Assembly (NCBI GenBank): GCA_028712175.1
Contig: JAQTQQ010000010.1
Coordinates: 1-46,248, forward strand
Origin: Candidatus Omnitrophota bacterium
GTDB lineage: Bacteria > Omnitrophota > Gorgyraeia > Gygaellales > Profunditerraquicolaceae
Direction of reading: 5' to 3'
Length of the DNA stretch: 46,248 nt
Made by a program: the position numbers and the translations under genes. The notes below the pieces were generated by a model, which did no database searches, was not told where the DNA came from, and saw only the letters and a program-made list of their open reading frames with translations. This document shows, in pieces, positions 1-46,248 of the stretch; the stretch's first letter is position 1, and each line of letters opens with the position of its first letter.

Positions 1-875
1 CCCCGGCTATCCAAATTCAAGGTATCACTATTAGTAGTATTTCCCGATTTATCCTTAGGGAAGATTTCGCTAAGCGCATCCCAGCTGCCAAGATCCGTCC
101 AGTAAAAGTCAGATGGGATAAGCGCAATCCGCTTAGAATGCTCCATAATCCCGTAATCGACGGAAATCGCCTCGATCTTCGGCCACGCCCTAGGAATGTC
201 ATCCGCCGAATTAATCAGGCATAAGTTAAGATATAATTTAGGCAGATATTTCTTAACCTCCTCTAAAAAAACCGAGGCCTTCCAGATAAACATCCCGCTG
301 TTCCAGAAAAACTTTTTATCCCTAAAATATTTCTTTGCCGTTTCTAAATCCGGCTTCTCCAAGAATTTATCAACCAGCATGCATCCTTTTTTCTTCTTTC
401 CTGCCTTTATATACCCATACCCCGTAGAGGCCCCAAGCGGTTTAATCCCTATCGTAACCAGAAAATTATCTTTAGCGTAAGATACCGCCTTTTTTAACGT
501 CTTTTTAAAATTTCGCACATTTTTAATATAATGATCCGAAGGCAATACTAAAAGCACGGCATTTTTATCAACACGGCCAATCAACTTCGCGCAAAGTCCA
601 ATCGCTGGCGCGGTATTTTTACCTTTGGGCTCAAGGATTATATTCTCATCAGGTATTCCGAATTTCGCCACCTGCGCCTTAACCTCGTAAAAATAAATAT
701 TATTCGTAACAATGTATACCCGTTCTTTATCCACCACCCCTTTTAAGCGCTGGATAGTTGCCTCAAGCAGGCTGGTCTCCCCGATTATCTTCATAAACTG
801 CTTCGGCTCAAGCTCCCTTGAAAACGGCCAGAACCTGCTACCTACGCCACCTGCTAAAATTACGGCATAATTCAT
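1..875 (-). CDS. manC: Mannose-1-phosphate guanylyltransferase (GDP-mannose pyrophosphorylase), 3' end cut by the left edge of the window
   Basis: Manual translation from the minus-strand ATG at 875: MNYAVILAGGVGSRFWPFSRELEPKQFMKIIGETSLLEATIQRL...LEPKGKNTAPAIGLCAKLIG...LPSDHYIKN...FLEKPDLETAKKYF...FFWNSGMFIWK...DLGSWDAL. Typical ManC motifs. Missing from the ORF track because no stop codon lies inside the window. Confidence 0.93.
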   Translation of the reverse strand, partial: MNYAVILAGGVGSRFWPFSRELEPKQFMKIIGETSLLEATIQRLKGVVDKERVYIVTNNIYFYEVKAQVAKFGIPDENIILEPKGKNTAPAIGLCAKLIGRVDKNAVLLVLPSDHYIKNVRNFKKTLKKAVSYAKDNFLVTIGIKPLGASTGYGYIKAGKKKKGCMLVDKFLEKPDLETAKKYFRDKKFFWNSGMFIWKASVFLEEVKKYLPKLYLNLCLINSADDIPRAWPKIEAISVDYGIMEHSKRIALIPSDFYWTDLGSWDALSEIFPKDKSGNTTNSDTLNLDSR

Positions 876-1781
876 TTAGGAAATTACCTCCTTAACTTTA
901 TTGAAAACTTCATTCACGCCTATATTATTTAAATTTGATTTTTCAATTACGATATGGCCTTTACCCCAAGGGCCCCAACGCCGCGCGGTCTTACCCGGTA
1001 AATCATTCCTAAATAGCGCTATGACTGGCGTCCCCACAGCCGCAGCCAAATGCACCGGACCGCTGTCAGATGAGACAAGCAAAGAGCAGCGTTTTAATAA
1101 CGCGGCTAATTCCGGTAAATTTGTTTTATTGGTCATATCTATAACATTTCCGCCCATATTTAAAGTATTAAGCGATAATCCGACCAGGACAACATCTGCT
1201 TTAAGTTCATCCTTAATGCGCCCTGCCAGCTCCTGAAACTTATCAAGCGGCCACTGCTTAACCGGATCGCTTGTAAACGGATGAATTGCTATTATTTTCT
1301 TGCCAATAAACTCCGGAAAAAAGCTTTCACTCACTCTAAGCGAAATTGATTTATCCTGCGTATGCGCATCGGCCAAACCAACCAACTCTAAATTACATTC
1401 TACCTCGTGCCTATTTCCCAAATATTTTGTGTCCTTTATTTTTTTGGTCAATAAGAATCCCCATTTTCTATCGTACCCCACACGCACGGAAATTGCGGCG
1501 AGAAAACATTTTAAATGGGCTTCCTTGCTCGGGTTTAAAACAACGCATAGATCAAAGTTATATTTTCTTAAATTCTTTTTAACTTCATCCCAAATCACTG
1601 CTTCATCAACATACTCAAGCATAACAGCCAAGTCATAAACTACAGGGCTGACCGCCAGAACAAGGCGTGCTTTCGGATACGCCTCTTTCAACGCCCGCAA
1701 AGCAGGAAGATTAAGCAGAAACTCTCCGAAACGGTCGGAACGGATAACTAATATATTCTTAATTTGCGCTTTTTGCTTCAT
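876..1781 (-). CDS. Glycosyltransferase family 9 (heptosyltransferase-like)
   Basis: ORF 876-1802; N-terminus NILVIRSDRFGEFLLNLPALRALKEAYP and C-terminal SSDSGPVHLAAAVGTPVIALF are GT9 signatures. Start taken at the internal Met (MKQKAQIKNILVIRSDR). Confidence 0.9.
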   Translation of the reverse strand: MKQKAQIKNILVIRSDRFGEFLLNLPALRALKEAYPKARLVLAVSPVVYDLAVMLEYVDEAVIWDEVKKNLRKYNFDLCVVLNPSKEAHLKCFLAAISVRVGYDRKWGFLLTKKIKDTKYLGNRHEVECNLELVGLADAHTQDKSISLRVSESFFPEFIGKKIIAIHPFTSDPVKQWPLDKFQELAGRIKDELKADVVLVGLSLNTLNMGGNVIDMTNKTNLPELAALLKRCSLLVSSDSGPVHLAAAVGTPVIALFRNDLPGKTARRWGPWGKGHIVIEKSNLNNIGVNEVFNKVKEVIS

Positions 1782-2991
1782 TAGTAAATTTATTAAGGGC
1801 AAGCGAAAAACCGATCAGATACCAGAATATCATGCTGACCCGGGAGTAATAAAGGCTGGTCTCGGTAAGCCCATTGATTAAAAAAGCAATAAGGCAGGCG
1901 ATTAAACACATAGCCACCGTTTTTAAATAATCATCATTCAGCTTGCCTAATGCTCTTGCTGCCTGCTTAAAGACAACAAATAAAAATCCGAGAAAAGCAA
2001 ATAATCCTAATAACCCGGTCTCACCTGCCATATGCAGATATATATTGTGAGCGTAAATCGTATCGGGCGTATGCGCGTATTCCTCGGCGCTTTGCAGCTT
2101 ATATTTCCCGTAATTTTTAGAGAAAGTGTTTAAACCTACTCCAATAAAAGGGTGATGCCTGATCATGTTTATAGTATTGTTATAGATACTTATCCTGTCC
2201 TGGTTGCACATAAATACCAGCGGATTATAATTCACCTGTTTAGCCCATTCTTTTATATTTTTAGGCATTACAAAAGGAAAAATTATAAGAACAGCGATAA
2301 GCGCCGTGGTTAAAATCTTTCTTCTTTTGGCGATACTTAAAAAAAGCACGGCCAGATAAACCCCTAAGCCGGAACCCCTTGATAGAGTTAAATATATCCC
2401 AATAAATGCCAGAACGCTTAAGAAAAACATTAAAATTTTTTTTCTTCCGGAGAAATAAAAGAAAGTAAGCCCGAAGATAACCGGGGTCAAAGCCGACATA
2501 TAAACCCCAAAAACATTCGGATTAGGAAATGAAGCCGTAGGCCTGATCATTCCGATAGCCGATTGCAAGACATTATGGCGCACAAAATCATAGCCAAAAA
2601 TAACCTGCCAGAGCGCATCGACAGACATTAAAGTTACGCCGGCACAAATAGAAATAATTATTCTTTGAACGTGCCTCTTATCTTTAATTTCCTGGCTGCA
2701 TACAAGCAGGATTAAAAATGCTTTCAATAATTTTGATACCCCGCCAAAGCTTGAATTAAAGCTGACGGAATTGGCAACCGAGGCCAGCGAAAACAGAAAG
2801 AATAAAGAAAAAAATACTAAAGTCAGGCGGTCTATAGAAAAAGGCTGTCTGGTGATTAATTTCTTGATTACAAAAAAAGCGCCAAAAATACCGATAAATG
2901 TGTTGGCTAATCCCGGTGCGATAGCTACAGAAAAAGGCATTATTACAATTGACCAATAAATAACAGCATCCAAAATTGATAAGATTTTCAT
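1759..2991 (-). CDS. O-antigen ligase/polymerase family (Wzy_C/WaaL-like) membrane protein
   Basis: Multi-TM ORF with TLSRGSGLGVYLAV and PFIGVGLNTFSKNYGKY...AHNIYLHMAGETGLLGLFAFLGFL, characteristic of the Wzy_C domain. Confidence 0.88.
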   Translation of the reverse strand: MKILSILDAVIYWSIVIMPFSVAIAPGLANTFIGIFGAFFVIKKLITRQPFSIDRLTLVFFSLFFLFSLASVANSVSFNSSFGGVSKLLKAFLILLVCSQEIKDKRHVQRIIISICAGVTLMSVDALWQVIFGYDFVRHNVLQSAIGMIRPTASFPNPNVFGVYMSALTPVIFGLTFFYFSGRKKILMFFLSVLAFIGIYLTLSRGSGLGVYLAVLFLSIAKRRKILTTALIAVLIIFPFVMPKNIKEWAKQVNYNPLVFMCNQDRISIYNNTINMIRHHPFIGVGLNTFSKNYGKYKLQSAEEYAHTPDTIYAHNIYLHMAGETGLLGLFAFLGFLFVVFKQAARALGKLNDDYLKTVAMCLIACLIAFLINGLTETSLYYSRVSMIFWYLIGFSLALNKFTNEAKSAN

Positions 2992-2993
2992 GG

Positions 2994-3671
2994 CTACCCC
3001 CTAAATCTGTATTTTAACATGGCAAAAACTGCCGCAAAAGCATCATCTACCCTGATTTTCTTTCCTTCTTGGTAAGAACGCGGATGATAAGAGGCGTGGA
3101 CTTCTGAAATTCTTAAGCCCCTTCTTAAAGCCTTGCAGATAATCTCTACATCAATATCAAAACCGCATGCAGCAAGCCCCAGAGAATTAAATATTGCTCT
3201 GCGGGCAAGCTTATAACAAGTAGCGTAATCATTTAATTTCGCGCCGAAAAGAAAATTCAGGGTAGAGGTAAGAAATCTGTTGCCCATTCTGTGCGCTAAT
3301 AGGCCGTGATACCCTTTAAAAAAACGCGCGCCCAAAACCAAATCAGCTTTAGTGTTTTTTATTGCCTCAAGTAACAATAAGTAATCATTGGGGTCATATT
3401 CCAGGTCAGCATCCTGCGCTATAATATACTCCCCCGAGGCATTACTTAATCCCGTTAAAAATGAGGCTCCTTTACCGCGGTTAGTGCTGTGGTAAATGAT
3501 TTTTAAGTTGGGATAATGCATCTGGCTTAATATTTGATGCGTGCCGTCCGTTGAGCTATTATCAACGATAATTATCTCTTTATCGATGTTTACTGCTTGT
3601 ATCTTATCAATTATCTGTTTTATAGTTTTCTCTTCGTTATAAACCGGCACAATTACTGATATAAGAGGCAT
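2994..3671 (-). CDS. Glycosyltransferase family 2 (dolichol-phosphate mannosyltransferase-like)
   Basis: ISVIVPVYNEEKTIKQII...IIIVDNSSTDGTHQIL...NRGKGASFLTGL...YIIAQDADLEYDPNDY. Confidence 0.92.
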   Translation of the reverse strand: MPLISVIVPVYNEEKTIKQIIDKIQAVNIDKEIIIVDNSSTDGTHQILSQMHYPNLKIIYHSTNRGKGASFLTGLSNASGEYIIAQDADLEYDPNDYLLLLEAIKNTKADLVLGARFFKGYHGLLAHRMGNRFLTSTLNFLFGAKLNDYATCYKLARRAIFNSLGLAACGFDIDVEIICKALRRGLRISEVHASYHPRSYQEGKKIRVDDAFAAVFAMLKYRFRG

Positions 3672-3700
3672 GAGCTATTATTTACCTTTCTAAAAATAAA

Positions 3701-4672
3701 TTAAAAGTAATCTTTATACCATTTATAGGTTGCTTCCAGGCCTTTTTCAAGCGAATACTTAGGCCTCCACCCTAAAATCCTATCAGCCTTGGCACTGGAA
3801 AGGTATTGCCTATCAATCTCCCCTTTTATTTTTCCTTTACTCAGTATCCGGGGGTTCAATCCTGTTTTTCCCGCAATCTTAAGGATCAATCCTACAAGCT
3901 TAATTACACTTATGGGCTTACCTGTCCCGAAGTTAAAAGCCTCACCAAACTCAATTTTCTTCTTCAATAAACTTTCGGCCAAAACAAAATACGCATCTAC
4001 AATATCCCCGACAAAGGTATAATCCCTTAAAGGCGCGCCATTACTTCTTACAATCGGGTCTTTGCCTCTAATAGCCGAACGGAAAGTATCGGGTATAATT
4101 CTTGAGAAATTAAGATCAGCCGGTCCGTAAATATTAGCGCACCTTGTAACCGCAATCGGCAGCTTGTATGTATGGGCATATGTCCTGCTAAGAATATCAG
4201 CGCAAGACTTGGAAGCATCATAAGGATGCAAAGCGATCAAAGGAGCTCTTTCCTTATAAGGAAGCCTCTTATGCTCTCCATATGCTTTATCGCTTGAAGC
4301 TACAACCATGGCTTTAATCCCATAGACCCTGGCCGCATCTAATATATTCCATGTGCCTTCTATATTGGTTTTAAACGTGCCAATAGGAGAATCATTTGCT
4401 ATGCCTACAATAGCTTGGGCTGCGATATGAAAACAAACATCAATCTTGTTATTTCTAAATATGGAACTGATAAGCCTGCTATCTGATAAATCGCCCCTGT
4501 AAATCTTACATCTTCGGCTTAGCCCATCGATCTCAAACAAGGAACGTTGTATATCTTCTTTGAGTAAAACAATCACCTTAGCTTTATAAGAGAGAGATCT
4601 TTTTACGACATGGGAACCTAAAAATCCGTTTGCCCCCGTAATAAAAATCACTTTATTTTTCCAAATACTCAT
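3701..4672 (-). CDS. rfbG: NAD-dependent sugar epimerase/dehydratase, CDP-glucose 4,6-dehydratase (RfbG)-like
   Basis: VIFITGANGFLGSHVVKRSL, ASSDKAYGEH...HPYDASKSCADILSRTY, FNFGTGKPISV. Partner RfbF-like gene lies immediately upstream with a TAATG overlap. Start placed at MSIWKNKV (ATG 4672-4670) rather than the ORF-track start 4714. Confidence 0.72.
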   Translation of the reverse strand: MSIWKNKVIFITGANGFLGSHVVKRSLSYKAKVIVLLKEDIQRSLFEIDGLSRRCKIYRGDLSDSRLISSIFRNNKIDVCFHIAAQAIVGIANDSPIGTFKTNIEGTWNILDAARVYGIKAMVVASSDKAYGEHKRLPYKERAPLIALHPYDASKSCADILSRTYAHTYKLPIAVTRCANIYGPADLNFSRIIPDTFRSAIRGKDPIVRSNGAPLRDYTFVGDIVDAYFVLAESLLKKKIEFGEAFNFGTGKPISVIKLVGLILKIAGKTGLNPRILSKGKIKGEIDRQYLSSAKADRILGWRPKYSLEKGLEATYKWYKDYF

Positions 4673-5379
4673 TATTCCTCCCAGATTTTCCAGGCAGCCT
4701 TTCGCTCTTTCCAAAGCTCATTTAATTCAAGGTTGTCCTTATAAGTATCCATGCATCTCCAAAAACCTAAATGCTTAAAAGCATTGAGTTTTTTATCTAT
4801 TAACAACCGTTTAAAACTATCTTTTTCCAGTATATCATTTCCTTTAAGATAACCAAAAATATTCCTATTAAAGACAAAAAAGCCGCCGTTTATCCAATGG
4901 TCTAAAATAGGCTTTTCCTCAAAATGCGTAATAGACTGTGTATGTGGATCTACTCCCACTATACCAAACTGGGAAAAAGGCTTAACCACCGTAATAGTCG
5001 CGCTCTTTTTATGCTTCCTGTGGAAATTGACAAGCTTTGATAAATTAATATCGGCCAAGCCGTCTCCGTAAGTAGCAAGGAAATGATCCTCGTTTATATG
5101 CTCTTCGATTTTCTTTAACCTGCCGCCGGTGTTGGTATTCTCTCCGGTCTCAACGAACGTAATCTTCCATTGTTTTACTTTTTCAAAATACTCCCTGATA
5201 TTCTTGCCCTTATACCCTAAACAAAGGATAAAATCATTAAATCCATAATGAGAATAAATACTCATTATATGCCAAAGAATAGGCCTCCCCCCTATCGGAA
5301 ACAGCCCCTTGGGAAGGTCGTCATTGCCCATCCGGGTTCCTTTGCCTCCGCACAATATTACCGTTTTAATTATTCCCAT
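4672..5379 (-). CDS. rfbF: Nucleotidyltransferase, glucose-1-phosphate cytidylyltransferase (RfbF)-like
   Basis: TVILCGGKGTRMGN...IGGRPILWHIMSIYSHYGFNDFILCLGYKGKNIREYF...TGGRLKKI...ATYGDGLADI...INGGFFVFN...GFWRCMDTYKDNLELNELW. Close in layout to RfbF, including the GGRPILWHIM and GFWxxMDT motifs. Confidence 0.8.
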   Translation of the reverse strand: MGIIKTVILCGGKGTRMGNDDLPKGLFPIGGRPILWHIMSIYSHYGFNDFILCLGYKGKNIREYFEKVKQWKITFVETGENTNTGGRLKKIEEHINEDHFLATYGDGLADINLSKLVNFHRKHKKSATITVVKPFSQFGIVGVDPHTQSITHFEEKPILDHWINGGFFVFNRNIFGYLKGNDILEKDSFKRLLIDKKLNAFKHLGFWRCMDTYKDNLELNELWKERKAAWKIWEE

Positions 5380-5382
5380 TTT

Positions 5383-6414
5383 CTATTTTATAGCTAAAAG
5401 CTTCCAGCTCTTTGGCCGGAATAACAATCTCGGTAAAATCAAAAAAAACATTATAAAATTCTCTATTCTTCTATGTTTCATAAAAAAATAGGCAAGCCTT
5501 ACTTTAAAAGTAAACTTTGCTCCCCTATTTTTATACTTCATTATATAATCATCCGCTAAAGATGTGAATACGGCTTTAACCCTCCTGAAACCTCCGAGGC
5601 GAGCGCCCCTAATCCACTCCAATATGTTATAAGCAGTATCTCCAAAACCCTTCTCCTCCATTTTCTTATAAACTGGATGCACCTTTTCTAAAACACCTTT
5701 AGCGGCTTCGTTGATCAAAACCAACCGGCCTTCCGGCCTTAAAACCCGCCTGATCTCGGCAAACACATCCTTTAAGTTTTTACTATGATGAAGTACTGCT
5801 GAACCGAATACTACGTCAAAAGAGTTGTCCATAAAAGGCATGCGGTGCATATCGGAGAATAATCTTTCAAAATATGCCTGCTTTACATAAAGATCGGACA
5901 CCTTTAAATAATTACTTATATCCAAAGCTGCTACGCTGCACCCTTTTTGCGCAAATTTAAAAGAAGCATAGGAAAAACAGGCACCTATCTCCAATACCCT
6001 CTCACCCTTGCGCAAATTCAGGCCGTCCATAGCCGAATAAAATCTTCCTGAAGCCTCGGCTGTACTCTGAAAGCTGCCTCCGGGCTTAAAAAAATACGAC
6101 CCGTCACCCTCGGGAAAAACAAGGAACTTATCTTTAAACTTCTCTATTGTCTGGTTTGTTATCCTGTATTTATTACCGGTTTCATCAGTAATATAATCAT
6201 CCTCATCCATCGCCCTTCTTTCGCGCAGGACACCTTCATTCGGATTCCGCAGGAAATCAATTATGCCGCCTTCGATCTTATATTCTGACCGGCAGCTGCC
6301 GCAGGCTATTTTCCCCGTTCTTACCTCAATCTGGTCAGAGATGCCTTCTTTTACCGATAATGAATTGGCCCTGCAATTAGGGCAGAGCAGAATACTTAAA
6401 ATTTCCTGTTTCAT
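5383..6414 (-). CDS. Class I SAM-dependent methyltransferase with N-terminal Trm112-like zinc ribbon
   Basis: ILLCPNCRANSL...IACGSCRSEYKIEGGIIDFL (CxxC...CxxC), RVLEIGACFSYASFKFA, MPFMDNSFDVVFGSAVLHHSKNLKDVFAEIRRVLRPEGRLVLI. Confidence 0.88.
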   Translation of the reverse strand: MKQEILSILLCPNCRANSLSVKEGISDQIEVRTGKIACGSCRSEYKIEGGIIDFLRNPNEGVLRERRAMDEDDYITDETGNKYRITNQTIEKFKDKFLVFPEGDGSYFFKPGGSFQSTAEASGRFYSAMDGLNLRKGERVLEIGACFSYASFKFAQKGCSVAALDISNYLKVSDLYVKQAYFERLFSDMHRMPFMDNSFDVVFGSAVLHHSKNLKDVFAEIRRVLRPEGRLVLINEAAKGVLEKVHPVYKKMEEKGFGDTAYNILEWIRGARLGGFRRVKAVFTSLADDYIMKYKNRGAKFTFKVRLAYFFMKHRRIENFIMFFLILPRLLFRPKSWKLLAIK

Positions 6415-6442
6415 TAACCAGCCTTTCGTCTTAGGAGAAATT

Positions 6443-7840
6443 TTAATACCTATTGCGCAGCATATTTATGAATCTTATTATTTTCCTAATATTTTTATGG
6501 AAACCATTAACAAACTTCGGCCTGTTATCCCTGTTATCAGGCAACGCATAATCCCAGAAATATTTATAATTAAACGGCAGCCTTATGCCGCTATTATTAA
6601 TTGCTTTTCGCCATCTGTTCAAAGTCGCCGTGTTGTGCTCTTTAGTGTAATAGTATACGGAATCTGTCCTTACCCAAATCTTTTCATTATACTCCCTAGC
6701 CTTAATCATGTCGCGGTAGATCTTTGTTCCCGGTAAGATATACAGCATCGAAGCACCCGGGCCATGGGTTGATTTTATATTTTCATTTAAATAATTTACC
6801 GATTCCTTTATTGTATCTTCAGACTCTCCCGGAGCACCAACACAGAAAAATGCCCCCGTTGACATTCTATCCGCGTATTTAGCACAGATATCAAAGGCAT
6901 TCTTTACCTCTTCTTTTGTGATTTTCTTTTCAATGACTTTAAGCATTTTATCCGAAAGGCTTTCTACTCCCCATGTTATATGCTTGCAGCCTGACTCAAC
7001 TAACCTGGCGACCATCTCTTCGTTAACCGGCCTAACCCGGCATGAAATCGCATACTCTATGTTTTTTCTTTTAAGGATCTCAGCCAGCTTAATAGTCCTG
7101 TCTATGCCTAAATTAAAGGTGTCATCATAGAAAAATATCCTTTTTGCACCCATGCTTTTTATATAATCCACCTCCTCCCCCACTCTTTCCGGGGAATTCA
7201 TCCTGACATTCTGGCCCCAGAACGAAGAAGTTGAACAAAAAGAACAATTAACCGGGCACCCCCTTGAGGTAATAAGATAGGCAAACTCGCTGCTCTTTAT
7301 CTTTTCGGAGGCATAAGAATAATCCGGTATCGGTAAATCGTCGAGATTAGATATTTTCTCCATAACAGGGTTGGATTTAATTCCTGTTTTGCCATCTTTA
7401 TAAACCAGCCCGCTGATATTCTTATAATCCTGCCCGGACCCTATTGCAGCGCACAATTTATAAAGCGAAGCTTCTCCCTCCGACTGAATAATAAAATCGA
7501 TATAATCATAGAAATATTCAAAAACCTGACTGAACAAGGTTGACGGATGCACCCCTCCCAAAACAACCACGGTGTCCTTGCTGATCTTTTTTATGCCTTT
7601 AATAATTTTATAAGCGCCCCAACGGTTAAATGAATTAAATGATACGCCTATTAAATCGGGCCTAGTTTGCTTGATAGAGCTAAAAAAATCTCTAAGGCTG
7701 CGGTTAAACTGGCAGCCGTTATAATCATAGATATCTACCCTATGGCTCCTTTTTAAAGAAGCGGAAATATAACCTAAACCCAAGGGGTAACCTTTAAGAT
7801 TTAATTCCTGCGATGGAGGATAAACCAATGCTACTTTCAA
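6443..7840 (-). CDS. Radical SAM protein with B12-binding-like N-terminal domain
   Basis: SRGCPVNCSFCSTSSFWG (CxxxCxxC), N-terminal PLGLGYISASLKRSHRVDIYDYNG...VVLGGVHPSTLF, FFYDDTFNLG, and RPVNEEMVARLVESGCKHITWGVES as in BchE-type radical SAM proteins. Confidence 0.9.
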   Translation of the reverse strand: MKVALVYPPSQELNLKGYPLGLGYISASLKRSHRVDIYDYNGCQFNRSLRDFFSSIKQTRPDLIGVSFNSFNRWGAYKIIKGIKKISKDTVVVLGGVHPSTLFSQVFEYFYDYIDFIIQSEGEASLYKLCAAIGSGQDYKNISGLVYKDGKTGIKSNPVMEKISNLDDLPIPDYSYASEKIKSSEFAYLITSRGCPVNCSFCSTSSFWGQNVRMNSPERVGEEVDYIKSMGAKRIFFYDDTFNLGIDRTIKLAEILKRKNIEYAISCRVRPVNEEMVARLVESGCKHITWGVESLSDKMLKVIEKKITKEEVKNAFDICAKYADRMSTGAFFCVGAPGESEDTIKESVNYLNENIKSTHGPGASMLYILPGTKIYRDMIKAREYNEKIWVRTDSVYYYTKEHNTATLNRWRKAINNSGIRLPFNYKYFWDYALPDNRDNRPKFVNGFHKNIRKIIRFINMLRNRY

Positions 7841-7858
7841 TTAAACCAGCATCCTTTC

Positions 7859-8575
7859 TTATCTGCGGCAAACGGCAATAAAATCCAGGCAATTATCCAA
7901 ATTCTTCTCTGACCAAAGAAAATAACTGCAGTTTGCCTGAGCAAAAAATCTTTTTACCGGATCCAGCCTAGCCGGCAGTAAATTAAATAAACCTATTTTC
8001 TTAAGCCGGCGGTTAATCTTTAAAGCAACCCCTCTTTTTAAACCGAAGATCTCAACCCGTTTAAAATACTTCTCAAGCATTTCCTTAAATTCATCAATCA
8101 GATACTCTTTAACATGGAATTTATTATATGGCACCTTACTGCCAGGAGAAGCATCTTTGATGTTACAGGTAGAGCATATAAAAATACCCTCATCCTTTAA
8201 TAAGCTTGAAATATCCTCAAGGAGCTTTTCTGTATCGCTAATATGTTCGATATTCTGAAAGGAACAAATAACATCAAATTTCCTGTTTAGGCTGCTTAAG
8301 TTTGCAATATCTAAAATACTAAATTTAAGACCCGGCTTACTATATTTATCTCTGGCATAATTAATAACCGCCGGATCATAATCAATCCCGGTAACTTCCT
8401 TAGCAAAGCCGGCAAGAAAATCAGAACCGTACCCCTCCCCGCAGCCGATATCTAAAACACTTTTACCCTGGACAAATTCTTTGGCAAATTTATAGGCACA
8501 GAAATGACGGGCAATCATCAAGGGGGTTTCCTTTTCTAAAAGTATCCTTTCTCCGGTGTTATCAATCTCGATCAT
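7859..8575 (-). CDS. Class I SAM-dependent methyltransferase
   Basis: KSVLDIGCGEGYGSDFLAGFAKEVTGIDYDPAVINYAR...FDVICSFQNIEHISDTEKLLEDISSLLKDEGIFICST. Confidence 0.9.
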   Translation of the reverse strand: MIEIDNTGERILLEKETPLMIARHFCAYKFAKEFVQGKSVLDIGCGEGYGSDFLAGFAKEVTGIDYDPAVINYARDKYSKPGLKFSILDIANLSSLNRKFDVICSFQNIEHISDTEKLLEDISSLLKDEGIFICSTCNIKDASPGSKVPYNKFHVKEYLIDEFKEMLEKYFKRVEIFGLKRGVALKINRRLKKIGLFNLLPARLDPVKRFFAQANCSYFLWSEKNLDNCLDFIAVCRR

Positions 8576-8576
8576 T

Positions 8577-10658
8577 TTATTTAATTAGAAGTTTATATAT
8601 CCGCGTTAATGAATTATTAAATACGAGCTCAAAATTATCGGGATGCGCGGCTGCCCACTCATCCTCAATAGGAAACTTATCAGGATCAGCTGATTCCCTG
8701 TTGTTAAATACCGGTTTAGCTATAAATAAGTAATCGATCTTGTGTTTTCTCAGATTTTCTTTCCAGGCAGCGTAATCCTGAACCCTGCGGTATAACCCAT
8801 CAGGGTTATTATATGGAGCGATCTCTTTATTATTAACAGAAATATACTGCACGTCATTCTTTAGGTTTGCCCCATATAAAGGATAAGCGTCCTGACGGCC
8901 GGTATAAGCAACATTAGCCCCCTGGCCGGTCAAATCATTAAGCGCCTTCCAGCCCTTACCCATATCTGCCTGCCAAACTTCTTTTTTACTAAAACGCAAA
9001 AGGTAACGGTTAAATTCTTCTTTATCGTATCGATAATTGAAATAAATAAAAAACAATAAACCAATAATTGCCCCAATCAAGGCAGCCTTCCTGAAAGACT
9101 TGCTGCTATAAAATGCGAGTAATTGTTTTTTATAAACCTCCAAAGTAATAAATAATAACAAAGAAAGTAAAATTGATACGACTAACTCATATCTGTGGGC
9201 TAATTCAAAGGAAGCTGCAATAATTGATACAAATACAACAGCCATAAAATATTTATTTGTATGCCGCAGAGTGTTTAAGAAAATAACGGCGGTTATTAAA
9301 CCCAAGGCCAGGTATGGAAAGAAATACCGCGCAATATAAACATTAATAAAAAATTTAAATAGAATAAGAGCGAATAGGGGCGTGAGAAACAATAAGAAAT
9401 ATTCGGTAAATGGGGAAAGCTTCTTCTTTAAATGCCTATAGAAAAATACCGGCAGAAAAGTACAGGGAAGGATCAATGCAAAGAACTGAACCCCTAACCC
9501 CTCCCTAAAAAGCCTGAATAGATCCCCTACGTCCTTTGTAAACAATTGCATTTTATACGTGCTGCTGTCAACTAGGCCTTTAAAAATCACCTTTCCGGAT
9601 ATCTTCAACTCAACGGGAAAAATAGGATTGCCCGTAAAAATATAATTTTTTATATACATATAGGAACCGAATACTAAGGTGGTTAAAACAATAGCTCCCA
9701 GACAAAGAAATACCTTGCCCGCTTTAGGCCTTTGTTTTTTTATGGACTTGAAAAATATGTAACCAGCTAAAGGGAAAATAGCCGCCAACCAAATAAGGTT
9801 ATTAAACTTAGTTCCTATAAAAAGCCCCGAGGTAATCCCTATCAAGAGAGAATTTTTAAGCGTAAAATCAAATTTAAACAATAAAAGCGTAAAGATTATC
9901 AAAAGGAAAAGAACTGCACTAATAAGATCAGTTTGCGCTGCGGCCCTAAGCTGCTTAAAGATATTCGGGATAAGCACTAAAAGAAAACCGCTTAACAGGG
10001 AAATTTTCTGGCTCAGGTTATATTTCCTTAATATAGAATAAACCGCGGTTATGCCGATAAAATAAAACGGGGCCTGCCCTAAATCCGCCAAAAACGCATT
10101 CTTTAAAGGCAGCATAAGCCAGGTAAAAAACAACTCCGCATTAATCGGAAAATAAGAAGGTGAAGCAAGCGCCAATGAACCCGGAATTTCAACCGGCATA
10201 GATCCGAATATAAAAAACGGCGTATTTAGACAGGCACTTTTTATCCAGGCTGCAGGAAAAGCCAAATGATACAACAAGCTATCCGCATCCATAGGAGGGT
10301 TGATAAGATTAAGAAATGCTTTTACTGCAAAAAATGAAAAGAAAACTGAAACGGCCAAAATCAATAAATGGCTATCCAAAATAAATTTAATATCGGGTTT
10401 TATAAAAACAGGGGTTTTTATCCGCAAGAAAATTAATAAAATCAAGGCCAGGATTAAAAAGTGTGTGATAAAAACATCCGCTTGATAAAGCCTTCCGCTA
10501 ATGCCTAAAAAAATCCCAACCAGTATAATCTGGGCAAAAGACAAAATAAAACAAACTAAGACAGAATCGCTGAATAATCTTATTCTAAAATATTTCTTTG
10601 TAAGCAGCCAAGTGCCGGCGGTTACGATTAAAATTTGAAGTATCAGGGATAACATCAA
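8577..10658 (-). CDS. Large multi-pass membrane protein, GT-C fold (GT39/ArnT-like) glycosyltransferase candidate
   Basis: 693 aa, many hydrophobic helices, acidic motif DADSLLYHLAFPAAW in the first large loop, soluble C-terminal domain; located among glycan genes. Confidence 0.6.
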   Translation of the reverse strand: MMLSLILQILIVTAGTWLLTKKYFRIRLFSDSVLVCFILSFAQIILVGIFLGISGRLYQADVFITHFLILALILLIFLRIKTPVFIKPDIKFILDSHLLILAVSVFFSFFAVKAFLNLINPPMDADSLLYHLAFPAAWIKSACLNTPFFIFGSMPVEIPGSLALASPSYFPINAELFFTWLMLPLKNAFLADLGQAPFYFIGITAVYSILRKYNLSQKISLLSGFLLVLIPNIFKQLRAAAQTDLISAVLFLLIIFTLLLFKFDFTLKNSLLIGITSGLFIGTKFNNLIWLAAIFPLAGYIFFKSIKKQRPKAGKVFLCLGAIVLTTLVFGSYMYIKNYIFTGNPIFPVELKISGKVIFKGLVDSSTYKMQLFTKDVGDLFRLFREGLGVQFFALILPCTFLPVFFYRHLKKKLSPFTEYFLLFLTPLFALILFKFFINVYIARYFFPYLALGLITAVIFLNTLRHTNKYFMAVVFVSIIAASFELAHRYELVVSILLSLLLFITLEVYKKQLLAFYSSKSFRKAALIGAIIGLLFFIYFNYRYDKEEFNRYLLRFSKKEVWQADMGKGWKALNDLTGQGANVAYTGRQDAYPLYGANLKNDVQYISVNNKEIAPYNNPDGLYRRVQDYAAWKENLRKHKIDYLFIAKPVFNNRESADPDKFPIEDEWAAAHPDNFELVFNNSLTRIYKLLIK

Positions 10659-10669
10659 AGAATTTCCAT

Positions 10670-11932
10670 TTAAACTATTTTTGGCGAAGGAAGCGGAATA
10701 ATATATTTTCCTTTAAAACCTTTTTGTTTTAATTTAGGCATTAATTCATCGGCAATATGCCAGGAGAGCAATAAAGCATATTCCGGCTGGTCCGAAAAAA
10801 GCGCTGACTCTTCCACCACGGGGATAAGCGTCCCGGGCATGTATTTGCCTATCTTATGAGAACCTTTAATCTCTACGACACAATCAAGGATCCCATCATC
10901 AATTCCCGTATAGTTTATCAAAGTGCTTGCACGAGAAGGCGCGCTTACGCCATAAACCCTGGCGCCATCTTTTTTAATCCTCTTGAGCATAGAAATTAAT
11001 TCTAATTTAGATAAAATGACCTTATCTTTAAATTTTAATAAACTCTCTTTGCTTAAAACAACCGGCTTCTCCAACTCTAAGATCTTAGCAACAGTATCTT
11101 TTAGAGGGTATTTGCCTCTTTTGGCAGCGTAAACCCTGATTGAGCCGCCATGAGTAGGAATACGCTTAGCGGCAAATACCTCAAAACCATGCGCATTCAA
11201 TAGGTATTGAATGCTATGCAAGGAATAATAACGCAGGTGTTCATGATATATCGTATCATATTGCAATGTTTCGATTAAAGGCAGGAGATAGTGGGATTCA
11301 GAGATAAAAACGCCATCTTCGGCTAAAAGGCGCTTGATGCATTCAACAATTTCATTTATGTCCTCAATATGGGCAAAAACATTGGTTGCGGTGATTACCT
11401 TAGCCTGTCCTTTCTCTTTAAGGATCTTTTCAACAACATTATTACTGAAATAATCGATAATCGTAGGAATCCCCCGCTCAATGGCAATTTTACCGATTTC
11501 TTCGGGTGTTACACCTTGGACTTTATGATTATCCTTAAAATTACTTAAGAGATTCCCGTCATTTGAACCGATATCCACGACTAAATCGTCTGCTTTTAAG
11601 CTGATTAAACCGAGGCACTCCTTATAAAGCTCGGCAAAATTTTCTCTTAATATTTTAGTGGTACTACTTGTATAAGGATATTCCGGCGGGAATAAAATAC
11701 TAGGATCAACAATAAGCCCTAACTGGACTAAATGGCATCTGGGACAATATAATAATTGCGCAGGATAACTACTTTCTTCATTCGGCTTTTCTCCAATATT
11801 ATGCATTTTATTCACCGGGGGCAAGTAACCTAAAAATAAAATCGATTCTAATCGAGGATTGTCACATATCTGGCAGCGTTCAACAACTACACTGCTTCCT
11901 GTCTTAAAAGATAACTGAGTAGGGCTGCTCAA
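10670..11932 (-). CDS. Sugar C-methyltransferase (TylCIII/NovU/EvaC-like): N-terminal zinc domain, SAM-MT core, C-terminal MT-C domain
   Basis: RCQICDNPRLESILFLGYLPPVN...LLYCPRCHLVQL, LVVDIGSNDGNLLSNFK, TATNVFAHIEDINEIV, LQYDTIYHEHLRYYSLHSIQYLL (the DTIYHEH signature), GSIRVYA, YGVSAPSRASTLINY. Confidence 0.88.
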   Translation of the reverse strand: MSSPTQLSFKTGSSVVVERCQICDNPRLESILFLGYLPPVNKMHNIGEKPNEESSYPAQLLYCPRCHLVQLGLIVDPSILFPPEYPYTSSTTKILRENFAELYKECLGLISLKADDLVVDIGSNDGNLLSNFKDNHKVQGVTPEEIGKIAIERGIPTIIDYFSNNVVEKILKEKGQAKVITATNVFAHIEDINEIVECIKRLLAEDGVFISESHYLLPLIETLQYDTIYHEHLRYYSLHSIQYLLNAHGFEVFAAKRIPTHGGSIRVYAAKRGKYPLKDTVAKILELEKPVVLSKESLLKFKDKVILSKLELISMLKRIKKDGARVYGVSAPSRASTLINYTGIDDGILDCVVEIKGSHKIGKYMPGTLIPVVEESALFSDQPEYALLLSWHIADELMPKLKQKGFKGKYIIPLPSPKIV

Positions 11933-12918
11933 TTCAATTCTCCTTTTTTTGGTTTTTTCTCGGCGAATTTATCATACCATGCAGCCGTCGACCTTAACCC
12001 TGATTTAAATGAAATTTTCGGCAAATAGCCGAGCTTTTTTAATTTCGAAATATCCGGACAACGATGCAGCGTACCACCTTCTGCCAGTTTCCCCGGGGAA
12101 AGTTCTACCTCTCTTCCGTAATAAGCAGCTACTTCTCTAGCCACCTGCGCTATGGATATTTCTTCGGTCGTTCCAATGTTGTATATTCCCAAATGCTCTC
12201 CCTTGCCTATTACCGTCATAAGCCCGGAGGTAAAATCTTCAATAAAAACAAAGGCCCGCGTTTCTTGCCCGCTGCCTTGGATAGGAAAACAAACGACTTT
12301 ATTCTTTTCTTTACTGCAAAGTTCTTTCATCCGTAAGCAAAACTGGGGGATTACATGCTCCCATCCCATGTCAGGGCCATAAACATTATGCGGCCGGAAT
12401 ATAAGAACCCTTTTAAAATGTTTGCGCCCGTAATTTATAGCCATAAGCTCACTAATGATCTTTCCGCCGGCGTAAGAATAACGCGGATTAAGCGGGTCGG
12501 GAATACTTAAAGGGACTGTTTCATCCGTAGGAACCGTAGGCGGAGTCTGATAAACTTCGGAACTAGAGGCAACTATTAACTCAGGCACCCTGCCTTCAAT
12601 GCAGGAGTCAATAACATTTGCCATCCCTTTTACTCCAATTTCAAGCACTAACTCTGGTTTACTATAAAAAAATTCCGTACCGTTTAGAAAAGCAAGATGG
12701 CACACCGAATCCACCCCTTGAACTGCCTGACGTACAACCCCGAGTTGCCTAATATCGCCTTCAATTATCTCTAAACGCGAAGCAAGGTCTTTGAGGCGGC
12801 CAAGATCACCCCGTAAGCCATTATCCAATACTCTTACCTGATTGCCTTCTTCAACGAGCCGGCGCACAAGAGCACTGCCAATAAAACCCGTTCCTCCGGT
12901 TACTAAATACTTTTTCAA
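11929..12918 (-). CDS. NAD-dependent epimerase/dehydratase (extended SDR)
   Basis: KYLVTGGTGFIGSALVRRLVEEGNQVRVLDNG, VASSSEVYQTPP...PRYSYAGGKIISELM, RPHNVYGPDMG, YNIGTTEEISI. Confidence 0.9.
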   Translation of the reverse strand: MKKYLVTGGTGFIGSALVRRLVEEGNQVRVLDNGLRGDLGRLKDLASRLEIIEGDIRQLGVVRQAVQGVDSVCHLAFLNGTEFFYSKPELVLEIGVKGMANVIDSCIEGRVPELIVASSSEVYQTPPTVPTDETVPLSIPDPLNPRYSYAGGKIISELMAINYGRKHFKRVLIFRPHNVYGPDMGWEHVIPQFCLRMKELCSKEKNKVVCFPIQGSGQETRAFVFIEDFTSGLMTVIGKGEHLGIYNIGTTEEISIAQVAREVAAYYGREVELSPGKLAEGGTLHRCPDISKLKKLGYLPKISFKSGLRSTAAWYDKFAEKKPKKGELN

Positions 12919-12931
12919 TACTCACCCCTCA

Positions 12932-13687
12932 TTAGTTAATTGTTGAATGCGGAATTTTAACCTGCGGCTTGTTTCCTCTTTTTGACGCAGGCAAGTGCTT
13001 AATTCCCCAGACAAACCACCTAAGGTACTCCTTAACCCAAGGCCACAACAAAAAAGTTGATTTGCCGCCGTAGAGCCGGTCAATAGATATAATTGGCACT
13101 TCCCCAAGCCTTAAACCTTTATACTGCGCCTTAACCGCAAATTCAAAAATAAAAGCCCAGCCTATAGGCCTGGATTCTAACGGGATCTCCTTAAATACCG
13201 ACCTCTTAAACATCTTAATCCCTGTGGTCGCATCGGTAAGCACGGACCCGGATAATACGCATAATAACTTATTGGCAAACCGGGAAAGAAAACCTCCAAT
13301 TAAAGATCCCCCCAGCCGCCTTCCCCCATATGCGTATCTTGTGCAGCTTACTAAATCACACCCATTATCTAAAAGATAAACCATATCTTCAATGGCTAAA
13401 ACAGGGCCGATTTCATCAGCAGCAAAAATTAAAATATATTCACCCTCTGAAGCCTCTACCCCTGCCTTAACCGCATTAACCACTCCTTTACCAAAATTAT
13501 TATGGATAAGCCTTACATTAGGATAAATTCCACCCATACTTTTTACCGCACCTATCGTCTCATCATCCGGCAAATCATGAATAACTAAAATCTCATGTTG
13601 GCCGTCAAGAGCGGAATTTAAAATCTTGAGCATGATTTTAATATGCATACCTTCATTACGCACAGGGATAAGGATCGATATTTTCAT
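12932..13687 (-). CDS. Glycosyltransferase family 2
   Basis: KISILIPVRNEGMHIKIML...EILVIHDLPDDETIGAV...NFGKGVVNAVKAGVEASEGEYILIFAADE. Confidence 0.88.
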   Translation of the reverse strand: MKISILIPVRNEGMHIKIMLKILNSALDGQHEILVIHDLPDDETIGAVKSMGGIYPNVRLIHNNFGKGVVNAVKAGVEASEGEYILIFAADEIGPVLAIEDMVYLLDNGCDLVSCTRYAYGGRRLGGSLIGGFLSRFANKLLCVLSGSVLTDATTGIKMFKRSVFKEIPLESRPIGWAFIFEFAVKAQYKGLRLGEVPIISIDRLYGGKSTFLLWPWVKEYLRWFVWGIKHLPASKRGNKPQVKIPHSTIN

Positions 13688-13688
13688 T

Positions 13689-14795
13689 TTAAGATTTTTT
13701 TTCTAAAACTCTTCTGATTAAATGCGAAATCCTCTCAACTTGTTTTTTAGTTAAATCAAAATAAGACGGCAGCCAGAGTCCGCGCCTGGATACAGCCGAT
13801 GCATTAGAAAAACCTCTTTCCTTTTTAAAATAAGGTTTTTGGGTATGCAACGGATACCAGAACGGGCGTGACCCGATGTTAAGTTTAGACAGCGTTGATT
13901 GAATTTTCTCTCTATCATCAACTAAAATATCTGCCCATTGCGCCACTTCACCTGCCTCGTTTTTCAAAGAAGGTAAAACTATCCCCGGACAGCCAGAGAA
14001 TGCCTCTTGATACCATTTATCTCTGTTTTTGGCTTGAGTAAGCCGTGCCGGAAGCCTTTTTAATTGAGCAATACCAACAGCAGACTGAAGGTTGGTTAAT
14101 TTAAAATTATAACCTATTACCGGATGCAAATCATTGCCCCCTGTGCCCTGAAATCGACGGCCCTGGTCTTTTAACTCAAGGATCCGATAATAAAGCTTAG
14201 TATTATTCGTTGCAATCATGCCGCCTTGGCCAGTGGTCACTGTTTTGTTTGCGGAAAAAGAAAAACAACCCGCATCACCGAAAGTGCCTAAACAGCGTCC
14301 GTTATACCTTGAACCCAGCCCCTCGGTAGCATCGCAAATCAAAACAAGACCATTTTTTTTAGCCAGCGGCTCCAATAGCTCGTAACAAGCGGCCCTGCCG
14401 TTTACGTCAACCGACACAATTGCTTTGGTCCTGGGCCCAATACTCTTCCTAATAAGCTCAACATCAATTGCAAATCTATCAGGCTCTATATCCAGAAGTT
14501 TTACCCTTGCTCCTGCCAGGCGTACGGCATTAGCCGTAGCAATAAAAGTCAAATCAGGAACAATAACTTCATCATCTCTGCCAATTCCCATTCCCATCAG
14601 AGACAAAGTAATAGCTGCTGTGCCGCTGGTCACCCCGACACAATGCCTTACACCAAGGAATTGAGCGACCTTCTTCTCAAAGAGCCGGGTATAATCACCG
14701 TCATTAAGATAGTTGCTCTCAATCACTTTATTGATTAATTCTTTTTCGTAAGCGCCGGTTTTAGGAAAATACCAAGGAATCGGTTTATTTTTCAT
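13689..14795 (-). CDS. DegT/DnrJ/EryC1/StrS family PLP-dependent sugar aminotransferase
   Basis: GVTSGTAAITLSLMGMGIGRDDEVIVPDLTFIATANAVRLAGA, LICDATEGLGSRYNGRCLGTFGDAGCFSFSANKTVTTGQGGMIATN (PLP Lys in SANKTVTTGQGG), GYNFKLTNLQSAVGIAQL. Confidence 0.94.
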   Translation of the reverse strand: MKNKPIPWYFPKTGAYEKELINKVIESNYLNDGDYTRLFEKKVAQFLGVRHCVGVTSGTAAITLSLMGMGIGRDDEVIVPDLTFIATANAVRLAGARVKLLDIEPDRFAIDVELIRKSIGPRTKAIVSVDVNGRAACYELLEPLAKKNGLVLICDATEGLGSRYNGRCLGTFGDAGCFSFSANKTVTTGQGGMIATNNTKLYYRILELKDQGRRFQGTGGNDLHPVIGYNFKLTNLQSAVGIAQLKRLPARLTQAKNRDKWYQEAFSGCPGIVLPSLKNEAGEVAQWADILVDDREKIQSTLSKLNIGSRPFWYPLHTQKPYFKKERGFSNASAVSRRGLWLPSYFDLTKKQVERISHLIRRVLEKKS

Positions 14796-14798
14796 GTC

Positions 14799-15992
14799 CT
14801 ATCTTTTAATTACCCCCCACAGATCAATTATTTCTTTCTTGCGGGGAATTTTCAGGTTTCTGTACGCCGAATGCGGGACTCCGATTACTACAACATCGCT
14901 TAAACGGAGCAATTTTTCTTTTGTAACAAAAGTGTGATCTTGGGCATATTCATCGGAATAATGGACTTTAGCGCCGTGAAACCTTAAAATCTTACCAAGC
15001 TTATACGACAAGGAATCCCGGGTATCATCTATATCGGCCTTAAAAGCCATCCCGAGAATACCGACTTTTATTTTGCTTAAATCATATTTTTCCCGCAATT
15101 TGTTCACCAGAAAATTAGGCAGGCCTTCGTTAATCATCATCGCAGAGTGCCCAAGGAGGAAATTATTATTGCTAAATGCCGCCAGCTGCATTGTGTCTTT
15201 TAATAGGCATGGTCCGGCGGCAAAACCGGCAGAGGGTAAAGTTGCCGCCCTTCCATAACCATCCATCATCGCCTTACGCACCTTTTGATAATCAACATTC
15301 AGACTGTTAGAGATCATATAAAACTGGTTAGTTACCGCAAATTGGATATACCTCCAGGCGTTTGAAAATAGCTTTGTCAACTCGGCTTTTCTTATCGAGA
15401 CCCTGATTATTTTAGAAGCAATCTTGCCAAAAAGCAGGGCTGCTTGATTTTCCGCTTCTTTATTCATACCCGAAACTATCTGAGGTAACTCTCGTAATTC
15501 CCGTATGGCATACCCCTGGATGATCCTTTCCGGGCAATAAGCTATCTTCCAGCCTCTGCCTCCAAGCACCCGGCTTAGCTGTTCGCAGGTATGCGGATAA
15601 ACCGTACTTCTAATTACTATCAACTGTTTTCTAACCAGGAATCTTTTAAATTCATTAAAGATATTCAGGAATTGCTTGACCTTCGGGTTAAGATACTCAT
15701 CAACAGGAGTACCTACCGCAACAATTACAATTCTTGCCTGTGCCACAACTTCAGGACTAGTTTGAATAGATAGATTGCCGCAAGCCAAAGCTTTTTTTAA
15801 CAAAGGTTCTGCATCATATTCGATAAACGGCATTTTACCGCTTTGCACTATCCTCGCATATTTCTGATTAACATCATAAAGAACAACTTTCAACCCCTGG
15901 GAAGCAAACATTATCCCCAAAGGCAAGCCAACATGGCCTAAGCCTCCGACGATAACAATATCATAGACAAATCCGTTCTTTAATTTTGACAT
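14799..15992 (-). CDS. UDP-glucose/GDP-mannose dehydrogenase family nucleotide-sugar dehydrogenase
   Basis: DIVIVGGLGHVGLPLGIMFASQGLKVVLYDVN, VIRSTVYPHTCEQL, YCPERIIQGYAIRELRELPQIVSG, AGPCLLKDTMQLA (catalytic Cys region), GILGMAFKADIDDTRDSLSYKL. Confidence 0.92.
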   Translation of the reverse strand: MSKLKNGFVYDIVIVGGLGHVGLPLGIMFASQGLKVVLYDVNQKYARIVQSGKMPFIEYDAEPLLKKALACGNLSIQTSPEVVAQARIVIVAVGTPVDEYLNPKVKQFLNIFNEFKRFLVRKQLIVIRSTVYPHTCEQLSRVLGGRGWKIAYCPERIIQGYAIRELRELPQIVSGMNKEAENQAALLFGKIASKIIRVSIRKAELTKLFSNAWRYIQFAVTNQFYMISNSLNVDYQKVRKAMMDGYGRAATLPSAGFAAGPCLLKDTMQLAAFSNNNFLLGHSAMMINEGLPNFLVNKLREKYDLSKIKVGILGMAFKADIDDTRDSLSYKLGKILRFHGAKVHYSDEYAQDHTFVTKEKLLRLSDVVVIGVPHSAYRNLKIPRKKEIIDLWGVIKR

Positions 15993-16666
15993 ACACTCTC
16001 CCTGTTCTTCCGAGTAACTAAAGCAAATTTATAGCCATGGATCACTACATACGGACCGTCAAATTTAGAATGCACGGAAGCTTTTATTTTTTTAATGAAC
16101 TCTTTTTTATTTTTGGGGTCCAAAATTAGCCACTTTTGAAATTCTTTCTTAGTAGAAGGCTTGCGTTTCCAAGCCAGGCCGCAGGGAGGAGGCAAACGGC
16201 CGTGCTTAGAGATATAATTTACCGCTTTCTTAAATAAGGATAGGGACGCCTGCTGGCCTCTCCTAAAAACATATTCGCATGAATCAAGCGGAGAAATTGG
16301 AAATCTTTTCACCAATAAGATCTTCCCTGAATCGACAGAAGAGCTCATAATATGAGCGGTAGCGCCATAATGCTTATCTCCGGCAAATAATGCCAGGCTC
16401 GCGCTTCCTCTTCCCGGCCACTCCGGAGGAGCAGGATGAAAATTTATATTCTTCAGCTTAAGCAGCGGTCCTTTAAGAATTTTATCACTTAAAAAATTAA
16501 ATACATACCCTGGTTTTAGAGCAGCGATTTGCGCTTCAGTAATATTCTGTTTGTGGAAGTTGACAACTTTCTTCACAAGAAAGTATTTACGCGCGTAACA
16601 AATGGCTGAATTATTCAGCTTTTCATCATCACCTATAAGTAAAACACAAGAAAGTTTATTTTTCAT
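15980..16666 (-). CDS. Formyltransferase family protein (sugar N-formyltransferase candidate)
   Basis: INFHPAPPEWPGRGSASLALFAGDKHYGATAHIMSSSVDSGKILLVKRFPI carries the Asn-His-Asp layout of 10-formyl-THF-dependent formyltransferases. Confidence 0.82.
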   Translation of the reverse strand: MKNKLSCVLLIGDDEKLNNSAICYARKYFLVKKVVNFHKQNITEAQIAALKPGYVFNFLSDKILKGPLLKLKNINFHPAPPEWPGRGSASLALFAGDKHYGATAHIMSSSVDSGKILLVKRFPISPLDSCEYVFRRGQQASLSLFKKAVNYISKHGRLPPPCGLAWKRKPSTKKEFQKWLILDPKNKKEFIKKIKASVHSKFDGPYVVIHGYKFALVTRKNRESVCQN

Positions 16667-17625
16667 CGCAAAATTTTGCTGTCTTCATGGTACTTTGTAA
16701 GAAACAACGCCCCAAGAAACCCTTCCGTCCGGGTAGAGGTATCCACAAAATCACCGTTACCATACAAAGAAAGCCCGGAGGGGTTAATTATCTCGTTAAA
16801 AAGCTTTTGCCTGTAACCAAATCTTAGCCCCCTATCAACGATAAGCGCCTTCCTTTGGGGGCCGTAATCAATGGTCATGCCCACGATGCCGCCGGGCTTT
16901 AAGACACGTGATGTTTCCCGCATCATTTTCCGGCGCACGCTTGAACTTAAATGCTCTACCGTGCATATTGAAAAAATACGGTCAAAGCTGTTATCGTCAA
17001 AAGGGAGTGGCTTAGAAATATCCCTATCGAATACTTCAATATCCCAATGCATTTTTCTGGCTACATATCTTGTATTATATATAATTCCGCAGCAGCTCCA
17101 ATCATTATCTATAACTTTTACCGAGCATCCAAGGCTAGCCAAATAAAATACAAAAGCGGTGGAAGCGCCTCCGATATCCAATACCTTATCATTGGGCCCG
17201 ACTCCGGAATGAACCCCAACCCAGGAGTTCTCCCATAACTTGCGCATTTCCGATTCCGGCGTATAGGTCCTCTCTAAAAACGTGCCGGCAGAAGAGGTAT
17301 AACGTAACCTCTTTACGCGCAGCGTTTCTTTAATCGCCTCAATCCTGTCTGCGGTATTTTTTATTCTGCAAACAGAAAGATCCTCTTTTAGAGAAACTGC
17401 GCTCTTATTAATGACTTCTCTGCAGCCGGTTTCTTTAAAACGAGAAAACGGCTCAAAATCCCCGTCTTCAACAATATCTTTTGGCCCGTTTTTTTTGGCT
17501 TTAAATTCATCAATACGAACAAAGGTTTGCCGTTTAATCTTACGGAATGCGCAAAATATCCTGTAATATAGGGGCGTATAACTTGGAAATTTCTCTTTTC
17601 GTTCCTTCATCATATTAAAATCCAA
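16663..17625 (-). CDS. Class I SAM-dependent methyltransferase
   Basis: DKVLDIGGASTAFVFYLASLGCSVKVIDND, PFDDNSFDRIFSICTVEHLSSSVRRKMMRETSRVLKPGGIVGMTID. Start uncertain: TTG at 17625 or ATG at 17613. Confidence 0.85.
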   Translation of the reverse strand: MDFNMMKERKEKFPSYTPLYYRIFCAFRKIKRQTFVRIDEFKAKKNGPKDIVEDGDFEPFSRFKETGCREVINKSAVSLKEDLSVCRIKNTADRIEAIKETLRVKRLRYTSSAGTFLERTYTPESEMRKLWENSWVGVHSGVGPNDKVLDIGGASTAFVFYLASLGCSVKVIDNDWSCCGIIYNTRYVARKMHWDIEVFDRDISKPLPFDDNSFDRIFSICTVEHLSSSVRRKMMRETSRVLKPGGIVGMTIDYGPQRKALIVDRGLRFGYRQKLFNEIINPSGLSLYGNGDFVDTSTRTEGFLGALFLTKYHEDSKILR

Positions 17626-17675
17626 CTACTCCAGAGATAAGCCCCAGCTTAATCGACAAGGCGATATAAAATAAT

Positions 17676-17704
17676 ATTATACTTCTTATTATAGGTAACT
17701 TCAA
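17676..17704 (-). promoter_or_regulatory. Sigma70-type promoter candidate upstream of the 16663-17625 methyltransferase
   Basis: Minus strand TTGAAG (17704-17699), 17-nt spacer, TATAAT (17681-17676) in one of only two intergenic gaps over 200 bp; predicted TSS about 40-45 nt upstream of the gene. Confidence 0.6.
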
Positions 17705-17840
17705 TTGATTATTTCACAGATTAAACTATTTTCTAAAGTACTATCGGCAGGAGAAATCGCAGCTATAGATAACGCCAACCCGGTGTAATTCAATGATTTC
17801 CGGATAAATTTGAAATTTTACCTTAAGGAGAATCGGCCTC

Positions 17841-18656
17841 TTAATGCCCCTTTTTGGCTTTTTTGAAAATATTATAATAACCTGTCAGTTTGGCCCGAAA
17901 GCTGACTGGATCAGAAATGTTAGAAAAAGAGTAATCTGGATCAATGTTCCTGATTGAGATTCTTTTTAACTCATAAACATTGGATTTATTCAATAAATCA
18001 CTGCCCCGGTTAGTTGAACAGGCTCCTTTATACCCTGCTTTTTTAACAAGCATTAGCACCTCTTCGGTAAATCCCCCGGTAGGATAGCAAAAATAAATTG
18101 ATGGCGAAACAATATGGGTTTCGATGGTTTTCTTACTACCAGATATCTCTTCCCATAAAACATCTTTGTCGGTTATGGAAGGAAGATAAACGTGGCTTTT
18201 TGTATGGGCACCGAATGAAATATTGTTTTTAGACATCTCCACCACCTCTTCCCAATTCAAGTAACGCTTATTAGTGCCTATAAAACCAGACACTAAGAAT
18301 ATCGTTGCGTTAAAACCGTATTTCTTTAAAACAGGATAAGCATAAGTAAAGTTGTCTTTAAGGCCGTCATCTATGGTTAGAACAACCGTATTGCGGGGAA
18401 ATTTTCTCTTGCTTATTATTCCTTCAACCAATTTATCCAAAGAGATGATATTATATCTTTTATCACTAAGATAACGCATCTGTTTTTCAAAGTTCTCCGG
18501 GCTTACTGACAAAAGGTCGTTCTCATAGCCAAAACCATGATAAGTAAGGATAGGGACGGTGTATCTCGGAGAAAGCCAAAAGAAATAGAAAGAGGCCAGA
18601 ATTACAGCTACCACTATGGTAGTTTTTATAAAAGTTTTTAGAATTTTATTTCTCAT
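17841..18656 (-). CDS. Polysaccharide deacetylase family protein (CE4/NodB-like) with N-terminal TM anchor
   Basis: VPILTYHGFGYE, NTVVLTIDDGLKDNFTYAYPVLKKYGFNATIFLVSGFIG, ISFGAHTKSHVYL (TxDDG and HxxxH), IYFCYPTGGF. Confidence 0.9.
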   Translation of the reverse strand: MRNKILKTFIKTTIVVAVILASFYFFWLSPRYTVPILTYHGFGYENDLLSVSPENFEKQMRYLSDKRYNIISLDKLVEGIISKRKFPRNTVVLTIDDGLKDNFTYAYPVLKKYGFNATIFLVSGFIGTNKRYLNWEEVVEMSKNNISFGAHTKSHVYLPSITDKDVLWEEISGSKKTIETHIVSPSIYFCYPTGGFTEEVLMLVKKAGYKGACSTNRGSDLLNKSNVYELKRISIRNIDPDYSFSNISDPVSFRAKLTGYYNIFKKAKKGH

Positions 18657-19950
18657 AAATATAACGCTCCTTATTATTCAGGTTAACCACCGCAATCGCT
18701 AAGCCAAGCATATACCAAAATAAAACCGCAAGCTGCAGAGAGTAAAGATGGACATCAAAAAAAGCATGTATCAGAAAAGCGAGAATTCCGGATAATAACC
18801 CAAGAGCCAGATAGTCTCTCATGCGGTTAAAATACCGTAAAAGTGTTTTAAAGAAACCGAACAAAATCCAGATAAAAGCAAAAACCCCGAAAAATCCTGT
18901 CTCGGCGGCCATCTGAAGGTACGAATTGTGCGGATATGTGCCCCCGTCATCAAAACTTTTATATTGGCGGGCAGTGACCGAATAAGTATTTAACCCACAG
19001 CCCGTCAAAGGGTAATCCCTGGATATCATTAAGGCTTCCCTCCAAAGGCCAAACCTAATTGAAACTGATCCCTCTTTTGTGTTAAGCGCCAATTTTATGC
19101 GCTCGCTGATTGTCTGATCAAACATAAGTTTTTTCTTGATGGCTTCTTTAGTATTGACCACTAAACTGGGCGGTATAAACAAATAGCCTGACAGTAAACT
19201 TAGAAATATCAACAGGAACAAAAATTTACCTTTCAAAGTGGAATTTCTAAAGAAACAATAAAGCATTATCATCGCTGCGATAATAAAACCCAGCCATGCG
19301 CCCCGCGAATAAGTCCTCGATAAATAAAAAATTTGGATAACAACCGAAACCGACAATAAAATTTTTAATTTCTTATTCGGAATTATATCCGAAGCTATCA
19401 AACCTATAAATAGCGGAATAATCACAATTAGCCATGCGGCAAAACCGGCGGAGTTAGAAAAAGAGGCACTAAAAGTATCCAGCGTATACCCTCTTAAGAA
19501 ATCTACTCCTCTATACAACTGGACTCCTGCGTCAAATATTATCAATACAACAGAAGAGATAATAGCAATTAAAATATATTTTAACCGCACCCTGCTATTG
19601 ATTGTTTCTACCAGCATAAAATATACTGCAATGAATTTTAATTCTTTACCGAAGAATCCACGCATGGACAAACCAAAATGAGAACTAAAAATTACCGATA
19701 CTGCATTAATCAGGATAAATACCCCTAAGGCCTTATTTAATCCGGTTTTAGGCAGCATGCCCCATAAGGAATCGGCCCTATACCCCAATGCCCTTTTTAA
19801 AATAAAAAGGAAAAACGCCGGCCAGAGAAAACTTTCAATTCCAGCTTTTGAAAAAGGCAGGCAGAAAATTAAAAGAGATAATAATACGATTATCGCCCGG
19901 TCACAATACAGAAAAATTTTGCTCTTATTCAACATGGCTTTTTTTAACAA
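18646..19950 (-). CDS. O-antigen ligase/polymerase family membrane protein (second copy in the window)
   Basis: Multi-TM; LSRTYSRGAWLGFIIAAMIML, YPLTGCGLNTYSVTARQYKSFDDGGTYPHNSYLQMAAETGFFGVFAFIWIL. Confidence 0.88.
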   Translation of the reverse strand: MLKKAMLNKSKIFLYCDRAIIVLLSLLIFCLPFSKAGIESFLWPAFFLFILKRALGYRADSLWGMLPKTGLNKALGVFILINAVSVIFSSHFGLSMRGFFGKELKFIAVYFMLVETINSRVRLKYILIAIISSVVLIIFDAGVQLYRGVDFLRGYTLDTFSASFSNSAGFAAWLIVIIPLFIGLIASDIIPNKKLKILLSVSVVIQIFYLSRTYSRGAWLGFIIAAMIMLYCFFRNSTLKGKFLFLLIFLSLLSGYLFIPPSLVVNTKEAIKKKLMFDQTISERIKLALNTKEGSVSIRFGLWREALMISRDYPLTGCGLNTYSVTARQYKSFDDGGTYPHNSYLQMAAETGFFGVFAFIWILFGFFKTLLRYFNRMRDYLALGLLSGILAFLIHAFFDVHLYSLQLAVLFWYMLGLAIAVVNLNNKERYIYEK

Positions 19951-21772
19951 TTTCCTTCATCTTCCTGACTGTTTTTTCTTCATCCGTTGCATTAACATAA
20001 CTCTCCAGCTCCTTCATCTGTTTTCTTAAAGCAACAACATCAAGCTCGCCAGCCTGACTTATGTAAATCTTATCATGCTTTGTAACCCTGTCCTTTTCCT
20101 TATCCAAAAGGAGCTCCTCCCTGATTTTTTCACCCGGGCGCAATCCTATATACTCTAAACCGATATCCTTGCCTAACTCCAGTCCGGATAAAGAGACTAA
20201 ATCACGCGCTAAATCAAGTATCTTTATCTGCTCGCCCATATCCAAGATAAATATCTCACCGCCTACGCCGATAGCCCCTGCCTGTAGCACCAAAAGTACG
20301 GCTTCTTTTATGCTCATGAAATAACGGGTTGTATCCGGATGGGTAATCGTTATCGGGCCGCCGGATGCGATTTGTTTCTTAAACAAAGGCACGACGCTTC
20401 CGTCTGAACCCAAAACATTGCCAAAACGCACCGCCATAAATTTTGTCTTGCTGCGCCTGGCTTTAGCCTGCAAGAATATTTCGGCCAGCCGTTTACTTAG
20501 CCCCATAGTATTTACCGGATTCACGGCTTTATCGGTTGAAATCAGAACAAACCTGTCTACTTTATAGTGGTGCGCTGCGTAAATCATATTTCTTGAGCCT
20601 AATGAATTGTTTTTAACCGCCGCAATCTGGTTATCCTCCATAAGCGGCACATGCTTATAAGCCGCGGCATGAAAGACTACCTGGGGCCTGAATTCAGAAA
20701 AGACCTTCTTTAAAAGCCCGATATCGTTAATATCTCCGATAACCGGCATTATATTCAGGTTTTTAAACTTAGACCTAAGCTCAAGAAGCAAAAAATAAAG
20801 GTTATTTTCATTGTGGTCTATTAAAATAAGTTTCGCCGGATAAAAATGTAAAGCCGCCTGCCGGCATATCTCTGAACCGATGGAACCTGCGGCGCCGGTA
20901 ATTAAAACTGTTTTATTTTTTAAATATTTTTCTATTTCGCACTCATCGATGGTCACGGTTTCCCTGCCAAGGAGGTCCTCGGGCCTTACCTCTCTTAAGC
21001 TTATCTTAAACTCCCCGCTTATAATTTTAGCCATACCCGGGACAATCTTTAACTTAACATTAGGCACCTTACAACAGGCAATTAACTCCCTGATCACCTC
21101 ACCTTTTGCCGAAGGAATAGCCAAAACTATCTCTCCTACATTATTATCTTTAGCAGCCTTAGAGATAGCGGACCTGCCTCCCAGGATCCTGACTCCCTGG
21201 ATAGCCTCATTTTGTTTCGCCTTGTCATCATCGATAAAACCAACAACTTCACCAAGCGCAGGATTATGCCTGTATTCTTTTAAAAGTAATATTCCCGCTT
21301 CTCCTGCCCCCACTATAAGTACATTGACCCGTTCGTTTTCAAAAAGCTGCCCGTGGTATCTTTCCCTGATAATGCGGGTTAAAAAACGTATGCCTCCGAT
21401 AAAGGCGACACAAAGTATAAAATCGTTTACAAATATGAACCTGGGAATAATATTTGTTCCATATATAAAAATAGCGCCGAGAATAAAAATTATTGTAGCG
21501 AATACGTTGGCTTTTATTATTTGCTTAAGGTCATAAATACTTACATACCTCCAAAGGCCGCGGAATAAACCAAAATAATAAAAAACCGAAAGCTTAATGA
21601 TAATAAGAAACGGCAATGTATTAATAAAAACCCTGAAATAATCTACGGGCAGATTAAAATCAAAACGCAGAATGAATGAAAGGTAATAGGATAAAACCAC
21701 TAAAAATAAATTAGCAAATATTATAAGCAGGCGCCGGTATTTCAATATAAATGCTTTATAAGCTTCTTTCAT
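19925..21772 (-). CDS. Membrane-anchored nucleoside-diphosphate-sugar 4,6-dehydratase (CapD/WbpM/PglF-like polysaccharide biosynthesis protein)
   Basis: N-terminal TM block, NVLIVGAGEAGILLLKEYR domain, then KTVLITGAAGSIGSEICRQAALHFYPAKLILIDHNENNLY, VFHAAAYKHVPLMEDNQIAAVKNN, ISTDKAVNPVNTMGLSKRLAEIFLQ (Met-xxx-Lys instead of Tyr-xxx-Lys, as in WbpM). Confidence 0.94.
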   Translation of the reverse strand: MKEAYKAFILKYRRLLIIFANLFLVVLSYYLSFILRFDFNLPVDYFRVFINTLPFLIIIKLSVFYYFGLFRGLWRYVSIYDLKQIIKANVFATIIFILGAIFIYGTNIIPRFIFVNDFILCVAFIGGIRFLTRIIRERYHGQLFENERVNVLIVGAGEAGILLLKEYRHNPALGEVVGFIDDDKAKQNEAIQGVRILGGRSAISKAAKDNNVGEIVLAIPSAKGEVIRELIACCKVPNVKLKIVPGMAKIISGEFKISLREVRPEDLLGRETVTIDECEIEKYLKNKTVLITGAAGSIGSEICRQAALHFYPAKLILIDHNENNLYFLLLELRSKFKNLNIMPVIGDINDIGLLKKVFSEFRPQVVFHAAAYKHVPLMEDNQIAAVKNNSLGSRNMIYAAHHYKVDRFVLISTDKAVNPVNTMGLSKRLAEIFLQAKARRSKTKFMAVRFGNVLGSDGSVVPLFKKQIASGGPITITHPDTTRYFMSIKEAVLLVLQAGAIGVGGEIFILDMGEQIKILDLARDLVSLSGLELGKDIGLEYIGLRPGEKIREELLLDKEKDRVTKHDKIYISQAGELDVVALRKQMKELESYVNATDEEKTVRKMKEIVKKSHVE

Positions 21773-21776
21773 AGGC

Positions 21777-22340
21777 CTAGTGCGTTACCCCTTCTCTGAT
21801 TAAAACTTTAAATACCGTAATCAATATAATCTTGGCATCCAAAAACAAGCTATTGTTATTTAAATAATATTCATCAAATTCTACTTTTACCGGAATCGGG
21901 AGTTCATCTCTTCCGTTAACCTGCGCCCAACCGGTAACTCCCGGAGTAAGCGTATGCACCCGTTTTTCCGTGCGTAACCCTATTAAATCATCCTGATTAA
22001 ACAACGCAGGCCTGGGGCCGACAAAAGTCATATCGCCGGATAATATGTTAAACAACTGGGGCAATTCATCCAAACTGAACTTACGCAAGAAAGAACCGAT
22101 TGGCGTAAGGTATCTATCCGCGTCCCTAAGAAGATGCGTTGCAACTGCCGGTGCGTCTATACGCATGGTACGAAACTTACACATCTTAAATATCTTATTA
22201 TCCTTTCCTACGCGATCGGACCAGTATAACACCGGCCCGGGAGAGGTCAATTTAATTATTATAGCAAGCAAAATCAATCCTAAGCTTAAAGAAACTAACA
22301 GTAAAACCGTAATAGTTATATCAAGGATACGCTTGATCAT
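21777..22340 (-). CDS. Small polyprenyl-phosphate sugar-1-phosphate transferase (PglC/bacterial sugar transferase)
   Basis: LTSPGPVLYWSDRVGKDNKIFKMCKFRTMR, PIGSFLRKFSLDELPQLFNILSGDMTFVGPRPAL, PGVTGWAQVNGRDELPIPVKVEFDEYYL. Confidence 0.95.
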   Translation of the reverse strand: MIKRILDITITVLLLVSLSLGLILLAIIIKLTSPGPVLYWSDRVGKDNKIFKMCKFRTMRIDAPAVATHLLRDADRYLTPIGSFLRKFSLDELPQLFNILSGDMTFVGPRPALFNQDDLIGLRTEKRVHTLTPGVTGWAQVNGRDELPIPVKVEFDEYYLNNNSLFLDAKIILITVFKVLIREGVTH

Positions 22341-23287
22341 GGCTTATAGTATTTAACGGTCTCTTTTATGCCTTCTTTAACGGTAAAAGGAGGTTTCCAG
22401 CCTAACCGATTTCTGATTTTACTGCTATCCACAACTAAGGATCCCGCTAATTTCCCCATATCCCGGCCTTTACCTGCAATATTGCATAATACCCTTAGGA
22501 GTACCGGATGCAAGGAAAATAAAACCCGCTTCTTATTCATCGCAGTTGCAATCATTTCCATTAAAAACGGAGTAGAGATATCCTCCCCATCACTTACCAT
22601 AAAAACTTCGCCGGCTGCCAAAGGATGCTCAACGCAAGTAATAATGGCATCGACTAGATTATCTAAATAGATAAAACTGCGCCGGTTATTAATCCCTTTA
22701 AACGGTAAAGGCATCCCGGAGGAGGCAATTTTAATCAAACTCTTGAAATTAGCCTTCACCCCCGGGCCATAAACTAAAGGGGGGCGTAAAATTACGGTTT
22801 GAAGCCCGGTACCGGAAGCCAGAGATACCAATACGGCTTCTGCCTCCATCTTGCTGATACCATAAGCATCCTCGGGCATAAGCGCATCTTTTTCCGTATA
22901 AGAACGCAACCCTCCTTCTCCATGCACCTTAACCGAGCTAATAAAAATAAATCTTTTAACTTTCGCCTTTATAGCCATACGCGCCAGCCGCTCGGTGCCT
23001 AAAACATTGACTTTCCGGAAATCTTCCAGCGAAGTACCCGATATCCCCTTATCCATATGGGCGCAAGCGGCAAGATGAATAACCGTATCAACTCCTTCCA
23101 AATCCTGATAATATTTATCACAGGTTTCAATAGATTCCATGCATACAGCCTCTATGCCCGCCAATAAACCAAAGGGATTAACTTTGCCCCGGAAGGCAGC
23201 CTTGAGCCTGTAGCCATTCTCCAGCATTTTTACGCACAATGCAGAACCGATAAAGCCGTTAGCGCCTGTTACAAAAACTTTATTCAT
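22337..23287 (-). CDS. NAD-dependent epimerase/4-ketoreductase (extended SDR; WbpV/QuiNAc-reductase-like context)
   Basis: KVFVTGANGFIGSALCVKML, VIHLAACAHMDKG, FISSVKVHGEGG...PEDAYGISKMEAEAVL, RPPLVYGPGVKANF. Confidence 0.88.
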   Translation of the reverse strand: MNKVFVTGANGFIGSALCVKMLENGYRLKAAFRGKVNPFGLLAGIEAVCMESIETCDKYYQDLEGVDTVIHLAACAHMDKGISGTSLEDFRKVNVLGTERLARMAIKAKVKRFIFISSVKVHGEGGLRSYTEKDALMPEDAYGISKMEAEAVLVSLASGTGLQTVILRPPLVYGPGVKANFKSLIKIASSGMPLPFKGINNRRSFIYLDNLVDAIITCVEHPLAAGEVFMVSDGEDISTPFLMEMIATAMNKKRVLFSLHPVLLRVLCNIAGKGRDMGKLAGSLVVDSSKIRNRLGWKPPFTVKEGIKETVKYYKP

Positions 23288-23293
23288 AGAGGC

Positions 23294-24412
23294 TTATCCT
23301 ATAACTTGTTGTATCTGCCTGAGGTATACCGTATTAATAATATGCTCATCAAACTCTTTCCTTATTTTCTCGCATCCGGCTTTTCCCATTTTTAAGCGTG
23401 CTTCCGGAGGCAATTCAATCATTTTAGAAAATGCCTTAAATAGGGCCTGCGCATCTTTAACTGGAACGGAAAAACCGTTTATTTCATTTTCGATAACTTC
23501 ACGGCAGCCAACTGCATTTGTCGCAATTATTGGTTTCTCCATGGCTAAAGCTTCCAAAAGCGACCGGGGTATTCCCTCCCGGTAAGAAGGTAAAACCAGG
23601 CAATCTGCCTGACAGATAAACGGCCTTATATCTTTGGCCTCTCCCTTATAAGTGATTACTCCTTCTTTTTCCCAATCCCTTATCCGGGCCTCTCCAATTC
23701 CGGAAGGGTTGCCTGAATCTATTATCCCAACCAGCCAGAATTGCGCCGACTGGTACTTTTGTTTTGTTAATTTAGCAGCCTCAATTAATTCTCCTATTCC
23801 CTTGTCCCATAATATCCTGCCTGTAAAAAGAAAAATAAATTCCCCCTCTTTTTTACTCATCCTCCGGCAAAAATCAGGATTAAAAAAATCAGTGTTAACA
23901 CCGGAACCGTTTACCAAAATTGCCTTATTTTCGGCTATTAATCCGAGTTTGAGAAATAAATTCATATCGTCTTTGTTCTGAAAAAAAGTCCGGCTGGCAA
24001 AGATGCCGCTTATTTTATAAAGTAATTTCACTAAATAATAAACCGGGTTTTTTTTGCTAAAAACATACCCTAAACCGGTAATCGTATTAATGCAAGGTAT
24101 CCCGGCGAGCTTGGCAGCGATAGAGCCGTAAACATTGGGCTTGATTGTGTAATGCAGTATAATATCCGGTTTTTCATTAATATATAGTTTATATAAACTA
24201 TATATTAACTTTAAATCCGTTATAAAATTTGTACCTTTGCGGTCCAGGTCAAAGGGGAAATACTGAAAACCTTTTTTGCTAATCTCTTGGGCATAACCAT
24301 TATCCTGCGCAGAAAAAACCACATCATAACCTTTGTTTTGCAAAAACTGCATTAACCCAGCCCTGAAATTGCGTACGGTTAAAGTTGTATTTGAAACGAC
24401 CATTGTCTTCAT
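23294..24412 (-). CDS. Glycosyltransferase family 4
   Basis: AAKLAGIPCINTITGLGYVF, FLFTGRILWDKGIGELIEAAKL, DCLVLPSYREGIPRSLLEALAMEKPIIATNAVGCREVIENEINGFSVPV. Confidence 0.93.
   Translation of the reverse strand: MKTMVVSNTTLTVRNFRAGLMQFLQNKGYDVVFSAQDNGYAQEISKKGFQYFPFDLDRKGTNFITDLKLIYSLYKLYINEKPDIILHYTIKPNVYGSIAAKLAGIPCINTITGLGYVFSKKNPVYYLVKLLYKISGIFASRTFFQNKDDMNLFLKLGLIAENKAILVNGSGVNTDFFNPDFCRRMSKKEGEFIFLFTGRILWDKGIGELIEAAKLTKQKYQSAQFWLVGIIDSGNPSGIGEARIRDWEKEGVITYKGEAKDIRPFICQADCLVLPSYREGIPRSLLEALAMEKPIIATNAVGCREVIENEINGFSVPVKDAQALFKAFSKMIELPPEARLKMGKAGCEKIRKEFDEHIINTVYLRQIQQVIG
24177..24208. repeat. Perfect 32-bp palindrome inside the GT4 coding region
   Basis: TTAATATATAGTTTATATAAACTATATATTAA equals its own reverse complement; in RNA it gives a 14-bp stem with an AUAU loop. 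Confidence 0.95.
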
Positions 24413-24414
24413 TA

Positions 24415-26013
24415 TTAAACTTTGCTTATTTTCTTTGATCTTATATCATTCAGAAAAACTATAAAGCCTGCTATTCCCAAAGAAACTAAAGTCATTATGT
24501 AGGGATACCTCATCCTATATAATGATCCGACATTACAAACTACCAGCCCATGCATAAGCATTATATAAGTACAAAATAAGAAAATTATCCAGATTTCAAT
24601 ACGTTTACGCCAATGCCAAAGCGCATAAGGTAAAAATAAGAGAATTAAATATACCGCTATCATTTCATATGCGGCCATCCGGCGCATCAAAGTATTTCCC
24701 GGGTGGCTACCCTCTTGCAGCCATTGATTGGGAAAAGGAGCCAAAAAGACTATCTGGGCTGCCCGAGGAAGATAGGCTAATATGCCCTTGACATTGCCAA
24801 AGCTAATATTACTGTCAATATTGCTCTTTGCCTGGGGACCGGATAAACGAAAACCCTCTCTTGCCAAAGCTAAACTATAAGCTTTCTTCTCAAAAAATAA
24901 CGGAAGCCAGAAAGATCTCTTCCAGTGAAACTTAATAAGGTCATTTCTGATCAACGTATTTACCTTAACTTCCGATTTTCTTGTTAGAGGCTTACTGATT
25001 GTCTGGAGCGGTAAATCCTTAGGGATAGCGATTACCGTATCTTCTTTAAACTTGCTTTCTTCCTGATAGGTATTATCTTTATTCACGGCAGTTAAGATTA
25101 CCCCTTCGCTATCTACGGACTTTTCGGCGATGTATGGGGCGGCGGCGGGCGACTCAGGCATTTCCTTTGTTTCATATTTCTCTTCAACCTCCCACTCCTT
25201 ACTATCTGGAGCTGTGGCGCTATCTTCAAATCCAACCGGGTTTAAATTTGTTTTTAACCTCCCTAACACAATAATTATCAGCAACATGAAGAACAAAACA
25301 AACAGAACTTTCTGCCACGGTATTTCTCCTTTAAATGCCTTCATTAAGTAAATTAAAAAAAGAATAGAAAAAAATAGTTTTATAAATAAATCGATAACTA
25401 CGAGAATATAAGCACGCGCGAACCAAATTAGGATGAATCCACAAATATAAAAGACGATTAAACGACAATTAATGAAGAGCCAGTTCCTTTGCTTATAGAG
25501 CTCTGGGCTAGCCGATAAAACTATGCCCTGGAGAATTAGAAAAATTCCTAATATACTAAAACCATCCCTGTGCCATTGAGCAGTCCATTGGAAGTTAGAC
25601 GGAAAAACTAAGAAAGGCAGAACACACAAAATTGCCTTAGTTTTATTTTTTAGGAATAAATCCAGAAGACCAACCAAAACCAAAGCAGCACTGGCATGCA
25701 AAGCTGCGCTAAATGGAATAAGGATTCTGGGATCAGGTAATATGAAAAAATAAAATATCGACCCAATACCTGCCGGAGACTGGCCGCTGGGCTTTAACTG
25801 CCAAACCGACCAGCCGTGAATGTGAATTTTCTCAGCTAAATCCACGGCTATCTGGTGAAAACCAATGCTATCAAAGGAGCTTTTTAACAACCCGTAACCG
25901 GCGTGTAAATTAGGAAAAATATACGGTAATAAAACAATTTGCACAAACGCAGAAATAAGAAATGCATAAAAGAAGAAAATTAGCCATAATTTAAAGGTAT
26001 TTAATTTATTCAT
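24415..26013 (-). CDS. Multi-pass membrane protein of unknown function with an acidic hydrophilic central insert
   Basis: 532 aa; hydrophobic segments flank a polar insert (FEDSATAPDSKEWEVEEKYETKEMPESPAAAPYIAEKSVDSEG). Overlaps AsnB by 4 nt. Confidence 0.7.
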   Translation of the reverse strand: MNKLNTFKLWLIFFFYAFLISAFVQIVLLPYIFPNLHAGYGLLKSSFDSIGFHQIAVDLAEKIHIHGWSVWQLKPSGQSPAGIGSIFYFFILPDPRILIPFSAALHASAALVLVGLLDLFLKNKTKAILCVLPFLVFPSNFQWTAQWHRDGFSILGIFLILQGIVLSASPELYKQRNWLFINCRLIVFYICGFILIWFARAYILVVIDLFIKLFFSILFLIYLMKAFKGEIPWQKVLFVLFFMLLIIIVLGRLKTNLNPVGFEDSATAPDSKEWEVEEKYETKEMPESPAAAPYIAEKSVDSEGVILTAVNKDNTYQEESKFKEDTVIAIPKDLPLQTISKPLTRKSEVKVNTLIRNDLIKFHWKRSFWLPLFFEKKAYSLALAREGFRLSGPQAKSNIDSNISFGNVKGILAYLPRAAQIVFLAPFPNQWLQEGSHPGNTLMRRMAAYEMIAVYLILLFLPYALWHWRKRIEIWIIFLFCTYIMLMHGLVVCNVGSLYRMRYPYIMTLVSLGIAGFIVFLNDIRSKKISKV

Positions 26014-27974
26014 ATCTGACTATTTACACCTTGTTCTTCCAGCCATTCCTGAAACATAAGCACAGTCCAAATAAAATGCTGCCAATCCCGTTTACCGCAA
26101 AGATGCTCCTGCCACCGCAGGCGGATAAACCGGGAATCAAAAAATCCCTCTTGGCGCAAACGGGATTCCCCCAATAATGCTTCTATCCAATCTCTGAGCG
26201 GTCCTCGCATCCAATCTCCTATCGGAATACTAAAACCCATTTTAGGCCGATGGATAAGCTCTTTAGGCACATATTTGTATAACACTTGATTTAATATCCA
26301 TTTACTCTGGCCATTGCGTATCTTCATGGATAAAGGAAGTAACCATGCCAAACTGATAACCCTATGATCAAGGAAAGGTACACGAGTTTCAAGGCTATTG
26401 GACATGGCTGCCCGATCAACCTTGGTTAAAATGTCATCCGGCAAATACGTCATGGTATCCATATACATCATCTGAAGCTTAATATTTGAAAATTGCGGCT
26501 TCAATCCTGTTTCCTTAAGCCAGGTAACGGGCTCCTCAGCCCCGAGAACTACCCGGTCCGGATTAGCAATCCCGGATACCAGGCTATAGTAAATATCTTC
26601 AATGCTATCAACATTTTCCAAACGCATAGAGAATTTCTCAAGTTTCTTCTCCATATTAGAAGGCAAAGTAAAAAATCTCCCTGCGTATTTAAAAATACTT
26701 TCCCAAACTGAAGGTTCTATATTTCTTAGCAAACGTCCGAATGGTCTTCTAACTCTAAATGGAATCTTTGTAATCTTTTTCCAGATATCAACCAATGCAT
26801 AACGGTTATACCCGCAAAACAACTCATCCCCAGCATCGCCAGACAATGAAACTTTAACATATTTGCCTGCCATCTGAGAAACCAAAAAAGTAGGTATCTG
26901 AGAAGAATCTGCAAACGGCTCATCATAAATAACCCCCAACCGCGGAATTACCTGCATAGCCTCTGCCGCCGAGAGATAAAGCTCAGTATGATCCGTCCCA
27001 AGGTGTTGCGCGACAGCTTTTGCGTAACCGGCTTCGTTATAGCTTTTTTCATTAAACCCAATAGAGAACGTTTTAACCGGCCGCCTTGATTCAGCCTGCA
27101 TAAGGGCAACGATTGTCGAAGAATCCACCCCTCCGGATAAAAAAGCCCCCAATGGCACATCCGCTATCATCTGTAAAGAAATTGCCTGCCTCAATTGTTT
27201 ATCAAGAGCGGTAATCGCATCCGTATCGTTACCGGTAAATGGCTGGGTAACGCCCTGAGCCGCAACCTGAGCAAAATTCCAATAAACTATAGGGGCTATA
27301 GTCCGCAGGGCATTAAGGCCCCCAGAAATAGGAAATTGTATATAACTACCCGGAGGAAGTTTTTTTATTCCCATATAAATTGAATACGGAGAAGGAACAT
27401 AGCTATGGCGCAGATATAGGCAAAGAACATTTCGGTCAATTTGGCCAATAAAATCCGGATGAGCCCTGAGCGCCTTTAGCTCTGAACCAAAAAGAAATGT
27501 ATTTTCCTGAAATCCATAGTAAAGGGGTTTTTCTCCAATTCGGTCCCGGGCAAGAGTAAGCATTTTTTTCTTATCGTCCCAAAGCGCGATTGCAAACATT
27601 CCGATAGTTCTTTTAAGCGCACCCTCAATTCCCCACTTTTCAAATCCCTCTAAAAGAGTCTCTGTATCTGAATGCCCGCGCCAATTAACAAGCCCAAGTT
27701 CCTTTCTCCACCCTAAATGGTTATAAATCTCTCCGTTCAAAACAATCACATAACGTCCAGATTTAGAAACCATGGGTTGATGCCCCGCTTCAGAAAGATC
27801 AACGATCGACAGACGGCGATGGCCAAAAGAAACTCCAGCATCCTGATTAACCCACACGCCGGAATCATCAGGGCCGCGATGAGTCAAAGTATCTCTCATT
27901 TGTTTGATGTTTTTAAGCATCTCATTCTTATTTTTTATACCTGAAAAATCTATAAAACCGGTAATTCCACACAT
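26010..27974 (-). CDS. asnB: Glutamine-dependent asparagine synthase family amidotransferase
   Basis: MCGITGFIDFSG (Cys2), RGPDDSGVWV, SFGHRRLSIVDLSEAGHQPM, ARDRIGEKPLYYG, GAFLSGGVDSSTIVALM, SLSGDAGDELFCGYNRY, RPKMGFSIPIGDWM. Confidence 0.95.
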   Translation of the reverse strand: MCGITGFIDFSGIKNKNEMLKNIKQMRDTLTHRGPDDSGVWVNQDAGVSFGHRRLSIVDLSEAGHQPMVSKSGRYVIVLNGEIYNHLGWRKELGLVNWRGHSDTETLLEGFEKWGIEGALKRTIGMFAIALWDDKKKMLTLARDRIGEKPLYYGFQENTFLFGSELKALRAHPDFIGQIDRNVLCLYLRHSYVPSPYSIYMGIKKLPPGSYIQFPISGGLNALRTIAPIVYWNFAQVAAQGVTQPFTGNDTDAITALDKQLRQAISLQMIADVPLGAFLSGGVDSSTIVALMQAESRRPVKTFSIGFNEKSYNEAGYAKAVAQHLGTDHTELYLSAAEAMQVIPRLGVIYDEPFADSSQIPTFLVSQMAGKYVKVSLSGDAGDELFCGYNRYALVDIWKKITKIPFRVRRPFGRLLRNIEPSVWESIFKYAGRFFTLPSNMEKKLEKFSMRLENVDSIEDIYYSLVSGIANPDRVVLGAEEPVTWLKETGLKPQFSNIKLQMMYMDTMTYLPDDILTKVDRAAMSNSLETRVPFLDHRVISLAWLLPLSMKIRNGQSKWILNQVLYKYVPKELIHRPKMGFSIPIGDWMRGPLRDWIEALLGESRLRQEGFFDSRFIRLRWQEHLCGKRDWQHFIWTVLMFQEWLEEQGVNSQI

Positions 27975-27984
27975 AGAAATAATT

Positions 27985-29943
27985 CTACCTTTTCTTAGAC
28001 AGAATAGCCTTGTTTAATATAGCAGCCAAATCATGCGCTTTCGCCTGCAAAGAATATTTACTGGAAACTTTAGATCGCCCTGCTTCTCCCATTCTTTTCC
28101 TTAAATTTATATTCTTATATAATGCAATTAAAGAATCATACCACTGCTGATCAGTTTCCGCCAAAAAACCATTTATATGATTTTCAACGATCTCACTATT
28201 CACTCCGACAGGAGATGCAATAACCGGCAAACCGCAAGCCATATACTGTATTAACTTAAAACCGCACTTTCCGCGAGCCCAAAATGTATCCGGTAGCGGC
28301 ATAATCCCAACATCTAAACCAAGCAGCATCTCTATCTCAGTATTCTCAGACCACTCATGTATTCTAAAATTCCTTCCTATGCCCGGGATATCTCCCGAAC
28401 CAATCAAAACAACTGTAGCTTTATATTCGGAACAAAACCTGTCTAAGATTTTCAATACCGGTTTTAAATAAACCGCAGTTGACTGCGAACCAATCCAGCC
28501 TATTGTAAATTCCTTATTTCCAATAAATTCATAATTTTTAACCGGATAGCGTTCAATATCAATAACCGTGGGCAAAATAGATACGTTCTGATTAACTTTC
28601 TTTGCATAGCTAGACAGATAAAGATTGCCGGCTACCACTAAATCTACCATAGATAACAGTTTCATTATTTTATACCTGAACAATAATCTAACCAAAGCAT
28701 TAGGATGCTGGTCATAATTATGAAAAATCGCATCATCAAAATCATAAACAAAAATTGCCCCGCTCTTCTTAAGCAATCTTTCAAAAATTAGTGGCAAAAG
28801 TGGAGCCGCCTCGCAATGCAAAAAAACAAGATCATAATTCTTCGCCGATAAAATTACTTTCAATCTCCTGGTTAATGCCTTTATAAAATCAAAGATGATA
28901 AACTCTCCCAAATTAAACCGCTTTCTAAGATAACCCTCTTCAAAAAATGAAGAAACTTCGCATTTAACATTGTATTTATCCTTCAGATAAGGAATATACT
29001 GTAAAATCCTATGCCTTGTGCTTGCTGCGTCCTTGGCGTATTTCGGTAAAAATAGAATTCTGGAATTATACAGGCCCGTAAGGGAAGTAACTTCGTCTTG
29101 TGCGGCTAAATCAACCTTTGACCTGTACCCTAAAGCGCACCAATAGGGATACGATTTGCTAAAAACTATATTCTCTAACCCAGCAGCCTTCATCATCCGT
29201 TCAATTTCTTTTGCGGAAAACCTTTTTTCAAGGCGCGTACCAAATCTGTCAAGCGCATCTGTACGCATGGCATAAAAACTTAGATTTTTATAGAACGCTA
29301 AAGGCAGCTTATCAATATTAAACCCGAGCTTCTCCATAATAATTTCAATTTTGACTATCGGGTAATAGACAAAAATTGCCATGGCCTGGCTGATAAAATA
29401 CTTCATAAAAAATGGCAATTTCGATACAAGCATTCTTATTGCATCACTTATCTTCCAAATAAGCCTATACCAACTTGGCCTGTTATCAAATGCATAATAA
29501 AGATAGAGTAGAAACGGGGCGCATGGCTTTAACTTATTTACACAAGATTTTATTCCTGCCAAAGTATCCGGAACATGATGCAATACGCCCAGAGAATAAC
29601 CAAAATCCATGCTTTTATCTTTCAAAGGGATACATTCAACGCTGGCGACATGAAAAACACAATTATTCTTTGCAGAAAGATTGGCCTTTGCTACTGCAAT
29701 GGCTTCGGAGCTGGCATCAATACAATGCAATGTGCCGATTTTATCCGCTACAAGTTTTGACCACCTGCCGCTTCCACAACCAAGGTCAAACCCTACGGCA
29801 GACCTGCCTATCTTATCCCAGGGAAAGATATCAAAGTACTTGGAATAAATAAACTGCAACTCCGATTCGGAGATGCCAGACTGATTGAATTTACGCCATT
29901 CATTTCCAAAACCAATCACTGTTTTTTTATCTAGATTAATCAT
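27985..29943 (-). CDS. Bifunctional fusion: N-terminal SAM-dependent methyltransferase plus C-terminal GT4 glycosyltransferase
   Basis: N-term VGFDLGCGSGRWSKLVADKIGTLHCIDASSEAIAVAKANL...FGYSLGVLHHVPDTLAGIKSCV; C-term SRILFLPKYAKDAASTRHRILQYIPYLKD...FTIGWIGSQSTAVYLKPVL...DVGIMPLPDTFWARGKCGFKLIQYMACGLPVIASPVGVNSEIVENHINGFL, in one 652-aa frame. Confidence 0.9.
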   Translation of the reverse strand: MINLDKKTVIGFGNEWRKFNQSGISESELQFIYSKYFDIFPWDKIGRSAVGFDLGCGSGRWSKLVADKIGTLHCIDASSEAIAVAKANLSAKNNCVFHVASVECIPLKDKSMDFGYSLGVLHHVPDTLAGIKSCVNKLKPCAPFLLYLYYAFDNRPSWYRLIWKISDAIRMLVSKLPFFMKYFISQAMAIFVYYPIVKIEIIMEKLGFNIDKLPLAFYKNLSFYAMRTDALDRFGTRLEKRFSAKEIERMMKAAGLENIVFSKSYPYWCALGYRSKVDLAAQDEVTSLTGLYNSRILFLPKYAKDAASTRHRILQYIPYLKDKYNVKCEVSSFFEEGYLRKRFNLGEFIIFDFIKALTRRLKVILSAKNYDLVFLHCEAAPLLPLIFERLLKKSGAIFVYDFDDAIFHNYDQHPNALVRLLFRYKIMKLLSMVDLVVAGNLYLSSYAKKVNQNVSILPTVIDIERYPVKNYEFIGNKEFTIGWIGSQSTAVYLKPVLKILDRFCSEYKATVVLIGSGDIPGIGRNFRIHEWSENTEIEMLLGLDVGIMPLPDTFWARGKCGFKLIQYMACGLPVIASPVGVNSEIVENHINGFLAETDQQWYDSLIALYKNINLRKRMGEAGRSKVSSKYSLQAKAHDLAAILNKAILSKKR

Positions 29944-30009
29944 TTTTCTATCTTGTTCGGAATAACTTTTTTGGGCTGAAGAAATATGGAAACCAGCTCC
30001 TTTTTCTAT

Positions 30010-31200
30010 CTATAAACCGCAGGCTTCCAAATAGGAATCGACCGTTTTTACAGGAGAAAAATCCATTACGCGCTCCCGGCCAGCACGGCAATACTCTTCT
30101 CTTAATCTTTTATCGTTTAAAATTATTTTAATCCCTTCTGCCAATGCTTGAACATTGCCGCTCTCAATTAACATCCCATAATCTGCTTTCAATATCCCAA
30201 AGAAATCTTCCTCTGGGGGCATTGAGGGAGCCAAAATTTCTCTCGGCCCCGAATGACAATCAAATGCAACAACCGGGCACCCCACAGCCATCGCCTCAAC
30301 CAGCGCATTTGGAAAACCTTCAAAAGAAGAAGATAAACAAAAAACCGTTGACCTGGCTACGTAAGCAAAAGGATTGTTTTGATATCCCAGGAACGAAACA
30401 TCTTGTCCAATATCCAGCTGTTGAGAAAGCTTTATTAATTTATCCTTTAATACGCCCTCACCTATAATCAACAGTCTGCAATCTCTCTCTTTATGAATCT
30501 CGGAAAAAACCTTCAAAAGTACCGTCTGATTCTTTTGTTCCGAAAGCCGGCCCATATTTACAATAATAGGGATGTCCTGCGAAAACCAAGGATGCCCGGG
30601 AATCTCCTGTGAAAGCCCTTTGATTTTCTCTGCATCAACCAGATTATGAACAACCCGGATCCGTTGTGGAGAAACTTTAAACATACGCATTAATTCATTT
30701 TTAATATGTTCCGACACAGCTATAACTATGTCCGCCCGCCGATAAATAAATTTCATAACTCTTCTATTCACAAAACCATAAAGCCCGTTCATGATTAGAT
30801 CAATCTTTGAAATGGCTGTACGTTCGCTAATTACGGTTTTATATTTACGAGTGGGCAGCAACAATCTTACTAGAATATTAATCGAATTTGCTTGAAGAAA
30901 GCTAACCACCGCATCAGGATTAAGGCTGACCACCACTTTTCTGAACCGATAAATACGGCGGATTATTTCAAATAATTTAAAAAAAAGATTCTTTGTCTCG
31001 GATAAATTAACCCCCAGAGAAATAATCTTCCCTTTGTGTGAATAGGAGATTTTATTCTCAAATAAAACAATGTGCTGCTCTACCCATGCAGGAAGATTTA
31101 AGGACAATTCGGAAATAACCCGCTCTGCTCCTCCTCCGGAAAGAGTGGGGATAAAAAAAACCAGCTTATTTTTCTTTAGAAGCATATTTTCTGCATACAT
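30010..31200 (-). CDS. Glycosyltransferase family 4
   Basis: KLVFFIPTLSGGGAERVISELSLNL, IIVNMGRLSEQKNQTVLLKVFSEI, VFCLSSSFEGFPNALVEAMAVGCPVVAFDCHSGPREIL. Start may be the internal Met (MLLKKNK). Confidence 0.95.
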   Translation of the reverse strand: MYAENMLLKKNKLVFFIPTLSGGGAERVISELSLNLPAWVEQHIVLFENKISYSHKGKIISLGVNLSETKNLFFKLFEIIRRIYRFRKVVVSLNPDAVVSFLQANSINILVRLLLPTRKYKTVISERTAISKIDLIMNGLYGFVNRRVMKFIYRRADIVIAVSEHIKNELMRMFKVSPQRIRVVHNLVDAEKIKGLSQEIPGHPWFSQDIPIIVNMGRLSEQKNQTVLLKVFSEIHKERDCRLLIIGEGVLKDKLIKLSQQLDIGQDVSFLGYQNNPFAYVARSTVFCLSSSFEGFPNALVEAMAVGCPVVAFDCHSGPREILAPSMPPEEDFFGILKADYGMLIESGNVQALAEGIKIILNDKRLREEYCRAGRERVMDFSPVKTVDSYLEACGL

Positions 31201-31238
31201 TCTAAGACTAACCCCTTAAAAACTACTGCTATTCTTGA

Positions 31239-32333
31239 CTAATTTAAATCCTGATAAACCTTGCGGAATAAAATCTTAATTAATAATAGCAATACCCCTG
31301 GCCAAAATAGTAGCGGTAAAGCTTTCGCTGCTGATGCATCCGTCTTTGCCCCGATGCGTATAAGAACATGTAAATTATATGGAGCGGATTCCCATGAATC
31401 CACAACAGGCAAATCCAATGATTTAAGTAATTTTAAAAAAGAGGGCATATTCCAAGTATGCATGTGCACATAGGGCGCTTCTTGAGGCTGATAATGTTCC
31501 ATGCTCCACCAAAAAGATTTTGCACCTTCATTACTCAAATGAGCAGGGTCAGAGAATGGGACTTTATTTTTATAATCTTCCTGCAGGTGCTCTAATGAAG
31601 TAAGCGGACGGAAATAGTCAGCGGTATGTTCTTTATTTGGCAGAACAATATAAATATAACCTCCGTTTTTAACAACTCGTCCCCATTCAAGAAGCGCCTT
31701 TATAGGGTTACTTAAATGCTCCAGAGTATGGCTAGAAATAATAAAATCAAAATCTTTGTCTGAAAAACCTGAAAGGTCCGTAGCATCTTGCTGAAAAGAC
31801 CCGTTTTTGTTATTACCATAATCCATTCGGATCAGGGTCCGGCTACGCGGTAGAAAATTAGAGATACCCGGAACATTGCCTCCTATCTCAAGGCCTTTTC
31901 CCCGAACAGTTCGAACAACCCGGTCACAATGAACCAATGCTGATATCTTATCCAAAACCCCGCTCCTTAAATAATTCTGGCCTTGCGCTGTCTTTTTACC
32001 AAAATGCGCCTGCTCATTACTGCTAATAGCTCGAATAGTTTTTACCATATTAGTAACTATCTCGCCCATATCCGTAAACTGGCGGTAGCTGACTAAGACC
32101 TTTTCGGCAATCATTTTTTTAAGAAAAGCCATTTTTTCTTTTCTCTGTGATACAGGCATACCTTCTTCAACACTAGCCAAATCACAAGGCCTCAAGAAAC
32201 GAAGAAGCAAATCAACCATCCCAGGGTCAATTTTACTTCTATAAGCCCCCAACACATCAATAGGGTTTGTTATATACAAATCACCCTGATACCAATAAAG
32301 AAAATAGTTCTGGGATAATGAATACTCAGCCAT
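31239..32333 (-). CDS. Class I SAM-dependent methyltransferase with an N-terminal PqqD/winged-helix-like extension
   Basis: C-term GLEIGGNVPGISNFLPRSRTLIRMDYGNN...FDFIISSHTLEHLSNPIKALLEWGRVVKNGGYIYIVLPN; N-term about 90 aa SQNYFLYWYQGDLYITNP...MVDLLLRFLRPCDLASVEEG...AFLKKMIAEKVLVS. Confidence 0.85.
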   Translation of the reverse strand: MAEYSLSQNYFLYWYQGDLYITNPIDVLGAYRSKIDPGMVDLLLRFLRPCDLASVEEGMPVSQRKEKMAFLKKMIAEKVLVSYRQFTDMGEIVTNMVKTIRAISSNEQAHFGKKTAQGQNYLRSGVLDKISALVHCDRVVRTVRGKGLEIGGNVPGISNFLPRSRTLIRMDYGNNKNGSFQQDATDLSGFSDKDFDFIISSHTLEHLSNPIKALLEWGRVVKNGGYIYIVLPNKEHTADYFRPLTSLEHLQEDYKNKVPFSDPAHLSNEGAKSFWWSMEHYQPQEAPYVHMHTWNMPSFLKLLKSLDLPVVDSWESAPYNLHVLIRIGAKTDASAAKALPLLFWPGVLLLLIKILFRKVYQDLN

Positions 32334-32349
32334 CCTTTGTCAGCCTTTC

Positions 32350-33102
32350 TTAAGGTCTATCTTTGGTAACAACCCCGAATCTGGAACTGTAATCAATGCG
32401 GTTTAGGAAAATTCTAATGTCGTTTCTTTCTATAAATTCATCAACCGCTTTACGGACCCCCTGCCACGAACCGTAATCATCAATAATAAGGATTCCCCCC
32501 TGTGATATTCTGTTAAAAAGATGCTTCAGCTCGTGAACCGTTGATTCATAAAAATCTGTATCCAGCCTTAAAATAGAAATAGTGCGCGGTGCCAAATCCG
32601 GTACGGTATCTTCAATTCTCCCCTTAACGAAATGTATTTTGCTTTTATCATATGCACTTAATGACATTACTTTTTTTACTTCTTCCAAGCCGACACAGCA
32701 CCAGGCTGACCCGGGATTCTTTTTATGGCCCTGCTTTAACAGCAAAGCTGCGGGCCTACCATTGCTATAGACATCATCCTCGCTGGGGGTAGTCATACCG
32801 TCAAAAGTATCAAAAAGATATAGCCCCCTAGTTTGGTTTTTTAGCTTAACCAACATCAATGCTACTGCCAACATACTGCCGCCTTTCCAAACGCCACACT
32901 CAACGATATCCCCCGGGATATCCTCTGCAACAACGTATTTAACAGCGTCGCATAAGGCCGAAACCCTTTCATAAGAAGTCATTGTATAATGCATCACTTT
33001 ATTTATAATATCGGCATTTTCCCCCGAAGCAATATCCGGGGCAGGAAACCGCCTGATTTCAAAACCTAACCTGTTTAATATATTCATAATGATTTTTTTC
33101 AT
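32350..33102 (-). CDS. TylF/MycF family (macrocin O-methyltransferase-like) SAM-dependent O-methyltransferase
   Basis: DIPGDIVECGVWKGGSMLAVALML, LYLFDTFDGMTTPSEDDV, ISILRLDTDFYESTVHELKHLFNRISQGGILIIDDYGSWQGVRKAVDEFI. Confidence 0.94.
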   Translation of the reverse strand: MKKIIMNILNRLGFEIRRFPAPDIASGENADIINKVMHYTMTSYERVSALCDAVKYVVAEDIPGDIVECGVWKGGSMLAVALMLVKLKNQTRGLYLFDTFDGMTTPSEDDVYSNGRPAALLLKQGHKKNPGSAWCCVGLEEVKKVMSLSAYDKSKIHFVKGRIEDTVPDLAPRTISILRLDTDFYESTVHELKHLFNRISQGGILIIDDYGSWQGVRKAVDEFIERNDIRIFLNRIDYSSRFGVVTKDRP

Positions 33103-33172
33103 TTTTTTTAGTTCATTATCAAACCAGTTATTTAACTATAGCAAATCTTACTCTTTAAATTTTAAAAACATA

Positions 33173-34171
33173 TCACGCCTTTCTCTTGATAACACCAGCA
33201 TTACCTTGGCCGCAGCCTTTGCATACAACAACATAACCATCTGGCAAATTAAAAAGGTCCTTTTTCCATACGGAAAATGCCGCCGGTTCATCATACTTTG
33301 GCGCCCACATATCAAACGTGTCAAGCACGGACCAGCGATACGCTGTATCCGCATCAAGCTTACCCTCGATTTCAAGATTCAACGGGAAGGTTGAGTTCAA
33401 AGACCTGTTGATAATAAACCGGAAATACTTCTTAAACCCCTGCCCCTGAAAACGTGACAATAAGAAATGCTGAACAGGAATGGAAAAAGCACACACTACC
33501 TCCGCCATTTTTAAGGTCGCAAGAGGGGAAAACAACCTGCTAAAGGGACGAATACAATATTTTAAAATATGCGCCGAACGCAAGCTGATCTGATAACGAT
33601 CAACAAGCAATACCCCGCCGGGACGGACATATTCCCAAAGACACTGTAATGCTTTCTTCGCGTTACCGGTGTGCTGGAGCATTCCTAAACCAACAACAAT
33701 ATCAAAAGACCTTTTCTTAAAAGGCAGGCTAAAAACATCCGCTTGGGTATTAAAAAGCTGTCCTTTTCTCCTAAAGCTTTGGTTAAATTCAGCGCAAACC
33801 TCAACCGCTGCAGAATAATCCACAGAAATAACTTTAGCGCCAAAGCTTAAAAGAACCTCAGTAAACCTGCCTGCCCCACATCCAACCTCTAAAACATTTT
33901 TTCCCTTGAATTCTTCGGGCAACATCTCCGATTGATCTAACAACCTATCGCGTGAACAAGTTGTCCCATTCTTACTATCAAGTTGAACATCAGCAAATTT
34001 TTTCCATTGAATGGCAAAATTATCATGAGTTGCACCAGACGAAAAACGCGCTATTCCGCCCCGAACCGGATATATACTACTACACCTGCAGCAAGAATAA
34101 TATACCGCTGAATCAATCAAATCCCCTCCGCAAGCGGGACAAATCAATAATTGTAAATTTTCATTATCCAT
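33173..34171 (-). CDS. Class I SAM-dependent methyltransferase with N-terminal Trm112-like zinc ribbon
   Basis: LLICPACGGDLIDSAVYYSCCRCSSIYPVRGGIARFSS; KNVLEVGCGAGRFTEVLLSFGAKVISVDYSAAVE, FDIVVGLGMLQHTGNAKKALQCLWEYVRPGGVLLVD. Confidence 0.88.
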   Translation of the reverse strand: MDNENLQLLICPACGGDLIDSAVYYSCCRCSSIYPVRGGIARFSSGATHDNFAIQWKKFADVQLDSKNGTTCSRDRLLDQSEMLPEEFKGKNVLEVGCGAGRFTEVLLSFGAKVISVDYSAAVEVCAEFNQSFRRKGQLFNTQADVFSLPFKKRSFDIVVGLGMLQHTGNAKKALQCLWEYVRPGGVLLVDRYQISLRSAHILKYCIRPFSRLFSPLATLKMAEVVCAFSIPVQHFLLSRFQGQGFKKYFRFIINRSLNSTFPLNLEIEGKLDADTAYRWSVLDTFDMWAPKYDEPAAFSVWKKDLFNLPDGYVVVCKGCGQGNAGVIKRKA

Positions 34172-34178
34172 AAAATTT

Positions 34179-35600
34179 TCACCTAAGACTTAGCGAAAAA
34201 AGCTCACTGCCGTGATAATTAACTGAAATCTTTAACTTTAATATATTTTCAATTAGTTTCAACCGCGCCTGAATATCCGCGGACTGAAACGGAACATACA
34301 TATTTGGATTATTAAGAAACCTATACTCATCCTGTTTTGTTTTCAAAAACGGCCGGACTAGCTTCTTTACTCCCTGCGTCGCTTGATAAGTAAACTCATC
34401 AAGCGCATGAATTAAAAGCGACGAAGACATATAATGACGTCCTGACAGCCTATCTGCTTCCAAAACAAGCTCTATAAAATTTTTTAGGCCATTATCCGTA
34501 TTAAAGTTATCAATCAGCTCATTTAAAAACAATCCCCGCCAGTCCTTGGATAAGACTTTCGTTTTTGACTCTTTTTGCGTTAAAAATTCTTTTACCGCCA
34601 GCAGTACCTCTTCCTGCTTTACGCATTCTCTCCCTACTTGATTGGAAAGCACATGGCCATACTGCGGATCCGATACCGGCTTATAGCTGATTATGTTCGC
34701 ACCTAAAAAATAAGCCTCAATAGCGGTAGTGCATCCATTATGGATAAGTGTTTTACTCGCCAATATCCAGGGAACCACGCTCCCCTCATGCACAACTTTA
34801 ATATTGCGGACTCCGTCAAATATAGTACGGTACATACGCGAATCCTCGCAGGGATGCGGCCTGACAATAATGTTTGTATTAGGGAATTCAAGACTCAAAA
34901 TATTTATTAAATCGATAAAATCGGCAAATATCTTGTTTTCCAACGACCAGCGTTTCAAATACTGCTTTCTAGCCGTCAAATCATTAATCAGGTATCCGAA
35001 GTAGGAAGTAAAAATTTTCGTTGGCCCAAGGCCATAATTGGCGTAGACAAAATTTGTATTTACCAAAATAAAATCACCATATTTACTTTTCAACTCGTCA
35101 GCCTTAGGCTGAAAGTAATCCCTGAAGGGAGGCTTGTACAAATCGAATTTAGGATACCCTACGGTACGAATATGTTCACTACAAGCAGGCGTAAGGCTGC
35201 GATAATAAGCGTTTTGATAATTTCCCCATGTGCAGATAAAATCGTCCTTGGAGAGGACACGCGGGTCCAGCCTTCTGGAAAGACAGCTCTTCCAGCCTTC
35301 ATCCATGCCATAGTAGACCGCTCCCTCCTCATCCAAGTGAACCAAAACAAACCCATTTTTTTTAATCGCCATATAGCGCTCAATATTAGAAAATGGCCAC
35401 TCCTCACGAAAAATATTTTTACCGATATATACCCCCCCACGCAGGTATTTTGTGAGCCGAAATATCGCATCATGCTGTCCAACAAAAACCCGGTTGCTCT
35501 TCTTCAGGCACATACAAGCAAGAAAAAGTTTATAATCCAATTCTCGGTTTATTATCTCTATAGGGAAAAGTATGGGTGTTTTAGAGTCCTGCATAGCCAA
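34179..35600 (-). CDS. Surface carbohydrate biosynthesis protein (uncharacterised glycan-cluster family)
   Basis: PIEIINRELDYKLFLACMCLKKSNRVFVGQHDAIFRLTKYLRGGVYIGKNIF; TNIIVRPHPCEDSRMYRTIF; KVVHEGSVVPWILASKTLIHNGCTTAIEAYFLGANIISYKPV (RPHP plus HNG.T..EA, GT-B-like). Recalls the 'surface carbohydrate biosynthesis protein' family. Confidence 0.72.
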   Translation of the reverse strand: MAMQDSKTPILFPIEIINRELDYKLFLACMCLKKSNRVFVGQHDAIFRLTKYLRGGVYIGKNIFREEWPFSNIERYMAIKKNGFVLVHLDEEGAVYYGMDEGWKSCLSRRLDPRVLSKDDFICTWGNYQNAYYRSLTPACSEHIRTVGYPKFDLYKPPFRDYFQPKADELKSKYGDFILVNTNFVYANYGLGPTKIFTSYFGYLINDLTARKQYLKRWSLENKIFADFIDLINILSLEFPNTNIIVRPHPCEDSRMYRTIFDGVRNIKVVHEGSVVPWILASKTLIHNGCTTAIEAYFLGANIISYKPVSDPQYGHVLSNQVGRECVKQEEVLLAVKEFLTQKESKTKVLSKDWRGLFLNELIDNFNTDNGLKNFIELVLEADRLSGRHYMSSSLLIHALDEFTYQATQGVKKLVRPFLKTKQDEYRFLNNPNMYVPFQSADIQARLKLIENILKLKISVNYHGSELFSLSLR

Positions 35601-37044
35601 TAATCCCTTTCAGTTTATCTTTTATCGGCAAGTAACATACCCCTACACAAAGAAAATAGGTAAACAATTTAATTGCCAAGAAAACATATTTGTTCAAGGT
35701 TATAGGAGGAATAATTGATGTAATGTACCCTGCAAAAAAACAAACCCCCAAGAAATAAGCAATAAATTTCAAAGCCCTCAAATAGTTTATTTTAACATCA
35801 CTGCAAAAAAGAAGATAAAAAGTAATAAATATGGAAATATAGCTCATAGCTAAAAGCGAGTAAGCAAATCCCAGCACCCCCAGTTTAAATATGTATATGA
35901 ATAAGGATCCGAACACTAAAAGACAAACGATGTTGCAGGCATATACCATTGCCGTATTCTTAATTTTATCAATAACCTGAAACATACGAAAAGCCGGAAC
36001 TCCGACTACTCCCGGCAATATCGACAGAGCATATACCGATAATGAAGCAGCCAAAAGATCTCCGGAGGCAGTATCGAATTTACCATACCGAAAGAAAACA
36101 GTAATAATATCCTGGGCGCAGAAAAAAATAAAACTCATTACAGGTATGGCAATCATTGAAAGACCGATAATCACCCTTTCTAACCTGGCGTTTCTACTAT
36201 TTTTTAAAGCTAGCGGAACCATAAATATATCGCGAAAAGTAAGTAAACCGCTTACATTGGTGGTCAATTGAGCGGAATACGAAAGCACAGTAACGCCTCC
36301 TTGAGGCAAAAAAGACTGCATAAAGCGCTCCACGATTAAATATAAAGATGATATCTGATTTGTACCAAAAAGCTGGCTAAAATTCCGATAAAAATGCCGC
36401 ATCTCAATAGTTGTAATCTTGCCGAAAAGGTCAAAATGCCTAAAAGCATTGACAAATAAAAGAATAAAACCTGACAGATAACCTGCAAAATAAGCCAAAG
36501 GGATAGCTGTTGTATTATTATGAAACAAAAGAATTGAAAACAGCGAAACGGCAGATATGATAAATTCACCAAAAAACACTATATTAAATAAACGGATACT
36601 TTTATAAAATGAGCATAAAGCTAGGTAAGGAAGAAAAAATAATATCCAGGGAAGAAAATAAAAAGAGATCTGATATACCTTGCCTTTATCGGATGCGGAA
36701 AAACCTGCTGCCATGAAATGAATTATAATTGGCATGGCCAAAACGAATAGCACCCCAAGAAAACAGGAAAATATCAAAGAAAAGGTAAATATTGATCCCG
36801 CGAATTTCCGGAATACCGCATCACCTTGTTCTTCCTTGCATTTAACCAAATGCGGGATACCGACAGTGTCAAAAATCACAGCAAAACCAAATACCAGCAG
36901 ATTGGCGGCAGTAAAGGCCATAAAATATACATCTAATTCCCTGCTGGCACCAAAATTAGTTGCAATAAAGATCTGCCTAGCCAACCCGAAGAGCTGGACA
37001 ATAACACTGACTCCAAACGCATTAACAAGTGCTTTAAAAAACAT
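35581..37044 (-). CDS. MurJ/Wzx-type lipid-linked glycan flippase (MOP superfamily)
   Basis: About 14 hydrophobic segments; VIVQLFGLARQIFIATNFGASRELDVYFMAFTAANLLVFGFAVIFDTVGIPHLVKCKEE is MurJ/MviN-like. Confidence 0.85.
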   Translation of the reverse strand: MFFKALVNAFGVSVIVQLFGLARQIFIATNFGASRELDVYFMAFTAANLLVFGFAVIFDTVGIPHLVKCKEEQGDAVFRKFAGSIFTFSLIFSCFLGVLFVLAMPIIIHFMAAGFSASDKGKVYQISFYFLPWILFFLPYLALCSFYKSIRLFNIVFFGEFIISAVSLFSILLFHNNTTAIPLAYFAGYLSGFILLFVNAFRHFDLFGKITTIEMRHFYRNFSQLFGTNQISSLYLIVERFMQSFLPQGGVTVLSYSAQLTTNVSGLLTFRDIFMVPLALKNSRNARLERVIIGLSMIAIPVMSFIFFCAQDIITVFFRYGKFDTASGDLLAASLSVYALSILPGVVGVPAFRMFQVIDKIKNTAMVYACNIVCLLVFGSLFIYIFKLGVLGFAYSLLAMSYISIFITFYLLFCSDVKINYLRALKFIAYFLGVCFFAGYITSIIPPITLNKYVFLAIKLFTYFLCVGVCYLPIKDKLKGIIGYAGL

Positions 37045-37269
37045 TGTTCACCATGTTCGGCATAATATCTCAATTACTTAGGTTTATACTCCACATAACT
37101 AACCAATCATTGCTCTTAGCTTCCTTAAGGAGCCTTACTGCTTTTACTGCTAAATTTTACTCTCGCGCCCTTCAAACAAAAAGAGACATATGCTTTAACG
37201 CCGTCCAATTTGTTTATTTTTTCAAATCAAATAAACCAATACAATATCACTAGGATCCAGCTTTACCAA

Positions 37270-38037
37270 CTATATTTTTTCCCTGGCAATAACTAATTTA
37301 CCGTTCTTACGAATATGGAAACAGCCATCTTTATTAATAATAGAATTGACCTCCTTAAGAACTCTTTTTTCAGCTGCGGGATCAAAAAATGTCGCTGAAC
37401 GGTAAAACCTGGCAAAATCATTTACGTCTGTTACAAATTGATCATTGATAAAAATATGTGATTCAATATTTCGGAACCTTTTATTACAAAATGGTAAAAC
37501 GCAGTCGTCAATAAACTTCAAACAATCCCAGGAAAGCTGGGGTATATCGTGAAATCGAGATAAAAAGCTTAACAGTGTATTAGTTTCATACGGCCCAGAA
37601 ATCGCCAGTGAGCCGGACGGCTCAAGAAGTACGAACATTGCCTCAAGCACGCTATTTATATCACGCGCATAATAAAGCGAATAAGAACTGTGCACCAAAT
37701 CAAATTTAATATTGCCAAAATTATCCTTAACTACCGAAATCAGTTCATCCATGGAACCAACACACGTTTCAACCGAAATACCGGCCGGTAACGAAGATTT
37801 AAGCTGGGAGATGGAACTTTCTGATATATCGAAAGCACAGGTCTTTCCTCGGCTTAAAACCTTCCTGCCAAACCATACAGCCTGAGCTCCTGTTCCGCAG
37901 CCAACATCAAGTACCGTGCAAAACGGAATCGAAGATAAATGCCCGGTAAGCCAAGATAAAAAATCCGCACGAGAATATTTCGCATTAAAATCTAACCGTT
38001 CATTAAGAAAGGAACTATTCGTCGCTCGTTTATTCAT
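37270..38037 (-). CDS. Class I SAM-dependent methyltransferase
   Basis: CTVLDVGCGTGAQAVWFGRKVLSRGKTCAFDISESSISQLK...FDLVHSSYSLYYARDINSVLEAMFVLLEPSGSLAISGP. Confidence 0.88.
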   Translation of the reverse strand: MNKRATNSSFLNERLDFNAKYSRADFLSWLTGHLSSIPFCTVLDVGCGTGAQAVWFGRKVLSRGKTCAFDISESSISQLKSSLPAGISVETCVGSMDELISVVKDNFGNIKFDLVHSSYSLYYARDINSVLEAMFVLLEPSGSLAISGPYETNTLLSFLSRFHDIPQLSWDCLKFIDDCVLPFCNKRFRNIESHIFINDQFVTDVNDFARFYRSATFFDPAAEKRVLKEVNSIINKDGCFHIRKNGKLVIAREKI

Positions 38038-38039
38038 AA

Positions 38040-38705
38040 TTACCCTCTCATATCGCGGATCAAACGAAAAGACTCAGCATATTCCAACCCTACCGTCAAT
38101 CCCTGATAATGCGCATACGCGCGTATGGCCTTGGAACTACGAGGATGAGGGTATAGCCGGCATTCAGTCTTATAACATTTCATCGCACGAATTTTGGTTT
38201 CAATCTCTTCCGAAATATCCAGAAAAACGTTCGGTACAAAAATGTCGTCTTTTTCATATCGGTTCCATTCGGTTGAGGACGCAACCATATAAGTATAAAG
38301 CGTTTTTACCTGTTGACCGGGAAGAGGCCGACAAGCAGTAATAGTAGCATCGTAGATAATACGATGGTCGATATTCAAATCGCGGCCGTGATGAGTAAAT
38401 ACGCAATCTACTCCTAACCGTTTGATATATCTTTCGATAGCCTTGATTATACTAGTAATTGAAACCTCATCGAGCTTCTGATTAGGAAAATCCTCAAAAA
38501 ACACATTTGATGCACCTATAACCTTATTCGCGGCAAGTGCGTATTTGGCTAGCGCCTTTTTCTTTGCTGGTTTATACCTGCCTGTGGCACCATCGGTTAA
38601 AATAAGGGAAAAGCAATTAACACCACGTTTTTGCATTTTAGAAATAAAACCGCCACAACCCAAGATTTCATCGTCAGGATGAGCGGCAACAATAAGAACA
38701 CTCAT
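38040..38705 (-). CDS. PIG-L/LmbE family N-deacetylase
   Basis: VLIVAAHPDDEILGCGGFISKMQKRG (AHPDDE) and FTHHGRDLNIDHRIIYDATITACRPL (HxxDxNxDH). Confidence 0.95.
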   Translation of the reverse strand: MSVLIVAAHPDDEILGCGGFISKMQKRGVNCFSLILTDGATGRYKPAKKKALAKYALAANKVIGASNVFFEDFPNQKLDEVSITSIIKAIERYIKRLGVDCVFTHHGRDLNIDHRIIYDATITACRPLPGQQVKTLYTYMVASSTEWNRYEKDDIFVPNVFLDISEEIETKIRAMKCYKTECRLYPHPRSSKAIRAYAHYQGLTVGLEYAESFRLIRDMRG

Positions 38706-39355
38706 AGGTCCTCCGCTTTGTAAATCTTTAAAATATACTTTTTACCCTTAAACAAGAAATACAGCGGATAACGCTCATTATCCGCCACTCTCATAATATT
38801 AAACTGGCTTCGAATACTTTGGAAAATATTAAGTTGATTATCTGCTGGAGTGCGCCGGCGATAATATGTTGCGGCTCCTTTCTGGGGTTTAGCGCGCATG
38901 GGGTACTTAGAAAGGTATCTATCAATCATCTCTATTGTCTTGGCTGCCTGTTTACGCCGGATATCCTCAATTAATTCCGTTCCGTCAAGTAAAATATAAT
39001 CTTTCAAATAATAATCTCCGGAATCACAGTCAACAAAAGCATCAAAAAGGGTCACCGGAATCTTCATCTTACCCATTGCTGCCTGCCAGGTCATAGGCGA
39101 CCACCCCCGCCCCCGAGGTAAATCACTCTCGTGAACAACAATATTATGTTTATTTAAAATCAACGTGCTCTTCTTTAGAATCCGGTCGCAGCTAATCAGA
39201 AAAAGTATATCTCCGGAACGAACATCTCGGCTATTCCGCACAATCCGGATGTGTAAATCATATTTACGCAGCATTGCCTTTAAATCATCCAAGTAATAGT
39301 TAAACCAGCTTCCGGGATTGTCTATAAGAATCGATAATTTCAAAGATTTTTTCAT
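38702..39355 (-). CDS. Formyltransferase family protein linked to the NulO-like cassette
   Basis: KHNIVVHESDLPRGRGWSPMTWQAAMGKMKIPVTLFDAFVDCDSGDYYLKDYILLDGTELIEDIRRK: Asn-His-Asp arrangement (N..H.SxLP-like, then DSG). ATGA overlap with the deacetylase. Confidence 0.82.
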   Translation of the reverse strand: MKKSLKLSILIDNPGSWFNYYLDDLKAMLRKYDLHIRIVRNSRDVRSGDILFLISCDRILKKSTLILNKHNIVVHESDLPRGRGWSPMTWQAAMGKMKIPVTLFDAFVDCDSGDYYLKDYILLDGTELIEDIRRKQAAKTIEMIDRYLSKYPMRAKPQKGAATYYRRRTPADNQLNIFQSIRSQFNIMRVADNERYPLYFLFKGKKYILKIYKAEDL

Positions 39356-40316
39356 TACTCCCCCAAAAATTAAGATTAGATAATGTCAGGTGATAATCAG
39401 AAATCCCATCTATGACTTTCGATAACCCTGCAAGTATAACATCCGCATCTACCTTATCCTGTTGCCCCAAATAATACGCCCAGCCGCACTTGGCATAATA
39501 CTGACAACGTTTAACTTGATGCGGATATGATGCGATTAAGAGCGCAGGCGTATGAGAAGCTATAAGTTCAGACGAGGTTAACCCCCCTGCTGAAAAAGCT
39601 ATATCCGCCCAAAGATAATCTGTAAACAAATTACACGAATTTTCCTTAAACATAACTCCGGCAAACCCAGTAGCCCGCAGCTTATATCCCGGCCCGGCAA
39701 TGACCCGTACCTGGTAATTTTGGCGAAGGCGTGAAATTACTTCCAAAATCCGGCCCGTAAGATCAAATTCATCAATACCGCCCATTGTAATAAGAATACG
39801 TCTAGCCACAGTACTATAAGTACGGTTGGCAATAAGACGGCGATCAAGATAATCAGGCAAGACGGTATTTTCAAAACCTTTCAAAACCACTACATCAGAA
39901 TGGCCGCTATATGCCTCATCTGCCGCATCAATGCACCAATTCACCACAAGGTCAAAATCTCCGGACAAGACTCCATCAAAATTAACACAGGCCATTATGG
40001 GCGCCGGTCTTCCCAAAGCTGCATAAGCACTTAAAGGCTGGCCGGTCACTTCCATGAAAAAACAGTCCGCAGAAATATCAATACATATGCGATTAACTTG
40101 GTAAATCTCCTGCGCTATGCTTGAACCGCTGGGTACCCAACTAACATTCTCTAAAGCGAGGTTATGCACAATACGTTTGCTTGCTTCAAAATCGCGAACT
40201 GCAAAATAACAACCCCACCCCCTAGCCCGGAATAAAGAACTTAAGTAAATAAGAGACATTAAATCTCCCGTCCCGACTGTTTTGTGAGCATCCGCCCTAA
40301 AAAGAATATTAGGCAT
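39300..40316 (-). CDS. PseG/SpsG-like protein (UDP-sugar hydrolase or GT-B-like), divergent active-site motif
   Basis: Start set at MPNILFRADAHKTVGTGDLMSLIYLSSLFRARGWGCYFAVRD (ATG 40316; ORF track starts at 40433); RRILITMGGIDEFDLTGRILEVI; DIAFSAGGLTSSELIASHTPALLIASYPHQ. Gene order NeuB-PseG-like supports the call. Confidence 0.78.
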   Translation of the reverse strand: MPNILFRADAHKTVGTGDLMSLIYLSSLFRARGWGCYFAVRDFEASKRIVHNLALENVSWVPSGSSIAQEIYQVNRICIDISADCFFMEVTGQPLSAYAALGRPAPIMACVNFDGVLSGDFDLVVNWCIDAADEAYSGHSDVVVLKGFENTVLPDYLDRRLIANRTYSTVARRILITMGGIDEFDLTGRILEVISRLRQNYQVRVIAGPGYKLRATGFAGVMFKENSCNLFTDYLWADIAFSAGGLTSSELIASHTPALLIASYPHQVKRCQYYAKCGWAYYLGQQDKVDADVILAGLSKVIDGISDYHLTLSNLNFWGSNEKIFEIIDSYRQSRKLV

Positions 40317-41385
40317 GAAATACAGCCTCCCAGCTAATAGGTTCTTCAAAGCCGATGTCTCGGGAAGCGTGGATACGGTAATTCCGGAACAGTTCCAGAT
40401 ATTTCGGCTCCAAGCCGGCTTTCTTTTTGCCAATACGCAGAATTTTCAAATCGCGGTGGCATATCCGTTCCCCCTTCTTAATATCGCGCCCAGCAAAAAT
40501 TGTCGAATAACAGAAATTACGCATATATACCTCATGCGAATAAACAATTTTCTTGCATGAACCATAGAGGGTTTTATTAATACGTGTTTTTCCCCCAACC
40601 GCATTTTTCTCTGCAGAATGAATATCTGCCACCATACGTTTTAGTTCGCAGGGGGTAAGCGCAAAAAAATGGTCCGGACCGGGCAATGATTTATTAAGCG
40701 TAATGTGCTTCTCTATAATCCGAGCGCCAAGATAGACAGCCTGGACCGGGGCAATCGAAACTTCCTTAGTATGGTCAGAATAACCAATAGTATTTTCCGG
40801 AAAAGCGTAACGCAGAGTTTCAATAACTCCAAGATTACAATCACGAAGTGCTGTCGGGTATTGTATCGAACAGTGGAGCAATGAAAGATTATTATGAAAC
40901 TTATTGATAATAGCAACCGCATCAAAAACTTCATTGAGCATTGCCCCACCGGTAGAAAGGATAATCGGCAATTTATACACAGCCGCCTTCTCGATAAGCG
41001 GAATATTGGTAATTGAATACGAAGTAATTTTTATTTTTTTCAATCCTAATCCAACCATAAAATCTAATCCCCAGGGATCAGAAACCGAAGTCAAGAATTC
41101 CACTCCACAGCTCCGGCAATATTTCATCAGCTTGGGTATCCACGACGTAGCCAATTCGCATCTTTCAGCAGCAGAATAAATATTATATGAATATTTCTTT
41201 TTCGCATCTTTCCAGTCGAGTTCTCCTGCGCTTCGCGGATACAGATAGCGAGCTCTAAAAAGCTGGAATTTTGCCGCATCAGCACCAGCGGCAGCAACTG
41301 CATCGATCAACCGCAGGCAGTTTTCAAATGATCCGTTATGATTAATCCCTATTTCAGCTATAGTAAAAACCTTGTTTTTTTGCAT
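40309..41385 (-). CDS. neuB: N-acetylneuraminate/nonulosonic acid synthase (NeuB/PseI/LegI family) with C-terminal SAF domain
   Basis: FTIAEIGINHNGSFENCLRLIDAVAAAGADAAKFQLFRARYLYP, PLIEKAAVYKLPIILSTGGAMLNEV, LLHCSIQYPTALRDCNLGVIETLRYAFPENTIGYSDHT, ARIIEKHITLNKSLPGPDHFFALTP. SD GGAGG upstream of the ATG. Confidence 0.93.
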   Translation of the reverse strand: MQKNKVFTIAEIGINHNGSFENCLRLIDAVAAAGADAAKFQLFRARYLYPRSAGELDWKDAKKKYSYNIYSAAERCELATSWIPKLMKYCRSCGVEFLTSVSDPWGLDFMVGLGLKKIKITSYSITNIPLIEKAAVYKLPIILSTGGAMLNEVFDAVAIINKFHNNLSLLHCSIQYPTALRDCNLGVIETLRYAFPENTIGYSDHTKEVSIAPVQAVYLGARIIEKHITLNKSLPGPDHFFALTPCELKRMVADIHSAEKNAVGGKTRINKTLYGSCKKIVYSHEVYMRNFCYSTIFAGRDIKKGERICHRDLKILRIGKKKAGLEPKYLELFRNYRIHASRDIGFEEPISWEAVFHA

Positions 41386-41414
41386 TAAAAAACCTCCGAA
41401 CCCGGAACTCTACA

Positions 41415-42287
41415 TTAATTATTAGTATTCTTATAGAAAAGACTTTCCTTATGCCATCTCCTAAAAAAATCTACCACATCAAGGTAGTTATCTTTACGCC
41501 AAATATTCTTTTTACTCATTTTTCCTTTCCTGGCAATTATGCATAAAATATCACTGTCTATGTAACTATTTTCAAAAACCACTTTGAAACCGGTTGCAGA
41601 AAGTAACCCGCGTAAGCTTTGAGCGCTGAATCTAAACGAATGGGTATCGCTTGGATTTTTACTTAGATACTTTCCTAGGGGCTTTTTAAAGGGAACTAAA
41701 ATCCTACTTCCCGTAGCAATGACTACATATCCATTAGGGCTCAGTATTTTTCTGGCGCCAAATAACATATCCTTACAAGAGAGGCAATTCTCTAATGTCC
41801 AGAGTAATGCAACAATATCACTTTGATTTTTTTTATGGGCAGCCCCATAATCCTCAATGGTTCCCTGAAAATAAGGAATTTTTAAACGGGATAGAATCTT
41901 ACAATTCATGCCTGAAGGCTCAATCCCAAATACGCAAGCGCCATACTCTTTGCGAATAATATCCAGGAATTGCCCTTCTCCCGCTCCTATTTCAGAGACC
42001 TTTTTATTTTTTAAGCCTATATTTTTATCGATAAAATCAGCTACATATACTTGCCGCGCCTTAACCGCGGGAATATGAGCAGTATATCCTTTTCCGAAAA
42101 TTTCATTGGACCAGCTATTGGCAATTTCTAAAGAGCTGCGCCTGTCTCTGACATACACAAAACCACATTCCTTACAAATATGTATCGGCTGATTACCCGT
42201 ATAAAACCTAGCAAAAGGAACTTCAACAGCATCGGAACTTCCGCAGATATCACAAGGAAACCGGTCAAAATTTATTTTCTTCTTCAT
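41415..42287 (-). CDS. Class I SAM-dependent methyltransferase with N-terminal zinc-binding motif
   Basis: RFPCDICGSSDAVEVPFARFYTGNQPIHICKECGFVYV; KVSEIGAGEGQFLDIIRKEYGACVFGIEPS; SDIVALLWTLENCLSCKDMLFGARKILSPNGYVVIATG. Start at MKKKINFDRF preferred over the ORF-track start 42377, which overlaps the upstream gene. Confidence 0.84.
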   Translation of the reverse strand: MKKKINFDRFPCDICGSSDAVEVPFARFYTGNQPIHICKECGFVYVRDRRSSLEIANSWSNEIFGKGYTAHIPAVKARQVYVADFIDKNIGLKNKKVSEIGAGEGQFLDIIRKEYGACVFGIEPSGMNCKILSRLKIPYFQGTIEDYGAAHKKNQSDIVALLWTLENCLSCKDMLFGARKILSPNGYVVIATGSRILVPFKKPLGKYLSKNPSDTHSFRFSAQSLRGLLSATGFKVVFENSYIDSDILCIIARKGKMSKKNIWRKDNYLDVVDFFRRWHKESLFYKNTNN

Positions 42288-42349
42288 CTGGCCCTTTCTA
42301 GGATAATTTATCCTGTAAAATACCCAATTATTTAATTGCTCACCTTCAA

Positions 42350-43513
42350 TTACACCAAAGGATACCTTAATTTCCATTCCCCATTTTCATTTTTCCAGAT
42401 TTCCGGATTCCTATGTTTATCAACAATCTCAAGGAATTCCCTCTCTGAAAGCTGTAAATACTGCAGCATATCCTGTAAATAAAGGGCCGGAAACTCGTGG
42501 TCATATTTACGAGAAAGCTCCAAACCTCTTTCTCTGGTAAGCTGGCGGTTCTGTATCATACGGCTAGCATCCCTGACTACCCTGCCAAACCCAAACTTAA
42601 TATATTGCAGATAATAATACAGGTTATCTGATTTATCATCAAGGCTGTCAAAATCGGTAAAGGTCCCTTCCGTCCTCCCAGCGGGACAAGTATGAAAATC
42701 AAACTTATCCTTTACATAAAGATAGTTTTCATAACTGCTCCATTTAAAGAAATACCCGAAATAAAACGCCTTAATACCTACTTTACTGACCTCATCAATA
42801 TCAGGATAAATATAGGGATTTAAATCTTTGGCAGAAATCTCCTCATCTACCCAATTCCGCGGATCATCTCCAATTTGATGTTCAATAACTTCCGTAAAAT
42901 CCCTTATTTTTTTTGCATCTTCATGGAGAATTTTTCCACCATACTCGCTTTCCCCATGTTCAGCATAGAAAATTAGAGGTATACCCAGCTTAACGGCAAA
43001 CTTAACAGGAATTGTGTTTATGCCCGCATCCCAGGCGACTTTTTGATTGCCTCTTTCGATAAAGAAACGCTTAGAAAGTCTTCTATGGACTCTCTGGTCG
43101 GGACGGAAAAATAAATGATCAAAGCCGCACTGTATCAATGCCTCTCGGTTATGATTGCCGACTTCTGTAGGAACCTGCGGCGAAAATGTAACAAGAAGCG
43201 GATTCATCTTGAATTCAAATTTCAGCCGGTATGCGACATAGCTGCTGTCTTTACCTCCGCTCCAGGGAACAATACAGTCCCAGTTCCCATTTTTAGACCG
43301 ATAGGCATTTAACAGATCATCAAACTCTTTTCTGCGGGCATCCCAATTAACACTATCCCATTTCTCCGCAGCATGATTACACGCATTGCATACACCCAAA
43401 GCATCAAAGGTTACCCGAGGGCGTGTATTAGGCATGAGGCATTTTTTACAATAAAAAATTTCTCTTCCGCTTTTTTCTCTTTCCTGATCTCGATTTACAT
43501 AATTGTTTTTCAC
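42350..43513 (-). CDS. N-acetyl sugar amidotransferase (WbpG/PseA-like, PP-loop ATPase)
   Basis: YCKKCLMPNTRPRVTFDALGVCNACNHAAEKWDSVNWDARRKEFDDLL; DCIVPWSGGKDSSYVAYRLKFEFKMNPLLVTF; HCFPAGR-like THCPAGRTEG region reads HTCPAGRTEGTFTDFDSLDDKSD. GTG start preceded by SD AAGGAGG. Confidence 0.93.
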   Translation of the reverse strand: MKNNYVNRDQEREKSGREIFYCKKCLMPNTRPRVTFDALGVCNACNHAAEKWDSVNWDARRKEFDDLLNAYRSKNGNWDCIVPWSGGKDSSYVAYRLKFEFKMNPLLVTFSPQVPTEVGNHNREALIQCGFDHLFFRPDQRVHRRLSKRFFIERGNQKVAWDAGINTIPVKFAVKLGIPLIFYAEHGESEYGGKILHEDAKKIRDFTEVIEHQIGDDPRNWVDEEISAKDLNPYIYPDIDEVSKVGIKAFYFGYFFKWSSYENYLYVKDKFDFHTCPAGRTEGTFTDFDSLDDKSDNLYYYLQYIKFGFGRVVRDASRMIQNRQLTRERGLELSRKYDHEFPALYLQDMLQYLQLSEREFLEIVDKHRNPEIWKNENGEWKLRYPLV

Positions 43514-43530
43514 TAAATCCTCCTTAGAAA

Positions 43531-44277
43531 CTATACCCTTACATCAATACCTGAATGAGCGAGAAACTGTTTTGCGCTTCGAATACTTGTTTCTGTAAAG
43601 TGATAAATATTCGTTGTGCACACCGCCTGCGCTTTGCCAAGCTTAAAACCATCGACAAAATCCTGCCACTTTCCTACTCCCCCGCTAACCAATACAGGGA
43701 TATCGATAGCCTCAGAGACAATTCTGTTTAGATAATTATCATAACCTTCTAGGGTGCCATCACGGTCTATGGAGGTAAGCATAATCTCTCCGGCTCCGGA
43801 AGCCTGCGCTTTTCTGGCCCAAGTAACAACGTCCAAACCCGTAGCTTTATTCCCAAATTCAGAAAATACTTCGTAATCCCCGGAGGGCATTCTTCTGGCA
43901 TCAATGGATACGACAACGCACTGAGAACCAAACTGCATTGCTGCTTCCCTGATAAATTCGGGACGGCGCAAAGCTTCAGAATTAATGATAATCTTATCCG
44001 CACCGAAACGTAATAAACGCTTAAAATCATTAATAGTTCTAACCCCGCCACCCGCAGCAAGGGGAACAAAACAATTCCGGGCAAAATCACTTACGACAGT
44101 AAAAAAATGATCTTTGCTGCCTTGCCCAAACCTGGTTATGTCCAAAACCACGATCTCATCTATTGACCAAGCATCGACAAAATTCAAAGTATATCTATAA
44201 TCAGGAATAAAATTCCTTGTCCTGAATAAAACACCGTCATTAAAAGTCAAAACGGTAATAAGGCGGTTTTTCAGCAT
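43531..44277 (-). CDS. HisF-like cyclase-subunit homologue (amidotransferase partner, HisF2 type)
   Basis: RLITVLTFNDGVLFRTRNF...DEIVVLDITRFG, PLAAGGGVRTINDFKRLLRFGADKIIINSEAL, QCVVVSIDARRM, GAGEIMLTSIDRDGTLEGYDNYL, PVLVSGGVGKWQDF. Confidence 0.93.
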   Translation of the reverse strand: MLKNRLITVLTFNDGVLFRTRNFIPDYRYTLNFVDAWSIDEIVVLDITRFGQGSKDHFFTVVSDFARNCFVPLAAGGGVRTINDFKRLLRFGADKIIINSEALRRPEFIREAAMQFGSQCVVVSIDARRMPSGDYEVFSEFGNKATGLDVVTWARKAQASGAGEIMLTSIDRDGTLEGYDNYLNRIVSEAIDIPVLVSGGVGKWQDFVDGFKLGKAQAVCTTNIYHFTETSIRSAKQFLAHSGIDVRV

Positions 44278-44885
44278 AGCGAAAGAAAATTATTCAAAAG
44301 CTTTAATCCGATTGACTGGCTCTTCTCCGGATGAAACTGGGTTCCAAAGATATTATCCTTATGGAAAGCAGCTGTAAACTGTATTCCGTATTCACATTCA
44401 GCAACGATAGCTTGTTTTTCTTCGCAACACACATGAAAACTGTGTACAAAATAAAAAAGCTCGTTTGATAAAATTCCCGTAAAAAGCGGGTCTTCCTTTA
44501 TCAAAACAATCCCATTCCATCCTACGTGAGGAATCCTTAAATTCGTCCCAGAATTAAGTTTTTTGACCGAAGCATTTATCCATCCTAACCCCTCATGTTT
44601 TCCGAATTCATAGCTTATTTTTGCCATAAGCTGGCTTCCTAAACAGATACCAAGGATTGGGGTTTTCTTCTCAAGGACGGATTGATTCAAGCATTCAATT
44701 AGGCCCAAAGAATGCAGGTTTTTCATTCCATCGCCAAAAGCGCCGACGCCCGGCAGGATAAGTTTATCCGCGCTTAAGATCTCTTCTTTATCATGCGTCT
44801 CAAAAGGAAGATAGCCGAGCTTACTCACCGCACCAGATACCGACCTTAAATTACCTAGACCATAATCAACTATAGCAACCTTCAT
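44271..44885 (-). CDS. HisH-like glutamine amidotransferase (HisH2 type)
   Basis: Start at MKVAIVDYGLGNLRSVSGAVSKLGY (ATG 44885; ORF track starts at 44984); LILPGVGAFGDGM, PILGICLGSQLM (catalytic Cys), GLGWINASVKKL, FGTQFHPEKSQSIGLKLL (His/Glu). Confidence 0.94.
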   Translation of the reverse strand: MKVAIVDYGLGNLRSVSGAVSKLGYLPFETHDKEEILSADKLILPGVGAFGDGMKNLHSLGLIECLNQSVLEKKTPILGICLGSQLMAKISYEFGKHEGLGWINASVKKLNSGTNLRIPHVGWNGIVLIKEDPLFTGILSNELFYFVHSFHVCCEEKQAIVAECEYGIQFTAAFHKDNIFGTQFHPEKSQSIGLKLLNNFLSLC

Positions 44886-44886
44886 A

Positions 44887-46248
44887 TTAATGTTTCTCTT
44901 TGACTTTAAACACCTTTTTCCAATCGTTAAAAACGAGCTTTTTGTATTCGCTGCGATCATACGTTCCGCTTTTACCCCATCCAAACCAATGATTTATTGG
45001 CGCACTAAAACCCCGCTTATCCACTCGGCAAGCAATTTCTTTAGGAATAAACTTCTTGGCGATTCTTTTTAAGATCCATTTTGTAATACCGTTTTTGATC
45101 TTATACTTCTGAGGTATGCTAAAAGCAAAACAGATTAAACGATAATCGAGAAACGGTGCTCTATTCTCAACGCTAAAAGCCATATTTATCCTATCGGAGA
45201 ACTGCAAAAGCTCTTGCATCGTAGTATAGAGGTCACATGCCCCCATAGAATGAATATGTTTAAACTTCATTTTTGAAAAGTAAAATTCCACTGCCTCTTC
45301 AAGGAAACTTTTTATCCTTCCATTATAACGGTTTTCGCATCTATTAATTAAACGCGCGTATCTTTCAACAGAAGAACCATAATAACGGTTAATTAAATAT
45401 GAGTAGCTATCAAGCGCCTTCAAATTCTTTATTTGTTCATCGTGGTTTAAAAGATGATACCGGTGATAACCCGAGAATAGTTCGTCAGCACCGTCACCGG
45501 AAAGAACAACTTTGATATCTTTTGAGGCGCGCTCAAGGAGCATCCATAGACTAAACGAAGTCCATGTGCACGGCGTGTCCAGATGATAAGCGATTTTTTC
45601 CCTGGTACGGGTAAAATCTTCGGATACGGGGTTTATAACAATGAGCTGTTTTTTAATCTTTTTTGCAACCAACCGTGCGTAATAAATTTCATCGTAACCG
45701 GAAACAGGATAATGACAGGTGTAAATGTAATCCGGGCGCGCTATACAAGCAATTAAAGCACTATCAACGCCGCCGCTAATAAAAGTGCCAAATTTGTGTA
45801 CACAATTTCTCGTTCTTAATTGTATGGAGTCGACGATTAAATTAGTAAGTTGAATTTCAATTTTCTTGAGGTTATCCGGGACCGAAATTAAATTATCCCA
45901 AACTTTCCAATATGACTTTTTCTTAAAAGTTAAATCTACCGCATTAACTATTATATAATCTCCCGGCATAAGGCAATAAATACCTTTAAAAAGAGTCTCC
46001 TCTCCGACATTAAATTCAAATGCTTCGTAGGAAAGGCAATTTTCGTTTAAATGCGGTTCTATAATTTTAAGAAGTGCCTTAATTTCACTGGCAAATGCGA
46101 AAAATTCATCAGTATAGATATAATAAAGAGGTTTTTCACCGGCACGATCACGTACCAAATATAGCTCTCTTTTAATCTTATCAAATATAGCAAAAGCATA
46201 CATACCATTATAATCAGAAAACGAATCTACCCCTTTCTCTAAATAATG
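44887..46248 (-). CDS. asnB: Asparagine synthase family amidotransferase, N-terminus cut by the right edge of the window
   Basis: Open frame extends past the ORF-track start 46203 to the edge (HYLEKGVDSFSDYNGMYAFAIFDKIKRELYLVRDRAGEKPLYYIY); GTFISGGVDSALIA, VVLSGDGADELFSGYHRY, ENRAPFLDYRLICFAFSIP, VDKRGFSAPINHWFGWGK. Confidence 0.92.
   Translation of the reverse strand, partial: HYLEKGVDSFSDYNGMYAFAIFDKIKRELYLVRDRAGEKPLYYIYTDEFFAFASEIKALLKIIEPHLNENCLSYEAFEFNVGEETLFKGIYCLMPGDYIIVNAVDLTFKKKSYWKVWDNLISVPDNLKKIEIQLTNLIVDSIQLRTRNCVHKFGTFISGGVDSALIACIARPDYIYTCHYPVSGYDEIYYARLVAKKIKKQLIVINPVSEDFTRTREKIAYHLDTPCTWTSFSLWMLLERASKDIKVVLSGDGADELFSGYHRYHLLNHDEQIKNLKALDSYSYLINRYYGSSVERYARLINRCENRYNGRIKSFLEEAVEFYFSKMKFKHIHSMGACDLYTTMQELLQFSDRINMAFSVENRAPFLDYRLICFAFSIPQKYKIKNGITKWILKRIAKKFIPKEIACRVDKRGFSAPINHWFGWGKSGTYDRSEYKKLVFNDWKKVFKVKEKH

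Follow-up and report, generated by a model that had tools for sequence, protein, structure and literature searches.

Immune recognition, phage binding, and flagellar function are all shaped by nonulosonic acids, whose N-acyl groups define the epitope. Two amidinated forms, Leg5Am7Ac and Leg5AmNMe7Ac, are known from the Legionella pneumophila O-antigen and the Campylobacter ptm pathway with PtmG and PtmH (PMC3766260). A 5-N-formyl-legionaminic acid is described for Halorubrum sp. PV6 (PMC6137143). In Bacillus subtilis, the sps genes (SpsC, D, E, F, G, and M) include the SpsE/G/F legionaminic acid (Leg) pathway, and SpsG is needed for Leg (PMC7439481). The Campylobacter pse locus is composed of pseB, C, F, G, H, I, and A together with HisH/HisF. 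To our knowledge, the C. jejuni version carries PseH only, with no formyltransferase (FMT) or PIG-L.

The window analysed here is a whole contig (C9) of 46,248 nt from a 1.26 Mb genome that is 95 per cent complete. A run of ten packed or overlapping genes occupies positions 37270-46248 on the minus strand. These genes, and two that lie beyond them, are as follows:

44887..46248, minus strand: AsnB-type glutamine amidotransferase, 5' end cut (PF00733 Asn_synthase 210 bits, TIGR01536 274 bits)
44271..44885, minus strand: HisH-like glutaminase, start codon inferred (TIGR01855 238 bits, cut-off 105)
43531..44277, minus strand: HisF-like protein, WbuZ type (His_biosynth 178 bits; TIGR03572 WbuZ 236 bits vs HisF 227)
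42350..43513, minus strand: WbuX/WbpG/PtmG-type N-acetyl sugar amidotransferase, acetamidino forming (TIGR03573 330 bits, cut-off 203)
41415..42377, minus strand: MT_A, class I methyltransferase, flanked by WbuX and NeuB (Methyltransf_23 48 bits)
40309..41385, minus strand: NeuB-family nonulosonic acid synthase, nearest the SpsE type (PF03102 232 bits)
39300..40316, minus strand: PseG-like protein, Asp replacing catalytic His17 (TIGR03590 64 bits, cut-off 154)
38702..39355, minus strand: probable N10-formyl-THF-dependent sugar N-formyltransferase, FMT217 (PF00551 Formyl_trans_N 22 bits)
38040..38705, minus strand: PIG-L/LmbE N-deacetylase, nonulosonic acid-linked subfamily (PF02585 80 bits, cut-off 28)
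37270..38037, minus strand: MT_B, class I methyltransferase (Methyltransf_31 51 bits)
35581..37044, minus strand: MurJ-type flippase, likely exporter of polysaccharide units (PF03023 74 bits)
34179..35600, minus strand: TIGR04396 surface carbohydrate protein, candidate nonulosonic acid transferase (320 bits)

The sequence bore out all ten genes of the first-pass annotation, with their coordinates, order, and overlapping ends. Since the contig stops inside AsnB, the run is truncated at its 5' end. Overlaps measure 7 bp (HisH/HisF), about 8 bp (NeuB/PseG-like), 56 bp (PseG-like/FMT), 4 bp (FMT/PIG-L), and, if MT_A starts at its first ATG, 28 bp (WbuX/MT_A). The remaining gaps within the run are 1-29 bp, and the flippase lies 225 bp beyond it. 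Sequence inspection found intact catalytic motifs in NeuB, PIG-L, FMT, HisH, and WbuX. Most of the earlier family labels agreed with profile matches, while 'PseG-like' and 'formyltransferase' were remote matches that fold and profile comparisons later backed. FMT falls under the PF00551 cut-off of 26.1 and has ArnA-type matches, with 1zgh at E=1.7e-12. It has eight close relatives within the phylum, and its His75 and Asp111 are invariant over 54 aligned formyltransferase rows; from its sequence it is probably a sugar N-formyltransferase. PIG-L scores above its family cut-off and keeps both the HPDDE motif and the distal NxDH zinc motif of PIG-L/LmbE deacetylases (here NIDH), which are near-invariant in 89 rows.

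We read the run as most of one nonulosonic-acid operon, whose likeliest product is a (methyl)acetamidino, formamido nonulosonic acid of a surface polysaccharide (probability about 0.62). NeuB, judging from its family and intact residues, would condense a 2,4-diamino-hexose with phosphoenolpyruvate. WbuX with HisH/HisF would convert an N-acetyl to an acetamidino group, as its family is known to do in Legionella and Campylobacter. The amidine would then probably be methylated by MT_A, as PtmH does. PIG-L, optional in this clade, may remove an N-acetyl group and free the amine for re-substitution, and FMT would place a formyl on the amine that a sister locus acetylates. The nonulosonic acid would then go into the surface polysaccharide for which the remaining contig genes code; a 4,6-dehydratase and a DegT aminotransferase also lie there, outside the run. 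Upstream genes for a CMP-sugar synthetase, a radical SAM protein, an aminotransferase, and a dehydrogenase-like protein probably lie past the contig end. The 95 per cent complete assembly holds no CMP-nonulosonic acid synthetase, the only candidates being KdsB, GlmU, and IspD. This is counted against the single-operon reading, as are the His17-less PseG-like protein, the optional PIG-L, and a related locus (L029) with no local NeuB.

Like the Legionella and ptm systems, which put an amidine and an N-methyl on a nonulosonic acid, the run combines a NeuB-type synthase, a WbuX-type amidotransferase, and a methyltransferase. It differs in that formyltransferase and PIG-L are unmentioned there (PMC3766260), the window NeuB is SpsE-like, and MT_A is likened to PtmH by position only. 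With Halorubrum sp. PV6 it shares a formyltransferase gene, there part of a Leg cluster whose N-formyl product is known, but the available portions of that paper mention no PIG-L, WbuX, or AsnB, and its LegG is of the NeuC type (PMC6137143). The amidination set and the PseG and NeuB homologues are common to the Campylobacter pse locus, whereas PseH and PseB/PseC are absent from the window run. As in the B. subtilis sps system, there is a PseG-family protein, NeuB is nearest SpsE, and a cytidylyltransferase occurs in sister loci; however, no amidination, formylation, or PIG-L is described for sps, and whereas Leg synthesis there needs SpsG, the PseG-like protein of the run is without the catalytic His of PseG.

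WbuX has the SGGKDS PP-loop and CxxC...CxxC tetracysteine of N-acetyl sugar amidotransferases, scores above the TIGR03573 cut-off, and matches Legionella LpNASAT (8wex) at E=6.6e-64. The HisH-like protein, with GICLGSQ and FHPEKSQ motifs and 54 per cent identity to the copy in sister locus L148, is its predicted ammonia source. WbuZ is the best NCBIfam match of the HisF-like protein, though 236 bits is below the cut-off of 300. Because two further, higher-scoring His_biosynth genes lie side by side on contig C16, the run's HisH/HisF is a dedicated second copy. MT_A, whose 50 per cent identical copy in L148 adjoins NeuB, is a candidate N-methylase of the amidine, by its PtmH-like place beside WbuX and NeuB. 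MT_B has weak relatives in two other nonulosonic acid loci (L086 and L131). The first-pass annotation had proposed one or two methyls, a number that is not readable from the sequence. It had offered no role for AsnB, which may amidate the carboxyl of a sugar; full-length copies occur in L029 (69 per cent to the window copy) and L148 (67 per cent to that of L029).

These genes could instead serve two sugars, with WbuX, HisH/HisF, and AsnB modifying another amino sugar, such as a uronic acid bearing an amidine or an amide, and with NeuB, the PseG-like protein, FMT, and PIG-L making a separate nonulosonic acid. We hold this as a tentative alternative, on the unlikely side. WbpG/HisH/HisF sets also produce ManNAc3NAmA in P. 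aeruginosa, which counts for it, as do the UGDH, DegT, and second formyltransferase genes at 13692-16666 of the contig and the AsnB-PseG(D)-FMT arrangement of L029, where WbuX and NeuB are missing and the nearest NeuB (35 per cent) is on another contig. The Tannerella Pse cluster also contains an AsnB protein together with uronic-acid genes (PMC6120980). However, WbuX, MT_A, and NeuB remain together in L148, and amidination of Leg and Pse by the WbuX family is established (PMC3766260). Furthermore, WbuX-HisH-HisF accompanies the PIG-L and FMT pair in several loci from independent lineages (L037, L065, L079, L119, and L140), with WbuX beside NeuB or pse genes; this upholds the amidino group of the first-pass annotation and argues against two separate sugars.

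NeuB carries a PF03102 domain in which the conserved Glu, Lys, His, and Arg are all present, and its closest solved structure is SpsE (1vli, E=2.9e-74). It retains every fully invariant residue of 61 aligned NeuB rows, and the (near-)invariant set that is kept includes E11, K39, K119, S122, H205, E225, H227, and R317. Assignment as a PseI or NnaB equivalog was rejected, with scores under the NCBIfam cut-offs (NnaB 265 of 400; PseI 206 of 340). We also dropped the Ser at the Glu134-equivalent position as a functional marker; it carries little weight because the site varies among the 61 relatives (Glu in 36).

In the PseG-like protein, Asp18 occupies the position of PseG His17, a residue kept in 41 of 45 aligned rows that, from C. 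jejuni PseG work and from this near-invariance, we take to be catalytic. Lacking this His, and at 64 bits against a cut-off of 154, it does not classify as a PseG UDP-sugar hydrolase. The resulting G-x-G-D motif is common to L028, L029, and L148. An AF2 model (pLDDT 83) predicts a GT-B fold closest to PseG, with 3hbn and 3hbm as top Foldseek matches, although true PseGs in the input alignment make this match not fully independent. The 'PseG-like' label is backed by the fold; the lost catalytic His counts against it. A nearby His11 (RADAH), conserved in the window, L028, and L029, was dropped as a substitute because it is Gly in L148.

Drift of NeuB and the His-less PseG-like protein to some other condensation or transfer reaction, so that the product is not a nonulosonic acid, seems improbable. 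It would fit the Asp shared by the window, L028, L029, and L148, the Glu134-to-Ser change, and a genome with no CMP-sugar synthetase apart from KdsB. Against drift stand the fully retained invariant residues of NeuB, the variability of the Glu134 site, and the cytidylyltransferase paired with such genes in L028 and in a sister locus from the same family (G402). We consider it unlikely that the window-type clade makes a chemically new nonulosonic acid class, for example on an amidated hexose of the uronic-acid type, not a 6-deoxyhexose, with formyl replacing acetyl. This clade has a His-less PseG-like protein fused or coupled to a NeuB with no Glu134 equivalent, together with AsnB, radical SAM, and dehydrogenase-like proteins. 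In two of the three relatives, the dehydrogenase-like protein is missing its usual catalytic Cys motif.

Returning to the single nonulosonic-acid operon, we surveyed the best 80 loci retrieved with PIG-L alone, counting neighbours within 10 kb. These loci are spread over many bacterial phyla and archaea. NeuB was present in 50 of the 80 and a related formyltransferase in 45, so the co-occurrence of NeuB, PIG-L, and FMT is far beyond chance, and the neighbourhood test proposed in the first-pass annotation supports it; as a yardstick only, about 0.02 NeuB are expected per 20 kb (18 matches in about 19 Mb from nine genomes other than those of the loci). Where the PIG-L score was at least 300, NeuB, PseG, or FMT was nearby in 47 of 51 loci. 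It is very improbable that PIG-L and FMT serve an unrelated polysaccharide sugar and fell into the run by chance. The contig is rich in further sugar enzymes, a second formyltransferase among them, but FMT directly adjoins PIG-L in 35 of the 80 loci, mostly in nonulosonic acid operons across phyla, and in G402 an acetyltransferase occupies the same slot.

G402 shares the window order AsnB-HisH-HisF-WbuX-MT_A-NeuB-PseG(D), with genes for a cytidylyltransferase (CMP-sugar synthetase), a radical SAM protein, a DegT aminotransferase, and a UGDH-like dehydrogenase upstream. Its WecD-type N-acetyltransferase holds the place of FMT and PIG-L, and this swap supports formyl replacing acetyl on the nonulosonic acid. 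In L028, NeuB is fused to a PseG-like domain and adjoins FMT, and the cluster also encodes a cytidylyltransferase. Since L028, L029, and L148 all lack PIG-L, the pathway core does not require it. The formylated, amidinated nonulosonic acid of the first-pass annotation is supported by the neighbourhoods and G402, while its exchange step, in which N-acetyl is removed and formyl then added, becomes one option only: L028 and L029 have FMT with no PIG-L nearby, and an amine made by an aminotransferase can be formylated without a deacetylase.

In the literature searched, we found no description of a nonulosonic acid pathway with formyltransferase and deacetylase, nor of PIG-L in nonulosonic acid synthesis. 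The recurrent FMT-PIG-L pair, itself undescribed there, predicts that many organisms make N-formyl (and possibly de-N-acetylated) nonulosonic acids, and it offers a gene signature for finding them. In Campylobacter volucris (L065), the pair lies between two PseH-like genes inside a pseudaminic locus with WbuX-HisH-HisF; this species is cultured, so the prediction is testable by flagellin mass spectrometry. Annotations may also need correcting: genes related to FMT probably go under the name methionyl-tRNA formyltransferase, and we suggest that a C. coli clade 2 gene (PMC12102941) may be mislabelled in this way. Last, a 36 per cent identical relative of the TIGR04396 protein comes after the nonulosonic acid genes of L079.

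The first-pass annotation had described an unbroken run of ten genes, several with overlapping ends, and ORF calling with Pfam and NCBIfam scans bore out both the genes and their order, with ends that overlap or lie less than 30 bp apart along the whole run. The 5′ end of the run is cut within AsnB, the first gene, by the end of the contig. The genome is 1.26 Mb and 95 per cent complete, and the window spans all 46,248 bases of the contig. Beyond the run, across a gap of 225 bp, lies a MurJ-type flippase, along with a TIGR04396 surface carbohydrate protein. The remainder is polysaccharide machinery, including glycosyltransferases, two Wzy-like proteins, a PglF-like dehydratase, DegT, UGDH, a second formyltransferase and many methyltransferases.

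37270-46248, minus strand: AsnB, HisH, HisF, WbuX, methyltransferase MT_A, NeuB, PseG-like protein, formyltransferase, PIG-L deacetylase, methyltransferase MT_B
27985-29943: methyltransferase and GT1-type glycosyltransferase domains in one protein
24415-26013: large protein (532 aa) in the polysaccharide cluster, no Pfam match
15983-16666: second formyltransferase, overlapping the next
14802-15992: UGDH-type dehydrogenase
13692-14795: adjoining LegC-like DegT aminotransferase; 13692-16666 probably serves a separate N-formyl amino sugar
8577-10658: large protein (693 aa) in the cluster, no Pfam match
6443-7840: B12-binding radical SAM protein; similar ones lie near the nonulosonic acid (NulO) operons of comparison loci L031, L038, L039 and L040

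The NeuB scores under both the NnaB and PseI equivalog cut-offs (NCBIfam) and keeps all residues fully invariant across 61 aligned rows. Its best match among solved structures is B. subtilis SpsE, which belongs to a legionaminic acid pathway with SpsG and SpsF (PMC7439481). WbuX matches structure 8wex, a Legionella amidotransferase (PMC10607449). The HisF belongs to the WbuZ type; contig C16 carries a further, adjacent pair of His_biosynth genes, likely this genome's histidine-pathway copies. HPDDE and NIDH motifs are intact in the PIG-L. The formyltransferase has a weak Pfam match and carries His75 and Asp111, invariant in its relatives (54 rows). The PseG-like label holds by fold, PseG being the best match, but Asp occupies the position of His17, which we take to be the catalytic residue of PseG. 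His is kept there in 41 of 45 aligned rows, the exceptions being the window, L028 (two rows) and L029; L148 is a fourth locus with Asp.

The run is a real, coherent, recurring module. Sequence shows which genes it holds, how they are ordered, which motifs they carry and that the module recurs. In the neighbourhood search proposed earlier, NeuB, PIG-L and formyltransferase recur together, both in the phylum and across bacteria and archaea. Among 386 phylum genomes, 21 match the formyltransferase, with eight strong rows besides the window's own (39-61% identity). All three genes co-occur in 7/14 inspected neighbourhoods (L032, L036-L041), and L037 also has WbuX-HisH-HisF and a Pse-associated methylase. 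We then scanned PIG-L alignment A1 over one genome per species and kept the best 80 of 140 loci, a selection of top matches and not an exhaustive count; they represent many bacterial phyla and archaea. Within 10 kb of PIG-L, these 80 include NeuB in at least 50, formyltransferase in at least 45 (in at least 35 of them immediately beside PIG-L and in its orientation), PseG-like genes and cytidylyltransferase in at least 36 each and WbuX in at least seven, all lower bounds because many contigs are short. As a yardstick, NeuB density in nine different genomes predicts about 0.02 per 20 kb. Of those 80, loci with a PIG-L score of at least 300 have NeuB, PseG or formyltransferase in 47/51 cases. 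A frequent layout (e.g. L066, L073, L075, L078) is dehydratase, aminotransferase, cytidylyltransferase, PseG, formyltransferase, PIG-L and NeuB, without PseH. No description of a formyltransferase-PIG-L pair in NulO synthesis turned up in the literature searched, which holds few subscription papers, so that its absence there is weak evidence.

Three sister loci are of the window's type. In G402, from the window's family, the genes lie at the ends of two contigs, which we infer to adjoin because each holds half of a radical SAM gene. The locus reads cytidylyltransferase, radical SAM, DegT and UGDH-like, then AsnB, HisH, HisF, WbuX, a methyltransferase, MT_A, NeuB, PseG with the Asp and a WecD-type acetyltransferase, with neither formyltransferase nor PIG-L. 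Its WbuX (L148 13986-15166) is in two overlapping frames, an assembly error or frameshift. G363 (L028) has cytidylyltransferase, radical SAM, DegT, a NeuB-PseG fusion with the Asp, formyltransferase, UGDH-like and WbuX; the fusion (2345-4459) is a single 705 aa protein whose PseG-like domain lacks the catalytic His. G185 (L029) has radical SAM, DegT, UGDH-like, AsnB, PseG with the Asp and formyltransferase, and no NeuB at the locus. The UDP-glucose dehydrogenase-like proteins at L029 2687-4048 and L148 18204-19541 lack the usual GGxCxP catalytic Cys motif and adjoin DegT and AsnB; the L028 relative retains the Cys. From the gene content of these three loci, the window's formyltransferase would take the place of an acetyltransferase, and its lost upstream end probably held a cytidylyltransferase and an aminotransferase.

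The earlier idea of a NulO or NulO precursor in which N-formyl replaces N-acetyl, with amidino and methyl groups, survives in its core, with PIG-L, the PseG-like protein and the truncated 5′ end as the points to correct. Amidination and N-methylation of legionaminic acid are established (PMC3766260), and N-formyl-legionaminic acid is found in an archaeon whose cluster includes a formyltransferase gene (PMC6137143). A single product of the run would bear acetamidino, formyl and methyl groups. The role given to PIG-L is one option among others: the formyltransferase could act directly on the aminotransferase product, making a deacetylase unnecessary, and PIG-L is absent from two sister loci that have the formyltransferase. 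Across the wider set of loci, on the other hand, formyltransferase and PIG-L are closely paired, and this argues that many organisms de-acetylate the other amine, with PIG-L as the putative enzyme, and re-acylate it.

Such a pair also occurs in Campylobacter volucris (L065), in the order PseF-like cytidylyltransferase, PseG, PseH-like, formyltransferase, PIG-L and PseH (over the TIGR03585 cut-off), with HisF, HisH and WbuX on the opposite strand. The C. jejuni pse locus presumably has this order minus the formyltransferase-PIG-L insert and the second PseH-like gene. The pair is flanked by two similar PseH-type genes (2387-4695). A nine-G run (2849-2857) precedes the formyltransferase, and together with the pair it is possibly a phase-variable acyl switch on the flagellin sugar.
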